Assembly: GCA_028687545.1 (NCBI GenBank)
Contig: JAQTZZ010000034.1
Location: forward strand, 1 to 45,821
Direction: 5' to 3'
DNA: 45,821 bases
DNA from: Candidatus Wallbacteria bacterium
Lineage (GTDB): Bacteria > Muiribacteriota > JAQTZZ01
Shown: positions 1 through 45,821 of the stretch, one piece after another
How the letters are laid out: the number at the start of each line of letters is the position of its first letter
Numbering within the stretch: position 1 is the first letter of the stretch
Position numbers and translations under genes: made by a program
Notes under the pieces: generated by a model
What the model was told of the DNA's origin: nothing
What the model saw: only the letters and a program-made list of their open reading frames with translations
The model's database searches: none

Positions 1-125
1 AGGCTTTTGTCGTTCCGCTCGGACCTCGGAGTCTCCTCCTCGATCTGGAACCAGCTCCCGGGCGCTCCGGCGCTTTCCCGGTCCGGACTTTCACCGGCGG
101 ACTGACGCAGTTTGTCAGGACGCAC
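1..125 (-). mobile_element. 5' end of a group II intron (bacterial IIC-like), running off the left edge
   Basis: Read on the minus strand from 125, the sequence begins with the group II 5' consensus GTGCG. It then has a CTGAC/GTCAG hairpin, a GGTGAAAGTCC segment like the domain I start of IIC introns, and a GTTCC/GGAAC stem holding GACTCCGAGG and followed by GACAAAAGCC. From memory, the order and spacing resemble the Oceanobacillus and Bacillus halodurans IIC introns, though the bases are diverged and GC-rich. The catalytic domains V and VI and any reverse transcriptase gene would lie left of the window. The assignment rests on motif recall and not on a covariance search. Confidence 0.6.
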
Positions 126-150
126 CATATCAGAATTATATACATTTATA

Positions 151-183
151 TTGAAATATCAAATTATGCCTATGATATTTCAA
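151..183. repeat. Perfect 11-bp inverted repeat beside the intron
   Basis: TTGAAATATCA at 151-161 is exactly complementary to TGATATTTCAA at 173-183, with an 11-base AT-rich loop. It lies 25 bases upstream of the putative intron 5' end on the minus strand. IIC introns often insert downstream of stem-loops such as terminators, so this may be the target hairpin. No clear run of T follows it, so it is not called a terminator. Confidence 0.5.
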
Positions 184-197
184 TGCACAAAGAATAA

Positions 198-407
198 TAT
201 TTAATGTTCGTGAAAAACCGTCTAAGGACTGTGGCGTATGCTTTTATCACCCCGATCTTCTTCATCGTAGAAGGTCTGAGGATTTCTCTGCCAATAATCC
301 TGGCTTCAGGCGGGCTTTTCCTGATCCTGTTTCTGTTGAAGATAGCGGCAAAGTTTCTAGATGTGTGTTTTCTTGCCCGCAAATACCTTCCCGGCAGTGA
401 AATGTAA
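198..407 (+). pseudogene. C-terminal remnant of a CPA2-type Na+(K+)/H+ antiporter
   Basis: The reading frame is open from 198 (after TAA at 195-197) to the TAA at 405-407, with an ATG at 204. It encodes about 67 residues resembling the transmembrane segment of CPA2 cation/proton exchangers: the ITPIFFIVEGLRISL stretch matches the family pattern in which a Phe-rich helix is followed by a VGL or EGL turn. Full-length relatives have roughly 380 or more residues and about 12 membrane segments, so most of the gene is missing. No good ribosome-binding site precedes the ATG. It is best read as a decayed fragment, perhaps broken by the neighbouring intron or a deletion; a real one- or two-helix small protein is less likely. 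Confidence 0.45.
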
Positions 408-433
408 CAGAAGCAATCCGGTCAAAAGTATTA

Positions 434-462
434 TTGACAAGCCTGCATTCATGATTTATTAT
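434..462 (+). promoter_or_regulatory. Sigma-70-type promoter of the DUF134/RND operon
   Basis: TTGACA at 434-439 and TATTAT at 457-462 are separated by 17 bases, close to the ideal sigma-70 arrangement. The start codon at 495 lies about 25 bases after the expected transcription start, so the leader is short. No other comparable -35/-10 pair precedes the operon. Confidence 0.75.
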
Positions 463-478
463 TAGCATACGCTAATAA
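459..478. promoter_or_regulatory. Operator-like palindrome overlapping the -10 box
   Basis: TTATTAGC at 459-466 and GCTAATAA at 471-478 form a perfect 8-bp inverted repeat around ATAC. It overlaps the -10 element and the expected start of transcription, the usual place for a repressor. The first gene encodes a helix-turn-helix protein, so autoregulation is the simplest reading. This is inference from position and symmetry. Confidence 0.6.
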
Positions 479-494
479 CATTCGAGGTTTAATC

Positions 495-797
495 ATGTCC
501 CGTCCGGTAAAATGCAGGAAAGTGGAAGAGAATCCAACTGCGATTTATTTCAAACCTCGCGGGATTCCGCTGCAGGATCTGCAGGAAGTGGTATTGACCA
601 TCGATGAATTCGAAGCAGTCAGACTGATCGACTTCTGCGGAATGCACCATAATGACGCTGCGGAAAAGATGGGTGTTTCCAGGCAGACGGCAGGAAATAT
701 AATTAATTCGGCACATTCAAAGATTGCGGATGTACTGGTGAATGCCAAAGCCCTCAAGATAGAGGGGGGGGCTGTTCAAATCACTAAACCGGAGTAA
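495..797 (+). CDS. DUF134 (UPF0251) family DNA-binding protein
   Basis: The 100-residue product matches the UPF0251/DUF134 family along its length: an N-terminal PVKCRKVEENPTAIYFKPRG block, the DEFEAVRL motif near residues 38-45, and a helix-turn-helix like sigma-70 region 4 around DAAEKMGVSRQTAGNI (54-69). It ends with the usual basic region and a GG turn. Members are thought to be small transcription regulators, often near metal, redox or efflux genes; the ligand is unknown. The ATG at 495 follows a modest CGAGG site. It is the first gene of an operon with the RND adaptor and pump, 16 bases upstream of the next gene, and has a palindrome over its own promoter. It probably controls the pump. 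Confidence 0.85.
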   Translation: MSRPVKCRKVEENPTAIYFKPRGIPLQDLQEVVLTIDEFEAVRLIDFCGMHHNDAAEKMGVSRQTAGNIINSAHSKIADVLVNAKALKIEGGAVQITKPE

Positions 798-813
798 TTT
801 TAAGGAGTGTAAG

Positions 814-1974
814 ATGAATCTCAATAAGTACAAATCACCGCATTTTCTGAAAATCAGTATCCCGATCCTGATCATCATCCTGATGCTGGCCTATCAGGGC
901 GGCTGTTTCGTTTTCGGCAAGATCAATCCCGGCCGCATGGAAGAATCTGTTCAGCCTGAGGGTAACTTTACACTGGCTTCTGCCACAAGAATCATGATCG
1001 AGCGACATTATGAAGAGCCTGGGATTATCACAACCCGGGTCAAAGCCGAACTCTCACCACAGGTGATGGGAACGATCCGGGAACTTCTTGTTAAACCAGG
1101 TGATACGGTAGAAGCCGGCCAGGAACTTGTCAGGATTTCATCCGAACAGATGACTGCCAAGTTGGAAGATATCAAAAAAGCCAGGCAGCAGGCTGAGTCT
1201 ATGAAAATCCAGGCTGACCAGCAGCTGATCTCTGCCCGCGCCGCCCTGACCCAGGCTGACGCCAACTTCAAGCGGATCAAGGAATTATATGCCCAGAACG
1301 CCACTGCCAAGGCGCAGCTTGAGGACGCTGAAACCCGCTTCAAGCAGGCTCAGGCCATGGCAAGTTCAGCTGAGGAAGGTGTACGCATCGCTCAGTCCGG
1401 GATCGAGCGGGCCGACAAGTCGGTGCAGGAAACGGGGATCACTTTATCGTACAACACACTCACAGCGCCATTTTCCGGTGTAATTACGCGGAAATATTCG
1501 GAGCCCGGAGATCTGGCAGTGCCTGGAAAACCTGTGCTTTCCCTAAACGATACCGGCACTTTGTTGCTGGAAGCTGATGTCAGGGAGTCATTAAAAGATT
1601 CCGTATCACTTGGACAGAAACTCTATGTAGAGATTGGAGCAAATTCATATCCCGGCTTAGTCAGTGAAATCGTACCCCAGGTCGATCCTGGTACCAGGAC
1701 CTTCACGGTCCGCGTCAGCCTGGAACCGATTAAAGGGCTTTTCATCGGCATGTATGGCAAAGTTCTGATCCCGGCTGGACAGATAGAAATAGTCACTGCG
1801 CCTGAAGCTTCGGTTAAAAGTTTCGGTCAGCTCGACTCAGTCCTGGTTCATGCAGGCGGCAGTTTCATCAGAAAGTATGTCAAAACCGGTGAATACAGGG
1901 AAAACGGCAGGGTGGAAATCCTCTCAGGCTTGTCAGGGGACGAAGAACTTGCCGTTGAGGAGAGCAGGCAATGA
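814..1974 (+). CDS. RND efflux periplasmic adaptor (membrane fusion protein, HlyD/AcrA type)
   Basis: This 386-residue protein links an inner-membrane RND pump to an outer-membrane channel. A hydrophobic N-terminal anchor (about residues 14-34) is followed by the first half of the lipoyl domain (80-110, with VKPGDTVEAGQ), an alpha-helical coiled-coil hairpin rich in Gln and Ala (112-205), the second lipoyl half with LTAPFSGVITRKYSEPGD (216-233), then beta-barrel and membrane-proximal domains. Cys31 is not in a clear lipobox, so an uncleaved anchor is more likely than a lipoprotein. An AAGGAG site precedes the ATG. The stop codon overlaps the pump start by four bases (ATGA), giving translational coupling. 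Substrate cannot be told from sequence. Confidence 0.9.
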   Translation: MNLNKYKSPHFLKISIPILIIILMLAYQGGCFVFGKINPGRMEESVQPEGNFTLASATRIMIERHYEEPGIITTRVKAELSPQVMGTIRELLVKPGDTVEAGQELVRISSEQMTAKLEDIKKARQQAESMKIQADQQLISARAALTQADANFKRIKELYAQNATAKAQLEDAETRFKQAQAMASSAEEGVRIAQSGIERADKSVQETGITLSYNTLTAPFSGVITRKYSEPGDLAVPGKPVLSLNDTGTLLLEADVRESLKDSVSLGQKLYVEIGANSYPGLVSEIVPQVDPGTRTFTVRVSLEPIKGLFIGMYGKVLIPAGQIEIVTAPEASVKSFGQLDSVLVHAGGSFIRKYVKTGEYRENGRVEILSGLSGDEELAVEESRQ

Positions 1975-4900
1975 ATGAGCAAGGCTTAATCACCAGAATC
2001 GTTTTCCAGTTTCTCCGTAAAAACATCTCTGTAATCTTTATTGCTGTTTCACTGCTGGCCGGATTTTTCTCAATCCTGTCCACTCCCAGAGAGGAAGATC
2101 CTCAGATTGTTGTGCCTTTCGCTGATGTCTTCGTGCAATACCCTGGAGCCTCTGCAGAAGAAGTCGAGAAACTGGTAGGCAATAAGCTGGAAAAGCTGCT
2201 CTGGCAGATTGATGGTGTGGAAAATGTATATTCAGTGTCATACAGGGATATGGCGGTTGTAACAGTCCGTTTTTATGTGGGAGAAGACAGGGAGCGGTCG
2301 CTGATCAAGCTTTACAACCGGATTCAATCCCATATCGATGAGGTCACACCAGGTATCACAGGCTGGGTAATCAAACCCATCGAGATCGATGACGTGCCGA
2401 TCATCAATTTTACCCTCTTTTCCAAAAACTATTCTGACTTTGAGCTCAGACGGGCGGCTGAGACCGTTTCAAAGGAGCTTTCTGGAGTTCCTGACACTTC
2501 CAGAGTGGAAGTATATGGAGGCAGGAAGCGGGAAATCAGGGTGGAGCTGGATTTCGAAGCCATGGCAGCTAAAAGCATCACGCCGCTCCAGGTCTATCAA
2601 GCTCTGCATGCAGCTGACTCTTCGATTACCGCAGGGTCATTTACCAGCAGTAATAAATCCTGTTCCGTGAAGGCAGGACCCTTCTTTGCCGGCGTCTCGG
2701 AACTCAGAGACTTTGTGATCGGAGTTTATCAGCAGAAATCTGTGCGGCTTTCCGAGGTAGCTGAAATTCTGGACGGTCCGGAAGAGGTATCTTCGTATAC
2801 GCGCATCGGATTCGGGCAGGCCGCTTACCTGTTGCATAACAATCTGGCCTTGAAAGGACAGAGCTATCCTGCAGTGACTGTGGCTGTTTCCAAAAAGAAA
2901 GGAACAAACGCAGTCGCAGTAGCGCGTAATGTGGAACATAAAATGGAGGAACTGCAGCAGAAGCTGCCATCCGACATGAAATTCCTGGTTACCAGGAATT
3001 ACGGTGAAACAGCCAACAACAAAGTTAATGAGTTGTTCTCAGGTCTGTTTTTTTCCATGATCGGAGTGGTGGCAGTGATTTTCATCAGCATGGGCTGGCG
3101 GGAAGCTATCATCGTAGCTCTGTCGGTTCCCATCACATTCTCGCTTTCACTGTTTGTGAACTTTCTCTTCGGCTATACCATCAACCGGGTCACGCTCTTT
3201 GCCCTGATCCTCTCACTGGGCCTTGTGGTAGACGATCCGATCACGAATGTGGACAATATCCAGCGCCATATCGCAATGCGCAAGAAAGACCCCCAAGACG
3301 CCACTCTGGATGCAGTCCGGGAAGTGCTGCCGCCTGTGCTGATCGCCACTCTGGCTGTGATGTTTTCATTCCTCCCTTTATTCTTCATCACCGGAATGAT
3401 GGGGCCATACATGCGGCCAATGGCTGTAAACGTGCCGCTGACCATGTTTTTCTCACTCGTTTCCTCACTGACTTTTACACCCTGGGCAGCCTATCATCTG
3501 CTCAAGAATTATTATGCGGGAAAGCCGGCAGGCGCGGGCGAGGAAAAGGGAGTCAACCCTGCAGTGGACCGGCTGTACCGGAGAATTCTGCAGCCGTTTC
3601 TGGAATCGAAGCGTTCAAGGCATGCTTTATTCGCAGCGACATTTGTGCTGTTTTTCCTCTCGCTGCTGATGGCCTTCTTCCGGGTGATTCCGCTCAAGAT
3701 GCTGCCATTCGACAATAAAAGCGAATTCCAGCTGGTGCTGGATGCGCCTGAAGGCACAAGCCTCGAAGGCACAGACGGAGCCTTGCGGCGATTCGAACAA
3801 TATCTTTCAGGTATCAGCGAAATCACAGCATTCACCACTTATACAGGCACTCCCTCGCCGATGGATTTCAACGGCATGGTGCGGCATTATTATCTGCGGC
3901 AGGCTTCCAACCTGGCTGAAATCCGCGTCAATCTCGCTCCCAAAGAATTGCGCAAGCAGCAGAGCCACGAGATTGTGCTGCGGCTGCGTCACGATCTGGA
4001 GAAACTGGCATCTGAAACAGGAGTCAATCTGAAGATTGCAGAAATCCCTCCAGGGCCGCCTGTCCTTTCCACCATCGTGGCCGAAGTGTTCGGCGATGCG
4101 GATGTGCCTTACTCGAAGCTGGTGGAATATTCCGAAACAGTACGCAAGCGCTTCCTGTCCGAACCGTTTCTGACAGAGGTGGACACATATGCCAAAGCTC
4201 CTGCTGAAGAACTGAGATTTACGCTCGACCGTGAAAAGTCGGCGCTGCACGGAGTTTCTGCGGAAGAGGTCAACTCTACTCTGCGTCTGGCTTTGTCAGG
4301 GCTGACTCCAGCAGGCATCCACAACGGCAGAGACGAAAATTACCTGCCGATCCGCTGTGTTCTGCCTGAATCGCGACGATCAAGAGAAGAGCTTTTTTCC
4401 GACATCCGTGTCAGAGGCACCGGCCAGCCTGTATCGATGGGAGAGCTGGGAAAATTCGAGCGCAGAAAAGCAGATATCCCCATCTATCATAAGGACCTGA
4501 AGCGGGTTGTCTTCATAATAGGAGAAATGGCCGGACGCGCTCCTGTGGAAGCGATCATATCGCTGTATGGATATTTCCGCGCCAATCCTCCTCCCAGCGG
4601 GATCAGTCTCGGCTGGCGCGGCGAGGGCGAGTGGAAAATCACTGTCGATGCCTTCCGCGATCTGGGCATAGCCTTTTTGGTGGCTCTGATCGCCATCTAT
4701 TTCCTGCTGGTGCTGGAAACAGGCTCAGCCAAGCTGCCGCTTGTGATCATGCTGGCAATTCCACTCACCATGATTGGCGTAATGCCCGGATTCTACATTC
4801 TGAATCTTCTGACCGGAAATGTGATCGGAGGCTATCAGAATCCGGTATTTTTCACAGCCACAGCCATGATCGGAATGATCGCGCTGGGCGGGATTGTGGT

Positions 4901-5177
4901 GCGTAACGCGGTGGTTCTGATCGAATTCATCGAAGGGTCGCTGAAAGCCGGAATACCTCTCAAGGAAGCCCTGCTGCAGAGCGGAGCAGTGCGCTTCAGG
5001 CCTATACTGCTCACAGCAGGAGCAGCGATACTCGGAGCCTGGCCGATCACGCTTGACCCGATCTTTTCCGGCCTGGCCTGGGCTCTGATCTTCGGGCTCT
5101 TTGCATCAACATTGTTCACACTGGTGATTGTACCTGCAGTATATTTTACTCTTTTCAAACACGCAACGAACCAGTGA
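1971..5177 (+). CDS. RND family efflux transporter permease
   Basis: The 1068-residue length and the layout of membrane segments are typical of a proton-driven RND pump: a first helix near residues 17-33, a large periplasmic loop, six helices, a second loop, then the C-terminal helices. The fourth-helix motif LGLVVDDPITNVDN carries Asp421 and Asp422, the proton-relay pair seen in the HAE1 (AcrB) branch; the metal-exporting CusA branch has a different motif. In the C-terminal half, LGGIVVRNAVVLIEF corresponds to the conserved TM10-11 region. It is coupled to the adaptor by an ATGA overlap. No outer-membrane factor gene follows, since the next gene is convergent only 42 bases away, so a TolC-like partner must be encoded elsewhere. 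Substrate is unknown. Confidence 0.92.
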   Translation: MNEQGLITRIVFQFLRKNISVIFIAVSLLAGFFSILSTPREEDPQIVVPFADVFVQYPGASAEEVEKLVGNKLEKLLWQIDGVENVYSVSYRDMAVVTVRFYVGEDRERSLIKLYNRIQSHIDEVTPGITGWVIKPIEIDDVPIINFTLFSKNYSDFELRRAAETVSKELSGVPDTSRVEVYGGRKREIRVELDFEAMAAKSITPLQVYQALHAADSSITAGSFTSSNKSCSVKAGPFFAGVSELRDFVIGVYQQKSVRLSEVAEILDGPEEVSSYTRIGFGQAAYLLHNNLALKGQSYPAVTVAVSKKKGTNAVAVARNVEHKMEELQQKLPSDMKFLVTRNYGETANNKVNELFSGLFFSMIGVVAVIFISMGWREAIIVALSVPITFSLSLFVNFLFGYTINRVTLFALILSLGLVVDDPITNVDNIQRHIAMRKKDPQDATLDAVREVLPPVLIATLAVMFSFLPLFFITGMMGPYMRPMAVNVPLTMFFSLVSSLTFTPWAAYHLLKNYYAGKPAGAGEEKGVNPAVDRLYRRILQPFLESKRSRHALFAATFVLFFLSLLMAFFRVIPLKMLPFDNKSEFQLVLDAPEGTSLEGTDGALRRFEQYLSGISEITAFTTYTGTPSPMDFNGMVRHYYLRQASNLAEIRVNLAPKELRKQQSHEIVLRLRHDLEKLASETGVNLKIAEIPPGPPVLSTIVAEVFGDADVPYSKLVEYSETVRKRFLSEPFLTEVDTYAKAPAEELRFTLDREKSALHGVSAEEVNSTLRLALSGLTPAGIHNGRDENYLPIRCVLPESRRSREELFSDIRVRGTGQPVSMGELGKFERRKADIPIYHKDLKRVVFIIGEMAGRAPVEAIISLYGYFRANPPPSGISLGWRGEGEWKITVDAFRDLGIAFLVALIAIYFLLVLETGSAKLPLVIMLAIPLTMIGVMPGFYILNLLTGNVIGGYQNPVFFTATAMIGMIALGGIVVRNAVVLIEFIEGSLKAGIPLKEALLQSGAVRFRPILLTAGAAILGAWPITLDPIFSGLAWALIFGLFASTLFTLVIVPAVYFTLFKHATNQ

Positions 5178-5219
5178 AGTGCTCCGGATGCTTTGTGTCG
5201 AAAAAACACCTGGACCTGA

Positions 5220-7451
5220 TCAGGGTGAACTCTTCGCTTTCAACCTGGCGGAGATGACGCCGGTGATGCTGCAGCTCGCCAGCACATCAAGCACTGTTGC
5301 GACCGGCTCGATGATCGGCTGCACTGCCATCAGAAAAACGATGGCTACCGATGAAGGCAGGCCGAGAGGCGCCAGCACCAGGCTCAACATCGGTATCTCG
5401 CTGACACTGGACGCGCCTGTGCCTGCGAGACCGGAAAGCACCACTCCCAGGATTACGAAAGCCCAGGCATTGTTGTTCCAGAGCGAGACGCCGTAAAGCT
5501 GGGCCACAAAGACAGTTCCCAGGGAAAAGAGGATGAAGGTCGAGGGGCGGGAAATCGTAATTCCAAGAGGCATCACGAGCTTCGAAGTCTGCAGATCGAT
5601 CCCGAGGTTCCGGTCCATTCCTTCAATGGATAAAGGCATGGCTGCATAACTGTTGAATGTGCCAAAAGCCACCACCAGGGATTCTTTCAGGGCGAGAAAA
5701 ACCTTTACTATCGATATTCTGCATGATCCGGCAAGTGCGATCGCTGAAACAAAGATAAAAATCAGGCTGATTACGTGATAAATCACGATAAATCTGGTCA
5801 TTGCCATCAGGATTCCGGGACCGATGTTGGAGATCTGCTTTGCCATCAGGCAGAACAGCATTGGCGGCAGAAGATACATGGACCAGTTGATGATCTGGAG
5901 AAATGCGTTGAAAAGAGTATCCAGAAAATTGATGATCTGATTGCTGGTCTCGTTGCGGATCAGGCCAAGGGACAGCCCGAAGATGACTGAGAAAAAGAGC
6001 ACTCCCAGAAAATCTCCCTGGCTTAAGGCCGTAAAAATATTGGCAGGTATCAGGCGCAGCAGAATTTCGGAAGGTTTGGTGATCGAATTCCCGTTGATTG
6101 CTTCAGACAGTTCAGTCTTGTGCAGTTCGCTTCCCAGAAGGTCTCTGGAAATGCGGCTGAGTGAGGACCCCACTTTTCCGACTACCCCGCAGAAAATTCC
6201 TGAGAGAGTGGCAGTCACGATCACTGTAAGCATCAGGATCAGCAACAGCTTGACGTATCTGCCGGCCTGGTCTGAACGGAAAAGCTTGCCCAGGCTGGCC
6301 ATGATCGCAGTCAACATGATGGGCAGCGCGCACATCTGCAGCAGTGTAAGATACAGGTCTCCCAGCATTTCGAATTTTCCCAGGCGATGGGGCAGGAAAA
6401 TACCGAAAAGTATTCCAAGAGTCAAGCCCAGAAAGACAGTCCATGGGCTGAGCAACCAACCAAATTGCTGCAAGGGAGTGATTTTCCTGCCCTTACTCTG
6501 AAGGTAATAACCCACTAAAACGATAATGAAAAGCAGCATGGCTGCCAGCAGTCTGTTGTGACTCAGTTTTGAATCCGTTGAAGCCGGTTTGATCAGAACC
6601 CCTGAAGCCGACTGGATCCGGCTTTTTCTCCCTGCTATCTTGTCCTTTGCATCAGTAGAATAACGATCCAGCTGAAATTGCAGATCCCGGTTGAGAAACA
6701 GATTGAAATCCAGCAGGAAGAGATTGATCCATTCCAGCAGTTTGCTGCAATCCTGTGGTACAACCATGGCAATTCTGTCGAGCCGTTTCGGGAAAGCCAC
6801 TTTTTTGAATGCCAGGGAAAGCGACGGATCTTCCCTGATGGAATTTTCAATTGCCAGTTCATCGTAAAATGCGGCGGTCAGTTCCCCGCTTCTGGCGGCG
6901 CTCAATACCGAGTCCCAATTTTTAAAGCCGGCGATTGAAGCATTGGGGAATTCTTTTTTTACAAATTCCTGGTAAGAAGAATTTTCAAGGAACCCGATTT
7001 TAACATCCGGGTTGTTCAGCAATGTGTCCACTGTCTGACCTGGTTTCTGCTCTGCGATCTTCCGCTGATCCAGTAAAACCGCCATCTGCAATATAAAATA
7101 AGGCTGGGTGAAAGCGACCTTCTTCGCCCGTTCCAGGGTGATGCTGAGATTTGAAATTCCAAGATCAGCTTTGTGCTCTGCCACCCGGCTGACAACGTCG
7201 TCAAAACTCTCTGCAGAATGATCGATCTGCAGTTTCACTCCAAGTGCCAGGGCGATTTCACTGGCAAGGTCAATGTCTATTCCTTTATATTCACCTTTGT
7301 CGTCGAGATAGTAAAAAGGCGGAGTTTCCAGCCTGCACATTGAAACCACCAGCATTTTCCGCTCCAGGATCCCTGAGAGATCGGTTTGAGCGTCAGCCTG
7401 GCACTGAAAGCAGAGAAAAGACAGCAAAATCAGTCTCAAAAACCATTTCAT
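5220..7451 (-). CDS. Fusion of solute-binding protein family 3 and SDF/DAACS elevator transporter (copy A)
   Basis: From the ATG at 7451 the product has 743 residues: a signal sequence, a periplasmic SBP_bac_3 domain (about 22-270) with FYYLDDKGEYKGIDIDLA and the SITLERAKK amino-acid-binding segment, a linker, one membrane helix (about 301-317), and a complete SDF domain (about 332-735). The start was chosen because GGAGG lies about 10 bases upstream and the ATG shares one base with the upstream stop (TGATG). The transporter half departs from the family: the NMDG ion-site motif is SRPST (634-638), and the last helix has Gln711, Glu715, Ala718, Asp722 and Ser726 where GltPh has D390, D394, R397, N401 and D405. 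Losing the Arg that binds acidic side chains argues against glutamate or aspartate as substrate. Confidence 0.85.
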   Translation of the reverse strand: MKWFLRLILLSFLCFQCQADAQTDLSGILERKMLVVSMCRLETPPFYYLDDKGEYKGIDIDLASEIALALGVKLQIDHSAESFDDVVSRVAEHKADLGISNLSITLERAKKVAFTQPYFILQMAVLLDQRKIAEQKPGQTVDTLLNNPDVKIGFLENSSYQEFVKKEFPNASIAGFKNWDSVLSAARSGELTAAFYDELAIENSIREDPSLSLAFKKVAFPKRLDRIAMVVPQDCSKLLEWINLFLLDFNLFLNRDLQFQLDRYSTDAKDKIAGRKSRIQSASGVLIKPASTDSKLSHNRLLAAMLLFIIVLVGYYLQSKGRKITPLQQFGWLLSPWTVFLGLTLGILFGIFLPHRLGKFEMLGDLYLTLLQMCALPIMLTAIMASLGKLFRSDQAGRYVKLLLILMLTVIVTATLSGIFCGVVGKVGSSLSRISRDLLGSELHKTELSEAINGNSITKPSEILLRLIPANIFTALSQGDFLGVLFFSVIFGLSLGLIRNETSNQIINFLDTLFNAFLQIINWSMYLLPPMLFCLMAKQISNIGPGILMAMTRFIVIYHVISLIFIFVSAIALAGSCRISIVKVFLALKESLVVAFGTFNSYAAMPLSIEGMDRNLGIDLQTSKLVMPLGITISRPSTFILFSLGTVFVAQLYGVSLWNNNAWAFVILGVVLSGLAGTGASSVSEIPMLSLVLAPLGLPSSVAIVFLMAVQPIIEPVATVLDVLASCSITGVISARLKAKSSP

Positions 7452-9643
7452 CAGGTTTTCACCTCCACCTGTTCCGCTACCAGGCTTGTAATGCTGCAAT
7501 TGGTAATCACATTCAGCACAGTGCGGATCGGGTCAGTGATCGGGTCAACGGCCAGCAGCAGGATCAGGGCAACAGACAGCGGGAGGCCGAGAGGCGTGAA
7601 AATAACGGCCAGGGCGGAAATTTCAATGGCACTTGGAGCTCCTGCTGCGGAAAGACCTGCCAGAACTGCACCGAAAAAAATCAGCAGCCAGCGATAATGT
7701 TCAAAAATCGGGACTCCGAACAGCTGTGAGATAAAGACAGTGCTCAGAGCAAGATTGATGATCGTGCCCGGCCTGCAGATGGTGATTCCCAATGGCATCA
7801 CCAGATTGGTGGTCTTGCTCTGCAAATTGAATTTGGAAATCAGGCTGTTGATGGCAAAAGGCATCGCCGCATAACTGCTGAAAGTGCCGAAGGCCACCAG
7901 CAGCGATTCTTTGAGAGTGATGAAAGGCTGATAAAAAGGCGCTTTCAGAGTTCTGGACAATATCCATCCCATCCCCAGGATGAAAATGATGCAGATCAGG
8001 TAATAAATCGCGACAAAACGGCCCATGGCAAGCATGATGCTCAGCCCGGTGTTTGAGACCTGTTCCGCCATCAGGCAGAACAGGGCAGGAGGCAATACAT
8101 ACATCGACCATTCGATAATCTTTAAAAACGCATGAAAGACTGTTTCCATAGCCTTGAATATATGGTCGCTGGCTTTTTCATTCACAAAGGCGAGTGACAC
8201 TCCAAACAGGATCGAAAATACCAGCACGCTCAAAACGTCTCCATTGCTTAGTGCGGCAAAGATATTTTCCGGCAGCAGGCGTTTGACAAAACCGTATTTT
8301 TCTCCATTTTGATCAGGCTGGTTTCCCTTCTCCAGCTCCCCTTTATGCAGCTTATGCCCGAGAATTATCCGATCCTTTTCACTGAGCATGGTCCCTGGTT
8401 TCCCGGCTGCTCCTCCGAACAGGCCGCAGAAGCTGGCAAGGAACAGGAACATCAGCATCAGAAGCAGTAATTTACGCAGCTGTGTGATGGCATCGCTTGA
8501 CTTGAACAACTGCCCCAGGCTGGACATGATCGCAGTGATCATGATCGGCAGGGCGCACATCTTCAAAAGCGTCAGGTACAGCCCGCCGATAAATGCTATT
8601 TTTCCTGTGCTCTCTTTGAAATAATATCCAAAGAAAGCCCCGAGTATCATGGCTGAGAGAACAGTCCAGGGGCTCAACAGCCATCTAAGACAGAAGGCAT
8701 ATCCGCAGCGGCTGTGTTTGTAGCAGGCTAGCGCCGAGGCAATACAGGCCAGCAGGATCAGAATGATCAGGTATGACCTGTCGCTTTCCCTTGGCTCATT
8801 CTGGTCGACAGCCTGGCTCACCACACCGGTTTCAGTTATTTTCATCACCTGAATATAATCGTCGAAATGCGACCTCAGGTCCTGCTTGACTGGATTCATT
8901 TCCAGAAAATGCCTGACCCATTCCAAGAGCAGCGGTGTCCGCAGAGAAACGGCGATTGCGATCAGATCCAGTTTATCTTTCAGGATCAGAGAACCGAACC
9001 TGAGGGATAGTGCTGGATTTTCGCGGATGCTGCGCTCTATCACTGTCTCATCATAAAAAGCCACATCAATCTCCCCTTTGCCTGCCGCTGCAACTGCGCC
9101 TTCCCATTCCTGAAAGCTGATGATTTTCGCATTGGGGAATTGTTCCCTGGAAAATTCTTCGTATGAAGAGTTTCCTAAAATCCCGATCCTGGTCTGCGGT
9201 GTGTTCAACAAATCCTGCAGGGTCTGGCCGGGCTTCAATTCAGCCATTTTCAGATGATTGATCAGCAGCGCCATATGCAGAGAGAAATACGGCTGTGTGT
9301 AATAAACTTTTTTTGCCCGTTCCAGAGTGATCGACAATTCGGAGACAGCGAGATCAGCCTCACCGGAAATCACTTTATCCACCACTGAATCGAAAGAGGG
9401 TGACTCGCGATTCAATTCCAGTTTCACACCCAGTTTGTCGGCAATATTCCTGGCTATTTCAATGTCGATTCCCTGAAGATTCCCGGACCTGTCAGTATAA
9501 AAAAAAGGCGGCACATCTATTTTATAAAGTGCGATCACGATTTTACCGCGGTCTATGATCCCTTGAATGTCGGGATTGACGAAATCCGCTGCTGCTAAAA
9601 GAAAAGCGTAAAAAATAAAAACCAGCAGAAAGTTTCTGAACAT
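7451..9643 (-). CDS. Fusion of solute-binding protein family 3 and SDF/DAACS elevator transporter (copy B)
   Basis: This paralogue of the next gene has 730 residues from the ATG at 9643; a TTG at 9649 is also possible, and neither has a strong ribosome-binding site. The order is signal peptide, SBP_bac_3 domain (about 25-265, with FFYTDRSGNLQGIDIEIA and SITLERAKK), a single helix (about 290-308), then an SDF domain (about 320-725). The NMDG motif reads CRPGT (623-627). The last helix keeps Asp700, Asp704, Arg707 and Asn711, matching the substrate ligands of GltPh, but the sodium-site Asp405 equivalent is Asn715. The retained Arg suggests an acidic amino acid or dicarboxylate. It is coupled to copy A by a one-base stop/start overlap. 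Nucleotide-level divergence shows an old duplication. Confidence 0.85.
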   Translation of the reverse strand: MFRNFLLVFIFYAFLLAAADFVNPDIQGIIDRGKIVIALYKIDVPPFFYTDRSGNLQGIDIEIARNIADKLGVKLELNRESPSFDSVVDKVISGEADLAVSELSITLERAKKVYYTQPYFSLHMALLINHLKMAELKPGQTLQDLLNTPQTRIGILGNSSYEEFSREQFPNAKIISFQEWEGAVAAAGKGEIDVAFYDETVIERSIRENPALSLRFGSLILKDKLDLIAIAVSLRTPLLLEWVRHFLEMNPVKQDLRSHFDDYIQVMKITETGVVSQAVDQNEPRESDRSYLIILILLACIASALACYKHSRCGYAFCLRWLLSPWTVLSAMILGAFFGYYFKESTGKIAFIGGLYLTLLKMCALPIMITAIMSSLGQLFKSSDAITQLRKLLLLMLMFLFLASFCGLFGGAAGKPGTMLSEKDRIILGHKLHKGELEKGNQPDQNGEKYGFVKRLLPENIFAALSNGDVLSVLVFSILFGVSLAFVNEKASDHIFKAMETVFHAFLKIIEWSMYVLPPALFCLMAEQVSNTGLSIMLAMGRFVAIYYLICIIFILGMGWILSRTLKAPFYQPFITLKESLLVAFGTFSSYAAMPFAINSLISKFNLQSKTTNLVMPLGITICRPGTIINLALSTVFISQLFGVPIFEHYRWLLIFFGAVLAGLSAAGAPSAIEISALAVIFTPLGLPLSVALILLLAVDPITDPIRTVLNVITNCSITSLVAEQVEVKT

Positions 9644-9696
9644 CTGCAAATTTTAATGGAAAACTGCTGATACTTCAATCAGAGTCTTGCATTTTT

Positions 9697-10257
9697 TTAC
9701 AGGATCTCTGGTGCTTGAGTTCTCTTAGCCATGGTAATGCACCCGACCGGACAGGGGGCGGCGCAGAGTCCGCAGCCAAAGCAGCATTCCCTGTCGATTG
9801 CCAGGCGGCCATGATCCAGTTTCCTGGCTCCGAAATAACAGATCTCCACGCACTGCCCGCAATGCAGGCAATTGTCGATTTCAGTGGATTCAATGAAAGC
9901 GCCCTTCTGGCACGGCTTATCATTCAAGGTGAAAAAGCGGCAGCAGTCAGGGCAGCAGAAGCAGATGCCTGCCATTTTGCCTTCTACATCTAAACTCCAG
10001 CAGGGCCTGGCCACGAGGTGTTTCTCTCTGGCATAAGACACCAGTTCCAGCGCATCCGCAAGTTTTACAGCCCTGCTTTCGCCTTCCGGGAAATCGATCT
10101 GCTCTGAAAAGCTGAGACAGACGTCAGGCCTGGAATGGCCGCACTTACCTCTTCCCTTTCTGCAGCTGCAGAGCCCGATCCTGAAATGTTGCTGCGCTTT
10201 GATGATCTCTTCAGCTTCGGCATAAGTTGACACGAAATCCGGGATTTTAATATCCAT
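9697..10257 (-). CDS. Iron-sulfur protein with C-terminal 2x[4Fe-4S] ferredoxin domain
   Basis: Starting at the ATG at 10257 gives 186 residues; the longer open frame upstream looks non-coding. An N-terminal Cys cluster (C30, C32, C39, C47) resembles a CxCR motif with spaced Cys. A middle Cys-rich patch spans residues 99-106. The C-terminus has two classical ferredoxin motifs: C130-C133-C136-C140 and C159-C162-C165-C169, the second followed by Pro. This should be a cytoplasmic electron carrier or an electron-transfer subunit of an unseen enzyme. It precedes the two fusion transporter genes on the same strand with a 53-base gap, so co-transcription is possible, though a functional link is unproven. 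Total Cys content is well above that of simple ferredoxins. Confidence 0.75.
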   Translation of the reverse strand: MDIKIPDFVSTYAEAEEIIKAQQHFRIGLCSCRKGRGKCGHSRPDVCLSFSEQIDFPEGESRAVKLADALELVSYAREKHLVARPCWSLDVEGKMAGICFCCPDCCRFFTLNDKPCQKGAFIESTEIDNCLHCGQCVEICYFGARKLDHGRLAIDRECCFGCGLCAAPCPVGCITMAKRTQAPEIL

Positions 10258-10362
10258 ATAATGATGATAGCAGAATTCCTTGGTGAAATGAAAATGGCGG
10301 CCTCTGTTTACAGATCTCTCCAAAATTTGCAAAACTCCAGCATTTTTGCAATAATCAGAATC

Positions 10363-10548
10363 ATGGTATACCTGATCAGAATCAAGCCGAGAGCTTACAA
10401 AAACTTGAAAAATCTGGTTGCAGAAGATCTGATGGACTTGAGAGATGCCAAAAAGAAAGAAGCCAAAAAGCCCACACTGACTCTGAATCAAGTCAAATCA
10501 AAGCTGAAAACAGCAAAGCCAGTCTTAAAAAAACGCAGCTTGCGCTGA
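10363..10548 (+). CDS. Small basic protein, possibly antitoxin-like
   Basis: An ATG at 10363 opens 61 codons for a strongly basic product. Its central part, EDLMDLRDAKKKE followed by TLTLNQVKSKL, loosely resembles the C-terminal pattern of RelB or ParD-like antitoxins, where an EDL helix is followed by an acidic stretch and a conserved Val-Lys-x-x-Leu segment. No toxin gene follows: the next gene is a membrane protein. The frame is open further upstream, to 10261, but that part overlaps the divergent promoter region of the iron-sulfur gene. No good ribosome-binding site is visible, so this may be a non-coding frame. Confidence 0.3.
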   Translation: MVYLIRIKPRAYKNLKNLVAEDLMDLRDAKKKEAKKPTLTLNQVKSKLKTAKPVLKKRSLR

Positions 10549-10582
10549 TCGCGTAAGATTAAACTTGGCTGCTTTGGTGACT

Positions 10583-11047
10583 ATGGAATCTCAAAATCAG
10601 AATTCACTTGAAAAAATCGCAGCATCTGTCAGGCTGACGCTGCTTTGTATCACGCTTTCCCTCACACTCATTCTTTACTGGATTCAGGAATGTCTGACTA
10701 TTCATAAAACTGATCTCGTTGGCATGTGGTGTAACTTAGTTCCATTACCTTCTCAGATTCTTTATAAATTCGGGATTTTCCTTGGCGGCTGGATGATTGT
10801 GCTCTTTTTAATCTCGGGGGCAAGCTGCCTGGCAATAGCAGCAGGAACCAGACTCGAACCGTATAAACCCATGGCAGAATGGATTGCCGGGAAGTTTCCG
10901 AATATGACTTCCAGGATTGAAAATAAAGCTGAAAATCCGCTGATTTTCTACAATATATGCTGCCTGATCACAATTTCTGTCATAACCTGGTGGATTTCCA
11001 TGGCAATCTTTCTTCCCTGGTATATCCCGATCGATAAGGCCAACTGA
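10583..11047 (+). CDS. Membrane protein of unknown function
   Basis: From the ATG at 10583 the product is 154 residues with three likely membrane helices: about 15-33, 66-92 and 128-148. The N-terminus MESQNQNSLEKIAASVRLTL reappears, with the matching DNA, in a truncated copy at 12826-12897, which supports this start over the TTG at 10565. I do not recognise the family. Loops between helices are short and no catalytic motif is evident. It follows the small frame at 10363 by 34 bases and converges on the membrane protein gene at 11086. A T-poor, A-rich run after its stop codon gives no clear terminator. Confidence 0.6.
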   Translation: MESQNQNSLEKIAASVRLTLLCITLSLTLILYWIQECLTIHKTDLVGMWCNLVPLPSQILYKFGIFLGGWMIVLFLISGASCLAIAAGTRLEPYKPMAEWIAGKFPNMTSRIENKAENPLIFYNICCLITISVITWWISMAIFLPWYIPIDKAN

Positions 11048-11085
11048 CAGGTTTTAAAAAAAAAATTAAAACAAGAAACAATGCT

Positions 11086-11676
11086 TCAATTCACAGTATT
11101 CTCGGCATGCGGACCGATATGAGCACCCATGCCTGTCAGAATTCCATCCAGATATGAAGCAGGCCGGAACAAGTAATATATAGCTATCTGCTCTTTTGGA
11201 AAAATCACATACTGCTGCTCATTTTTCTTCCAGGTCTGGATGTTCGAATGCCTGAAGGCAAGATAATTGGAAAAATAAGTAAGGACGATGATCAGCAGAA
11301 ACACGAACACTGCACTCCTGCGTTTGGCTTTGGAATTAATCCTTCGGGCTTCCAGCAGGCAATGGATGAGGAATAGGACAGCTATGCAGAAGATTGTGAC
11401 AGTAAGTATGACTTGCGCCATAGGGCAGACCCAGAACCCAATTGGGATAAAAATAATTGCAGTAGCCATCTCAATTTTGAATTTGAATTCATACAAGTGT
11501 TTTCCAAAGCCAGCCAGACGTGAGATAATGTCCGGTTTTTGAATTCCAGAAAACTGAGTTCTGGTGACTATCACTGATTTCGCTGCTTTTCTTTTATTGT
11601 TAATTTGATACAGAATGGTAACTATGCCCCAAATGGCACCGACAATTGCTGCAACCCCAAAAACAGTCTGATCCAT
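11086..11676 (-). CDS. Membrane protein of unknown function
   Basis: The favoured ATG at 11676 has AAGGA about eight bases upstream and gives 196 residues; an in-frame ATG at 11715 is possible but has no such site. The protein begins MDQTVFGVAAIVGAIWGIVT, an N-terminal helix, followed by a basic loop, a helical pair around residues 72-108, another helix around 123-140 and a soluble tail ending in GAHIGPHAENTVN. I do not recognise the family. It is convergent with the membrane protein at 10583 and divergent from the pseudopilin-like gene at 11900. A role in envelope function is the most that can be inferred. Confidence 0.55.
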   Translation of the reverse strand: MDQTVFGVAAIVGAIWGIVTILYQINNKRKAAKSVIVTRTQFSGIQKPDIISRLAGFGKHLYEFKFKIEMATAIIFIPIGFWVCPMAQVILTVTIFCIAVLFLIHCLLEARRINSKAKRRSAVFVFLLIIVLTYFSNYLAFRHSNIQTWKKNEQQYVIFPKEQIAIYYLFRPASYLDGILTGMGAHIGPHAENTVN

Positions 11677-11805
11677 TCTGCCTGTCCTTTTTAATAAGAA
11701 ATCCGGATTCGCCATCACACTGCTGGTAAATTCTCATATTCAGAATAACACAAAGCGAAAAGTAAGCAAAAGGACCACGAAAAATAATCGCAGGCTGTGG
11801 AGTTA

Positions 11806-11880
11806 TCTGATTTCGGAACATCCAGACAATCGGGAGGGGAGTAGATTTGACCGAATTGCCTCTGCAGCTTATTATTCTGT
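11806..11880 (+). repeat. Dispersed repeat, copy 1 (related to 14175-14250)
   Basis: About 75 bases beginning CTGATTTCGGAACATC and containing TTTGACCGAATTG and CTGC(A/G)GCTTA are shared with copy 2 at 14175-14250. Each copy ends just upstream of a plus-strand gene (11900 and 14276). The copies are diverged in the middle but keep order and spacing. They may be duplicated promoter or leader segments or the edge of a larger old duplication, since part of another gene is also duplicated nearby. Confidence 0.6.
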
Positions 11881-11899
11881 AAACCATCAAAGAGGTCTG

Positions 11900-12778
11900 A
11901 TGAACAGCAACAGATTCGGCTGCTTTCTGATATGCCTTGTACTTGCAGTAATCTTATTTCTCCTTAGTTCTGAAAACCCGTCATTTCAACACCCAAACCG
12001 AGTGATAATAGCTCAATCATACATGAACAAAATCCGGGATGCTGTCATTCTTTATCAGAAAAACGAAGGACACAGATGCGAGAACCTTGAACAGCTTGTT
12101 CCAAAATATCTGCCTGAATTAGCTAAAGATCCCTGGGGAATCACTTATACAATCATCCCTTCGGATGGGGTAGTAATCTCCGCCGGTCCGGATCGAAAGA
12201 TGAAGCTAGATGATCCGCTCGATCCATCCAACAGGGATAATCTCATAGTTTCATACCTGCCGCCTATGGCCATTATCGATGCCCGGCAATCAATAGACAT
12301 CAACGGAAATGGATTGATCGACAATAATGATATTATCTCGATCAGTTTCAATAAACCCCCGGTTACTCCTGCTGTGGCTGCTGCAGCTGATTTTGAATTT
12401 GTTGGGTTTTATGATGACAATTCCTGTGAAGCGCAGGTCATGTTTGGAACAACTTGTGAAAATTCGACTGACTCGGGCTTAGACCCAAGCGGGAAGCCCC
12501 TTAACAATGCCGGTATCGGCAGACTGGAGCTGGTAGAACCTGCGGCAAACACTATACCAGGCGAGCTGGGTGGTAAATACGATCAAGTGCATTTCCGGGT
12601 GAAACGGGATCCCGGAATTCCTTTCAAGGCAGAACTTTTTGTGAGATTTAGCCAACAGGCGATAACTCCAAGATGGAATCCGGGAAAATACGCAGACAAG
12701 CGGAAGAATCTTCCCCCGAAAGCCAGGTATAATATTATAGTCAGGAAGCCTGGGGAAAATGAGGGGAGTTTGAAATGA
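11900..12778 (+). CDS. Exported or membrane-anchored protein with a GspG-like (major pseudopilin) core
   Basis: The 292-residue product begins with a hydrophobic anchor (about 7-22). Residues 43-110 match the core of type II secretion GspG pseudopilins: an AVILYQKNEG helix, LPELAKDPWGITYTI, and VVISAGPD, the places where GspG has a DPWG turn and an SxGxDG calcium loop. The usual prepilin cleavage motif (G/FTLIE) is absent, so it is probably not assembled by a prepilin peptidase. Residues 133-144 (DINGNGLIDNND) form a dockerin- or EF-type calcium-binding loop, followed by a beta-rich domain of unknown type. The ATG follows AGAGG. The stop overlaps (ATGA) a short frame that is a truncated duplicate of the gene at 10583. 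Confidence 0.6.
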   Translation: MNSNRFGCFLICLVLAVILFLLSSENPSFQHPNRVIIAQSYMNKIRDAVILYQKNEGHRCENLEQLVPKYLPELAKDPWGITYTIIPSDGVVISAGPDRKMKLDDPLDPSNRDNLIVSYLPPMAIIDARQSIDINGNGLIDNNDIISISFNKPPVTPAVAAAADFEFVGFYDDNSCEAQVMFGTTCENSTDSGLDPSGKPLNNAGIGRLELVEPAANTIPGELGGKYDQVHFRVKRDPGIPFKAELFVRFSQQAITPRWNPGKYADKRKNLPPKARYNIIVRKPGENEGSLK

Positions 12779-12897
12779 TTAAACTGCATCCAGACTCTCT
12801 CGAAAATTCTAACTCTAAAGAGATCATGGAGTCTCGCACCATAGTGGAAAAAATCGCGGCATCTGTGAGGCTGACACTGCTCTATCTTATTAGGTAA
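12775..12897 (+). pseudogene. Truncated duplicate of the membrane protein gene at 10583
   Basis: An ATG at 12775 overlaps the upstream stop (ATGA) and opens 40 codons. From the internal ATG at 12826 the product reads MESRTIVEKIAASVRLTLL, nearly identical to residues 1-19 of the protein at 10583, and the DNA matches closely too. The frame then hits TAA at 12895-12897 just inside the first membrane helix. The rest of the gene is absent. This is the stub of a duplicated gene, though a 40-residue coupled peptide could still be made. Confidence 0.65.
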
Positions 12898-12900
12898 TCT

Positions 12901-12946
12901 TTGCAAATCGGGAATCAGATTCCCTATTTGCAATATTTCCCGATTT
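12901..12946 (+). promoter_or_regulatory. Mutually exclusive hairpins before the AAA ATPase gene
   Basis: 12901-12914 pairs with 12920-12933 with one mismatch in 14 (5-base loop). The same left segment, AAATCGGGAA at 12905-12914, is also complementary to TTTCCCGATTT at 12936-12946. One strand can therefore fold with either of two partners, an arrangement like an attenuator or anti-terminator. It lies 29 bases before the ribosome-binding site of the next gene. An alternative reading is a terminator for the genes upstream, or two operator half-sites. Confidence 0.5.
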
Positions 12947-12985
12947 ATATTACAATCTGAAACATAACAATTCCGGAGGTTCCGC

Positions 12986-14179
12986 TTGATACAGCGCACA
13001 TTGAAAAATCATCTCCTCAAGATGGCAGAAAAATTCCCCGTGATCACCATTACCGGACCAAGACAATCCGGGAAAACAACGCTGGTAAAATCCGCTTTCC
13101 CTGATTATGCTTACTCCAGCATGGAAAACCTGGACGAGCGGGCCATGGCACTGGAAGATCCCCGCGGCTTTCTAGAGCCCCATTCCAGAACAGGGATCAT
13201 TATCGACGAAGCACAGAAAGCTCCAGAACTTTTCTCATATCTACAGGAAATAGTCGACAGCTCAGGAACAATGGGCAGATTCGTGCTCACAGGCTCTCAG
13301 AATTTTCTCCTGATGGCTGGCATCACACAATCTCTTGCGGGCCGCGTTTCCATCCAGCACCTCCTGCCGTTCAACCTGGAGGAGCTGGGCAGGATGGTTG
13401 AGCTCGAAAAAACAAGCCTGGACAACCTTCTGTTTTCAGGCATGTCCCCGGCCCTGCATGACCGGAAAATAGCACCGCCGGATTACTATCCGGATTATCT
13501 GGAAACCTATGTGGAGCGTGACGTGCGGTCCCTGAAAAACATCGGCGATCTCGCCACATTTACAAAATTCCTCAAATTGTGCGCAGGCAGGACGGGTCAG
13601 CTCCTAAATCTGGCATCTATCGGCAACGAAACCGGCATCAACGCGAAGACTGCACGGTCATGGCTTTCGATTCTTGAAGCGAGCTTCATTGTGTATCTTC
13701 TGAAGCCGTGGTATAAAAACCTCAACAAGAGGATCGTGAAATCACCGAAGCTCTATTTTTACGATACAGGCCTTGCCTGTTCTCTGCTGGGTCTCTCCTC
13801 AGAGGGTCAGCTTGGACATTTCTATCTGCGAGGAAACCTGTTCGAGAATTTCATCATTTCCGAATTTCTGAAATCAGCTGTTCACAATGGAAAAAAGCTG
13901 GACGCATACTTCTGGCAGGACAGTACTGGAAACGAAATCGATCTGGTAGTGGAAAAAGGGCCTGAGATTCATGCGATTGAGATAAAATCAGGGGCAACAG
14001 TGAACAGAGACTTTTTCAGGAACCTGGAAAAATTCAAAAAGTATTCAGGCCTTTCCAGGGAGAACTCAAACCTCGTTTATGGAGGAGATAAGAACCTAAG
14101 CCATCCCTGCGCAGCAGTGATTTCCTGGAGAAAATTGACAAAGTCCAGCTTGTTCAAGTCTGTCACTGAGAAATCCTGA
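12986..14179 (+). CDS. AAA family ATPase with C-terminal DUF4143 domain
   Basis: The 397-residue product belongs to the COG1373 type. Walker A is GPRQSGKTT (24-32) and Walker B with the catalytic acid is GIIIDEAQ (70-77, Asp74 and Glu75). A sensor-like LTGSQNFLL follows at about residue 100. The DUF4143 half holds the LETYVERDVR segment near residue 170 and a nuclease-like FWQDSTGNEIDLVVEKG ... EIKSG pattern near 310-335, which resembles the PD-(D/E)XK core. The TTG start at 12986 is supported by GGAGGT five bases upstream. Members are widespread, often mobile, and of unknown cellular role. A remnant of a second DUF4143-type gene occurs at 34569. Confidence 0.85.
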   Translation: MIQRTLKNHLLKMAEKFPVITITGPRQSGKTTLVKSAFPDYAYSSMENLDERAMALEDPRGFLEPHSRTGIIIDEAQKAPELFSYLQEIVDSSGTMGRFVLTGSQNFLLMAGITQSLAGRVSIQHLLPFNLEELGRMVELEKTSLDNLLFSGMSPALHDRKIAPPDYYPDYLETYVERDVRSLKNIGDLATFTKFLKLCAGRTGQLLNLASIGNETGINAKTARSWLSILEASFIVYLLKPWYKNLNKRIVKSPKLYFYDTGLACSLLGLSSEGQLGHFYLRGNLFENFIISEFLKSAVHNGKKLDAYFWQDSTGNEIDLVVEKGPEIHAIEIKSGATVNRDFFRNLEKFKKYSGLSRENSNLVYGGDKNLSHPCAAVISWRKLTKSSLFKSVTEKS

Positions 14180-14250
14180 TTTCGGAATATCTGGATGATC
14201 CTGTGGGAAATAATTTGACCGAATTGTTACTGCGGCTTACTATTTTATTA
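14175..14250 (+). repeat. Dispersed repeat, copy 2 (related to 11806-11880)
   Basis: It starts at the 3' end of the ATPase gene with CTGATTTCGGAATATC and contains ATTTGACCGAATTG and CTGCGGCTTA, as in copy 1. It covers the last codons of the ATPase and the region just before the phosphatase gene. Similarity to copy 1 is clear at both ends and weaker in the middle. Confidence 0.6.
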
Positions 14251-14275
14251 GCAATTTTCAGAAGAGGGTTAAGCA

Positions 14276-14797
14276 TTGAAGATCATCGAGATCATCAGGC
14301 ATACGATGAGGGACTCAGGGCAGAAAAGCATTTCTGAAGAAGGCAAAAAACTGGCCGAAGCAGCAGGCAGGAATACTGTCAGGTTTGACAGGGTCATCAC
14401 AAGCACAGTTACCAGAGCGATTGAAACTGCTCAGGCCATGGGATATGAGCCTGACCTTACCCTGGAACTGCTGAGCAAGCTCAAACCCGGGGTTGAGGAT
14501 GAAGTGTACTGGGATTCATCTTTCCTGGAATATTCAGAAGCTTTCCGGAAAAAGGGTGCTGTGTATGAATTCGGGATACAGCTGGCCGAACTTGTCAGGG
14601 AGCAGGCAGATTCGCTCGCAGACGGACAGAACCTGCTGATTGTAACTCATGGCGGAATCGTGCAGATCATGGCTGTGGCGTGTTTACCTGATGCAGATCA
14701 CAGCGAGTGGGGCGGACCCTGCAGTTACTGCGAAGGTATACACTTTGAATATGATGACTGCAGATTCGCTTCAGTCCTGCTGGTAAGAAATGCATAG
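14276..14797 (+). CDS. Histidine phosphatase superfamily protein (SixA/phosphoglycerate-mutase-like)
   Basis: This 173-residue protein carries the branch-1 histidine phosphatase signature: the phospho-acceptor His9 in IIRHTMRDSG, where the usual RHG is RHT; Arg47 in STVTRAIETA; and the second His125 in VTHGGIVQIM. The length and the order of motifs match short SixA-like members, which dephosphorylate small molecules or phosphohistidine proteins. The TTG start at 14276 has GAAGAGGG upstream, and the product then begins with the expected beta strand KIIEIIRH. It stands alone between the ATPase gene and a convergent gene for a secreted protein. The actual substrate cannot be told. Confidence 0.8.
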   Translation: MKIIEIIRHTMRDSGQKSISEEGKKLAEAAGRNTVRFDRVITSTVTRAIETAQAMGYEPDLTLELLSKLKPGVEDEVYWDSSFLEYSEAFRKKGAVYEFGIQLAELVREQADSLADGQNLLIVTHGGIVQIMAVACLPDADHSEWGGPCSYCEGIHFEYDDCRFASVLLVRNA

Positions 14798-14832
14798 AAC
14801 CAATTTCTTAAGCCTGCATGCATTCCAGGAAC

Positions 14833-14867
14833 GGGGGATGAGCCGCAAGCCGGGGCTCAGTTCCCCC
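14833..14867. terminator. Hairpin between convergent genes, probable bidirectional terminator
   Basis: GGGGGATGAGCC and GGGCTCAGTTCCCCC can pair with a small internal mismatch around the GCAAGCC loop. It sits between the stops of two convergent genes at 14797 and 14885. No long T-run follows on either side, so termination strength is uncertain. Confidence 0.5.
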
Positions 14868-14884
14868 ATCATAAAGTTCAAACC

Positions 14885-15568
14885 TCAGTCAAACTGATGA
14901 AAAAACGGATCGCTGAAAGGGTCGTTTTCATAAGGATCTGAGTAAGGGTCAAAGGGCGCAGGCCCGTTATTGTTTTGATTGTTCTGGTTGTGATTGTCCT
15001 GGAAAAATGGATCGTCAAAAGGATTGTTTCCATCTTCATCGGTAAAGAACGAGTCATCGTCCTCGCTTTTATAGAGCGTGTTGTAATAATCTGTGAAACT
15101 GCAGTAATTGCCAGGAGCATAGTTGTAACCCCATGACCAGCCGTCCCAGGCAGAATAATAATTTCCCGGTACAGGCAGCTGGGGCAGGCCGTGATAGTAT
15201 GCGAAATTATTCAGGCCTGTGCCGAAGTTGTACAGGAAACTGTTCACACCATAGAATATCCCGCCGATCAGGCCGCCGACCAGGCCGCCGAAAGGCAGGA
15301 AACGATTGGGACCGCCGTTTTTCAGCCCGTCAGCAACTTTCAGGTCGAGATATTTTGCCGCAGCTTTGACTTTCTGTTCATTGGATGTGTTGTCCACGAA
15401 CCACTGGACGATCTTTGCCTTATCCTTTTCACTGCCTGTCTTGAAATAGGCATCCATGCTCTTTTGAAGCTTTTTGGGGATTTTTGATGATTCATCCGCT
15501 TTTTTGGCAGCAGCCCAGGCGAAACTCCAGATCAAAACCAGGGAAATGAAAACAGCCAGTCTCTTCAA
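14885..15568 (-). CDS. Secreted protein of unknown function with Asn/Asp/Pro-rich tail
   Basis: A TTG at 15568 with GGAGG five bases upstream is the most likely start, giving 227 residues. The GTG further upstream would place the Shine-Dalgarno site inside the gene. The product begins MKRLAVFISLVLIWSFAWA, a clear signal peptide. Residues around 25-75 form a Lys-rich helical segment. A glycine-rich hydrophobic patch GGLVGGLIGGIFYG follows, then an aromatic region rich in Tyr, Trp and Asn. The last 60 residues are very acidic and repeat a DPF motif (NNPFDDPFF, ENDPFSDPFF). I do not recognise the family. It may be an envelope or surface protein. Confidence 0.6.
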   Translation of the reverse strand: MKRLAVFISLVLIWSFAWAAAKKADESSKIPKKLQKSMDAYFKTGSEKDKAKIVQWFVDNTSNEQKVKAAAKYLDLKVADGLKNGGPNRFLPFGGLVGGLIGGIFYGVNSFLYNFGTGLNNFAYYHGLPQLPVPGNYYSAWDGWSWGYNYAPGNYCSFTDYYNTLYKSEDDDSFFTDEDGNNPFDDPFFQDNHNQNNQNNNGPAPFDPYSDPYENDPFSDPFFHQFD

Positions 15569-15583
15569 TGCAGCCTCCTTCAC

Positions 15584-15931
15584 AGGTTTTTAATTACAAT
15601 AATAATGATAAACTGATCTTTCTTTTTTCAGAGAAAATTTTTGGCAAAAAAATTGTTACAGAACGTTGAATCGAGAAATCAGAAAGGAAGTAAGATGAAA
15701 TCGACTGGAACTACAGCGTGTAATTCGGAAATTTTCTCCAGTCATGATATAATCCGGACATGTCGAAAATCTTCAAAATCCAACAGAAACGAATTCAAGC
15801 CCTGAAAACCAGTCAGCCAAACAAATTCGGAACTGATGAAAATGCTTTGCAGTAAGCATTTCCATCCTTTTGCATTACCAGTATCCTTGGAGTAAAATAG
15901 TGGGGATTTTTCAGCTTGATTTGGGGGAACG
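15584..15931 (+). promoter_or_regulatory. Intergenic stretch before butyrate kinase 1, candidate promoter only
   Basis: A TATAAT at 15748-15753 is the best -10 element here; the paired -35 (TTCGGA, 15724-15729) is weak. If used, the leader to the kinase ATG would be about 170 bases. A 31-codon frame (15760-15855, starting MSKIFKIQQ) and a 36-codon frame starting at 15694 are present, but neither has supporting evidence beyond an ATG. The part before 15700 is AT-rich and should hold the promoter of the minus-strand secreted protein gene. Confidence 0.3.
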
Positions 15932-17014
15932 ATGAAAATCCTTGTAATCAATCCCGGTTCCACTTCCACAAAAGTAGCCGTCTTTGAAGACGATAAACTT
16001 TTGTTCGACGAAACTCTCCGGCATTCCTCTGAACAGCTCAAGGCCTTTCCTGACATATTCTCGCAGCAGGATTTCAGGAAAAAAATCATCCATGATTTTC
16101 TCTCCAAACACAACCTGAAAATGTCTGATTTCGCAGGCATCGCCGCCCGCGGCGGACCGCTGCCGCCATCTGAGGGCGGAACCTACATAGTAGACGAGAA
16201 CCTGCTCTTTGCCACCCGCAATCTCTATGTCACTGAGCACCCATCACTCCTTGCGGCGTTGATCGCCGCTGATCTCGGCAAGGAAGCAAACCTCAAATCC
16301 TATATTGTGGACCCGGTCTCAGTGGACGAATGGCATGAGCTGTCGAGATTTTCCGGCATGCCTGAACTTCCCCGCATCAGCCTCTCTCATGCGCTGAACA
16401 TGAGGGCTGTGGCGAGAAGGACCGCCAGGGACCTTGGAAAAAAATACGAAGAATTGAATCTGATCATCATCCATCTTGGTGGCGGGATCTCAGTTTCTGC
16501 CCATGAAAAAGGCCGCCAGATCGATGCCAATAACGCCAATGAGGATGGACCATTTTCACCTGAACGAACAGGCACGCTGCCTGTAAGCCCTCTTGTCAAA
16601 CTTTGCTTTTCAGGCAAATACAGCCTGCAGAAGATGAAGAATCTGATTGTCAGGGAAGGCGGCATGACAGCCTATCTAGGTATTAACGATGTCAAGGAAG
16701 CTTTGAAACTGGCAGATTCCGGCGACCAGAAAGCCAGGTCTGTCTTGGACTCCATGATCTACCAGGTAGCCAAGGAAACCGGCAAAATGGCGGTGGTTCT
16801 GAAAGGAAAAATTGATGCAATCGCTGTCAGCGGCGGGATTGCTTATAATGAATCGCTCGTGAAAATTCTGAGAGAAAGGATCGAGTTCCTCGGGCCTGTC
16901 AGGGTCTACCCTGGGGAGGACGAGATGGAAGCACTGGCTCTAGGGACGCTGCGAGTATTGCGCGGCGAGGAAAAGGCCAAAAATTTCGCCTGCAAAGCCG
17001 ACTCTATTCGTTGA
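15932..17014 (+). CDS. buk: Butyrate kinase, copy 1
   Basis: This 360-residue protein of the acetokinase family phosphorylates ADP from butyryl-, isobutyryl- or related acyl-phosphates, releasing the acid. The N-terminal phosphate-binding strand is LVINPGSTSTKVAVF, and the family's IAARGG (71-76), SLSHALNMRAVARR and LGGGISVSAH segments are present, followed by a NEDGPFSPERTG loop and a C-terminal PGEDEMEALALG. Length is that of butyrate rather than acetate kinase, which is about 400. The ATG follows GGGGGAA. It is transcribed alone, converging on a CoA-transferase gene with a shared terminator. A second copy at 20446 lies in the ptb/vor operon, so this one may serve a different acid or condition. 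Confidence 0.92.
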   Translation: MKILVINPGSTSTKVAVFEDDKLLFDETLRHSSEQLKAFPDIFSQQDFRKKIIHDFLSKHNLKMSDFAGIAARGGPLPPSEGGTYIVDENLLFATRNLYVTEHPSLLAALIAADLGKEANLKSYIVDPVSVDEWHELSRFSGMPELPRISLSHALNMRAVARRTARDLGKKYEELNLIIIHLGGGISVSAHEKGRQIDANNANEDGPFSPERTGTLPVSPLVKLCFSGKYSLQKMKNLIVREGGMTAYLGINDVKEALKLADSGDQKARSVLDSMIYQVAKETGKMAVVLKGKIDAIAVSGGIAYNESLVKILRERIEFLGPVRVYPGEDEMEALALGTLRVLRGEEKAKNFACKADSIR

Positions 17015-17074
17015 GCCTCATACAAAATGACCATTTCTCGGTTACTTACGCAAGGACATTTTGTTAGAGGCTCA
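17012..17074. terminator. Bidirectional terminator whose arms contain both stop codons
   Basis: TGAGCCTC at 17012-17019 pairs exactly with GAGGCTCA at 17067-17074, and inside that CAAAATG at 17023-17029 pairs with CATTTTG at 17057-17063. The left arm begins with the TGA of butyrate kinase (17012-17014). The right arm ends with the TGA of the minus-strand gene (17072-17074). The stem is long and symmetric, as expected for a terminator shared by convergent genes. Confidence 0.7.
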
Positions 17075-18301
17075 CGGGACATAAACAGACACAGCTTTTT
17101 CCTCCACCAGCCGGGCAACCAGTTCATCCTGATATCCGAGAGTATTTTTTAAAATTTCACGCGTATGCTGACCAGGCTCTGGAGCGCTTTCCGCCATTTC
17201 AGGCTGCAGACTTTGGTCAGTAAAGCCTGCGGGGAAACCTGAAAGCTTTAAAACTCCATATTCCTCGTCTTTCACTTCCCTGACCAGTCCGAGGTGATTG
17301 ATCTGCTCATTGCCCGCCGCCTCCTCGAGACTGGAAACAGCAGTAAAGCAGCAGTCGCAACCAGAAAGCAATTGTTCCCACTCAAAAAGCGCTTTGGACC
17401 CTATCAGCTTCTTCAATTCTGCCGTCAACTTTTCCGCATCTTTTCCATCTAAAGCAATCAGGTCTTCTCTTCCAGACCTGACGCAGAAATTCTTGAAAAG
17501 GTTCGGTTCAATCGGCCCGAAAAAGACACTTTTGCAGTCCCTGGTCAAATACATCCTGTAATTCGGAAGACCTCCGTTCAGAAGTTCTTTCCCGGGAAGC
17601 GGGGACCTTCCAGTCGCATTCAGTGCTGACAGATAAATCTGGTTCAGAAAAAACGCTGCATGGAGCATTGACACATCCACAGTGTCAGCACGAAAACTGC
17701 TTTTCGCATTTTTCTTCCCCAGAGCGGATGCAACAGCCATCAATGCCGCAAGATATCCGGCAGTGATGTCAGCTATCTGAACAGAGAAAACACTTGCAGT
17801 TTTTTCATCAGTGATCGGCGTATAACTCAGAACACCGCTCATGGAAAGAATGTTGTTGTCATGGCCTGCCATTTTTTTCAGGGGACCATGCAATCCGAAT
17901 GCGGTTATCGGGAGATGCACTATTTCGCTGTTGAGTTCGGAAATTTTTCCACCCAGGATGTCGGTGAGAAAGTCTGCTCTGTTGCCGTCAATCAGAATGT
18001 CGCACTTTCTGATCAAGTCGCTCAGTACATCAACACCCCCTTTTTTCTTGAAGTCAACCACTATACTCTGGAATCCCTGATTGATGGCGTGAAAGTATGC
18101 ACTTATCCTGCCTTTTTTTCCGGAAATGAAAGGAGGAAGCTTTCTCATGTAATCGAACTGAGGAGGTTCAATCTTGATGATCTCCGCACCGAGAGCTTTG
18201 AGCAGAAAGGCAGCTAACGGCCCCGGAATGTAATGGGCGATCAGCAGCACTCTGATACCGGAAAGCCAGTCAATCCTGGGAGGCTTGTTTTCAGCAGTCA
18301 T
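17072..18301 (-). CDS. Family III CoA-transferase / alpha-methylacyl-CoA racemase superfamily (CaiB/BaiF)
   Basis: The ATG at 18301 with GGAG five bases upstream gives 409 residues. The start has the family pattern LSGIRVLLIAHYIPGPLAAFLLKALGAEIIKIEPP. KKMAGHDNNILSMSG holds His147 and Asp148; in racemases such as MCR and AMACR the His of the GHDxN motif is a catalytic base, and Asp178 in QIADITAGYL matches the second racemase base. CoA-transferases of the family use an Asp nucleophile near the same place, so both activities are possible. Next to butyrate kinase and the branched-chain oxoacid operon, epimerising or transferring CoA to 2-methyl-branched acyl groups is a reasonable guess. It is convergent with butyrate kinase 1 and divergent from the ptb operon. 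Confidence 0.8.
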   Translation of the reverse strand: MTAENKPPRIDWLSGIRVLLIAHYIPGPLAAFLLKALGAEIIKIEPPQFDYMRKLPPFISGKKGRISAYFHAINQGFQSIVVDFKKKGGVDVLSDLIRKCDILIDGNRADFLTDILGGKISELNSEIVHLPITAFGLHGPLKKMAGHDNNILSMSGVLSYTPITDEKTASVFSVQIADITAGYLAALMAVASALGKKNAKSSFRADTVDVSMLHAAFFLNQIYLSALNATGRSPLPGKELLNGGLPNYRMYLTRDCKSVFFGPIEPNLFKNFCVRSGREDLIALDGKDAEKLTAELKKLIGSKALFEWEQLLSGCDCCFTAVSSLEEAAGNEQINHLGLVREVKDEEYGVLKLSGFPAGFTDQSLQPEMAESAPEPGQHTREILKNTLGYQDELVARLVEEKAVSVYVP

Positions 18302-18357
18302 AAAATCTCCTTTTCCCGGCAAGTCGTCATCTGAATCAGTTCCCTGTTTAAATCGAC

Positions 18358-18387
18358 TTGCTAATTAAAAGTATATTGAGATAAAAT
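18358..18387 (+). promoter_or_regulatory. Candidate sigma-70 promoter of the ptb-buk-vor operon
   Basis: TTGCTA at 18358-18363 and TAAAAT at 18382-18387 are spaced by 18 bases. The predicted start near 18394 gives a leader of about 114 bases that contains two hairpins. Confidence 0.5.
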
Positions 18388-18406
18388 AGGAATGTCCAAA
18401 TCTTTT

Positions 18407-18460
18407 TCTCATCTGCCCGGGAGTAGATGAGACATATTCCTTGGTTTGGGGATCAAGGAA
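18407..18460 (+). promoter_or_regulatory. Two tandem hairpins in the ptb leader
   Basis: TCTCATCT at 18407-18414 pairs with AGATGAGA at 18425-18432, and TTCCTTG at 18437-18443 pairs with CAAGGAA at 18454-18460. Both have a 10-base loop or spacer and lie four bases apart. They sit between the promoter candidate and the ATG at 18508. They could be a structured RNA leader or two operator sites with identical spacing. No known riboswitch was recognised. Confidence 0.5.
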
Positions 18461-18507
18461 AATGAGAAGGACAGAAAGTTTACTATTTTTCTAAAGGGGG
18501 AAATCTC

Positions 18508-19404
18508 ATGATGACTAAAATGCAGCAAGTTGTCGATGCAGCCAAAAAAGGTACCAAGAAAAAGATTGCCGCTGCCTGCGCCCACGATGAAGACGTACTT
18601 CTTTCTCTGAATAGAGCCGTCGGCGAAGGCATTGTCACTCCAATCCTGGTCGGCCATAAAACTGAAATCGAGGCTTTGATCAAAAAACTCGGACTCAATA
18701 ATCTCAACGCCGAGATCATCGATTGTGAGACAGAAGCTGAAGCCGCTGAAATCTGCGTGAAAAAGGTTTCGCAGGGAGAAGCTCATCTTCTGATGAAGGG
18801 ACTGATGGCCACATCAACCATGCTCAAAGCTGTACTCAATAAAGAATGGGGTTTGAGAAAAGGCGACTTGCTAAGCCACATAGTACTCATGGAGCCTGAA
18901 AACCAGGAAAGGCTCATTGTGATTACTGATGCAGGCATGAACATCAAACCTGACCTCTCCCAGAAAAAAATGATCATTGAAAATGCGGTTGAACTTGCCC
19001 ATAAGCTTGGAATTCAGACACCCAAGGTTGCTCCTCTCTGCGCAATCGAGACTGTCAATCCGGACATGCAGGCCACTATCGACGCCGCGATTCTTTCCAA
19101 AATGGCGCAGCGCGGACAGATCAAAGGCTGCCTTGTGGACGGCCCTCTGGCCATGGACAATGCAGTCTCAGTGGAGGCTGCCAAGCATAAGAAGATAGTC
19201 AGTGAAGTTGCGGGACACGCCGACATACTCCTGGTTCCGGATATCGAGTCCGGAAACATCCTGTATAAAGCCATGGGATTCCTGACCTCAGCCCATCTCG
19301 CAGCAATCATCACAGGCGCAAAGGTTCCAATAGTATTGACATCCCGCGCCGACTCAGATGAAACCAAATTCCATTCCATTGCCCTGGCAGTGGCAGTTTC
19401 CTAG
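18508..19404 (+). CDS. ptb: Phosphate butyryltransferase, copy 1
   Basis: The 298-residue product belongs to the phosphate acetyl/butyryltransferase family and converts acyl-CoA plus phosphate to acyl-phosphate and CoA. It has the family LLMKGLMATSTMLKAVLNKE block, IVITDAGMNIKPDL, VAPLCAIETVNPDM and the C-terminal DGPLAMDNAVS segment. Length is typical of Ptb. The ATG at 18508 (ATGATG) follows AGGGGGAAA. It heads an operon with a second ptb, a second butyrate kinase and a branched-chain oxoacid oxidoreductase; the gap to ptb2 is eight bases. The acyl substrate is probably a branched-chain acyl-CoA, judged by context. Confidence 0.92.
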   Translation: MMTKMQQVVDAAKKGTKKKIAAACAHDEDVLLSLNRAVGEGIVTPILVGHKTEIEALIKKLGLNNLNAEIIDCETEAEAAEICVKKVSQGEAHLLMKGLMATSTMLKAVLNKEWGLRKGDLLSHIVLMEPENQERLIVITDAGMNIKPDLSQKKMIIENAVELAHKLGIQTPKVAPLCAIETVNPDMQATIDAAILSKMAQRGQIKGCLVDGPLAMDNAVSVEAAKHKKIVSEVAGHADILLVPDIESGNILYKAMGFLTSAHLAAIITGAKVPIVLTSRADSDETKFHSIALAVAVS

Positions 19405-19412
19405 GCGGAAGC

Positions 19413-20300
19413 ATGACTTGGAAGGAAATCATCGATAAAGCGAGAAGCAGCGGAAAAATCGGGGTGGCTGTAGCCTGCGCAGATGACTCTGTCGTGCTTT
19501 CGGCCTTGAAAAAAGCCAAAGACGAAGGCCTGATCGAGGGGCTGCTCGTAGGCAACCGCCAGAAGATCGAAGCTGAACTCAAGACTCTCTCGATTCCTTT
19601 GACGGATTTTGAAATTATTGAGGCGAAAAATGATTCTGAGGCAGCCGCAGTCTCAGTCAACCTGGTCAGGCAGAATCGCGCCAAAGCCCTGATGAAGGGC
19701 ATGATCAGCACCTCCACCCTGCTGAAGGCAGTGCTGGATAAAGAGCAGGGGTTGCGCAGCGGAGGGCTGTTGAGTCATATCCTGGCTGCGGAAATCAGGA
19801 TGCGGATGTTTTTTGTAACAGACGGAGGGATGAATCTTTACCCCGACCTGGCCCAGAAGGTCAAGATCATCGAAAATGCAGTGGACATTGCCTGTCGTCT
19901 GGGAATCCCTTGTCCGAAAGTGGCCCCATTGTGCGCTGTGGAAACTGTGAATCCCGACATGCGGGCCACACTCGACGCCGCACAGCTTGCCAAGATGGCT
20001 GAGCGCGGCCAGATCAAGCGCTGCATCATCGACGGGCCGCTAGCTCTTGACAATGCTGTATCTATGGAAGCAGCTAAGCACAAGAAGATCAGCGGACCTG
20101 TAGCAGGGCTCGCAGACATCCTGCTCGTTCCACAGATTGACGCAGGCAACATTCTCGGGAAATCGCTGATCTATTTCGCGCATGCAGCAGTAGGAGGAAT
20201 CATCGCCGGGGCCGCGGCACCGGTCATCCTTCTCTCGCGGGCCGACGATGATGCCACCAAGTTCAATTCCATCTGTCTGGCCAAGGCGGTAATGTGCTGA
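19413..20300 (+). CDS. ptb: Phosphate butyryltransferase, copy 2
   Basis: A tandem paralogue of ptb1 with 295 residues, it keeps ALMKGMISTSTLLKAVLDKE, FVTDGGMNLYPDLAQK, VAPLCAVETVNPDM and DGPLALDNAVS. Protein similarity to copy 1 is high but the DNA has diverged, so the duplication is not recent. The two copies could form hetero-oligomers or prefer different acyl chain shapes, such as isobutyryl against isovaleryl. The ATG follows GCGGAAGC, eight bases after the ptb1 stop. The gene is followed by a gap of 145 bases that holds a palindromic repeat. Confidence 0.9.
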   Translation: MTWKEIIDKARSSGKIGVAVACADDSVVLSALKKAKDEGLIEGLLVGNRQKIEAELKTLSIPLTDFEIIEAKNDSEAAAVSVNLVRQNRAKALMKGMISTSTLLKAVLDKEQGLRSGGLLSHILAAEIRMRMFFVTDGGMNLYPDLAQKVKIIENAVDIACRLGIPCPKVAPLCAVETVNPDMRATLDAAQLAKMAERGQIKRCIIDGPLALDNAVSMEAAKHKKISGPVAGLADILLVPQIDAGNILGKSLIYFAHAAVGGIIAGAAAPVILLSRADDDATKFNSICLAKAVMC

Positions 20301-20322
20301 TGAAATGTAAGGATGAAATAGA

Positions 20323-20353
20323 TTGTAGGGGCGTTGCATGCAACGCCCGTACG
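20323..20353. repeat. REP-like palindromic element between ptb2 and buk2
   Basis: GGGCGTTGCATGCAACGCCC at 20329-20348 is a perfect 20-bp palindrome flanked by TTGTAG and CGTACGAA. A related element with TTGTA(A/G)GG ends occurs at 26644-26675. Such short palindromes are typical of REP-like or miniature mobile elements. Inside the operon it could act as an RNA stability hairpin or a partial terminator. Confidence 0.6.
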
Positions 20354-20445
20354 AATATAGTATGGAATCTGTAATCTCGCTGTAGCCTCCGGGGAAATGG
20401 GCAGTATGATCCGAGGTTTTCGATTTTCTGCAATTCGGAGGAAAA

Positions 20446-21519
20446 ATGAAGCAGTACCGGCTCCTGGTGATCAATCCAGGTTCCACTTCCACCAAGACCG
20501 CTGTCTACGAAGGAGACAAGGAACTTTTTTCCGAAACGATCAGGCACGATCACAATGAAATTGAAAAGTATCAGAAAATCATCGACCAGTATGAATTCCG
20601 CTCCAAAATCATCGAATCCCAGCTCAGACAGAAAGGTATTGAACTGTCATCTCTGGATGCTGTAGTAGCCAGAGGTGGACTTCTGAAACCCATCAGAGGC
20701 GGAGTATTCGAGGTCAACGAAAAGATGATCTCTGACCTGAAAAAAGCCGAGCGCGGTGAACATGCCTCCAACCTGGGCGCCATCATCGCCCGTGACCTGG
20801 CAGCCAAGATCAAAAAGCCATCCTATATTGTCGACCCGGTAGTGGTGGACGAAATGGACGACATCGCCAGGCTCTCAGGACTCCCGGAAATCGACCGCAT
20901 TTCCATCTTCCATGCCCTCAATCAGAAAGCCACTGCCAGAAGAGCAGCCAGGGAACTTGGCAAAAAGTATGAGGACATCACCCTGATCGTGGCTCACATG
21001 GGTGGAGGAATTACCATCGGTGCCCATAAAAAGGGAAGGGTGATCGATGTCAACAACGGCTTGAACGGCGACGGTCCTTTCTCACCTGAGCGCACAGGCG
21101 ACCTGCCTGTTTCATCTCTTGTGAAAATGTGTTTTTCAGGCAAATACACTGAGCCCGAGATTCAGAAAAAGATCAAGGGCAAAGGTGGCCTGATGGCTTA
21201 CCTGAACACTGCTGATGCCAGAGAAGTGGAGAAAATGGTGGATAAGGGCGATAAAAAAGCCGCTTTGATTTACGAAGCAATGGCTTATCAGGTGGCCAAG
21301 GAGATCGGTGCTCTCTCCACAGTGCTCTGCGGAAAAATTGACGGCATCGTGCTCACAGGCGGCCTGGCCTATGACAAACGGTACATCAAGTGGATCACCG
21401 ACAGGGTATCGTTCCTCGGCAGGGTATTCGTCTATCCTGGCGAAGATGAGATGGAAGCCTTGAGGGACGGCGGACTGCGCGTACTGTCGGGCGAGGAAAC
21501 CGCCAATGGATATAACTGA
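20446..21519 (+). CDS. buk: Butyrate kinase, copy 2
   Basis: The 357-residue product parallels copy 1, with LVINPGSTSTKTAVYEGDKE at the start, VARGGLLKPI, FHALNQKATARRAA, MGGGITIGAHKKGR, the DGPFSPERTGDLPVSSL loop and PGEDEMEALRDGG near the end. It performs the ATP-forming last step of the route laid out in this operon. GGAGG lies close before the ATG. The last 14 bases overlap the start of the next gene, an ATPase, which suggests coupled translation. The two kinases are clearly paralogous but diverged. Confidence 0.92.
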   Translation: MKQYRLLVINPGSTSTKTAVYEGDKELFSETIRHDHNEIEKYQKIIDQYEFRSKIIESQLRQKGIELSSLDAVVARGGLLKPIRGGVFEVNEKMISDLKKAERGEHASNLGAIIARDLAAKIKKPSYIVDPVVVDEMDDIARLSGLPEIDRISIFHALNQKATARRAARELGKKYEDITLIVAHMGGGITIGAHKKGRVIDVNNGLNGDGPFSPERTGDLPVSSLVKMCFSGKYTEPEIQKKIKGKGGLMAYLNTADAREVEKMVDKGDKKAALIYEAMAYQVAKEIGALSTVLCGKIDGIVLTGGLAYDKRYIKWITDRVSFLGRVFVYPGEDEMEALRDGGLRVLSGEETANGYN

Positions 21520-22213
21520 CGGCAAAAGGCTGACCGTGATCAGCGGAGCCTTTGGCACCGGAAAGACCGAGATCGCCATCAACCTGGCCCTGAAGCTGCG
21601 GGAAGCAGGTGTGGAAAAAGTCTTTCTCGTCGACCTGGACATTGTGAACCTCTTTTTTCGCTCCAGGCAGAAGGCCTATGAATTAAAGAAAAAAGGTATC
21701 CGGGTCATCTCCAGTCAGGAAGGCATGGAAAATGCAGACCTGCCTTCTCTTTCACCGGAAATCGCAGACAGCTTCGCCCAGGAAGACAGTACAGTTGTTT
21801 TTGATCTGGGCGGATCAGAGCTCGGCGCCACGGTGCTTTCCAGGTTTCACCAGGAATTCATCGGACAGTCATACAATCACTGGCTGGTGGTGAATCCTTA
21901 CCGGCCTTTCAACGAAAAAAACGAAGACACCCTGGAGATGGCGGAACAGATCGCGGTTCGCGCGCGCCTTCCAATCACAGGAATGATCGCCAATCCCCAC
22001 CTGCTGGACGAGACAACCCCCGACATCATCAGGGAAGGATTTGCTCAAGTCAGAAAAATCGACAGATATCCGCTGCTTTACCTGTCCGTGATGGACAGTT
22101 ATCTTTACTCCGGTCTGGACCGGGAATTCGATGTGCCGGTAATGGTTATCGGCAAACAGATGAAACAGCCATGGGAAGAAGGGGGAATTCTTATCTCAGG
22201 AAAGGGGGATTAA
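21506..22213 (+). CDS. P-loop NTPase of the MinD/CobQ (SIMIBI) type
   Basis: The 235-residue product starts with a Walker A loop, SGAFGTGKTEIA (13-24), followed by VDLDIVNLFFRSR, where MinD- or CobQ-like proteins have their switch I Asp, and VFDLGGSELGATVL at the Walker B/switch II place. It lacks the signature Lys of the deviant MinD Walker motif. The 5' end overlaps buk2 by 14 bases and the stop abuts vorD, so it belongs to this operon. It could assist assembly or metal/iron-sulfur loading of the oxidoreductase, or regulate it, but no sequence feature proves this. Length and motif order resemble stand-alone cobyrinate-synthase-like NTPases. Confidence 0.7.
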   Translation: MDITDGKRLTVISGAFGTGKTEIAINLALKLREAGVEKVFLVDLDIVNLFFRSRQKAYELKKKGIRVISSQEGMENADLPSLSPEIADSFAQEDSTVVFDLGGSELGATVLSRFHQEFIGQSYNHWLVVNPYRPFNEKNEDTLEMAEQIAVRARLPITGMIANPHLLDETTPDIIREGFAQVRKIDRYPLLYLSVMDSYLYSGLDREFDVPVMVIGKQMKQPWEEGGILISGKGD

Positions 22214-22414
22214 ATGCCAAAGATCGTGATCAAGGAAGAAATCTGCAAGGGGTGCGCACTCTGCGTCCGTCTCTGCCCTAAAAAAGTAATTAAAATCGGA
22301 ACCCAGCTCAATGCAAAAGGCTACCATCCTGCGGTTTATGCCGGCGACGGCTGCATCGCCTGCCGTGCCTGCGCCATGACCTGTCCTGATGTGGCAATCG
22401 AAATATTCAAATAA
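22214..22414 (+). CDS. vorD: Ferredoxin-like delta subunit of 2-oxoacid:ferredoxin oxidoreductase
   Basis: The 66-residue protein has two [4Fe-4S] motifs: C11, C14, C17, C21 and C47, C50, C53, C57. It is the small electron-transfer subunit in four-subunit VOR/KOR enzymes, passing electrons from the TPP-binding subunit to free ferredoxin. The ATG immediately follows the stop of the ATPase gene. Together with the alpha, beta and gamma subunits that follow without gaps, this identifies the complex; the exact oxoacid is inferred from the branched-chain fermentation context. Confidence 0.88.
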   Translation: MPKIVIKEEICKGCALCVRLCPKKVIKIGTQLNAKGYHPAVYAGDGCIACRACAMTCPDVAIEIFK

Positions 22415-22423
22415 GGGGGTTTG

Positions 22424-23479
22424 ATGAGCAAGAAAGTGCTGATGAAAGGAAACGAGGCCATCGCCGAAGCCGCGGTCAGGGCCGGCTGCAAACTGTACTT
22501 CGGCTATCCGATCACTCCGCAGAGCGAGATCCCGGAATACATGTCGCGCCGTCTCCCCAAGATCGAGGGAGGCGCATATATCCAGGCCGAGACTGAAGTC
22601 TCTGCGATAAATATGGTTTATGGTGCTGCTTCCACCGGCAAACGCGCCATGACGTCTTCATCCTCTCCAGGCGTAAGCCTGATGATGGAAGGGATTTCCT
22701 ACCTGGCGGGAGCTGAGTTGCCCTGCCTGCTGGTGAATATCATGCGCGGCGGACCAGGGCTTGGGAACATCAACCCTGAGCAGGCCGACTATTTCCAGGC
22801 TGTGAAAGGAGGTGGACACGGCAGTTACCATCTGATCGTGCTGGCCCCGTCTTCTGTCCAGGAAATGGCGGATCTGACTGTCGAAGGTTTCAACCTTGCG
22901 GATAAATACAGGAATCCTGTGATGGTGGTGGCTGAAGGCAATCTGGGTCAGATGATGGAACCAGTCGAATTCAAGGAAAGCTATCCTCAGACAGTCGATC
23001 ATTCAGCCTGGGCTCTTACTGGAGCTAAAGGCCGGCCCGGACATGTGGTGACCTCGATCTACCTCGCCGCAGAGGACATGGAGAAATACATCCAAAAACT
23101 TTACAGGAAATATGATCTGATCGAAAAAACTGAAGTCCGCTACGAGGAATTCATGATGGATGACGCGGAGGTAGTGCTGGTGGCCTATGGAATAGTCTCC
23201 CGCGTGGTGCGGAACGTAGTGGAAGCCCTGCGCGAAGAGAAGATCAAGGCAGGCATGATCAGGCCGATCACGCTCTGGCCCTATCCCAAGGACATCATCC
23301 GGAAACGGGCGGATCAGGCGAAGTTTTTCCTGACCTGCGAAATGTCCACAGGCCAGATGGTGGAAGACGTGCTGCTGTCGGTGAACGGCAAGAAACCTGT
23401 TTACTTTTACGGCCGCTTCGGGGGGATGGTCCCCACTCCCGCCGAGATAGTGGCTGAAGTAAAAAAATATTATAAATAG
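22424..23479 (+). CDS. vorB: 2-oxoacid:ferredoxin oxidoreductase alpha subunit (VorB type)
   Basis: The 351-residue product (ATG at 22424 after AGGGGG) is the pyrimidine-binding/domain III subunit. GCKLYFGYPITPQSEIPEYM, the AETEVSAINMVYGAASTGKR block and SSPGVSLMMEGISYLAGAE are typical of VorB and KorA. The NIMRGGPGLGNINPEQADYF stretch is the longest match to the 3-methyl-2-oxobutanoate dehydrogenase subunits. The family oxidises 2-oxoisovalerate and related acids to acyl-CoA, CO2 and reduced ferredoxin. 2-Oxoglutarate enzymes are close relatives, so the branched-chain call leans on the ptb and buk genes upstream. Confidence 0.88.
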   Translation: MSKKVLMKGNEAIAEAAVRAGCKLYFGYPITPQSEIPEYMSRRLPKIEGGAYIQAETEVSAINMVYGAASTGKRAMTSSSSPGVSLMMEGISYLAGAELPCLLVNIMRGGPGLGNINPEQADYFQAVKGGGHGSYHLIVLAPSSVQEMADLTVEGFNLADKYRNPVMVVAEGNLGQMMEPVEFKESYPQTVDHSAWALTGAKGRPGHVVTSIYLAAEDMEKYIQKLYRKYDLIEKTEVRYEEFMMDDAEVVLVAYGIVSRVVRNVVEALREEKIKAGMIRPITLWPYPKDIIRKRADQAKFFLTCEMSTGQMVEDVLLSVNGKKPVYFYGRFGGMVPTPAEIVAEVKKYYK

Positions 23480-23487
23480 GGGGAAAA

Positions 23488-24243
23488 ATGGAAAAGATAT
23501 TTCAGAAAACAAGGGGCTTGAACGACAGGATTTTCCATTACTGCCCGGGCTGCGGGCATGGCATAGCGCATAGAATGGTGGCAGAGTCGCTAGAAGAGCT
23601 CTCCCTCCTGGAAAAAACCGTGATGATTTCCCCGGTAGGGTGCTCAGTCTTCCTCTACTGGTATTTCCAGACCGACAATGTGCAGGCTTCCCACGGACGG
23701 GCGCCTGCTGTTGCTACAGGGCTCAAGCGTGCAAACCCTGGCTCGATTGTGGTTTCATACCAGGGCGATGGAGACCTGGCATCCTCCGGCACGGCTGAAA
23801 TCATCCACGCAGCTGCCAGGGGTGAGAACTTCACTGTGGTCTTCATCAACAACGCGATCTACGGCATGACAGGCGGGCAGATGGCTCCAACAACCCTGGT
23901 AGGCCAGAAGAGCTCCACTTCGCCCTACGGCAGGGACCCGAAATTCGCTGGCTATCCGATACACGTGTGCGAAATGCTGGCCACGCTGAAGGCTCCTCGC
24001 TATATCGAGCGCACGGCCCTGAACAATGTAGCCAACCTCAATAAAACCAAAAAGGCCATCAGGAAGGCCCTGGAACTGCAGGAAAAGGGTGAGGGATTCT
24101 CGTTCGTGGAAATTCTCTCCCCCTGCCCGACTAACTGGGGTCAGAGTCCTGATGAAGCGATGAAATGGCTGGAAGACAACATGATTCCGGAATATCCGCT
24201 GGGCGTATTCAGGGACGCCAAACCCGGGGAGGTGAAAGCATGA
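23488..24243 (+). CDS. vorA: 2-oxoacid:ferredoxin oxidoreductase beta subunit, TPP-binding (VorA type)
   Basis: The 251-residue product has the TPP- and Mg-binding signature GDGDLASSG (93-101) with Asn121/Asn122 and IYGMTGGQMAPTT. CPGCGHGIAHRM at residues 19-30 gives Cys ligands found in the domain. It carries the catalytic thiamine diphosphate of the complex. The ATG follows GGGGGAAAA. The stop TGA overlaps the ATG of the gamma subunit by four bases, so translation of both should be coupled. Confidence 0.88.
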   Translation: MEKIFQKTRGLNDRIFHYCPGCGHGIAHRMVAESLEELSLLEKTVMISPVGCSVFLYWYFQTDNVQASHGRAPAVATGLKRANPGSIVVSYQGDGDLASSGTAEIIHAAARGENFTVVFINNAIYGMTGGQMAPTTLVGQKSSTSPYGRDPKFAGYPIHVCEMLATLKAPRYIERTALNNVANLNKTKKAIRKALELQEKGEGFSFVEILSPCPTNWGQSPDEAMKWLEDNMIPEYPLGVFRDAKPGEVKA

Positions 24244-24776
24244 CGTACGAAATCATCTGTGCTGGATTCGGCGGGCAGGGAGTGCTGTTCCTCGGCAAAA
24301 TGATCGCCTATGCCGGAATGCTGGAAGGCAAGGAAGTTTCCTGGATTCCGTCCTATGGACCTGAAATGCGCGGCGGCACTGCCAACTGCTCAGTGGTGGT
24401 TTCAGACAAGCGGATCGGTACCCCGGTAGTCAACAATCCGAACGTACTGGTGGCTTTGAACAGACCGTCTCTTGAAAAATTCGAGGCAGCGATGAAAAAG
24501 GACGGAGTGCTGCTGATCAATAAAACCCTGATTGAGATCCCTCACAAACGCAGCGATATCAATGCGTTTTATCTCGAAGTCACCGGAATCGCCAGCAGCC
24601 TCGGCAATGTGAAACTCGCCAATGTTGTAGCTCTCGGCGGACTGCTCAAGAAAGTACCGATCGTTAAGAAAGAGACAGTGATCGAAGCCCTTGAAAAAGA
24701 GCTTTCAGGGAAGAAGGCTGATCTTCTGCAGTTGAACATCAAAGCGCTCAACGCTGGAGAAGAAGCGGCAAAATAA
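24240..24776 (+). CDS. vorC: 2-oxoacid:ferredoxin oxidoreductase gamma subunit (VorC type)
   Basis: From the ATG at 24240, overlapping the preceding stop and preceded by GGGGAGG, the product has 178 residues. EIICAGFGGQGVLFLGKMIA, VSWIPSYGPEMRGG and NCSVVVSDKRIGTPVV are hallmarks of the pyruvate/ketoisovalerate oxidoreductase gamma domain, which closes the active site and contacts CoA. It is the last gene of the ptb-buk-vor operon, followed by a repeat-rich gap. The longer open frame upstream is inside vorA and is not used. Confidence 0.88.
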   Translation: MTYEIICAGFGGQGVLFLGKMIAYAGMLEGKEVSWIPSYGPEMRGGTANCSVVVSDKRIGTPVVNNPNVLVALNRPSLEKFEAAMKKDGVLLINKTLIEIPHKRSDINAFYLEVTGIASSLGNVKLANVVALGGLLKKVPIVKKETVIEALEKELSGKKADLLQLNIKALNAGEEAAK

Positions 24777-24784
24777 CAAATTAC

Positions 24785-24946
24785 AGGTACGAGGTACGGG
24801 GTGCGAGGTACGGGGTGCGAGGTACGGGGTGCGAGGTACGGGGTAAGAGGTATGGAAACGGATCTTCGGCTCCACTCCGAACCCCGAACCACGGACAACG
24901 AAACTCGTCCCCGAGTCCCGGACCCCGAACCTCGAACCACGAACCT
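24785..24946. repeat. GC-rich tandem/inverted repeat after the vor operon
   Basis: A 14-bp unit CGAGGTACGGGGTG occurs four times in a row (24790-24845), the last with one change. The following half (about 24875-24946) is rich in the complementary pattern CCCCGAACCTCGAACC, so a large imperfect hairpin can form. A related but not identical element lies at 26840-26923. It may terminate the vor operon, and it sits in front of the protease gene. Confidence 0.65.
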
Positions 24947-24960
24947 GAGTTGTTGCTAAA

Positions 24961-26499
24961 ATGAACTACCAAATTATCCTGAAAGCCTTTTTACTATTGT
25001 TACTGCTTGTTTCCAACCTGGCTTTTTCCAATGCAATTGAACCTTCAAGACCCAAAGAATGGTCTATCTTCATCTATATGGCAGTGGAACAGGATCTGCA
25101 GAAAGGCGCTTTAGACGATCTGTCTGAGCTGAAATCGCTTGGTTCCAACCAGTCTGTGAATTTTGTGGTGCAAGTAGGGAATTGCAGGAATACAGCTCTC
25201 TCTGATCGTACTGGAGAAAATTCAGAATCAGACATTTTCAATGGCAGCCGGCGCTATTATATTGAAAAAGACAAAATGATTCTGCTTCAGAACCTTGGCA
25301 ACTCCTCCAACCCTGCAGCTCCTGAAGTGCTCTCGAATTTTCTGGCCTGGGGATTGAAGAATTATCCAGCCCGCAGGAACATGCTGATCATCTGGAGCCA
25401 TGGTGACGGTATTTTAGGCGTGAATTTCAAACCACTCAAAAGCTCGGCCAGGCAGATTACAGAAACTGTTGAAACCCTGACCGTACCGGAACTGAGGAAA
25501 GTCCTGGAAAAAACCGGTGGATTCGATGTTGTTGGCTTCGACGCCTGCCTGATGAGCAACATTGAAACAGCTTATGAATTGAGCCATGTGACCAGATACA
25601 TGTTCGCATCAGAAGAAAACATCCCTGGCCCTGGCTTGCCGTATTCCAAGATTTTCGACATTCTGGAAAGCAAACCTGCCATCAGGACAGAAGATCTGCT
25701 GGCCAGACTCACCGAGCAATTCGTGAATTTTTATCAAAGCGACTCTCAGTTTCAGGTGCTGGCAAACGATGTTACCATGGCGGCTGTGGATTGTGCTAAA
25801 ATCGAGCCTTTGATCCGCGATTTAGACGCTTTTTCATTGACTCTTTTAAAATCCGAACCTGATTTCAAAAGATTCATTTCAGCCCAGGATGAAGTGCAGA
25901 AATTCAACCTGATGGATTTCGTAGATCTCTCTGATCTGCTTGCCAGATGTCCGGATAGATCCGGAAAAATGAGGGAAGAGCTCCTGAACTGCGTGATCAG
26001 CGAAAATCATTCCGGCGACAGGGTCAAGAATGCCCATGGCCTCTCGATCTATGTCTCATTGATGGTTCCGGATCTGGCATATGAGCAGACCATGTTCGGC
26101 CGGGATACACACTGGCTGGCAGTTCTTCTGGAAAAAAGCAATTTCGACAGCTATTACCGGAATCTTTTATCGCAGTTGAAGAAAACCGCCCAGGAATATC
26201 TCCCGCTGTCTTCCCATACCAGGGAAGCCCGCGAAATCCTGGACAAATTCAATAAAAATGAAGAAGAGGTATTCAGCATGATCACCTCCTGGATTGTCAG
26301 GATGCAGTCATATGCCAAGCTGAACATTTACCTGCTTTTCCTGGACAGCTTGAATCAGCAGGAGCGGAATCTTTTTCAACCCCTCTCCCGGCGACTTTGC
26401 AGAACTCTCAACAACCTTGATTCCGACAATGCCTCCAACAGTGATTTCAATAAGCTTCTGCTGAGAACCAGAATGTCGGAGCTTGAAAAATTTTTATAG
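24961..26499 (+). CDS. Secreted clostripain-family cysteine protease (peptidase C11)
   Basis: The 512-residue product starts with a signal peptide (hydrophobic 7-22, cleavage near SNA-IEP). The caspase-like fold is visible in WSIFIYMAVEQDL. The catalytic dyad is His147 in IIWSHGDG and Cys196 in FDACLMSN, both in the positions used by clostripain. The C-terminal part after about residue 330 is alpha-helical and not assigned. Clostripain-type enzymes cut after Arg or Lys and supply peptides or process exported proteins, which would suit an amino-acid fermenter. The gene is followed by a short pseudopilin-like frame on the same strand. No maturation motif was identified. Confidence 0.82.
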   Translation: MNYQIILKAFLLLLLLVSNLAFSNAIEPSRPKEWSIFIYMAVEQDLQKGALDDLSELKSLGSNQSVNFVVQVGNCRNTALSDRTGENSESDIFNGSRRYYIEKDKMILLQNLGNSSNPAAPEVLSNFLAWGLKNYPARRNMLIIWSHGDGILGVNFKPLKSSARQITETVETLTVPELRKVLEKTGGFDVVGFDACLMSNIETAYELSHVTRYMFASEENIPGPGLPYSKIFDILESKPAIRTEDLLARLTEQFVNFYQSDSQFQVLANDVTMAAVDCAKIEPLIRDLDAFSLTLLKSEPDFKRFISAQDEVQKFNLMDFVDLSDLLARCPDRSGKMREELLNCVISENHSGDRVKNAHGLSIYVSLMVPDLAYEQTMFGRDTHWLAVLLEKSNFDSYYRNLLSQLKKTAQEYLPLSSHTREAREILDKFNKNEEEVFSMITSWIVRMQSYAKLNIYLLFLDSLNQQERNLFQPLSRRLCRTLNNLDSDNASNSDFNKLLLRTRMSELEKFL

Positions 26500-26525
26500 G
26501 CAGAAAAACCTTTTCACTGCTTATT

Positions 26526-26834
26526 TTGTCAGGGGTGATACTTCTTCTTGTCTGGCGGTTGCCGGAACTGAAAAGCAACCTGGCAGAAAGATGCTGCCGC
26601 CGGAATCTGGTTGAACTGAACCAAACCCTGGAGAAACACCTCTTTGTAAGGGCGAACAGCCGTTCGTCCCTACAATCGGATGCTTCATTGTCATCTCTGG
26701 AAATTGTGACTATCCGCTCGCTCGAAGACGGTAAAATTCTCTGCTGCCCGAGTTGCGGAACTTATCGTGTCGTTGGAACAGGAGAGATTTTTCAGGTTGA
26801 ATGCATGATTCACGGGATCTTGACAAATAAATAA
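26526..26834 (+). CDS. Pseudopilin-like or zinc-ribbon small protein, start uncertain
   Basis: The 102 residues shown start at a TTG (26526) with no Shine-Dalgarno site. The frame is open back to 26487. An ATT at 26490, eight bases after GGAG, would add FIGRKTFSLLILSG, a basic start before a hydrophobic helix; a non-AUG start is therefore possible but unproven. The C-terminus has CCPSCGTYRVV ... VECMIHG, matching the CPxxGxY ... C..HG ending of many Gram-positive and candidate-phylum pseudopilins. A Zn ribbon is the alternative. Residues 40-51 are encoded by a palindromic repeat (26644-26675) that was inserted in frame. It overlaps or follows the protease gene closely and may be co-transcribed. 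Confidence 0.45.
   Translation: MSGVILLLVWRLPELKSNLAERCCRRNLVELNQTLEKHLFVRANSRSSLQSDASLSSLEIVTIRSLEDGKILCCPSCGTYRVVGTGEIFQVECMIHGILTNK
26644..26675. repeat. REP-like palindromic element inside a coding frame
   Basis: TTGTAAGGGCGAAC at 26644-26657 pairs with GTTCGTCCCTACAA at 26662-26675, with two mismatches. The ends match the TTGTAGGGGCG element at 20323. The insertion keeps the frame open and adds an Arg/Ser-rich stretch to the encoded protein. Confidence 0.6.
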
Positions 26835-26839
26835 GTAAA

Positions 26840-26923
26840 GGTTCGAGGTTCGTGGGACGAGGTCCGAGGGCGGAATTCCGACTCCCTTCCTAACCCCACA
26901 CCTCGAACCCCGAGCCTCGAGCC
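26840..26923. repeat. GC-rich inverted repeat between convergent genes
   Basis: GGTTCGAGGTTCGTGGG at the left and ACCTCGAACCCCGAGCCTC at the right form an imperfect long hairpin around CGGAATTCCG. It resembles the element at 24785-24946. Lying between stops at 26834 (plus) and 26944 (minus), it may serve as a two-way terminator. Confidence 0.55.
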
Positions 26924-26943
26924 ACAAACTCTTGATGATTCTA

Positions 26944-27447
26944 TTAGTCGTTTTTATCGTTTGCAGTGATTCCGAGCTTCTCCCTGACTTCCTTCATCAA
27001 TTCCTTGCGCTCTTCAGGCTGAAGTTTGCCGTCGTTATTGCTATCGTATTTTTTTACCAGTTCCTCTCTGTCCTTTTTCATAACATCCTTTTCCTCAGGA
27101 TCCAGTTTCCCGTTGTGATTGAGATCGTATGTCTTCAGCGCATACTCCTTCAATTTCCCGATAGCCTTGTTGTCTCCACCATTCACAATCTGGCGGATCC
27201 TGGACAATGCTTCTCCCATCTTGCGGACCACAGGCTGGCAGGCTTGAAATTCTTCCCTGGAGAGAACACCATCGTGATTTGTGTCCAGCTTGTCAAAGGA
27301 AAACATCTGCTGCAGCTTACCTTTCTCATCATTGTTTCCGGACTTGGAATTCAGAACCGAATCGCCTTCCCCTTTAACAGCAGCGGAAATGGCAAGCGCT
27401 GATACCAGCACCAGCGCAGCAGCCAGTACAATTCGACTTGTTTTCAT
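26944..27447 (-). CDS. Secreted EF-hand calcium-binding protein
   Basis: The 167-residue product has a signal peptide (hydrophobic 5-22, then AAVKGEG). Three EF-hand loops are at residues 55-66 (DTNHDGVLSREE), 108-119 (DLNHNGKLDPEE) and 135-146 (DSNNDGKLQPEE). Each keeps the acidic or Asn ligands at positions 1, 3 and 5 and Glu at 12. A linker of about 40 residues between the first and second loops is helical. The ATG follows AGGAGGG. A sigma-54 -24/-12 promoter lies 37 bases upstream, giving a short leader, with candidate enhancer sites further upstream. It should be a periplasmic or extracellular calcium-binding protein; no enzymatic domain is evident. Confidence 0.82.
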   Translation of the reverse strand: MKTSRIVLAAALVLVSALAISAAVKGEGDSVLNSKSGNNDEKGKLQQMFSFDKLDTNHDGVLSREEFQACQPVVRKMGEALSRIRQIVNGGDNKAIGKLKEYALKTYDLNHNGKLDPEEKDVMKKDREELVKKYDSNNDGKLQPEERKELMKEVREKLGITANDKND

Positions 27448-27483
27448 AAGACCCTCCTTGGATTATCGATAGAACGGATAATC

Positions 27484-27499
27484 GCAAATCCCGTGCCAA
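27484..27499 (-). promoter_or_regulatory. Sigma-54 (RpoN) promoter of the EF-hand gene
   Basis: On the minus strand TTGGCACG (27499-27492), four bases, then TTGC (27487-27484) match the -24/-12 consensus YTGGCACG-N4-TTGC with GG and GC at the required 10-base spacing. The predicted start near 27472 is about 25 bases before the ATG at 27447 and 17 before the Shine-Dalgarno site. Only the base after TTGC departs from the usual A or T. Confidence 0.75.
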
Positions 27500-27585
27500 A
27501 CAGGATGGAAAAGAGAGAAACAGCCTGGTTGATTGTTTTGCAGAAACCAAACTGAAAATCTATTAAAATTTAGCGGGCTGCTGCT

Positions 27586-27620
27586 GTCCGAATTCTGACA
27601 TAACCGTCGAATTTCTGACA
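27586..27620. promoter_or_regulatory. Direct repeats upstream of the sigma-54 promoter, candidate enhancer
   Basis: GTCCGAATTCTGACA (27586-27600) and GTCGAATTTCTGACA (27606-27620) are near-identical 15-base copies 20 bases apart, two helical turns. They lie about 90-120 bases upstream of the -24 element, where enhancer-binding activators of sigma-54 usually bind. A third TTCTGAC is at 27641-27647, inside the end of the next gene. Confidence 0.5.
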
Positions 27621-27635
27621 GAATTGAAATACTGA

Positions 27636-28271
27636 TCAGCTTCTGACTTTTTTAACTATCTGTTCGATGATTCTGGGATCCTTTTTACCTATGAAAAGCT
27701 CAGCCCCGCTGTTGATCCGAACTGCGTATGGGGAAAGCTTAAGCACTTCGGCCAGGTTCGCCTGATCGATTTTCCCAGACACCATGCTCCTCGGATACTT
27801 GGATAATGCGGAAGCCGCTTCTTTCCAGAGGTGGAAGCGTTTACCGTCGTTTTTCATTCTATAATAGAAGTTGAAATCAGGAAAAACATCGGCTGCTACA
27901 GTGACACAGGATTCAGATTCAGGTGATCCTGCCGGTTTCAGACGGATTACCCTGATCATTCTGGCGTTCACTCTGCGGACATAGTCACTGTTCTCGGAAC
28001 CCAGCATCCGTACCGCTGAGAGCCTGCAGATACGCTGGATGGTTTTCAGGCGCTCGAGCGGCAGGTCGTTGAATTCACCGATGAGCGTAATTAAAGGCGG
28101 AAGTGCATTGCAGATCTCCGCGGCTTTTTCCAGGGTCAGCTGCCTTGGATCATCATAAAAGATCAGGCTGATCGCATCCACCCCAATCGAAACGCAGGTT
28201 TCAGCGTCTTTCAGATTGGTGATTCCAGCTATCACCAGCCTGGGCGCTATGGTCGACATCTGCCTGTCCAA
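27636..28271 (-). CDS. TrpF-like (phosphoribosylanthranilate isomerase fold) protein lacking the catalytic Cys
   Basis: The 211-residue product keeps the TIM-barrel outline of TrpF: an N-terminal strand, IGVDAISLIFYDDPRQLT where TrpF has a SpR motif, IRVIRLKP, and a C-terminal VSGKIDQANLAEVL and GKKDPRIIEQIVKKV, similar to the phosphate-binding end. The KxCGIT motif reads VIAGIT, so the general-base Cys is Ala15. The Asp and the GGTG loop of the active region are not recognisable. It is therefore probably not an active isomerase. The TTG at 28271 has GGAG eight bases upstream; an ATG at 28259 is the alternative. It follows the glcF-like gene by 60 bases on the same strand and is not next to other trp genes. 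Confidence 0.6.
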   Translation of the reverse strand: MDRQMSTIAPRLVIAGITNLKDAETCVSIGVDAISLIFYDDPRQLTLEKAAEICNALPPLITLIGEFNDLPLERLKTIQRICRLSAVRMLGSENSDYVRRVNARMIRVIRLKPAGSPESESCVTVAADVFPDFNFYYRMKNDGKRFHLWKEAASALSKYPRSMVSGKIDQANLAEVLKLSPYAVRINSGAELFIGKKDPRIIEQIVKKVRS

Positions 28272-28331
28272 AGAAAATTCTCCATCACCAATTTATTTTA
28301 CCCGAATCTTCTTTCCCTGTCCACGGTCCGG

Positions 28332-29156
28332 TCATTCCCAGATAAATTTTCCGCTCCCGGCAGCTTCCAGGCAATACCCGCAATCAAAATAGCGCTCCCT
28401 GGTCGATCCTATGGCACGCCTGAAGCTTTTTCTGATACTCTTCAATTCTGACGAACTGGAAAGTTCCAGAATTCCTCCACCAGAACCGCAGCATTGCACT
28501 CCGGCAGCTCCGGTAAATTTATTCGAAAATCCCAGCCCCTGTGCCAGGCAGGAGAAGAACACATTTTCTTTTGTCTGAAAATTCATGACTTCGAGATAGT
28601 ACCTGACTTCAAAGTCCAGTTCATGTCGCAGCATTTTCCAGAATCCATAGCAATGAGGACAGGCGAATACAATCATCTTGAATGCCGAGAAATAGTTTCG
28701 CAGCTCTTCAATTTTCTCCACCGGGTCCTGCCCGGTCAGGAAGTGCGGCCAGCCGCAACAGTTCAGTTCATCGATCTGATAATGTAAGTCTGCCAAAGCG
28801 TTGAACAGCTTTTTTTTCCGTTTCTCAGGCAGATCCGAGATCCTGCAGCCGAGAAATAAAAGCGTCTCGGATCCGCATTCATGCGGATCAAAAGGCTTAG
28901 ATAACGCAGAGCTGAAAAACCTTGACTTCTTCGAAAATACAGGCAGTTTTTCCAGAAGTTTTTTCCTGATCTGAATCCCGGGCGGGCAGGTTTTTTCGCA
29001 TTTCCCACATAATGTGCAGAGCTGGGGATTGAAACCGTTTTCTATCAGCTTCAGCATCCCCCGGGGAGAATGGCGCTCTATAGGAAAAAGCTTGTAAACC
29101 GGGCAGTTTTCAGCACAAAGATTACATTTCAGGCAGTTAGAAGGATTTATTTTCAT
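28332..29156 (-). CDS. GlcF/LutA-like iron-sulfur subunit with CCG domains
   Basis: From the ATG at 29156 (GGGGAAAG upstream; an ATG at 29168 is also open) the product has 274 residues. Two [4Fe-4S] motifs occur near the start: CLKCNLCAENCP and CTLCGKCEKTCPPG. They are followed by two CCG motifs, NCCGWPHF and VQCCGSGGG, of the type that binds an extra cluster in HdrB, GlpC and GlcF. It should pass electrons from the FAD-binding partner, encoded immediately upstream in the operon, to a quinone or other acceptor. It is shorter than E. coli GlcF (about 400). The gap to the partner gene contains a tandem repeat. Confidence 0.75.
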   Translation of the reverse strand: MKINPSNCLKCNLCAENCPVYKLFPIERHSPRGMLKLIENGFNPQLCTLCGKCEKTCPPGIQIRKKLLEKLPVFSKKSRFFSSALSKPFDPHECGSETLLFLGCRISDLPEKRKKKLFNALADLHYQIDELNCCGWPHFLTGQDPVEKIEELRNYFSAFKMIVFACPHCYGFWKMLRHELDFEVRYYLEVMNFQTKENVFFSCLAQGLGFSNKFTGAAGVQCCGSGGGILELSSSSELKSIRKSFRRAIGSTRERYFDCGYCLEAAGSGKFIWE

Positions 29157-29190
29157 TTCTTTCCCCATTGCTTACCAGCCGATTGTCTTG

Positions 29191-29294
29191 AAAGTGATCG
29201 GTGAATGGTGAAAAGTGATTGGTCAGAAAAGATAATGCCATTCCTATCTCCCACTTCCCATTCCCCATTCACTATTCACTATTCACTATTCACT
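29191..29294. repeat. Tandem and inverted GTGAATA/TTCAC repeat between glcF and glcD
   Basis: The right part repeats CACTATT-type units (CATTCACTATTCACTATT) and the left part GTGATCGGTGAATGGTGAA is its inverted form, so a long imperfect hairpin can form. The end of the repeat supplies the last codons and the TAG (29286-29288) of the upstream glcD-like gene. It is A/T-rich, unlike the GC-rich elements at 24785 and 26840, but the architecture is the same. Confidence 0.6.
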
Positions 29295-30647
29295 TATAAT
29301 CTTCCCCGGATTGAATATCCCCTGCGGGTCAAATATTGCTTTCACTTCCTTCATCAAGTTGACAGCATCTTTCCCCAGGTTTTTCTTCAGAAAACCCCGC
29401 CGTTCGATGCCGATTCCATGTTCGCCCGAAACAGCTCCGCCAAGATCCAGAGCGATTGCATGCAGTTTTGCAAAAAGGAGCTTTGTTTCTGTGACTTCCG
29501 ACTTATCGTCAGGAGAGAACAGAACATTGGGATGAAGGTTGCCGTCCCCGATGTGCCCGAAAAGAACGAACTGCACCTTGAATCTGGAATGCAGCTTTTC
29601 CACTTTCGAGACAAAATCCTGAAGACGGGCTCTGGGTACGACCAGGTCTCCGCCAAGTACGCCTGGTCTGAGATTGGCGAAGGCAGACATCAGCCCCTTG
29701 CGCCAGCGCAGGAACTCGTTTCCATTGTCTGTGCTTTCCGTAAAATCCAGGCGATTTTTTCCTGCAAATTTTCTCACCATATTCCAGGCTCCGTCGATTT
29801 TTTCCACGCTTCTGCCGTCCAGTTGAATCAGCACAGCATATGGATTGTCTCTCTTCCAGTTCGCTTTTTCCCGCAACTCAACAGCTTTCTGGCATGTCTG
29901 GTCCATAAATTCCAGGATGGCAGGAGTGATTCCCCGGCCTGGTAAGAACTTGAAGCCGAATTCAGTAAGCAGCTTCAAATCCCTGAATCCAAGATAAGCG
30001 GTCCTGAATGCCAAAGGCGCTGGAATCACCCTGAGAGTGATTTCTGAAATCAGCCCGAGCGTCCCCTCGGCTCCGCAGAACAGCTGATGCAGCGGATATC
30101 CGAGCGCGTAGCGCAGGTTTTTCGTGCCAAGTATAATTTCCCTGCCTTGATGATTGATGTATTTCAGGCCGAGCAGATAACTCCTGGTTGTACCGTATTT
30201 CAGGGATCTGATACCGCCTGCATTGGTGGAAAGATTGCCCCCGATGGTGCAGACTGAGGCTGAAGCCGGATCAGGCGGGTAATAAAATCCAGATTCAAGG
30301 CAGAATTTCTTGAGTTCACCTGTAATCACGCCGGGTTGAACTGTGACCATCATGTTTTCAGGGGAAAATTCCAGAATTTTCCGCATCTTTTCGAATGATA
30401 CAACGATCCCAGGTTTAACGGCGAGCGGCGAGCCGGTCATGGCAGTCCCTGCTCCCCTCGGATAAACCGGCAGGCTCTGTTTTGAGCAGTATTTAACGAT
30501 CTTTGAAAGATCGGAAGACGATTCCGGCCAGCAGACTGCCAGCGGTTTAGATTCATGTGGGGAAGCGTCGTAGCTGTAAAGAAGCCTGTCTGAATCCAAG
30601 CTCGAAAAATCGATCTTCAATCGTGAAAAATCTTCAAAGAGCTTCAT
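29286..30647 (-). CDS. FAD-binding 2-hydroxyacid oxidase subunit (GlcD/D-lactate dehydrogenase type)
   Basis: The 453-residue product has the PCMH flavin fold: YPRGAGTAMTGSP (62-74), TIGGNLSTNAGG (134-145), IRSLKYGTTRSYLLGL, and the C-terminal substrate/FAD domain with FGHIGDGNLHPN and AVSGEHGIGIERR. It oxidises D-lactate, glycolate or D-2-hydroxyglutarate; the exact acid is not decidable here. The ATG overlaps the stop of the sodium-pump beta subunit by four bases, so it is part of that operon. The end of the gene lies in a tandem repeat. The GlcF-like subunit follows. Confidence 0.82.
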   Translation of the reverse strand: MKLFEDFSRLKIDFSSLDSDRLLYSYDASPHESKPLAVCWPESSSDLSKIVKYCSKQSLPVYPRGAGTAMTGSPLAVKPGIVVSFEKMRKILEFSPENMMVTVQPGVITGELKKFCLESGFYYPPDPASASVCTIGGNLSTNAGGIRSLKYGTTRSYLLGLKYINHQGREIILGTKNLRYALGYPLHQLFCGAEGTLGLISEITLRVIPAPLAFRTAYLGFRDLKLLTEFGFKFLPGRGITPAILEFMDQTCQKAVELREKANWKRDNPYAVLIQLDGRSVEKIDGAWNMVRKFAGKNRLDFTESTDNGNEFLRWRKGLMSAFANLRPGVLGGDLVVPRARLQDFVSKVEKLHSRFKVQFVLFGHIGDGNLHPNVLFSPDDKSEVTETKLLFAKLHAIALDLGGAVSGEHGIGIERRGFLKKNLGKDAVNLMKEVKAIFDPQGIFNPGKIISE

Positions 30648-32125
30648 CCCAGTAATGCCAGCAACACACCGGCTGCCACAGCTGTGCCGATCACGCCGGC
30701 CACATTCGGACCCATCGCGTGCATCAGGAGGAAATTCTGGGGATTTTCACTCTGTCCCACTTTCTGGGCTACCCGCGCAGCCATGGGAACTGCGGAGACC
30801 CCTGCTGCGCCGATCAGGGGATTGATCCTGTCCTTACTGACCAGATTCATGAATTTCCCGAGCAGCACCCCTCCGGCTGTCGCGAAACTGAAGGCTATTG
30901 CACCCAGTATGAGGATTTTGATGGTGGCGAGGTTGAGGAAAGTTTCAGCCCGCATCGTGGTACCGACTGCAGTACCCAGAAAAATCGTCACGACATTCAT
31001 CAGCTGATTTCTGGCCGTGTCAGCCAGTCGCTCCACGCAACCGACTTCGCGCATCAGGTTTCCTAACATCAGCATGGCTACCAGAGCGGAAACTGCAGGA
31101 ACAATATAAAGACAGGTAATGCAGACCACTATCGGGAACAGGATCCGCTCACGCCGCGACACTTCTCGCAGCGGAGTCATCACTATCATCCGCTCGCGCC
31201 TGGTGGTCAGAAGCCTCATGATCGGCGGCTGGATCAACGGTACCAGCGCCATATATGAATATGCTGCCACTGCGATCGGGCCGAGCAGGTGAGGAGCGAG
31301 CTTGGCTGTAGTATAAATTGCGGTCGGTCCGTCGGCTCCTCCGATGATGCCGATGGAAGCTGCTTCCTGTGGCGTGAATCCCAGGAACATCGCGCCGATC
31401 AGTGTGATGAAAATGCCGAGCTGAGCTGCGGCACCCAGCAGGAATGTCTTGGGATTTGCAATCAACGGGCCGAAATCAGTCATTGCGCCGATCCCGAGAA
31501 ATATCAGAGGCGGGAAAATCTCCAGTTTTACACCGTGGTAAATGTAATAGAAAAGACCATAAGTCTCGCCAGGGCCGGGATAGATTTCATCAGAATAGAC
31601 TTCTTCAATCAGGAGCCTGTTCAGACGGAAGCGTTTTTCTTCAGTCAGATTCGTACGCGCCAGCTTCAGGGTTTCAGAAGAAATTCTGTAATTCTTAAAT
31701 ACATCCTCATTAAAAAAGGACTGGCCGTTCATGAGATTATTGAGCTCAGTCAGCAGATCAGACTCGAACTTTGAATCCAGTTTTCCAACCGTATAATCAG
31801 TAAGTTTTTTCTGCATGTCTGCAGAAAGATGTTCCTTCAGATAAATGGAAAACGGATCGTTCTGACTGTTCAGTCTGCTTACAAAGGCTGCGGAATTTTT
31901 CAGGTCCGATCGATAGAAATATCCGTCATACATGAGATTGTTATTCGGTATATTGGCAATCAGGGCGCCGAATCCGATCGGCATCAGAAGCAGAGGCTCA
32001 AAATCGCGGGCTACAGCGAGATAGATCAGCAGAATCCCTACTCCAAGCATCAGAAGCTGGTCCGGGGTAGAATGGAAAAATCCGGTCTGCCTGATGATCT
32101 CACCCAGATATCTAAGAATTTCCAT
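30644..32125 (-). CDS. Sodium-pumping decarboxylase beta subunit (OadB/MmdB/GcdB type)
   Basis: This 493-residue membrane protein carries out decarboxylation of carboxybiotin coupled to Na+ export. FLGIGAMTDFGPLIANPKTF contains Asp217, the equivalent of the Na+-site Asp in Klebsiella OadB, and GIIGGADGPTAIYTTAKLA and MGPNVAGVIGTAVAAG complete the channel signature. Residues 66-186 are an insertion of about 120 between the first helical pair and the rest; it is charged and helical and predicted to lie outside the membrane. Usual length is about 375-440. ATG at 32125 overlaps the biotin carrier stop. It is the fourth gene of the mmd operon. Confidence 0.88.
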   Translation of the reverse strand: MEILRYLGEIIRQTGFFHSTPDQLLMLGVGILLIYLAVARDFEPLLLMPIGFGALIANIPNNNLMYDGYFYRSDLKNSAAFVSRLNSQNDPFSIYLKEHLSADMQKKLTDYTVGKLDSKFESDLLTELNNLMNGQSFFNEDVFKNYRISSETLKLARTNLTEEKRFRLNRLLIEEVYSDEIYPGPGETYGLFYYIYHGVKLEIFPPLIFLGIGAMTDFGPLIANPKTFLLGAAAQLGIFITLIGAMFLGFTPQEAASIGIIGGADGPTAIYTTAKLAPHLLGPIAVAAYSYMALVPLIQPPIMRLLTTRRERMIVMTPLREVSRRERILFPIVVCITCLYIVPAVSALVAMLMLGNLMREVGCVERLADTARNQLMNVVTIFLGTAVGTTMRAETFLNLATIKILILGAIAFSFATAGGVLLGKFMNLVSKDRINPLIGAAGVSAVPMAARVAQKVGQSENPQNFLLMHAMGPNVAGVIGTAVAAGVLLALLG

Positions 32126-32502
32126 TATTCCAGTTCCACGAGAGACTGGCCGAATTCCACTTTCTGGCCTTTTTCACAGAGCACCTTCTTCACGCGCCCG
32201 GCTTTGTGCGAATAGAGATTCGTATTCATTTTCATGGCCTCGATCACAACAGCCAGCTGGTTTTCAGTGATGCTCTGCCCTTCCGTGACTTTGACCTCGA
32301 TGATAGTGCCTGCGAGCGGGCTCTTGATGGAAGTTTCCAATGCGTCAGCCACTATTTTCTGCGATTTTTCAAATGATCTGGCCAGATTCTGCGAGGATTC
32401 CTCAACCACTCTCTTCACAACGGCATTTTTCCCCTTATCCTCCAGGATTTCCACTTCCACTTCATATGTCTTGCCTTCAACAGTGATCCTTAGTCTCTTC
32501 AT
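32125..32502 (-). CDS. Biotin carboxyl carrier subunit of the sodium-pump decarboxylase
   Basis: The 125-residue protein has the biotin attachment motif EAMKM with Lys91, in a classical lipoyl/biotinyl domain (about 56-125) with SPLAGTIIEVKVTEGQ and SHKAGRVKKVLCEKGQKV. The N-terminal 50 residues form a small beta region and a helical, charged linker instead of the usual Ala/Pro-rich one. It carries CO2 between the carboxyltransferase and the membrane beta subunit. It overlaps both neighbours (start 32502 against gamma stop 32499; stop 32125 against beta start). Confidence 0.9.
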   Translation of the reverse strand: MKRLRITVEGKTYEVEVEILEDKGKNAVVKRVVEESSQNLARSFEKSQKIVADALETSIKSPLAGTIIEVKVTEGQSITENQLAVVIEAMKMNTNLYSHKAGRVKKVLCEKGQKVEFGQSLVELE

Positions 32503-32828
32503 TTATCGCGTCCTTTCGAAATATTCTGATTCATGAGTTCCACTTTTCCCTCGAATGACCACAACGTGTTGAACTGTCTCCTCTCCTTGACCAGCACTAT
32601 TTTTTTCAGTTCAAAGCTCTCGTCCAGAACTGCAGTAGCCGCTGCAGCGATCACTGCGATCAACCGCCTCTCTTCTTCTGTCGATGGTCCTGAGCCTGGA
32701 AAAAGCTGTCCGGGTTTCTGGAGATAGGAAAAAAGGTGGATCACGAAAGCGAGCAGACAGAGTGCCACGAAAACCACACCCATTCCCAGCAGTGTCAGTT
32801 CCAGCCCGAAAAGCAGATTGGTCATCAT
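32499..32828 (-). CDS. Sodium-pump decarboxylase gamma subunit (OadG family)
   Basis: The 109-residue product has one N-terminal membrane helix (about 7-31: GLELTLLGMGVVFVALCLLAF) and a cytoplasmic tail with AVIAAAATAVLDE, typical of OadG/MmdD proteins, which assemble the carboxyltransferase with the membrane subunit. The first ATG (32828) overlaps the stop of the carboxyltransferase (TGA, 32827-32825) with four bases; ATG at 32825 is the next codon and equally possible. A GGGGTGATG motif precedes it. Low sequence conservation in this family limits confidence, but gene order makes the call secure. Confidence 0.82.
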   Translation of the reverse strand: MMTNLLFGLELTLLGMGVVFVALCLLAFVIHLFSYLQKPGQLFPGSGPSTEEERRLIAVIAAAATAVLDESFELKKIVLVKERRQFNTLWSFEGKVELMNQNISKGRDK

Positions 32829-34360
32829 ACGGGCATCACCCCGTTTTTCTTGTAGGGATGTGAAACGCGCTTACTGGAAATGTTTTCAAGTGTCAAAGCC
32901 AGTAACTTTCTGGTATCGCGGGGAAAGATCACGTCATCCACAAAATTGTAGCCTGCCGCGATATAGGGATTGGCGAAAGCCTTGCGGTATTCCTCGATCT
33001 TCTGGTTGCGGCATTCCTCAGGTTTTTTCGCTTCCCTGATCTCGCGGGAAAACACGATATTGGCGGCTCCTTCCGCACCCATCACTGCGATCTCGGCAGT
33101 AGGCCAGGCGAAGACTGCGTCTGCTCCAAGGTCGCGGCTGCACATGGCGAGATAGGCTCCACCATATGCCTTGCGGATAATCAGTGTGATCTTGGGCACA
33201 GTGGCATGGGAATAGGAGTATAGCATTTTTGCGCCGTGCCGGATGATGCCTCCATATTCCTGCTCGATCCCTGGCAGGAATCCCGGAACATCCACCAGAT
33301 TTATCAAGGGAATGTTGAAGGCATTGCAGAAATTGATGAAGCGGGCGGCTTTGTCTGACGCGTTGATATCGAGCACTCCAGCCAGGAACAGGGGCTGATT
33401 GGCGACAATGCCTACCGACCGTCCCGCGATTCTCGCGAATCCGATCAGCATGTTCTTGGCGAAACCGCTCTGCACTTCCAGGAAGCTGTCCTGATCGGTC
33501 AGGCGGCTGATCAGCTGCAACATGTCATAAGATTCTTTTGGGTTTTCAGGTACTATCCCGTCCAGAGCAGGCAGTTCGTCCAGCTCGAAATCCTCTTTCA
33601 AAAGCGGCGGTTCCTCAAGATTATTGGAAGGAAAATAGGTAAGCAGACGTTTAGCTGTTTCCATCGCATCCTGGTCGTCTTCCGCCGCGAAGTGAGCGAC
33701 TCCTGAATGAGCCATGTGGGCTGCATATCCGCCGAGGTCTTCAGGGCTGACATCCTGCCCTGTGACAGCTTTGATTACATTCGGGCCTGTAATGAACATC
33801 TTGGCACTGTTCTTAACCATGATGATGAAATCAGAAAGAGCCGGCGAATAGACTGCTCCGCCTGCGCAGGGTCCTGCGATAATGGAAATCTGTGGCACTA
33901 CGCCCGAGAGCTGTGTGTTCAGGTAGAAAATCCTGCCGTATCCTGATAAGGACATCACCCCTTCCTGAATCCTGGCGCCACCCGAATCATTGATGCCGAT
34001 GAAAGGGGCTCCATACTTGAGGGACGCTTCCATGGCCTTGCAGATCTTGTCTGCATGCATTTCTCCCACAGAGCCGCCGGATGAGGTGAAATCCTGGGAA
34101 AAGGCGAAGACCAGCTTGCCTCCAACAGACCCTGATCCTGTAATCACTCCGTCTGCAGGGATCTCCTTGTTGCCGAGGTCGAACTGAGTGCAGCGGTGAT
34201 GAGCGAACTGGTAGTTTTCGATAAAGGTCTGCTTGTCGAAGAGAAGCTCCAGCCGCTCCCTGGCAGTGAGCTTGCCCTTTTCGTGCTGCTTGCCCGCATT
34301 GGCAGCTTCCTGCTTCTGGATGGCCGCTTTTTTCTCTCTCAGTTCAGTGATTTTATCCAA
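32825..34360 (-). CDS. mmdA: Carboxyltransferase subunit of methylmalonyl-CoA (or related) decarboxylase
   Basis: The 511-residue product is a PccB/MmdA-type carboxyltransferase with both oxyanion motifs: ARIQEGVMSLSGYGRIF and GPCAGGAVYSPALSDF in the N-half and RKAYGGAYLAMCSRDLGAD and MGAEGAANIVF in the C-half. It transfers CO2 from methylmalonyl-CoA to biotin. Glutaconyl-CoA enzymes are longer (about 580), favouring methylmalonyl-CoA, with propionyl-CoA as product. The TTG start has GGGGTAAC upstream, and no earlier ATG fits. It is the first gene of the six-gene operon and has a promoter about 60 bases upstream. The substrate call is inference from length and family. Confidence 0.88.
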   Translation of the reverse strand: MDKITELREKKAAIQKQEAANAGKQHEKGKLTARERLELLFDKQTFIENYQFAHHRCTQFDLGNKEIPADGVITGSGSVGGKLVFAFSQDFTSSGGSVGEMHADKICKAMEASLKYGAPFIGINDSGGARIQEGVMSLSGYGRIFYLNTQLSGVVPQISIIAGPCAGGAVYSPALSDFIIMVKNSAKMFITGPNVIKAVTGQDVSPEDLGGYAAHMAHSGVAHFAAEDDQDAMETAKRLLTYFPSNNLEEPPLLKEDFELDELPALDGIVPENPKESYDMLQLISRLTDQDSFLEVQSGFAKNMLIGFARIAGRSVGIVANQPLFLAGVLDINASDKAARFINFCNAFNIPLINLVDVPGFLPGIEQEYGGIIRHGAKMLYSYSHATVPKITLIIRKAYGGAYLAMCSRDLGADAVFAWPTAEIAVMGAEGAANIVFSREIREAKKPEECRNQKIEEYRKAFANPYIAAGYNFVDDVIFPRDTRKLLALTLENISSKRVSHPYKKNGVMPV

Positions 34361-34390
34361 GTTGTTACCCCATAAAACTGCGATTATGCA

Positions 34391-34444
34391 TTAGCGGAAT
34401 CAATAAAATTTTAGCGGAAAACAAGATTAGATGCAATTCTAATC
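34391..34444 (-). promoter_or_regulatory. Promoter and operator-like repeats of the mmd operon
   Basis: On the minus strand TTGCAT (34436-34431) and TAAAAT (34413-34408) are spaced by 17 bases. Around the -35 box, GATTAGA at 34425-34431 pairs with TCTAATC at 34438-34444. TTAGCGGAA occurs twice, at 34391-34399 and 34411-34419, 20 bases apart, one copy over the -10 element. The symmetry and repeat spacing suggest a regulator binding here. The regulator itself is not in the window. Confidence 0.5.
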
Positions 34445-34568
34445 ACAACTTGCATTTGGAGAAATTTGGTCCTGTCAATTTATTCTTCAATTCGACCTCT
34501 ATCACACGAAGTTATTCGATATTCTGTGGTCGAACAACATAAAGTCGTTTGACTATTGTGATGTTTGA

Positions 34569-34694
34569 TGCAATAGTTCTAAAAAATATTCACCCAAGCA
34601 CGCGATCCGCACATCCATGTCGGATTACAGGAAAGAAGACTGGCTGACCAATGTTCCGCTTTATGCCATAAATATTCTGCCGGATCTGCTGTAA
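34569..34694 (+). pseudogene. C-terminal remnant of a DUF4143/COG1373-type ATPase
   Basis: The frame from 34569 to the TAA at 34692-34694 encodes SSKKYSPKHAIRTSMSDYRK and then EDWLTNVPLYAINILPDLL. From memory, the KYSPKHAIR and NVPLYAI segments match the C-terminal end of many COG1373 ATPases. There is no upstream part: an in-frame TGA lies just before. It is a fossil of a gene of the same superfamily as the intact ATPase at 12986. The rest of the 34361-34752 gap holds the mmd promoter and no other gene I can support. Confidence 0.4.
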
Positions 34695-34752
34695 ACAGAG
34701 GTGGTCAACCTATTTCGTTTATCCAATTTAATTCGCAAAATTAGGTCCCAGT

Positions 34753-37700
34753 TTATTGATTTTCAGGTTGAGCAAGAAAATGCACTTTCACTACTCTGCT
34801 CACAGTCACAGTGTTTTCCGTATACCTTGCGGTGCCCTCAACTGTACCTCCCTCGTTTCCAAATGGAGAGTTGATAGAATAGACCCCAGGTATACCTCCC
34901 ACCGTCCAGGTCAAGTTACCCGGCGCAAAACTTCCGTCATTGTACTGGACTTCGCCTGTGGAAGGCAGTTGGTAAACAGTGGCTTCAGTGGTAGCTTCAG
35001 TGGTGGAAAGCCCGATGTCTACTGGAGTATTGAGGGCTGTATCATAGGAATACCAGGCGTCGTTGTAATACTTGGCTCCATATCCGTCGATCACCCAGAT
35101 CCTGTTGTTGTAAACCAGGTTGGTGTGTCCGTATCTTGCTGCCCAGCCGTCACTGGCTGTAGCCTGGGTCCAGCTCACACCGTCTGATGAATACCAGATA
35201 TCGTTTAAACCACTGCCATTGCATCCGCCCCTCACCCATAGCTTATTATCAAAGACCAGGCTGGTGTGCCAATATCTTGCAGACCAGCCGGCACTGCCTG
35301 GAGCCTGGGTCCAGCTCACACCGTCAACTGAATACCAGACGTCGTTTTTATATGACGGGGTCTGATCAAGCCCGCCTATCACCCACATTTTATTGTCAAA
35401 TACCACACTAGTGTGATTACGTCGTGGGGAAAATCCATTCCCGTCATTGGCTTTGACCTGGGTCCAGTTCACTTCATCCGAGGAGCACCAGACATCATTA
35501 TTATAGTTGCCGCTGTTGTCACCTCCTCCGATCACCCACATCTTGTTGTCATAAACCAGGCTGGTATGTCCAAATCTTGCACTCCAGCCTGCATTGGAGG
35601 TGGCAGAAGTCCAGTCAGCACCGTCGGTGGAATACCAGACGTCGTTTTTATCGCTGCCGGTACTCATCCTGGCTCCCCCGATCACCCACATCTTGTTGTT
35701 AAAAACCAGGCTGGTGTGGCGAATTCTTGCAGTCCAGCCCGCACTGGCTGTAGCCTGAGTCCAGTGCACACCGTCTGAGGAAGACCAGACATCATTATTC
35801 CAGCTGCCGCCAAATCCCCCGATCACCCACATCTTGTTGTTGTAAATCAAGCTTGTTTGCCCATATCTGCCGGAGCACTCTGCACTGTCAGTGGCTTCTG
35901 AGCAAAATGCCCCGTAAACAGGAGAATAAGTCATTGTTTCACTGGTATCTGCGGTTCCCATCAGATGGGCTTCTGCTGTTGGAGTGTTCCAGTTCGTGAT
36001 CGCCTTGCATTCGACCGTAAAATTGGTTCCTTCCTGGACTTCCAGCGTTGCTCCGCTGTTTTTCCAGCTGCCGCCGGAGAGTCTCCACTGGGCTCCTGCA
36101 GTCACTGCCTCAGCAGGAGTCAGAGTCACTGACAGGGTGGGTTTAAATACAACATGAAGCACCAGCTTGCGGCTGGCAGTCACTGAGTTTTCAGTATAAC
36201 CGGCAGTCAGTTCAACAGTGCCTGAAGTTGCCCCTCTTGTGTAAACATACCCGTTTATACTGCCGCCACCTGAAGTAACGCTCCAGGAAAGGTTCTGCGT
36301 TGCATAAGTCCCGTCATTGTATTGGACTTCACCTGTAACAGGCAAGGTGCAGGTAGCTGTTTCCGAGGTGACTTCTGCGGTGGAAAGCCCGATGTCAACT
36401 GGAGTGTTGCTGGCTGAGGAATTGGCTGTGGAAACTGAATGCCAGACGTCGTTTTTGTAGCCTCCGTCATAGCCGCCGATTACCCACAGCTTGTTGTCAT
36501 AGACTACACTCGTGTGACTGTATCGAGTGGTAAACATCGGCGTTGATGTTGAAACCTGAGTCCAGGTGATTCCATCAGTGGAAGACCAGACGTCATTTTT
36601 ACAACTGCCGTCATAGCCGCCGATTATCCACAGCTTGTTGTCATAGACTATACTCGTGTGACTGTATCGAGTGGAAAACGCTGCGTTTGCTTTAACACAG
36701 GTCCAATTGATTCCATCAGTTGAAGACCACACGTCGTTTTTAGATACCCCGATACTGCCGCCGATTACCCACAGCTTGTTGTCATAGACTACACTCGTGT
36801 GCCAGAATCGAGCGCTAAAACCAGCTGCAGCAACTTCCTTAGACCAGGTTATCCCATCCCCTGAAGACCAGACGTCGTTTTTAGGTACCCCGGTACTGCC
36901 GCCGATTACCCACAGCTTGTTGTTGAAGACTACGCTCGTATGACTGTATCGAGCGGAAAAACCAGCTGCAGCAACTTCTTTAGACCAGGTTATCCCATCC
37001 CCTGAAGACCAGATGTCATTCAGATAGACACTGCCACCGCTCAGGCCGCCGATTACCCAGATCTTGTTATCAAAGACTACACTGGTATGTCCGTGTCGTA
37101 CGGAAAAACCGGCTGCTGCAGTGGCCTGGGTCCAAGTAGTACCATTCGCTGAAGACCAGACATCGTTTTTATCACTGCCGGCATAGCCGCCGATTACCCA
37201 CAGCTTGCCGTTATAAACCAGACTGGTGTGATTTTCCCTTCCTCCCCATGCTGAGGCAGACGCCTGCGTCCAGGTAGCCACACTCACTGTATAAACCGCA
37301 TTTTTCGTTAAATCTGTGGTTTCCATCGTTCCATCAATATCAGCCGGCTTGGTATATCCTTCCATAGTGCTGAACGTGATCTCAAAAGTCCTGCCAACCT
37401 GCACAGAGGTATTGATCTCACTGGTTATCCAATTGCTTCCACCGTCGATACTCCACTTGGCTCCGGCGGTTACTGCTTCAGCCGGAGTTATAGTCACTTT
37501 GAGATTGTGGTTGACAAGATGAAGCACAAATTTGCGGCTTGTTGTCGCTGAATTTTCCGAATAACTGGCCGTAAGTTCGACAGTTCCTGCTGCCGTGCCC
37601 CTTGTATAAACATTCCCGGCTATGCTCCCGTCACCCGGATTGACGTTCCAAACGAGGTCCTTGGGAGTAAATGTCCCGTCATTGTATTGGACTTCACCTG

Positions 37701-40700
37701 TGGCCGGGAGAGTGTAGATAGTGGTTTCCATGGTGACTTCCGTAGTGGAAAGCCCGATGTCGACTGGAGTGTTAACTGCGGTAGCTGCAGAATGCCAGAC
37801 GTCGTTCAGATACTTGGAGCCGTCATAGCCGCCGATCACCCACATTTTATCGTCAAAGACTATGCTCTTGTGATAGCATCGAGCGGAAAAAACGGCTGCA
37901 GTAGTAGTTTGGGTCCAGGTGATCCCATCCGTTGATGACCAGACGTCATTTTTAAAACCACCGCCATTGCCGCCGCTCACCCACATCCTGTTGTCATAGA
38001 CTACACTCGTATGTTCGACTCGATTGGAAAAAACGGCTGCGACAGTAGCTTGGGTCCAGGTGATCCCATCAGTGGATGACCAGACGTCATTTTTAAAACC
38101 ACCGTCATTGCCGCCGATCACCCACATCCTGTTGTCATAGACTACACTCGTATGATCGTAGCGAGCGGTAAACGCTGCGTTTGCTTTAACGCAGGTCCAG
38201 GTGATTCCATCAGCTGAAGACCAGACGTCGTTTCTTTTATTTCCATTATAGTCAAAGCCGCCGATTACCCACATTTTGTCGTCAAAAACTACGCTGGTAT
38301 GATAAATTCGCCTGTCAAAACCATTTGATGGGCTGCTTGCTCTGGCACAATGCCAGGTGTTGCCATCGTCAGACCACCAGACGTCGTTTCTATATGTAAA
38401 GTCATAGCCGCCTATCACCCACATCTTGTTGTTAAAGACTACGCTTGAGTGTCCAAATCGAGCGGAAAAACCGGCTGCAGCAGTAACCTGGGTCCAGGTA
38501 TTTCCATCTGTGGAAGAATAGACATCATTGGCTGCAGCACCGATCATGCCGCCTATCACCCACAGCTTGTTGTCAAAGTTTACGCTGGTTTGGTAATGTC
38601 TCCCGGCAAACGCCGCATCTGATGCAGCCTGGGTCCAGGCAGCCCCAATCACAGTATAAACCGCATTTTTCGTTAAATCCGTGGTTTCCATTGTTCCGGC
38701 AATAGAGGCCGGCTTGGCATATCCTTCCACTGTGCTGAAAGTGATCTCAAAAGTCATACCTGCCTGGAGTTCGGCAGTAGTTCCATTGTTCCTCCAATCT
38801 GCTCCTGTATTGATGCTCCACTTGGCTCCGGCAGCCACTGCTTCAGCAGGGGTCAAATTTACCGTAAGGATCGGGTTAACTTTATGAATGATCAACTTGC
38901 GGCTTACTGTCACGGAATTTATCGCATAGCTCGCAGTCAGTTCGACAGTACCTGCAGTTGCATCTCTTGAATAAACATTCCCGTTTCTGCTCCCACCTCC
39001 TGAAATGATGTTCCAGTAAAGATTCTGCGCTGCAAAAATACCGCCATTGTATTCAATTTCACCTGTGGTAGGGAGAGTGTATGTCGTTGTTTCCATAGTG
39101 GCTTCTGTAGTGGAAAGAGCTAGATTGACCGGGGTATTTGCTGCCGTAGCAACCGAATGCCAGACCAGATCAGTTATATTGTAGGCTGCAATCACCCAGA
39201 TTTTATTGTCGAATACCACACTCGTGTGCCCCCAACGCTTGGAAAAGTAATTGGCATCATTGGCTTTGACCTGGGTCCAGACTGCCCCATCTGCAGATGA
39301 CCAGACGTCATTTCTGGTTGCGGACATGTTGTCTTGACCTCCGATCACCCACAATTTGTTGCCAAAGACTATACTCGTATGACCGAAACGGATCGGAAAT
39401 GCCTGTGTCACTGTAACCTGGGTCCAGGCAGCTCCATCGCCGGAATACCAGACATCATTAAAAACGCCTGTCATCTCATCCGAAGTGCCGCCGATCACCC
39501 ACATCTTGTTGTCATAGATTACGCTTGTGTGGTAGTAACGTTTGGAAAACCCGGCAGCAGCGGCCTGAGTCCAGACCGCTCCATCGCTGGAATACCAGAT
39601 GTCATTTTTCGCTCCCCCGCCTCCGGTACCTCCCATCACCCACATTTTGCCGTCAAAAACAACGCTTGTATGACCGTAACGAGCCGGGAATGCCTGCGTT
39701 ACAGTAACATCGTTCCAGGTAGCTCCGTCGGTGGACCACCAGATATCATTTTTATTGTTTGCCGTTTCGTCATAACCGCCTATCACCCACATTCTGTCAG
39801 CAAACACCAGGCTCGTGTGCCCTAAGCGGCGGGAAAAACCGTTTCCGTCATTCGCCTTGACCTGGCTCCAGGTTTTCCCGTTATCAGCCGAAGACAAGAC
39901 ATCATCCCGGTTGCCTGAATCGCGGCCGCCGATCACCCAAATTTTACTGTTATAAACAAGGCTGGAAGCCAAATAACGGCTTGTCAGACCTGTCGCAGCA
40001 GCTTGCTCCCAATCCGCCACATGCAGGGTGAGTTTGCGGGTTACTGTGATTGAATTATCCGTGTAACTGGCAGTCAAGACCACTGTGCCGGATTCACCGC
40101 CTCTGGTATAAGTTGTCCCGTCCAGGCTCCCGATGCCGGAAGTCTTGACCCAGGTAAGATCATGGGCTGTGCAACTACCGTCATTGTATTGGATTTCACT
40201 CGTGGATGGCAGAGTGTAAACAGCAGCTTCTGTAGTGGCCTCAGTGGTGGAAAGCCCGATGTCTACAGGAGTGTTGACTGCTGTGGAAACTGAGTACCAA
40301 ACGTCATTTTTATTGACACCTGAGGCAGATCCTCCAATCACCCACATCTTGTTGTTGAAGACTACGCTGGTCTGAGACTCACGAATCGCAAAACCAGCAT
40401 TACCGGTGGCCTGGGTCCAGGTAGCTCCATTCGTGGAAGACCAGACGTCATTTTTGAAGCCTCCGTCAAAGCCTCCGATTACCCACAGCTTGTTGTCAAA
40501 GACTATGCTGGTATGAGCATTTCGACCGGAAAACATCGGCGTTGCTGTTGAAACCTGAGTCCAGGTAACTCCATCCGTGGAAGACCAGACGTCATTCATA
40601 TAGCTCCCGTCAGTGCCGCCAACCACCCACATTTTATTGTCATAGACTATGCTTGTGTGTTTACAGCGACCGGAAAAACCAGCTGCGCTAGTGGCTTTGG

Positions 40701-43700
40701 TCCAGGTGATCCCATCCGCGGAAGACCAGACGTCATTCAAAAAGGAAAACCTTTGCATACCACCGATTACCCACATCTTGTTGTCAAAGACTACGCTCGT
40801 ATGTCCGTGGCGAGCAGAAAAACCACTGCCGTCATTGTATTTGGCATTAGTCCAGGCGATTCCGTTCGTAGAATACAAGACATCGTTATTATCACCACCA
40901 GCATCACCGCCGATTATCCACATTTTGTTGTTGAAGACTACGCTGGTATGAAACTCTCGAGCTGTAAAATCAGCTGCTGCCTGTGTCCAAGTGTTCCCAT
41001 CCAAGGAAGACCAGACGTCGTTCATTACGCCACTGACTCCCTGCCCGCCGATCACCCATGTCTTGCCGCCATAAACTACGCTCGTGTGTCCGTGTCGAGC
41101 GGAAAAAGCCGTTGCAGTGGCCTGTACCCAGTCCGCAAGATGCAGCACAAACTTGCGGCTTGCTGTCACCGAGTTCTCTGTATAACTCCCAGTAATCTCC
41201 ACAGTGTCGGATGCCGTTCCTTTGGTGTATGTGTTCCCATCCAGACTGCCGCCGCCTGAAGTGATGTTCCAGGAAAGGTTCTCAGTGGCAAAAGTCCCGT
41301 CATTGTATTCAATTTCCCCAGTGGCAGGGAGTGTGTAGGTAGTGGATTCAGTTGTGGCTTCAGTGGTGGAAAGCCCGATGTCAACCGGAGTGTTGGCTGC
41401 GGTTTTAGCTGAATACCAGACATCGTTTTTGTAATAACTGTCACTACCTCCAATTACCCATATTTTGTTATCAAAAACCAGGCTTGTATGTCCGTTTCGA
41501 GGGGAAAATTCTGCTGCTGCAGCCTGGACCCAGGTGATTCCGTCTGCTGATGACCAGACATCGTTTTGATAGTCTGAGTAACCAAGATTCCCTCCAATTA
41601 CCCACATTTTATTCTCAAACACTTCACTTCTGTGTCTGTATCGAGCGGTAAAAGCAGCATTCGTGGTGGCATTGGTCCAGGTTTTCCCATCAGTGGAAAA
41701 CCAGACATCATTTTTTTTATTATCATCGTCGTCAATCCCGCCGATCACCCACATTTTATCTGCAAATACTACTACCGTTTCCAAGGCGCGGGCAGAAAAA
41801 GCTGCTGCTGCTGTAGCCCGGGTCCAGACAGCTCCATCAGTGGAAAACCAGACATCATTTGTTCTCAATGTTGAGGAATCGGTTCCACCAATCACCCACA
41901 TCTTGTGGTCAAAGACTGCACTCATCAGTCCGTATCGAGCGGAAAAACCCGCTGCTGCAGTGGCCTGGGTCCAAGTGACACCGTCAACGGATGACCAGAC
42001 ATCTCTTTTGCATCCTCCTGCAGAAGAATTTCCTCCGATCACCCACATTTTGTTATTGAAAACTAAACTTGTGTGTCCGAATCTGGCAGAAAAGCCGTTT
42101 GCATCATTGCCCTTGATCTGGCTCCAGGTGACCCCGTCATTAGAAGACCAGACATCGTTATGCATGCTGGTATCGTCAATGCCCCCGATCATCCACATTT
42201 TGTCGGCAAAAACTATGCTTGAATGCGACGTTCGAGCGGAAAACGCAGCAGTTACTGTAGCCTGGATCCAATCTGTCAGATGTAGCGTAAGTTTGCGGCT
42301 GACTGTCACAGAGTTTTCAGTATAACTCGCAGTAATTTCAACAGTACCTGTTGCCGTTCCCTTGGAATAGACATTCCCGATCAGGTTGCCGTCACCTGAA
42401 GTTTTTACCCAGCTGAGAGTCCTGGCAGTAAAGGTCCCGTCATTGTATTGGATTTCGCCTGTGGCAGGGAGAGTGTAGATAGTGGTTTCCATGGTAACTT
42501 CTGTGGTGGACAACCCGATGTCTACAGGAGTGCAGGCAGCGGTGTTGGCTGAGTGCCAGACATCATTTAGATAACCAGTTCCATTTCCGCCGAGCACCCA
42601 TATCCTGCTGTTATAGACTACGCTGGTATGATATGAGCGTGCAGAAAACTCCGCTGCTGCAGTGGCCTGTGTCCAGGTGATCCCATCAGTGGAAGACCAG
42701 ACATCGTCTCTATATGTACTGGCATTGCCGCTGAGCACCCAGATCTTTCCGTCATGAACTATACCTGTATGTCCAAGCCGGGCTGGAAATCCATTTGCAT
42801 CGTTGGCTTTAACCTGAGTCCAGGTAATCCCATCCGCCGAACACCAGACATCGTTTTTACTGTTTCCATCATATCCCCCGATCACCCACATTTTGCTGTC
42901 ATAGACTATGCTGGCATGGCACTCTCTTTCCAAGAAAGCCGTACTGTCAGTGACTTTTGTCCAGGTAATTCCATCAGTGGAATTCCAGATATCTTTATTA
43001 ATTGTGCCGTTATAGCCTCCAATCACCCACATTTTATTGTCGAAAACTACGCTGGAATGATACGCTCGAGTGGAAAAACCAGCTGTGGCAGTGGCTTGAA
43101 TCCAGGTGACCCCATCAGTGGAAGACCAGACATCGTTTGTATAACCACCAGCTTCGCCGCCGATCACCCACATCTTGCCGTCATAGGCTAAACTCGTGTG
43201 TCCTCTCCGTGCAGAAAATGCTGCATTTACAGTAACGCAGGTCCATGTTTTTCCATCAGTGGAAGACCAGACATCTTTTTTATTAACATCGTCATTACCA
43301 CCGATCACCCACAGTTTGCCTTCATAGACTATGCTGGAATGGCAGTATCGGGCCGAAAATGCTGCATTTGCTGTGGACTGGATCCAGAGTGCCCCGGAAA
43401 TTACCGTATATGTGCCAGTTTCCGCCGTGTCTGCTGTTTCCATTGTTCCAGCGAGATTGGCTGGTTTAGTGAGTCCGTTTACAGTATTGAACGTGATTTC
43501 AAAAGTCCTGGTTTCCTGAATCTCTGCAGTTGTCCCGCTGTTTCTCCAATTTGTGCCTCCGTCCAGGCTCCATTTAGCTCCTGCCGACACCGCATCTGCA
43601 GGTGTAATCGTCACTGCAAGTGTGTGATAGATTGCTGAATAAGCATAGCTTTCAGTAGTATCACCTGCTTCCATTGTCCCGTGAAATAACGCTGGCGCTG

Positions 43701-45821
43701 TATATCCGGTTGCTGTCTCGAAGGTGATGTCATAGGCTGTTCCCACCTGTATCTCCACGCTTGTCCCGCTGTCCTTCCAGGTAGTACCGTTGTCCACGCT
43801 CCATTTCGCTCCAGCAGTCACCGCTCCTGCTGGAGTCAGATTCACTGTCAGGCCGTGATTCAGGATTGTGTAGGCATAGCTCTCCACTGTGTCAGCCGCT
43901 TCCATTGTCCCGTGGAATGCTTCAGGCACTGTGTATCCAACCACTGCCTCGAATGTGATGTCATAGGCTGCACCTGCCTGGAGCGCTACATTTGTTCCGC
44001 TGTCTTTCCAGGTCGTTCCATTATCAACGCTCCATTTTGCTCCTGCAGTGACAGCTCCTGCTGGAGTCAGATTTACGGTCAGGCCGTGATTCAATACTGT
44101 ATAAGCAAAGGTCTCGGCAGTATCGCCTGCTTCCATTGTCCCGTGGAATGCTTCAGGCACTGTGTATCCAACCACTGCCTCGAATGTGATATCATAAGCT
44201 GTACCTGCCTGGAGCGCTATATTCGTGCCGCTGTTTCTCCAGGTTGTGCCATTATCTATGCTCCATTTCGCGCCTGCTGTCACTGCTCCGGCAGGCGTCA
44301 GGTTCACGGTCAGGCCATGGTTCAGGATTGTATAAGCATAGCTCTCCACCGTGTCCGCTGTTTCCATTGTCCCGTGGAATGCTTCAGGCACTGTGTACCC
44401 AACCACTGCCTCGAATGTGATGTCATAGGCTGCACCAGCCTGGATTTCCACGCTCGTGCCACTGTCTTTCCAGGTAGTCGCATTATCTACGCTCCACTTC
44501 GCGCCAGCTGTCACCGCTTCCGCAGGCATCAGATTCACTGTCAGGCCATGATTCAATATTGTATAAGCAAAAGTCTCTGTTGTATCGCCTGTTTCCATTG
44601 TCCCATGAAATGCTTCAGGCACTGTGTAACCAACCACTGCCTCGAAAGTGATGTCATAGGCTGTACCAGCCTGGATCGCCACATTTGTTCCGCTGTCTTT
44701 CCAGGTAGTCCCGTTATCCACGCTCCATTTCGCTCCTGCAGTGACAGCACCTGCTGGTGTCAGATTCACAGTCAGGCCATGATTCAATACTGTATAAGCA
44801 AAAGTCTCGGTTGTATCACCTGTTTCCATTGTCCCATGGAATGCTTCAGGCACTGTGTATCCGACTGCTGCCTCGAATGTGATGTCATAGGCTGTACCTG
44901 CCTGGAGCGCTATATTCGTGCCGCTGTTTCTCCAGGTAGTACCTGCATCTATGCTCCACTTTGCTCCTGCAGTGACTGCTCCTGCCGGAGTCAGATTTAC
45001 TGTCAGGCCATGATTCAACACTGTATAAGCAAAAGTCTCGGTTGTATCGCCTGTTTCCATTGTCCCGTGGAATGCTTCAGGCACTGTGTAACCAACCACT
45101 GCCTCGAATGTGATGTCATAGGCTGTACCAGCCTGGATCGCCACATTTGTTCCGCTGTCTTTCCAGGTAGTCCCATTATCTACGCTCCACTTCGCGCCAG
45201 CTGTCACCGCTTCCGCAGGCGTCAGATTCACTGTCAGGCCGTGATTCAACACTGTATAAGCAAAAGTCTCGGTAGTATCTCCTGTTTCCATTGTCCCATG
45301 GAATGCTTCAGGCACTGTGTATCCGACTACTGCCTCGAATGTGATGTCATAAGCTGTACCTGCCTGGAGCGCCACATTTGTTCCGCTGTCTTTCCAGGTA
45401 GTCCCGTTATCCACGCTCCATTTCGCGCCAGCTGTCACTGCTCCGTCTGGAGTCAGGTTCACGGTCAGGCCGTGGGTTACAGGTATGGCGGCTACGGTGT
45501 TGAAGCTCCAGCTGACCTCATGGGTGAGGCTGTTTCCTGCCAGATCCTTGACACCAGTGCCGATCGTTGCCGTATAAATCGTGCTGACCGCAAGAAGGTC
45601 GGCAGGCGTGAAAGTCGCGGTTGTGCCGTCATAGGTCACTTCACCTGAGACCGCAGTTGTGCCAGGTCCGGCCAATCTAAAAGTCGTTCCATTGATCGTG
45701 GAAGCTGCCATCGCCTCGCTGAATGTAGCCGAGATTTTCGAATTGACCGCCACATCAGTGGTGTCTGCTGCCGGAAAAACATTGACTACCATGGGTTCGC
45801 TGGTGTCCTGGGCCGGATCAG
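34753..45821 (-). CDS. Giant repeat protein with 77-residue beta repeats and 42 kelch blades (5' end outside window)
   Basis: At least 3688 residues are encoded; the frame is still open at the right edge, and the Met at 45792 is internal because DPAQDTSEP precedes it in frame. The visible order is: one SbsA/Big_5 Ig-like domain (about 45790-45480); eight near-identical 77-residue repeats and a ninth, divergent one; then seven kelch propellers of six blades each, separated by Ig-like linkers of 80-95 residues that begin near PVDIGLSTTE. In front of propellers 5, 6 and 7 an extra 77-residue-like domain occurs. The protein ends in an Ig-like domain with PENQ and has no visible sorting or membrane-anchor signal. 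It is likely an extracellular or surface adhesin-like protein; binding target unknown. Confidence 0.85.
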   Translation of the reverse strand, partial: DPAQDTSEPMVVNVFPAADTTDVAVNSKISATFSEAMAASTINGTTFRLAGPGTTAVSGEVTYDGTTATFTPADLLAVSTIYTATIGTGVKDLAGNSLTHEVSWSFNTVAAIPVTHGLTVNLTPDGAVTAGAKWSVDNGTTWKDSGTNVALQAGTAYDITFEAVVGYTVPEAFHGTMETGDTTETFAYTVLNHGLTVNLTPAEAVTAGAKWSVDNGTTWKDSGTNVAIQAGTAYDITFEAVVGYTVPEAFHGTMETGDTTETFAYTVLNHGLTVNLTPAGAVTAGAKWSIDAGTTWRNSGTNIALQAGTAYDITFEAAVGYTVPEAFHGTMETGDTTETFAYTVLNHGLTVNLTPAGAVTAGAKWSVDNGTTWKDSGTNVAIQAGTAYDITFEAVVGYTVPEAFHGTMETGDTTETFAYTILNHGLTVNLMPAEAVTAGAKWSVDNATTWKDSGTSVEIQAGAAYDITFEAVVGYTVPEAFHGTMETADTVESYAYTILNHGLTVNLTPAGAVTAGAKWSIDNGTTWRNSGTNIALQAGTAYDITFEAVVGYTVPEAFHGTMEAGDTAETFAYTVLNHGLTVNLTPAGAVTAGAKWSVDNGTTWKDSGTNVALQAGAAYDITFEAVVGYTVPEAFHGTMEAADTVESYAYTILNHGLTVNLTPAGAVTAGAKWSVDNGTTWKDSGTSVEIQVGTAYDITFETATGYTAPALFHGTMEAGDTTESYAYSAIYHTLAVTITPADAVSAGAKWSLDGGTNWRNSGTTAEIQETRTFEITFNTVNGLTKPANLAGTMETADTAETGTYTVISGALWIQSTANAAFSARYCHSSIVYEGKLWVIGGNDDVNKKDVWSSTDGKTWTCVTVNAAFSARRGHTSLAYDGKMWVIGGEAGGYTNDVWSSTDGVTWIQATATAGFSTRAYHSSVVFDNKMWVIGGYNGTINKDIWNSTDGITWTKVTDSTAFLERECHASIVYDSKMWVIGGYDGNSKNDVWCSADGITWTQVKANDANGFPARLGHTGIVHDGKIWVLSGNASTYRDDVWSSTDGITWTQATAAAEFSARSYHTSVVYNSRIWVLGGNGTGYLNDVWHSANTAACTPVDIGLSTTEVTMETTIYTLPATGEIQYNDGTFTARTLSWVKTSGDGNLIGNVYSKGTATGTVEITASYTENSVTVSRKLTLHLTDWIQATVTAAFSARTSHSSIVFADKMWMIGGIDDTSMHNDVWSSNDGVTWSQIKGNDANGFSARFGHTSLVFNNKMWVIGGNSSAGGCKRDVWSSVDGVTWTQATAAAGFSARYGLMSAVFDHKMWVIGGTDSSTLRTNDVWFSTDGAVWTRATAAAAFSARALETVVVFADKMWVIGGIDDDDNKKNDVWFSTDGKTWTNATTNAAFTARYRHRSEVFENKMWVIGGNLGYSDYQNDVWSSADGITWVQAAAAEFSPRNGHTSLVFDNKIWVIGGSDSYYKNDVWYSAKTAANTPVDIGLSTTEATTESTTYTLPATGEIEYNDGTFATENLSWNITSGGGSLDGNTYTKGTASDTVEITGSYTENSVTASRKFVLHLADWVQATATAFSARHGHTSVVYGGKTWVIGGQGVSGVMNDVWSSLDGNTWTQAAADFTAREFHTSVVFNNKMWIIGGDAGGDNNDVLYSTNGIAWTNAKYNDGSGFSARHGHTSVVFDNKMWVIGGMQRFSFLNDVWSSADGITWTKATSAAGFSGRCKHTSIVYDNKMWVVGGTDGSYMNDVWSSTDGVTWTQVSTATPMFSGRNAHTSIVFDNKLWVIGGFDGGFKNDVWSSTNGATWTQATGNAGFAIRESQTSVVFNNKMWVIGGSASGVNKNDVWYSVSTAVNTPVDIGLSTTEATTEAAVYTLPSTSEIQYNDGSCTAHDLTWVKTSGIGSLDGTTYTRGGESGTVVLTASYTDNSITVTRKLTLHVADWEQAAATGLTSRYLASSLVYNSKIWVIGGRDSGNRDDVLSSADNGKTWSQVKANDGNGFSRRLGHTSLVFADRMWVIGGYDETANNKNDIWWSTDGATWNDVTVTQAFPARYGHTSVVFDGKMWVMGGTGGGGAKNDIWYSSDGAVWTQAAAAGFSKRYYHTSVIYDNKMWVIGGTSDEMTGVFNDVWYSGDGAAWTQVTVTQAFPIRFGHTSIVFGNKLWVIGGQDNMSATRNDVWSSADGAVWTQVKANDANYFSKRWGHTSVVFDNKIWVIAAYNITDLVWHSVATAANTPVNLALSTTEATMETTTYTLPTTGEIEYNGGIFAAQNLYWNIISGGGSRNGNVYSRDATAGTVELTASYAINSVTVSRKLIIHKVNPILTVNLTPAEAVAAGAKWSINTGADWRNNGTTAELQAGMTFEITFSTVEGYAKPASIAGTMETTDLTKNAVYTVIGAAWTQAASDAAFAGRHYQTSVNFDNKLWVIGGMIGAAANDVYSSTDGNTWTQVTAAAGFSARFGHSSVVFNNKMWVIGGYDFTYRNDVWWSDDGNTWHCARASSPSNGFDRRIYHTSVVFDDKMWVIGGFDYNGNKRNDVWSSADGITWTCVKANAAFTARYDHTSVVYDNRMWVIGGNDGGFKNDVWSSTDGITWTQATVAAVFSNRVEHTSVVYDNRMWVSGGNGGGFKNDVWSSTDGITWTQTTTAAVFSARCYHKSIVFDDKMWVIGGYDGSKYLNDVWHSAATAVNTPVDIGLSTTEVTMETTIYTLPATGEVQYNDGTFTPKDLVWNVNPGDGSIAGNVYTRGTAAGTVELTASYSENSATTSRKFVLHLVNHNLKVTITPAEAVTAGAKWSIDGGSNWITSEINTSVQVGRTFEITFSTMEGYTKPADIDGTMETTDLTKNAVYTVSVATWTQASASAWGGRENHTSLVYNGKLWVIGGYAGSDKNDVWSSANGTTWTQATAAAGFSVRHGHTSVVFDNKIWVIGGLSGGSVYLNDIWSSGDGITWSKEVAAAGFSARYSHTSVVFNNKLWVIGGSTGVPKNDVWSSGDGITWSKEVAAAGFSARFWHTSVVYDNKLWVIGGSIGVSKNDVWSSTDGINWTCVKANAAFSTRYSHTSIVYDNKLWIIGGYDGSCKNDVWSSTDGITWTQVSTSTPMFTTRYSHTSVVYDNKLWVIGGYDGGYKNDVWHSVSTANSSASNTPVDIGLSTAEVTSETATCTLPVTGEVQYNDGTYATQNLSWSVTSGGGSINGYVYTRGATSGTVELTAGYTENSVTASRKLVLHVVFKPTLSVTLTPAEAVTAGAQWRLSGGSWKNSGATLEVQEGTNFTVECKAITNWNTPTAEAHLMGTADTSETMTYSPVYGAFCSEATDSAECSGRYGQTSLIYNNKMWVIGGFGGSWNNDVWSSSDGVHWTQATASAGWTARIRHTSLVFNNKMWVIGGARMSTGSDKNDVWYSTDGADWTSATSNAGWSARFGHTSLVYDNKMWVIGGGDNSGNYNNDVWCSSDEVNWTQVKANDGNGFSPRRNHTSVVFDNKMWVIGGLDQTPSYKNDVWYSVDGVSWTQAPGSAGWSARYWHTSLVFDNKLWVRGGCNGSGLNDIWYSSDGVSWTQATASDGWAARYGHTNLVYNNRIWVIDGYGAKYYNDAWYSYDTALNTPVDIGLSTTEATTEATVYQLPSTGEVQYNDGSFAPGNLTWTVGGIPGVYSINSPFGNEGGTVEGTARYTENTVTVSRVVKVHFLAQPENQ
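34756..43386 (-). repeat. Kelch propeller array: seven propellers x six blades
   Basis: Blades are about 46-52 residues with the pattern FSARxxHTSVVFDNKMWVIGG followed by NDVWSSTDGVTW. Propeller starts (minus strand) are near 43386, 42270, 41130, 40011, 38637, 37272 and 35906. I count six blades in each. Modules without an extra domain repeat every 1.12-1.14 kb; those with one repeat every 1.36-1.38 kb. The blade core is degenerate in a few places (IWVIAAY, WVSGG, WVRGG, WVIDG). Some neighbouring blades are much more alike than average, showing recent local duplication. Confidence 0.8.
43396..45474 (-). repeat. Tandem 231-bp repeats encoding a 77-residue beta domain
   Basis: Nine units in a row begin HGLTVNLTPAGAVTAGAKWS, with the last more diverged. 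Units 1-8 differ by only a few residues. The pattern includes KDSGTNVALQAGTAYDITFE and GYTVPEAFHGTMETGDTTET. DNA identity between units is high, so recombination and misassembly are likely here. The domain resembles PEGA-like or other extracellular beta repeats; I do not assign a family. Confidence 0.85.

Follow-up and report, generated by a model that had tools for sequence, protein, structure and literature searches.

Tandem genes for fused binding and carrier proteins

The window, that is the whole stretch of 45,821 nucleotides analysed here, is one contig of a 97%-complete genome and contains two tandem genes whose products join an amino-acid-binding domain of the SBP_bac_3 type to a carrier domain of the SDF/DAACS type. 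SBP_bac_3 proteins normally serve ABC importers, and in the GlnPQ-type ABC importers such domains are fused to the membrane part of the importer. Both genes, here termed B and A in their order of reading, are located on the minus strand and consist of the following features.

7451-9643, minus: gene B, first of the pair, encoding fusion protein P0002 of 730 aa (open frame; Pfam SBP_bac_3 and SDF; orthologue L034 6781-8967)
8873-9643, minus: gene B, N-terminal hydrophobic start and SBP_bac_3 domain with ligand residues R109 and D198 kept (local profile match, residue check)
8711-8785, minus: gene B, inter-domain membrane helix, residues 287-311 (hydropathy; helix 289-310 in the model)
7472-8668, minus: gene B, SDF domain (Pfam PF00375, Foldseek)
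7763-7777, minus: gene B, TM7 motif CRPGT replacing NMDGT (alignments)
7511-7546, minus: gene B, TM8 DPITDPIRTVLN with D394, R397, T398 and N401 retained in GltPh numbering (alignments)
5220-7451, minus: gene A, second of the pair, encoding fusion protein P0001 of 743 aa (open frame; Pfam SBP_bac_3 and SDF; orthologue L034 4529-6784)
6675-7448, minus: gene A, hydrophobic start and SBP_bac_3 domain (local profile match)
6492-6569, minus: gene A, inter-domain membrane helix, residues 295-320 (hydropathy; helix 297-319 in the model)
5250-6443, minus: gene A, SDF domain (Pfam PF00375)
5538-5552, minus: gene A, TM7 motif SRPST replacing NMDGT (alignments)
5286-5321, minus: gene A, TM8 QPIIEPVATVLD with the substrate Arg R397 changed to Ala, D394 to Glu and N401 to Asp (alignments)

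The open frames of both genes are intact and share one base (TGATG), which confirms the coupling noticed in the first-pass annotation of this DNA. A GGAGGT precedes the ATG of gene A at 7451; no strong ribosome site was found at the ATG of gene B at 9643. The two products are 44% identical. Pfam finds PF00497 and PF00375 together in each chain, with one SBP_bac_3 domain (E-values 1.7e-21 and 2.4e-21) and one SDF domain (7.7e-64 and 6.9e-76), the latter being full-length as PF00375 spans 3-386 of the 387 profile positions. In both proteins the order is a hydrophobic start, SBP_bac_3, a linker, one hydrophobic helix and the full SDF domain; Pfam, hydropathy and AlphaFold2 thus agree with the layout that had been read from the sequence before. 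That reading also included a signal sequence, to which the hydrophobic stretch at the N-terminus of both products may correspond. The Arg and Asp of PF00497 domains hold the carboxylate and amino groups of an amino acid, and both residues are retained in the SBP_bac_3 domains according to the residue check.

AlphaFold2 single-chain models, which describe the monomers and were calculated from an alignment without rows from plasmid records, have a mean pLDDT of 84.3 for P0002 and 78.8 for P0001. Both consist of the binding domain, a disordered linker, the helix and the SDF fold, and the domains are confident in both models. In Foldseek searches with the P0002 model the membrane part resembles glutamate transporters and the outer part an amino-acid-binding protein. 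The best match of the SDF part is described as an "ancestral uncoupled aspartate transporter", further matches are GltPh, GltTk, EAAT3 and ASCT2, and the outer part matches an ancestral amino-acid-binding protein. The N-terminus of SDF domains is cytoplasmic. From this known topology, the extra helix would be needed because a periplasmic binding domain has to be joined to an SDF domain that starts in the cytoplasm.

Conservation of the fusion

Candidatus Wallbacteria STB_16, which belongs to another genus of the same family, encodes a corresponding tandem pair, whose two genes share 4 bases (locus L034). Only one fusion copy is found in Candidatus Muiribacterium halophilum, so that the fusion is present in three genomes of two families. 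In the Muiribacterium copy (L006 1462-3636) one TAA stop interrupts the frame within the binding domain. Apart from it both halves are well conserved, and the stop is either a recent inactivation or a sequence error. The probability that a frameshift, an assembly error or a pseudogene has merged two genes is negligible: the genomes are metagenome assemblies and one copy contains the in-frame stop, but two independently assembled genomes of different genera contain four intact fusion genes that align over their full length. The joining of two genes by a frameshift or assembly error, which the first-pass annotation had named as a danger to its reading, was checked and is ruled out by these independent Wallbacteria assemblies. 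The five fused SDF domains are monophyletic in the tree (support 100/100), and a single fusion event which was later duplicated would therefore be the simplest history.

An unfused two-gene family

As judged from sequence comparison, the fusion is a derived form of a wider family in which an SBP and an SDF protein are encoded by two genes. This ancestry was not part of the first-pass annotation, and neither was the loss of the ion-binding motif described below. A profile of the fusion proteins was searched against 382 genomes and revealed, beyond the three fusion genomes, one SDF outlier at 363 bits, followed by the next match at 165. The outlier is encoded in genome G127 and its gene is overlapped by an SBP_bac_3 gene. 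A pyridoxal-dependent decarboxylase gene is convergent to this pair (L049 5931-7549), a possible link to amino-acid use. Four more adjacent SBP-SDF pairs could be identified in plasmid records (Gemmobacter, two Paraburkholderia and one Cupriavidus).

With a profile of the SDF clade, members above 300 bits were found in seven of 399 Pseudomonadota genomes, where canonical SDFs reach at most about 213 bits and are separated from the clade members by a clear gap. An eighth genome of that phylum, G436, contains the SDF in two pieces (214 bits). A clade member occurs in 18 of the 120 genomes from the family of G748 and in one of 44 from the phylum of G127. No clear member was found among the 193 genomes that represent the phylum of G214 and G067, the single match of 214 bits being at the canonical level. 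The phylum of G353 yielded no member among 7 genomes, a sample too small to show much, and among viral contigs no relative was found. The clade is rare and patchy and was sampled largely via metagenome assemblies.

The unfused loci belong to two phyla, one of which is Pseudomonadota. All 21 testable unfused loci have a same-strand SBP_bac_3 gene next to the clade SDF gene, with a distance of 60-156 bp from domain to domain; the locus of G599 starts inside the SDF gene and was left out of this count. A same-strand SBP gene occurs at none of about 39 distinct canonical SDF loci (1.5 kb flanks). For a conservative count of 13/13 versus 0/41, Fisher's test gives 9e-13, a value which overstates independence as the loci are related. 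Two canonical loci (L078 and L079) do have an SBP gene nearby, which was rejected as an SDF partner due to its ABC type and its opposite strand. Several long frames were also rejected as fusions: those of G019, G015, G214, G371, G223 and G269 appear to be ordinary SDFs in extended or overlapping frames, and the 726-aa frame of G714 encodes an SDF on its own, the SBP being read in a different frame. A 1089-aa frame in G211 is a further candidate. G459 encodes two convergent SBP-SDF pairs (L082 3506-8043), an unfused counterpart of A and B. One of its SBPs is very divergent and resembles the second SBP of G475 (L084 5763-6563).

The missing ABC partner

As ABC importers are the usual partners of SBP_bac_3 proteins, the binding domain might serve an ABC importer in trans, with the SDF domain as a mere anchor. 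This is very unlikely. None of the three fusion genomes encodes a member of the polar-amino-acid ABC permease family TIGR01726, which 11 of 14 control genomes do contain, and the linkage to an SBP is confined to this branch of SDFs; on both grounds the ABC reading was rejected. GlnPQ-type importers differ from the fusions in the same respect, as they comprise an ABC permease and an ATPase in place of the SDF elevator. In Muiribacterium the fusion is the sole SBP_bac_3 match of the genome. The source genome has two such matches besides the fusions, C5:1843-2115 and C54:15512-16216, in frames of 717 and 270 aa.

A divergent SDF branch without the sodium motif

In the tree, the SBP-linked SDFs are found on one side of a branch with a support of 100/100 and a length of 1.6, with some caution due to the long end branches of Gemmo_2, L001 and L026. 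Most of the linked SBPs also cluster away from six ABC SBPs of E. coli (94/92). By sequence, these proteins are a divergent branch of the SDF/DAACS family (TC 2.A.23, SLC1 fold) rather than typical members.

Residues were compared for 24 clade and 40 canonical SDFs in an alignment with GltP and DctA of E. coli as anchors; positions follow GltPh numbering. In GltPh the loop N310-M311-D312 helps to coordinate all three sodium ions and the substrate (PMC12668577). The conserved NMD(G/T) loop in TM7 of the family is absent from both products. N310 is kept in 39 of the 40 canonical SDFs and absent in 20 of the 24 clade members; D312 occurs in no member of the clade. Arg or Lys occupies position 311 in 22 of the 24 clade members (Arg 21, Lys 1) and in no canonical protein. 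The TM3 residues Y89, T92 and S93 are mostly replaced in the clade as well. Since the sodium residues of TM7 and TM3 are gone, with Arg or Lys among the replacements, transport would probably not be sodium-coupled, and sodium coupling has probably been lost in the clade. The change of D405 was also considered as the loss of a sodium site and was dropped, because GltP and DctA have the same Asn as the clade members.

The loss of sodium coupling would be compatible with proton coupling, since some sodium residues (D405) are missing too from several canonical SDFs that couple to protons. The proteins might then be ordinary ion-coupled SDF carriers, driven by protons or still by sodium, with a binding domain that does no more than raise the affinity. 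The retained SDF fold, the substrate site kept in B and the Asn at 405 common to the proton-coupled GltP and DctA speak for such a carrier. However, N310 and D312, which GltP and DctA retain, are lost here, and the basic residue at 311 is specific for the clade. We consider this explanation unlikely.

Substrate site and operon context

In GltPh, R397 binds the side-chain carboxylate of the substrate and D394 its amino group (PMC12668577). As copy B keeps the substrate residues and those of copy A are changed, an acidic amino acid would seem to fit into B but not into A. The orthologue of copy A in the other genus has Gly at position 397, where the protein of the window has Ala. An Asp/Glu racemase gene separates two SDF genes in the operons of Burkholderiaceae and Gemmobacter, which points to acidic amino acids, perhaps in their D-forms, as putative substrates. 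The Burkholderiaceae operon of the order SBP-SDF-racemase-SDF is found inside a type VI secretion (T6SS) cluster (L059 1116-18017; also L060, L061 and L080).

Such a context would also be compatible with a sensor or transceptor: an amino acid would be detected by the binding domain and a signal relayed through the transporter fold, and net transport would be slight or absent. Sensing was a speculation of Hug et al. (PMC8356804), the proteobacterial pair lies inside the T6SS cluster, and copy A has no substrate Arg. On the other hand, neither chain has a cytoplasmic signalling domain according to Pfam, the substrate residues are intact in copy B, and the racemase gene is paired with SBP-SDF genes in operons. 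A sensor is thus rather unlikely. The first-pass annotation had left the choice between a binding-protein-dependent elevator transporter and a transporter-derived sensor; the unfused pairs, the separate SDF branch and the absent permease favour the transporter, and the weakened sensor alternative is left above all for copy A.

Proposed function

It is likely that A and B are single-chain, binding-protein-dependent and probably sodium-independent elevator importers of amino acids, because the fusion is conserved, SBP and SDF genes are linked, the SDFs form a separate branch and the ABC permease is missing. The loss of the substrate Arg in copy A and the rare, patchy and mostly metagenome-derived occurrence of the clade argue against an importer. 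The outer binding domain would capture the amino acid outside the inner membrane, tethered to the SDF domain by the extra helix, and would pass it to a trimeric SDF part that moves it by the elevator motion of glutamate transporters. The affinity would be supplied by the binding domain, and net uptake would be driven by intracellular consumption of the substrate or by another ion. For uncoupled SDFs it was proposed that intracellular substrate use sustains net uptake (PMC12668577). Copy A may carry another solute or act as a partner subunit. The earlier claim that both copies work together fits the gene order and overlap conserved in two genera; at the substrate site, however, the two are not equivalent.

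The idea that a positive charge may substitute for sodium is familiar from sodium-independent carriers with other folds, and the fixed charge at position 311 would be a suggestive substitute of that kind. Tentatively, and with somewhat less than even confidence, the clade may be regarded as an unrecognised class of the SLC1 fold in which the basic residue 311 replaces a bound sodium ion and dependence on a binding protein has replaced dependence on an ion gradient.

Comparison with known systems

To our knowledge, TRAP and TTT were the only secondary transporters known to use a binding protein before 2025. Like them, the proposed system would be a secondary transporter dependent on a binding protein; their membrane and binding-protein families are however unrelated to SBP_bac_3 and SDF, and none of DctP/TAXI, TctC, DctQM and TctAB is among the Pfam and NCBIfam hits of A and B. 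The nearest precedent, composed of unrelated families, is TAXI-GltS, for which Bordetella pertussis BP0403/BP0402 and fusions in Lachnospiraceae were described in 2025 (PMC12344293). There, too, a secondary amino-acid carrier of the elevator type is genetically linked to a binding protein, and some bacteria have the two as a fusion, but the partners are TAXI and GltS of the ESS family, and it is here that the ion motif is lost. SDF or DAACS are not mentioned in that paper, whose authors expected that further classes would test whether the elevator mechanism permits dependence on a binding protein (PMC12344293).

The DAACS/SDF carriers (GltPh, GltP, DctA and the EAATs) share the full SDF domain and fold with the clade, which differs by a binding domain fused or encoded next door, by the replaced NMD motif and by Arg or Lys at 311. 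AncInt and its descendants, the uncoupled SDFs that give the best structural match to the SDF part of B, demonstrate sodium-independent transport in that fold (PMC12668577, 2025). AncInt keeps the NMD motif, in contrast to the clade proteins, and a binding protein is not mentioned in that study. Bphy_5989-5992 in the T6SS-b cluster of Paraburkholderia phymatum encode unfused members of the same family as separate genes (SBP, SDF, Asp/Glu racemase, SDF). In that work the SBP is labelled as an ABC transporter, its partnership with the SDF protein went unrecognised, and the two symporters within the cluster were called intriguing (PMC8356804).

No paper on SBP_bac_3-SDF systems was found in the open-access full text, a search whose scope leaves a description in InterPro or subscription journals possible. 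With the binding protein either fused to the carrier or adjacent to it, this points to a kind of uptake system that is so far undescribed. As SDF, to which the human glutamate transporters belong, has been studied better than any other elevator family, the SBP-linked branch makes the elevator question directly testable against GltPh. The loss of the sodium motif on this very branch ties binding-protein dependence to the loss of ion coupling and is relevant to how sodium coupling arose (PMC12668577).

Further genes of the contig

Genes of an amino-acid-fermentation type are found at 15932-24243 and 28332-34360 of the window. They comprise parts of a 2-oxoacid:ferredoxin oxidoreductase, two phosphotransbutyrylase-like and two butyrate/acetate-kinase-like genes, a CoA-transferase III and a sodium-pumping decarboxylase (OAD_beta, carboxyltransferase and biotin carrier). 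Their predicted functions would fit an import of amino acids and prove nothing. On the minus strand, an open frame of about 3,680 aa extends from 34753 to 45819 and reaches the end of the contig.

Follow-up and report, generated by a model that had tools for sequence, protein, structure and literature searches.

An open frame on the minus strand of the window, the whole 45,821-bp contig analyzed here (contig C34 of a 4.54 Mb draft genome in 108 contigs), encodes a chain of seven six-bladed kelch propellers. The frame covers 45819-34753 (3688 amino acids, zero stop codons) and leaves the contig at its end. Joined to a second contig of the same genome, C10, it gives a protein of 4152 amino acids (12,459 nt including the stop codon) that is a predicted lipoprotein. 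A core-motif scan of the frame revealed 42 blades that fall into seven runs of six, and the same grouping was returned by two HMMs, a broader one and one derived from these blades. This is the count given in a preliminary description of the window, which had proposed seven six-bladed kelch propellers in strict register. Pfam profiles run against the whole protein scored 531.7 bits for Kelch_1 (cut-off 20.1), 74.3 bits for Big_4 (cut-off 22.1) and 88.0 bits for Big_5 (cut-off 23.6), and single blades also exceeded the Pfam cut-off in a search of the genome. No enzyme domain was found in the giant protein by Pfam profile scans.

Domain order, gene start and surroundings

Read along the minus strand, the window part of the protein starts with a Big_5 Ig-like domain identified by Pfam (residues 5-108, 45496-45807) and continues with nine 77-residue domains, eight of them in tandem (R1-R8, residues 116-731, 43627-45474) and then R9 (43396-43626). 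What follows has the order P-L-P-L-P-L-P-L-R-P-L-R-P-L-R-P-L, in which P denotes propellers, L Ig-like linkers and R 77-residue domains. Specifically, the six-bladed propellers P1 (42535-43389), P2 (41395-42276), P3 (40276-41130) and P4 (39139-40011), all located by the core-motif scan, alternate with linkers 1 (42277-42534), 2 (41131-41394), 3 (40012-40275) and 4 (38881-39138). In the second half a single 77-residue domain precedes each propeller: R10 (38644-38874) stands before P5 (37774-38640) and linker 5 (37510-37773, a Big_4 match in Pfam), R11 (37279-37509) before P6 (36409-37272, also modelled) and linker 6 (36142-36408), and R12 (35911-36141) before P7 (35032-35910) and linker 7 (34756-35031). 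The protein stops right after linker 7, which is thus its very end, and no C-terminal anchor was seen.

Successive blade cores are 46-51 residues apart inside a group, 134-135 residues apart across the P1/P2/P3/P4 boundaries and 212-219 residues apart across the P4/P5/P6/P7 boundaries. By the residue map, propeller starts lie 1113, 1146, 1119, 1371, 1368 and 1362 bases apart. The two module periods proposed earlier, about 1.13 kb and 1.37 kb, were therefore recovered as 1.11-1.15 kb followed by 1.36-1.37 kb. The Ig-like linkers that had been placed between propellers are borne out as well, with an Ig-like domain following each of the seven, as are the 77-residue domains at set places, one each before P1, P5, P6 and P7; the eight further domains in tandem ahead of the one at P1 are an addition to that description. 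Within the blades an R and a W of the core are invariant in all 42, while the strand 2-3 loop is different in each of the 42. The six other propeller-linker modules share 53-63% identity with the P6 module. We also considered reading the repeats as Asp-box propellers, for which the available text of PMC2716378 gives the consensus S-x-D-x-G-x-T-W, and rejected this because only four relaxed-motif matches occur in the 42-blade part, where the common form is S-x-x-D-G-x-T-W, with the D one place later.

The last 127 bases of the window (45695-45821) are identical to the first 127 bases of contig C10, relative to only 66-76% identity in six other matches in the genome, and this is the sole suffix-prefix overlap among the 18 contig ends compared (153 pairs). 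Across the overlap another 464 residues lead up to an ATG, at C10:1517, which is preceded at a short distance by a Shine-Dalgarno-like AAGGAG. Bacterial lipoproteins carry a charged N-terminus, a hydrophobic stretch and a lipobox with its Cys, and the translation across the overlap displays, by eye, a charged start, a hydrophobic stretch and the lipobox AATGC. On this pattern the giant is a predicted lipoprotein, probably exported by way of a lipoprotein-type signal peptide encoded on the joined contig. Extension to a start codon, with a search for a signal or anchor, had been recommended earlier; the claims that the protein is secreted and larger than the window allows accord with this signal peptide and with the full length of 4152 residues. 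The head behind the signal, about 430 residues, had no Pfam or NCBIfam match.

The gene seems to stand alone on its 5' side, since the next sizeable ORF on C10 begins at 2146 on the opposite strand. On its 3' side a gap of 392 bp, directly after the gene without a terminator-like site that we could find, separates it from carboxyltransferase, OAD gamma, biotinyl and OAD beta genes in the same direction. This set (30644-34360, minus strand) is operon-like and, by its family names, of the sodium-pumping decarboxylase type. The window also contains part of a group II intron at 1-100 (minus strand; RF02003, 61.2 bits, threshold 49), cut by the contig end, and no tRNA. A 597-aa open frame at 43855-45648 on the plus strand, antisense to the 77-residue array, is probably a by-product of the repeat.

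Structure models and repeat history

We modelled one of the seven propellers in its surroundings, the 540-residue span linker 5 - R11 - P6 - linker 6, using an alignment of 80 sequences (the seven of the window and 73 of 103 non-redundant propellers). Mean pLDDT was 85.5, with propeller blocks mostly at 94-98, linkers mostly at 80-95 and R11 at 35-57, and the model has six strand repeats across residues 160-450. The nearest solved folds are the kelch domains of LZTR1 (Z 35.9, 2.5 Å, 284 residues), KLHDC3, KLHDC2, NS1-BP, KLHL12 (Z 31.1, 1.6 Å, 247 residues) and KEAP1, and E. coli YjhT, with superpositions on KLHL12 and KEAP1 at 1.6-2.1 Å over about 250 residues. P6 is therefore predicted to form four-stranded blades that close like those of solved kelch domains, the closure of the ring being read from the superpositions. 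Structure prediction for each module had been suggested, and for P6 the outcome is six blades that fit solved kelch propellers. The module profile matches 95 PDB sequences, and the giant shares with the kelch superfamily (PF01344; LZTR1, KLHL12, KEAP1, YjhT) both the blade motif and the six-bladed fold. However, the solved folds are single propellers as far as can be judged from their lengths, while the giant has seven together with Ig-like linkers and a lipid anchor.

Given the poor 77-residue domain in the 540-residue model, we folded R9 alone, which gave a pLDDT of 97.2. At Z 6-8, its aligned structures are mainly transthyretin-like domains and CnaB domains of pilins and adhesins, for example 8bdw CnaB2 at Z 7.7, 2.6 Å and 75 residues, with similar values for many pilins and transthyretin-like domains; the tool itself calls such Z values common. 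Foldseek returned no significant match to R9 (best E 0.047), there is no CnaB Pfam hit in the giant protein, and a PDB sequence search with a badly registered alignment of three tandem 77-residue domains gave nothing up to E 1. The CnaB-like likeness suits a stalk role for this domain without proving kinship. Neighbour identity within the 77-residue array falls from 91% at its start to 62% at its end, a gradient by which the array evidently has grown in tandem, and its dN/dS of 0.13 (28 pairs) indicates purifying selection.

The strict layout had been taken earlier as a sign that entire propeller-linker modules, and not individual blades, were duplicated, and as stated this part of the description was not supported. 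At the amino-acid level, identity is 59.1% between blades that occupy one and the same position in different propellers, 55.7% for other positions and 57.6% within a propeller. This register between propellers, reached in none of 2000 shuffles, is significant but small, and may reflect either old kinship or position-bound constraint. The best matches of the 42 blades fall on the same position in 11 cases, on the own propeller in 11 and elsewhere in 20. At synonymous sites of the 21-codon core, median dS is 1.02 within a propeller (105 pairs), 1.72 for the same position (126 pairs) and 1.65 otherwise (630 pairs) in a set where 254 of 861 pairs lie beyond correction and pairs are non-independent; same-position blades are thus no closer than others (1.72 vs 1.65, p = 0.56). 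The lowest dS values belong to blades of P5 and P6, inside each and between both.

Exact repeats point the same way. The propeller part has 21 exact matches of at least 24 nt, of which a script classed 18 as blade-to-blade, with 11 inside one propeller, a class that makes up 12% of blade pairs. Two of the 18, scored as same position, start in a linker by the residue map, leaving 16, with 11 in one propeller and none joining the same position of two propellers. Because both dS and exact matches group blades by their own propeller, blade copying or conversion within propellers appears to be the more recent process, and whole-module duplication as the sole history of the giant is rejected on blade identities, exact repeats and dS together. 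Two further exact matches pair linker 5 with linker 6 and R10 with R11 at a distance of 1365 bp, the P5-P6 period, and these two units look like a module copy. These sequence patterns would be most simply explained by an old modular layout in which the P5-P6 unit was copied later and blades were copied or converted inside propellers.

In contrast, a relative in the same genome (contig C13, 79655-85633) has 82.3% identity between same-position blades vs 39.0% elsewhere, with 18 of 18 best matches in the same position, and by these measures does show clean whole-module copying. This blade-identity comparison leaves out one of the four propellers of the C13 relative (four blades detected), one of ten in a relative on C17 (five blades by the first HMM, six by the broader one) and one of five in a relative on C7 (seven matches, six by eye). 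In a tree of 53 propellers the seven of the window do not form one clade (two changes are needed, and one change sufficed in 0% of 200 bootstraps). Since only 12 of the 50 inner branches are well supported, this tree decides little and a single origin is compatible with it.

Relatives in the same genome and in other organisms

The genome holds 20 further ORFs or ORF pieces with at least four blades, 19 in the stretches examined and one on C70; some of the pieces run into a contig end and may be parts of a single gene. One of these siblings, at C17 57690-71993 (4768 aa), is complete inside one contig and has ten propellers (59 blades by the first HMM, 60 by the broader one), a linker after each, a PD40 stretch ahead of the kelch part and, by eye, a lipobox-type N-terminus. 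Lipobox-type N-termini were likewise recognized by eye in the sibling on C7 and in relatives of the head on C2 and C12. In the siblings on C26, C13 and C15, propellers alternate with arrays of the 77-residue domain, and a sibling on C15 has a Peptidase_S8 match of 171.7 bits. A kelch protein on C29 (locus L019) ends in a C-terminal FGE-sulfatase domain (Pfam, 166.9 bits), as do, by eye, those on C40 (L020) and C50 (L021). A diversity-generating retroelement was considered for the FGE-sulfatase siblings and dismissed, as PF00078 finds no reverse transcriptase in the genome.

Seven ORFs of the genome exceed 3000 aa. A frame of 6779 aa at C17:30761-51097 on the plus strand (L010/L011) has scattered kelch blades and an N-terminus like that of a type IV prepilin, with an N_methyl match (E 0.00039, 20.3 bits) just below the cut-off of 21.2. 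A frame of at least 2932 aa at C27:43205-52000 on the plus strand (L158) is matched 13 times by the Ig-like linker model and never by the blade models.

The module profile is matched by 31 of 39 genomes of the phylum, mostly weakly, and head relatives occur in two of the 39, both of one family. One genome listed in the same family as that of the window (G002) carries a 1143-bp module of Ca. Wallbacteria STB_16 at 100% identity, which joins the window genome to Ca. Wallbacteria at the family level. STB_16 itself has propeller-linker modules of this type, with three propellers and four linkers in the fragment L024, and 77-residue domains in L029. However, these are only fragments cut at contig ends, and no counterpart with seven propellers is among them. 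In another family of the phylum (G032 and G033, loci L164-L169), frames of 4,100-6,200 aa or more have 7-23 scattered blades by the broad HMM and no strict module layout.

A scan of a genome collection gave 441 relatives, and the best 80 kept comprise 77 loci, three from STB_16. The other 74 loci were picked by likeness to the module of the giant, with up to 10 kb on each side, and in this similarity-chosen sample, which is no census, 111 ORFs have at least four blades: two have four, five have five, 92 have six, three have seven and nine have twelve. None of these ORFs exceeds twelve blades, equivalent to two propellers, and none has the Ig-like linker. This is consistent with the earlier statement that one propeller is usual in bacterial kelch proteins and a chain of seven striking. 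Frames in four loci (L031, L037, L088, L099) have twelve blades without interruption, as if two six-bladed propellers were joined without a linker. The bacterial kelch proteins concerned (Zobellia and other Flavobacteriaceae, WOR-3, Latescibacterota and others) have the same blade type in six-bladed propellers, with identities of at most 61% per propeller, yet differ from the giant in their one or two propellers and in the absence of its linker from the 111 ORFs.

Searches of the open-access literature brought up no publication on large Wallbacteria kelch proteins. The BamI protein of Bacteroidota is likewise a lipoprotein whose Ig-like domain and six-bladed propeller lie beyond the outer membrane, but it has one propeller and belongs to the BAM complex (PMC12578637); its profile NF053688 gave 51.7 bits against a cut-off of 370 with the one of seven modules scored. 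The giant proteins of Apilactobacillus kunkeei are also extracellular, 3,000-8,000 aa long, rich in long repeats and several per genome, but they consist of alpha-helical repeats and beta-solenoids, and the text of that article uses neither the word propeller nor kelch (PMC12863079). Pereira and Lupas (2022; PMC9218822), in the sections available, similarly describe many blades per protein and amplification from single blades, with a top blade number of 47 among highly repetitive propellers rather than in a census of all proteins. However, in their 47-blade case, a NACHT protein from a fungus, the blades are nearly identical and the propellers indistinguishable, while those of the giant are marked off by linkers.

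Possible roles of the propeller chain

We give roughly even odds to the giant being the surface-exposed, multivalent binding arm of a Wallbacteria-group lipoprotein, with an anchor, a head, a stalk and the seven-propeller arm. A lipid anchor would be followed by the head of about 430 residues and by a stalk in which nine CnaB-like 77-residue domains follow one Big_5 domain, and the distal arm would consist of the seven six-bladed propellers with an Ig-like spacer after each. The strand 2-3 loops of kelch blades face the ligand side. Since the core is nearly constant and this loop differs in each blade, the binding face may be a different one in each propeller, and a flexible arm bearing seven weak sites would hold polymers, particles or other cells; the loop variety may also reflect weak constraint rather than selected binding. 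New loop sets would come from blade copying or conversion within propellers and from module duplication. Domain order, blade count, lipoprotein-type signal and the family in the genome are computed, and from them we infer surface exposure and multivalent binding: the lipid anchor, the stalk-like domains, the constant cores with 42 different loops and the protease and FGE siblings all suggest a surface arm able to bind at many places at once. That such lipid-anchored propeller strings amount to a bacterial surface-variation system, in which blade copying or conversion renews binding loops on a fixed scaffold, is a bolder extension that we think quite improbable.

The siblings with Peptidase_S8 and FGE-sulfatase domains could alternatively belong to a substrate-handling scaffold, in which the propellers hold polymers such as glycans or proteins and sibling enzymes cut them. 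An alpha/beta-hydrolase-like sibling part, seen by eye and as weak matches (Palm_thioest, 21.7 bits against a cut-off of 26.8; Hydrolase_4, E 0.18), would fit as well, but the giant itself is without an enzyme domain and its gene stands alone beside a decarboxylase-type operon, not among polymer-degrading genes, which leaves this an unlikely, if serious, alternative. The strict six-blade modules with their constant spacing, the many paralogues and the seven ORFs above 3000 aa would also suit a structural coat or matrix, in which the propeller chains of several giants would be packed side by side into a sheath or surface layer, with propellers that are building blocks instead of binding sites. 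A regular lattice, however, is poorly served by strand 2-3 loops that differ in 42 of 42 blades and by siblings that vary much in layout, and we regard a coat as improbable.

An assembly artefact or a decaying gene might be suspected because the gene runs off its contig and several sibling frames likewise stop at contig ends, and a false repeat number had been named earlier as one possible refutation. In the assembled sequence no exact repeat of the 12,459-nt gene is longer than 65 nt, whereas the overlap of the two contigs, a hint at the k-mer of the assembler, measures 127 nt, and a false repeat number is therefore unlikely. The 4152 codons without a stop, the purifying selection on the 77-residue array and the ten-propeller sibling complete within one contig also argue against an artefact or decay, which we consider very improbable.

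A chain of seven propellers, or ten in the sibling, with a fixed blade number and loops that are all different would be a natural multivalent binder. The family also offers a good opportunity to follow, in a single genome, the multiplication of blades, propellers and modules and the exchange of sequence among them, and with it the uncultured Wallbacteria gain a concrete set of presumed surface proteins.
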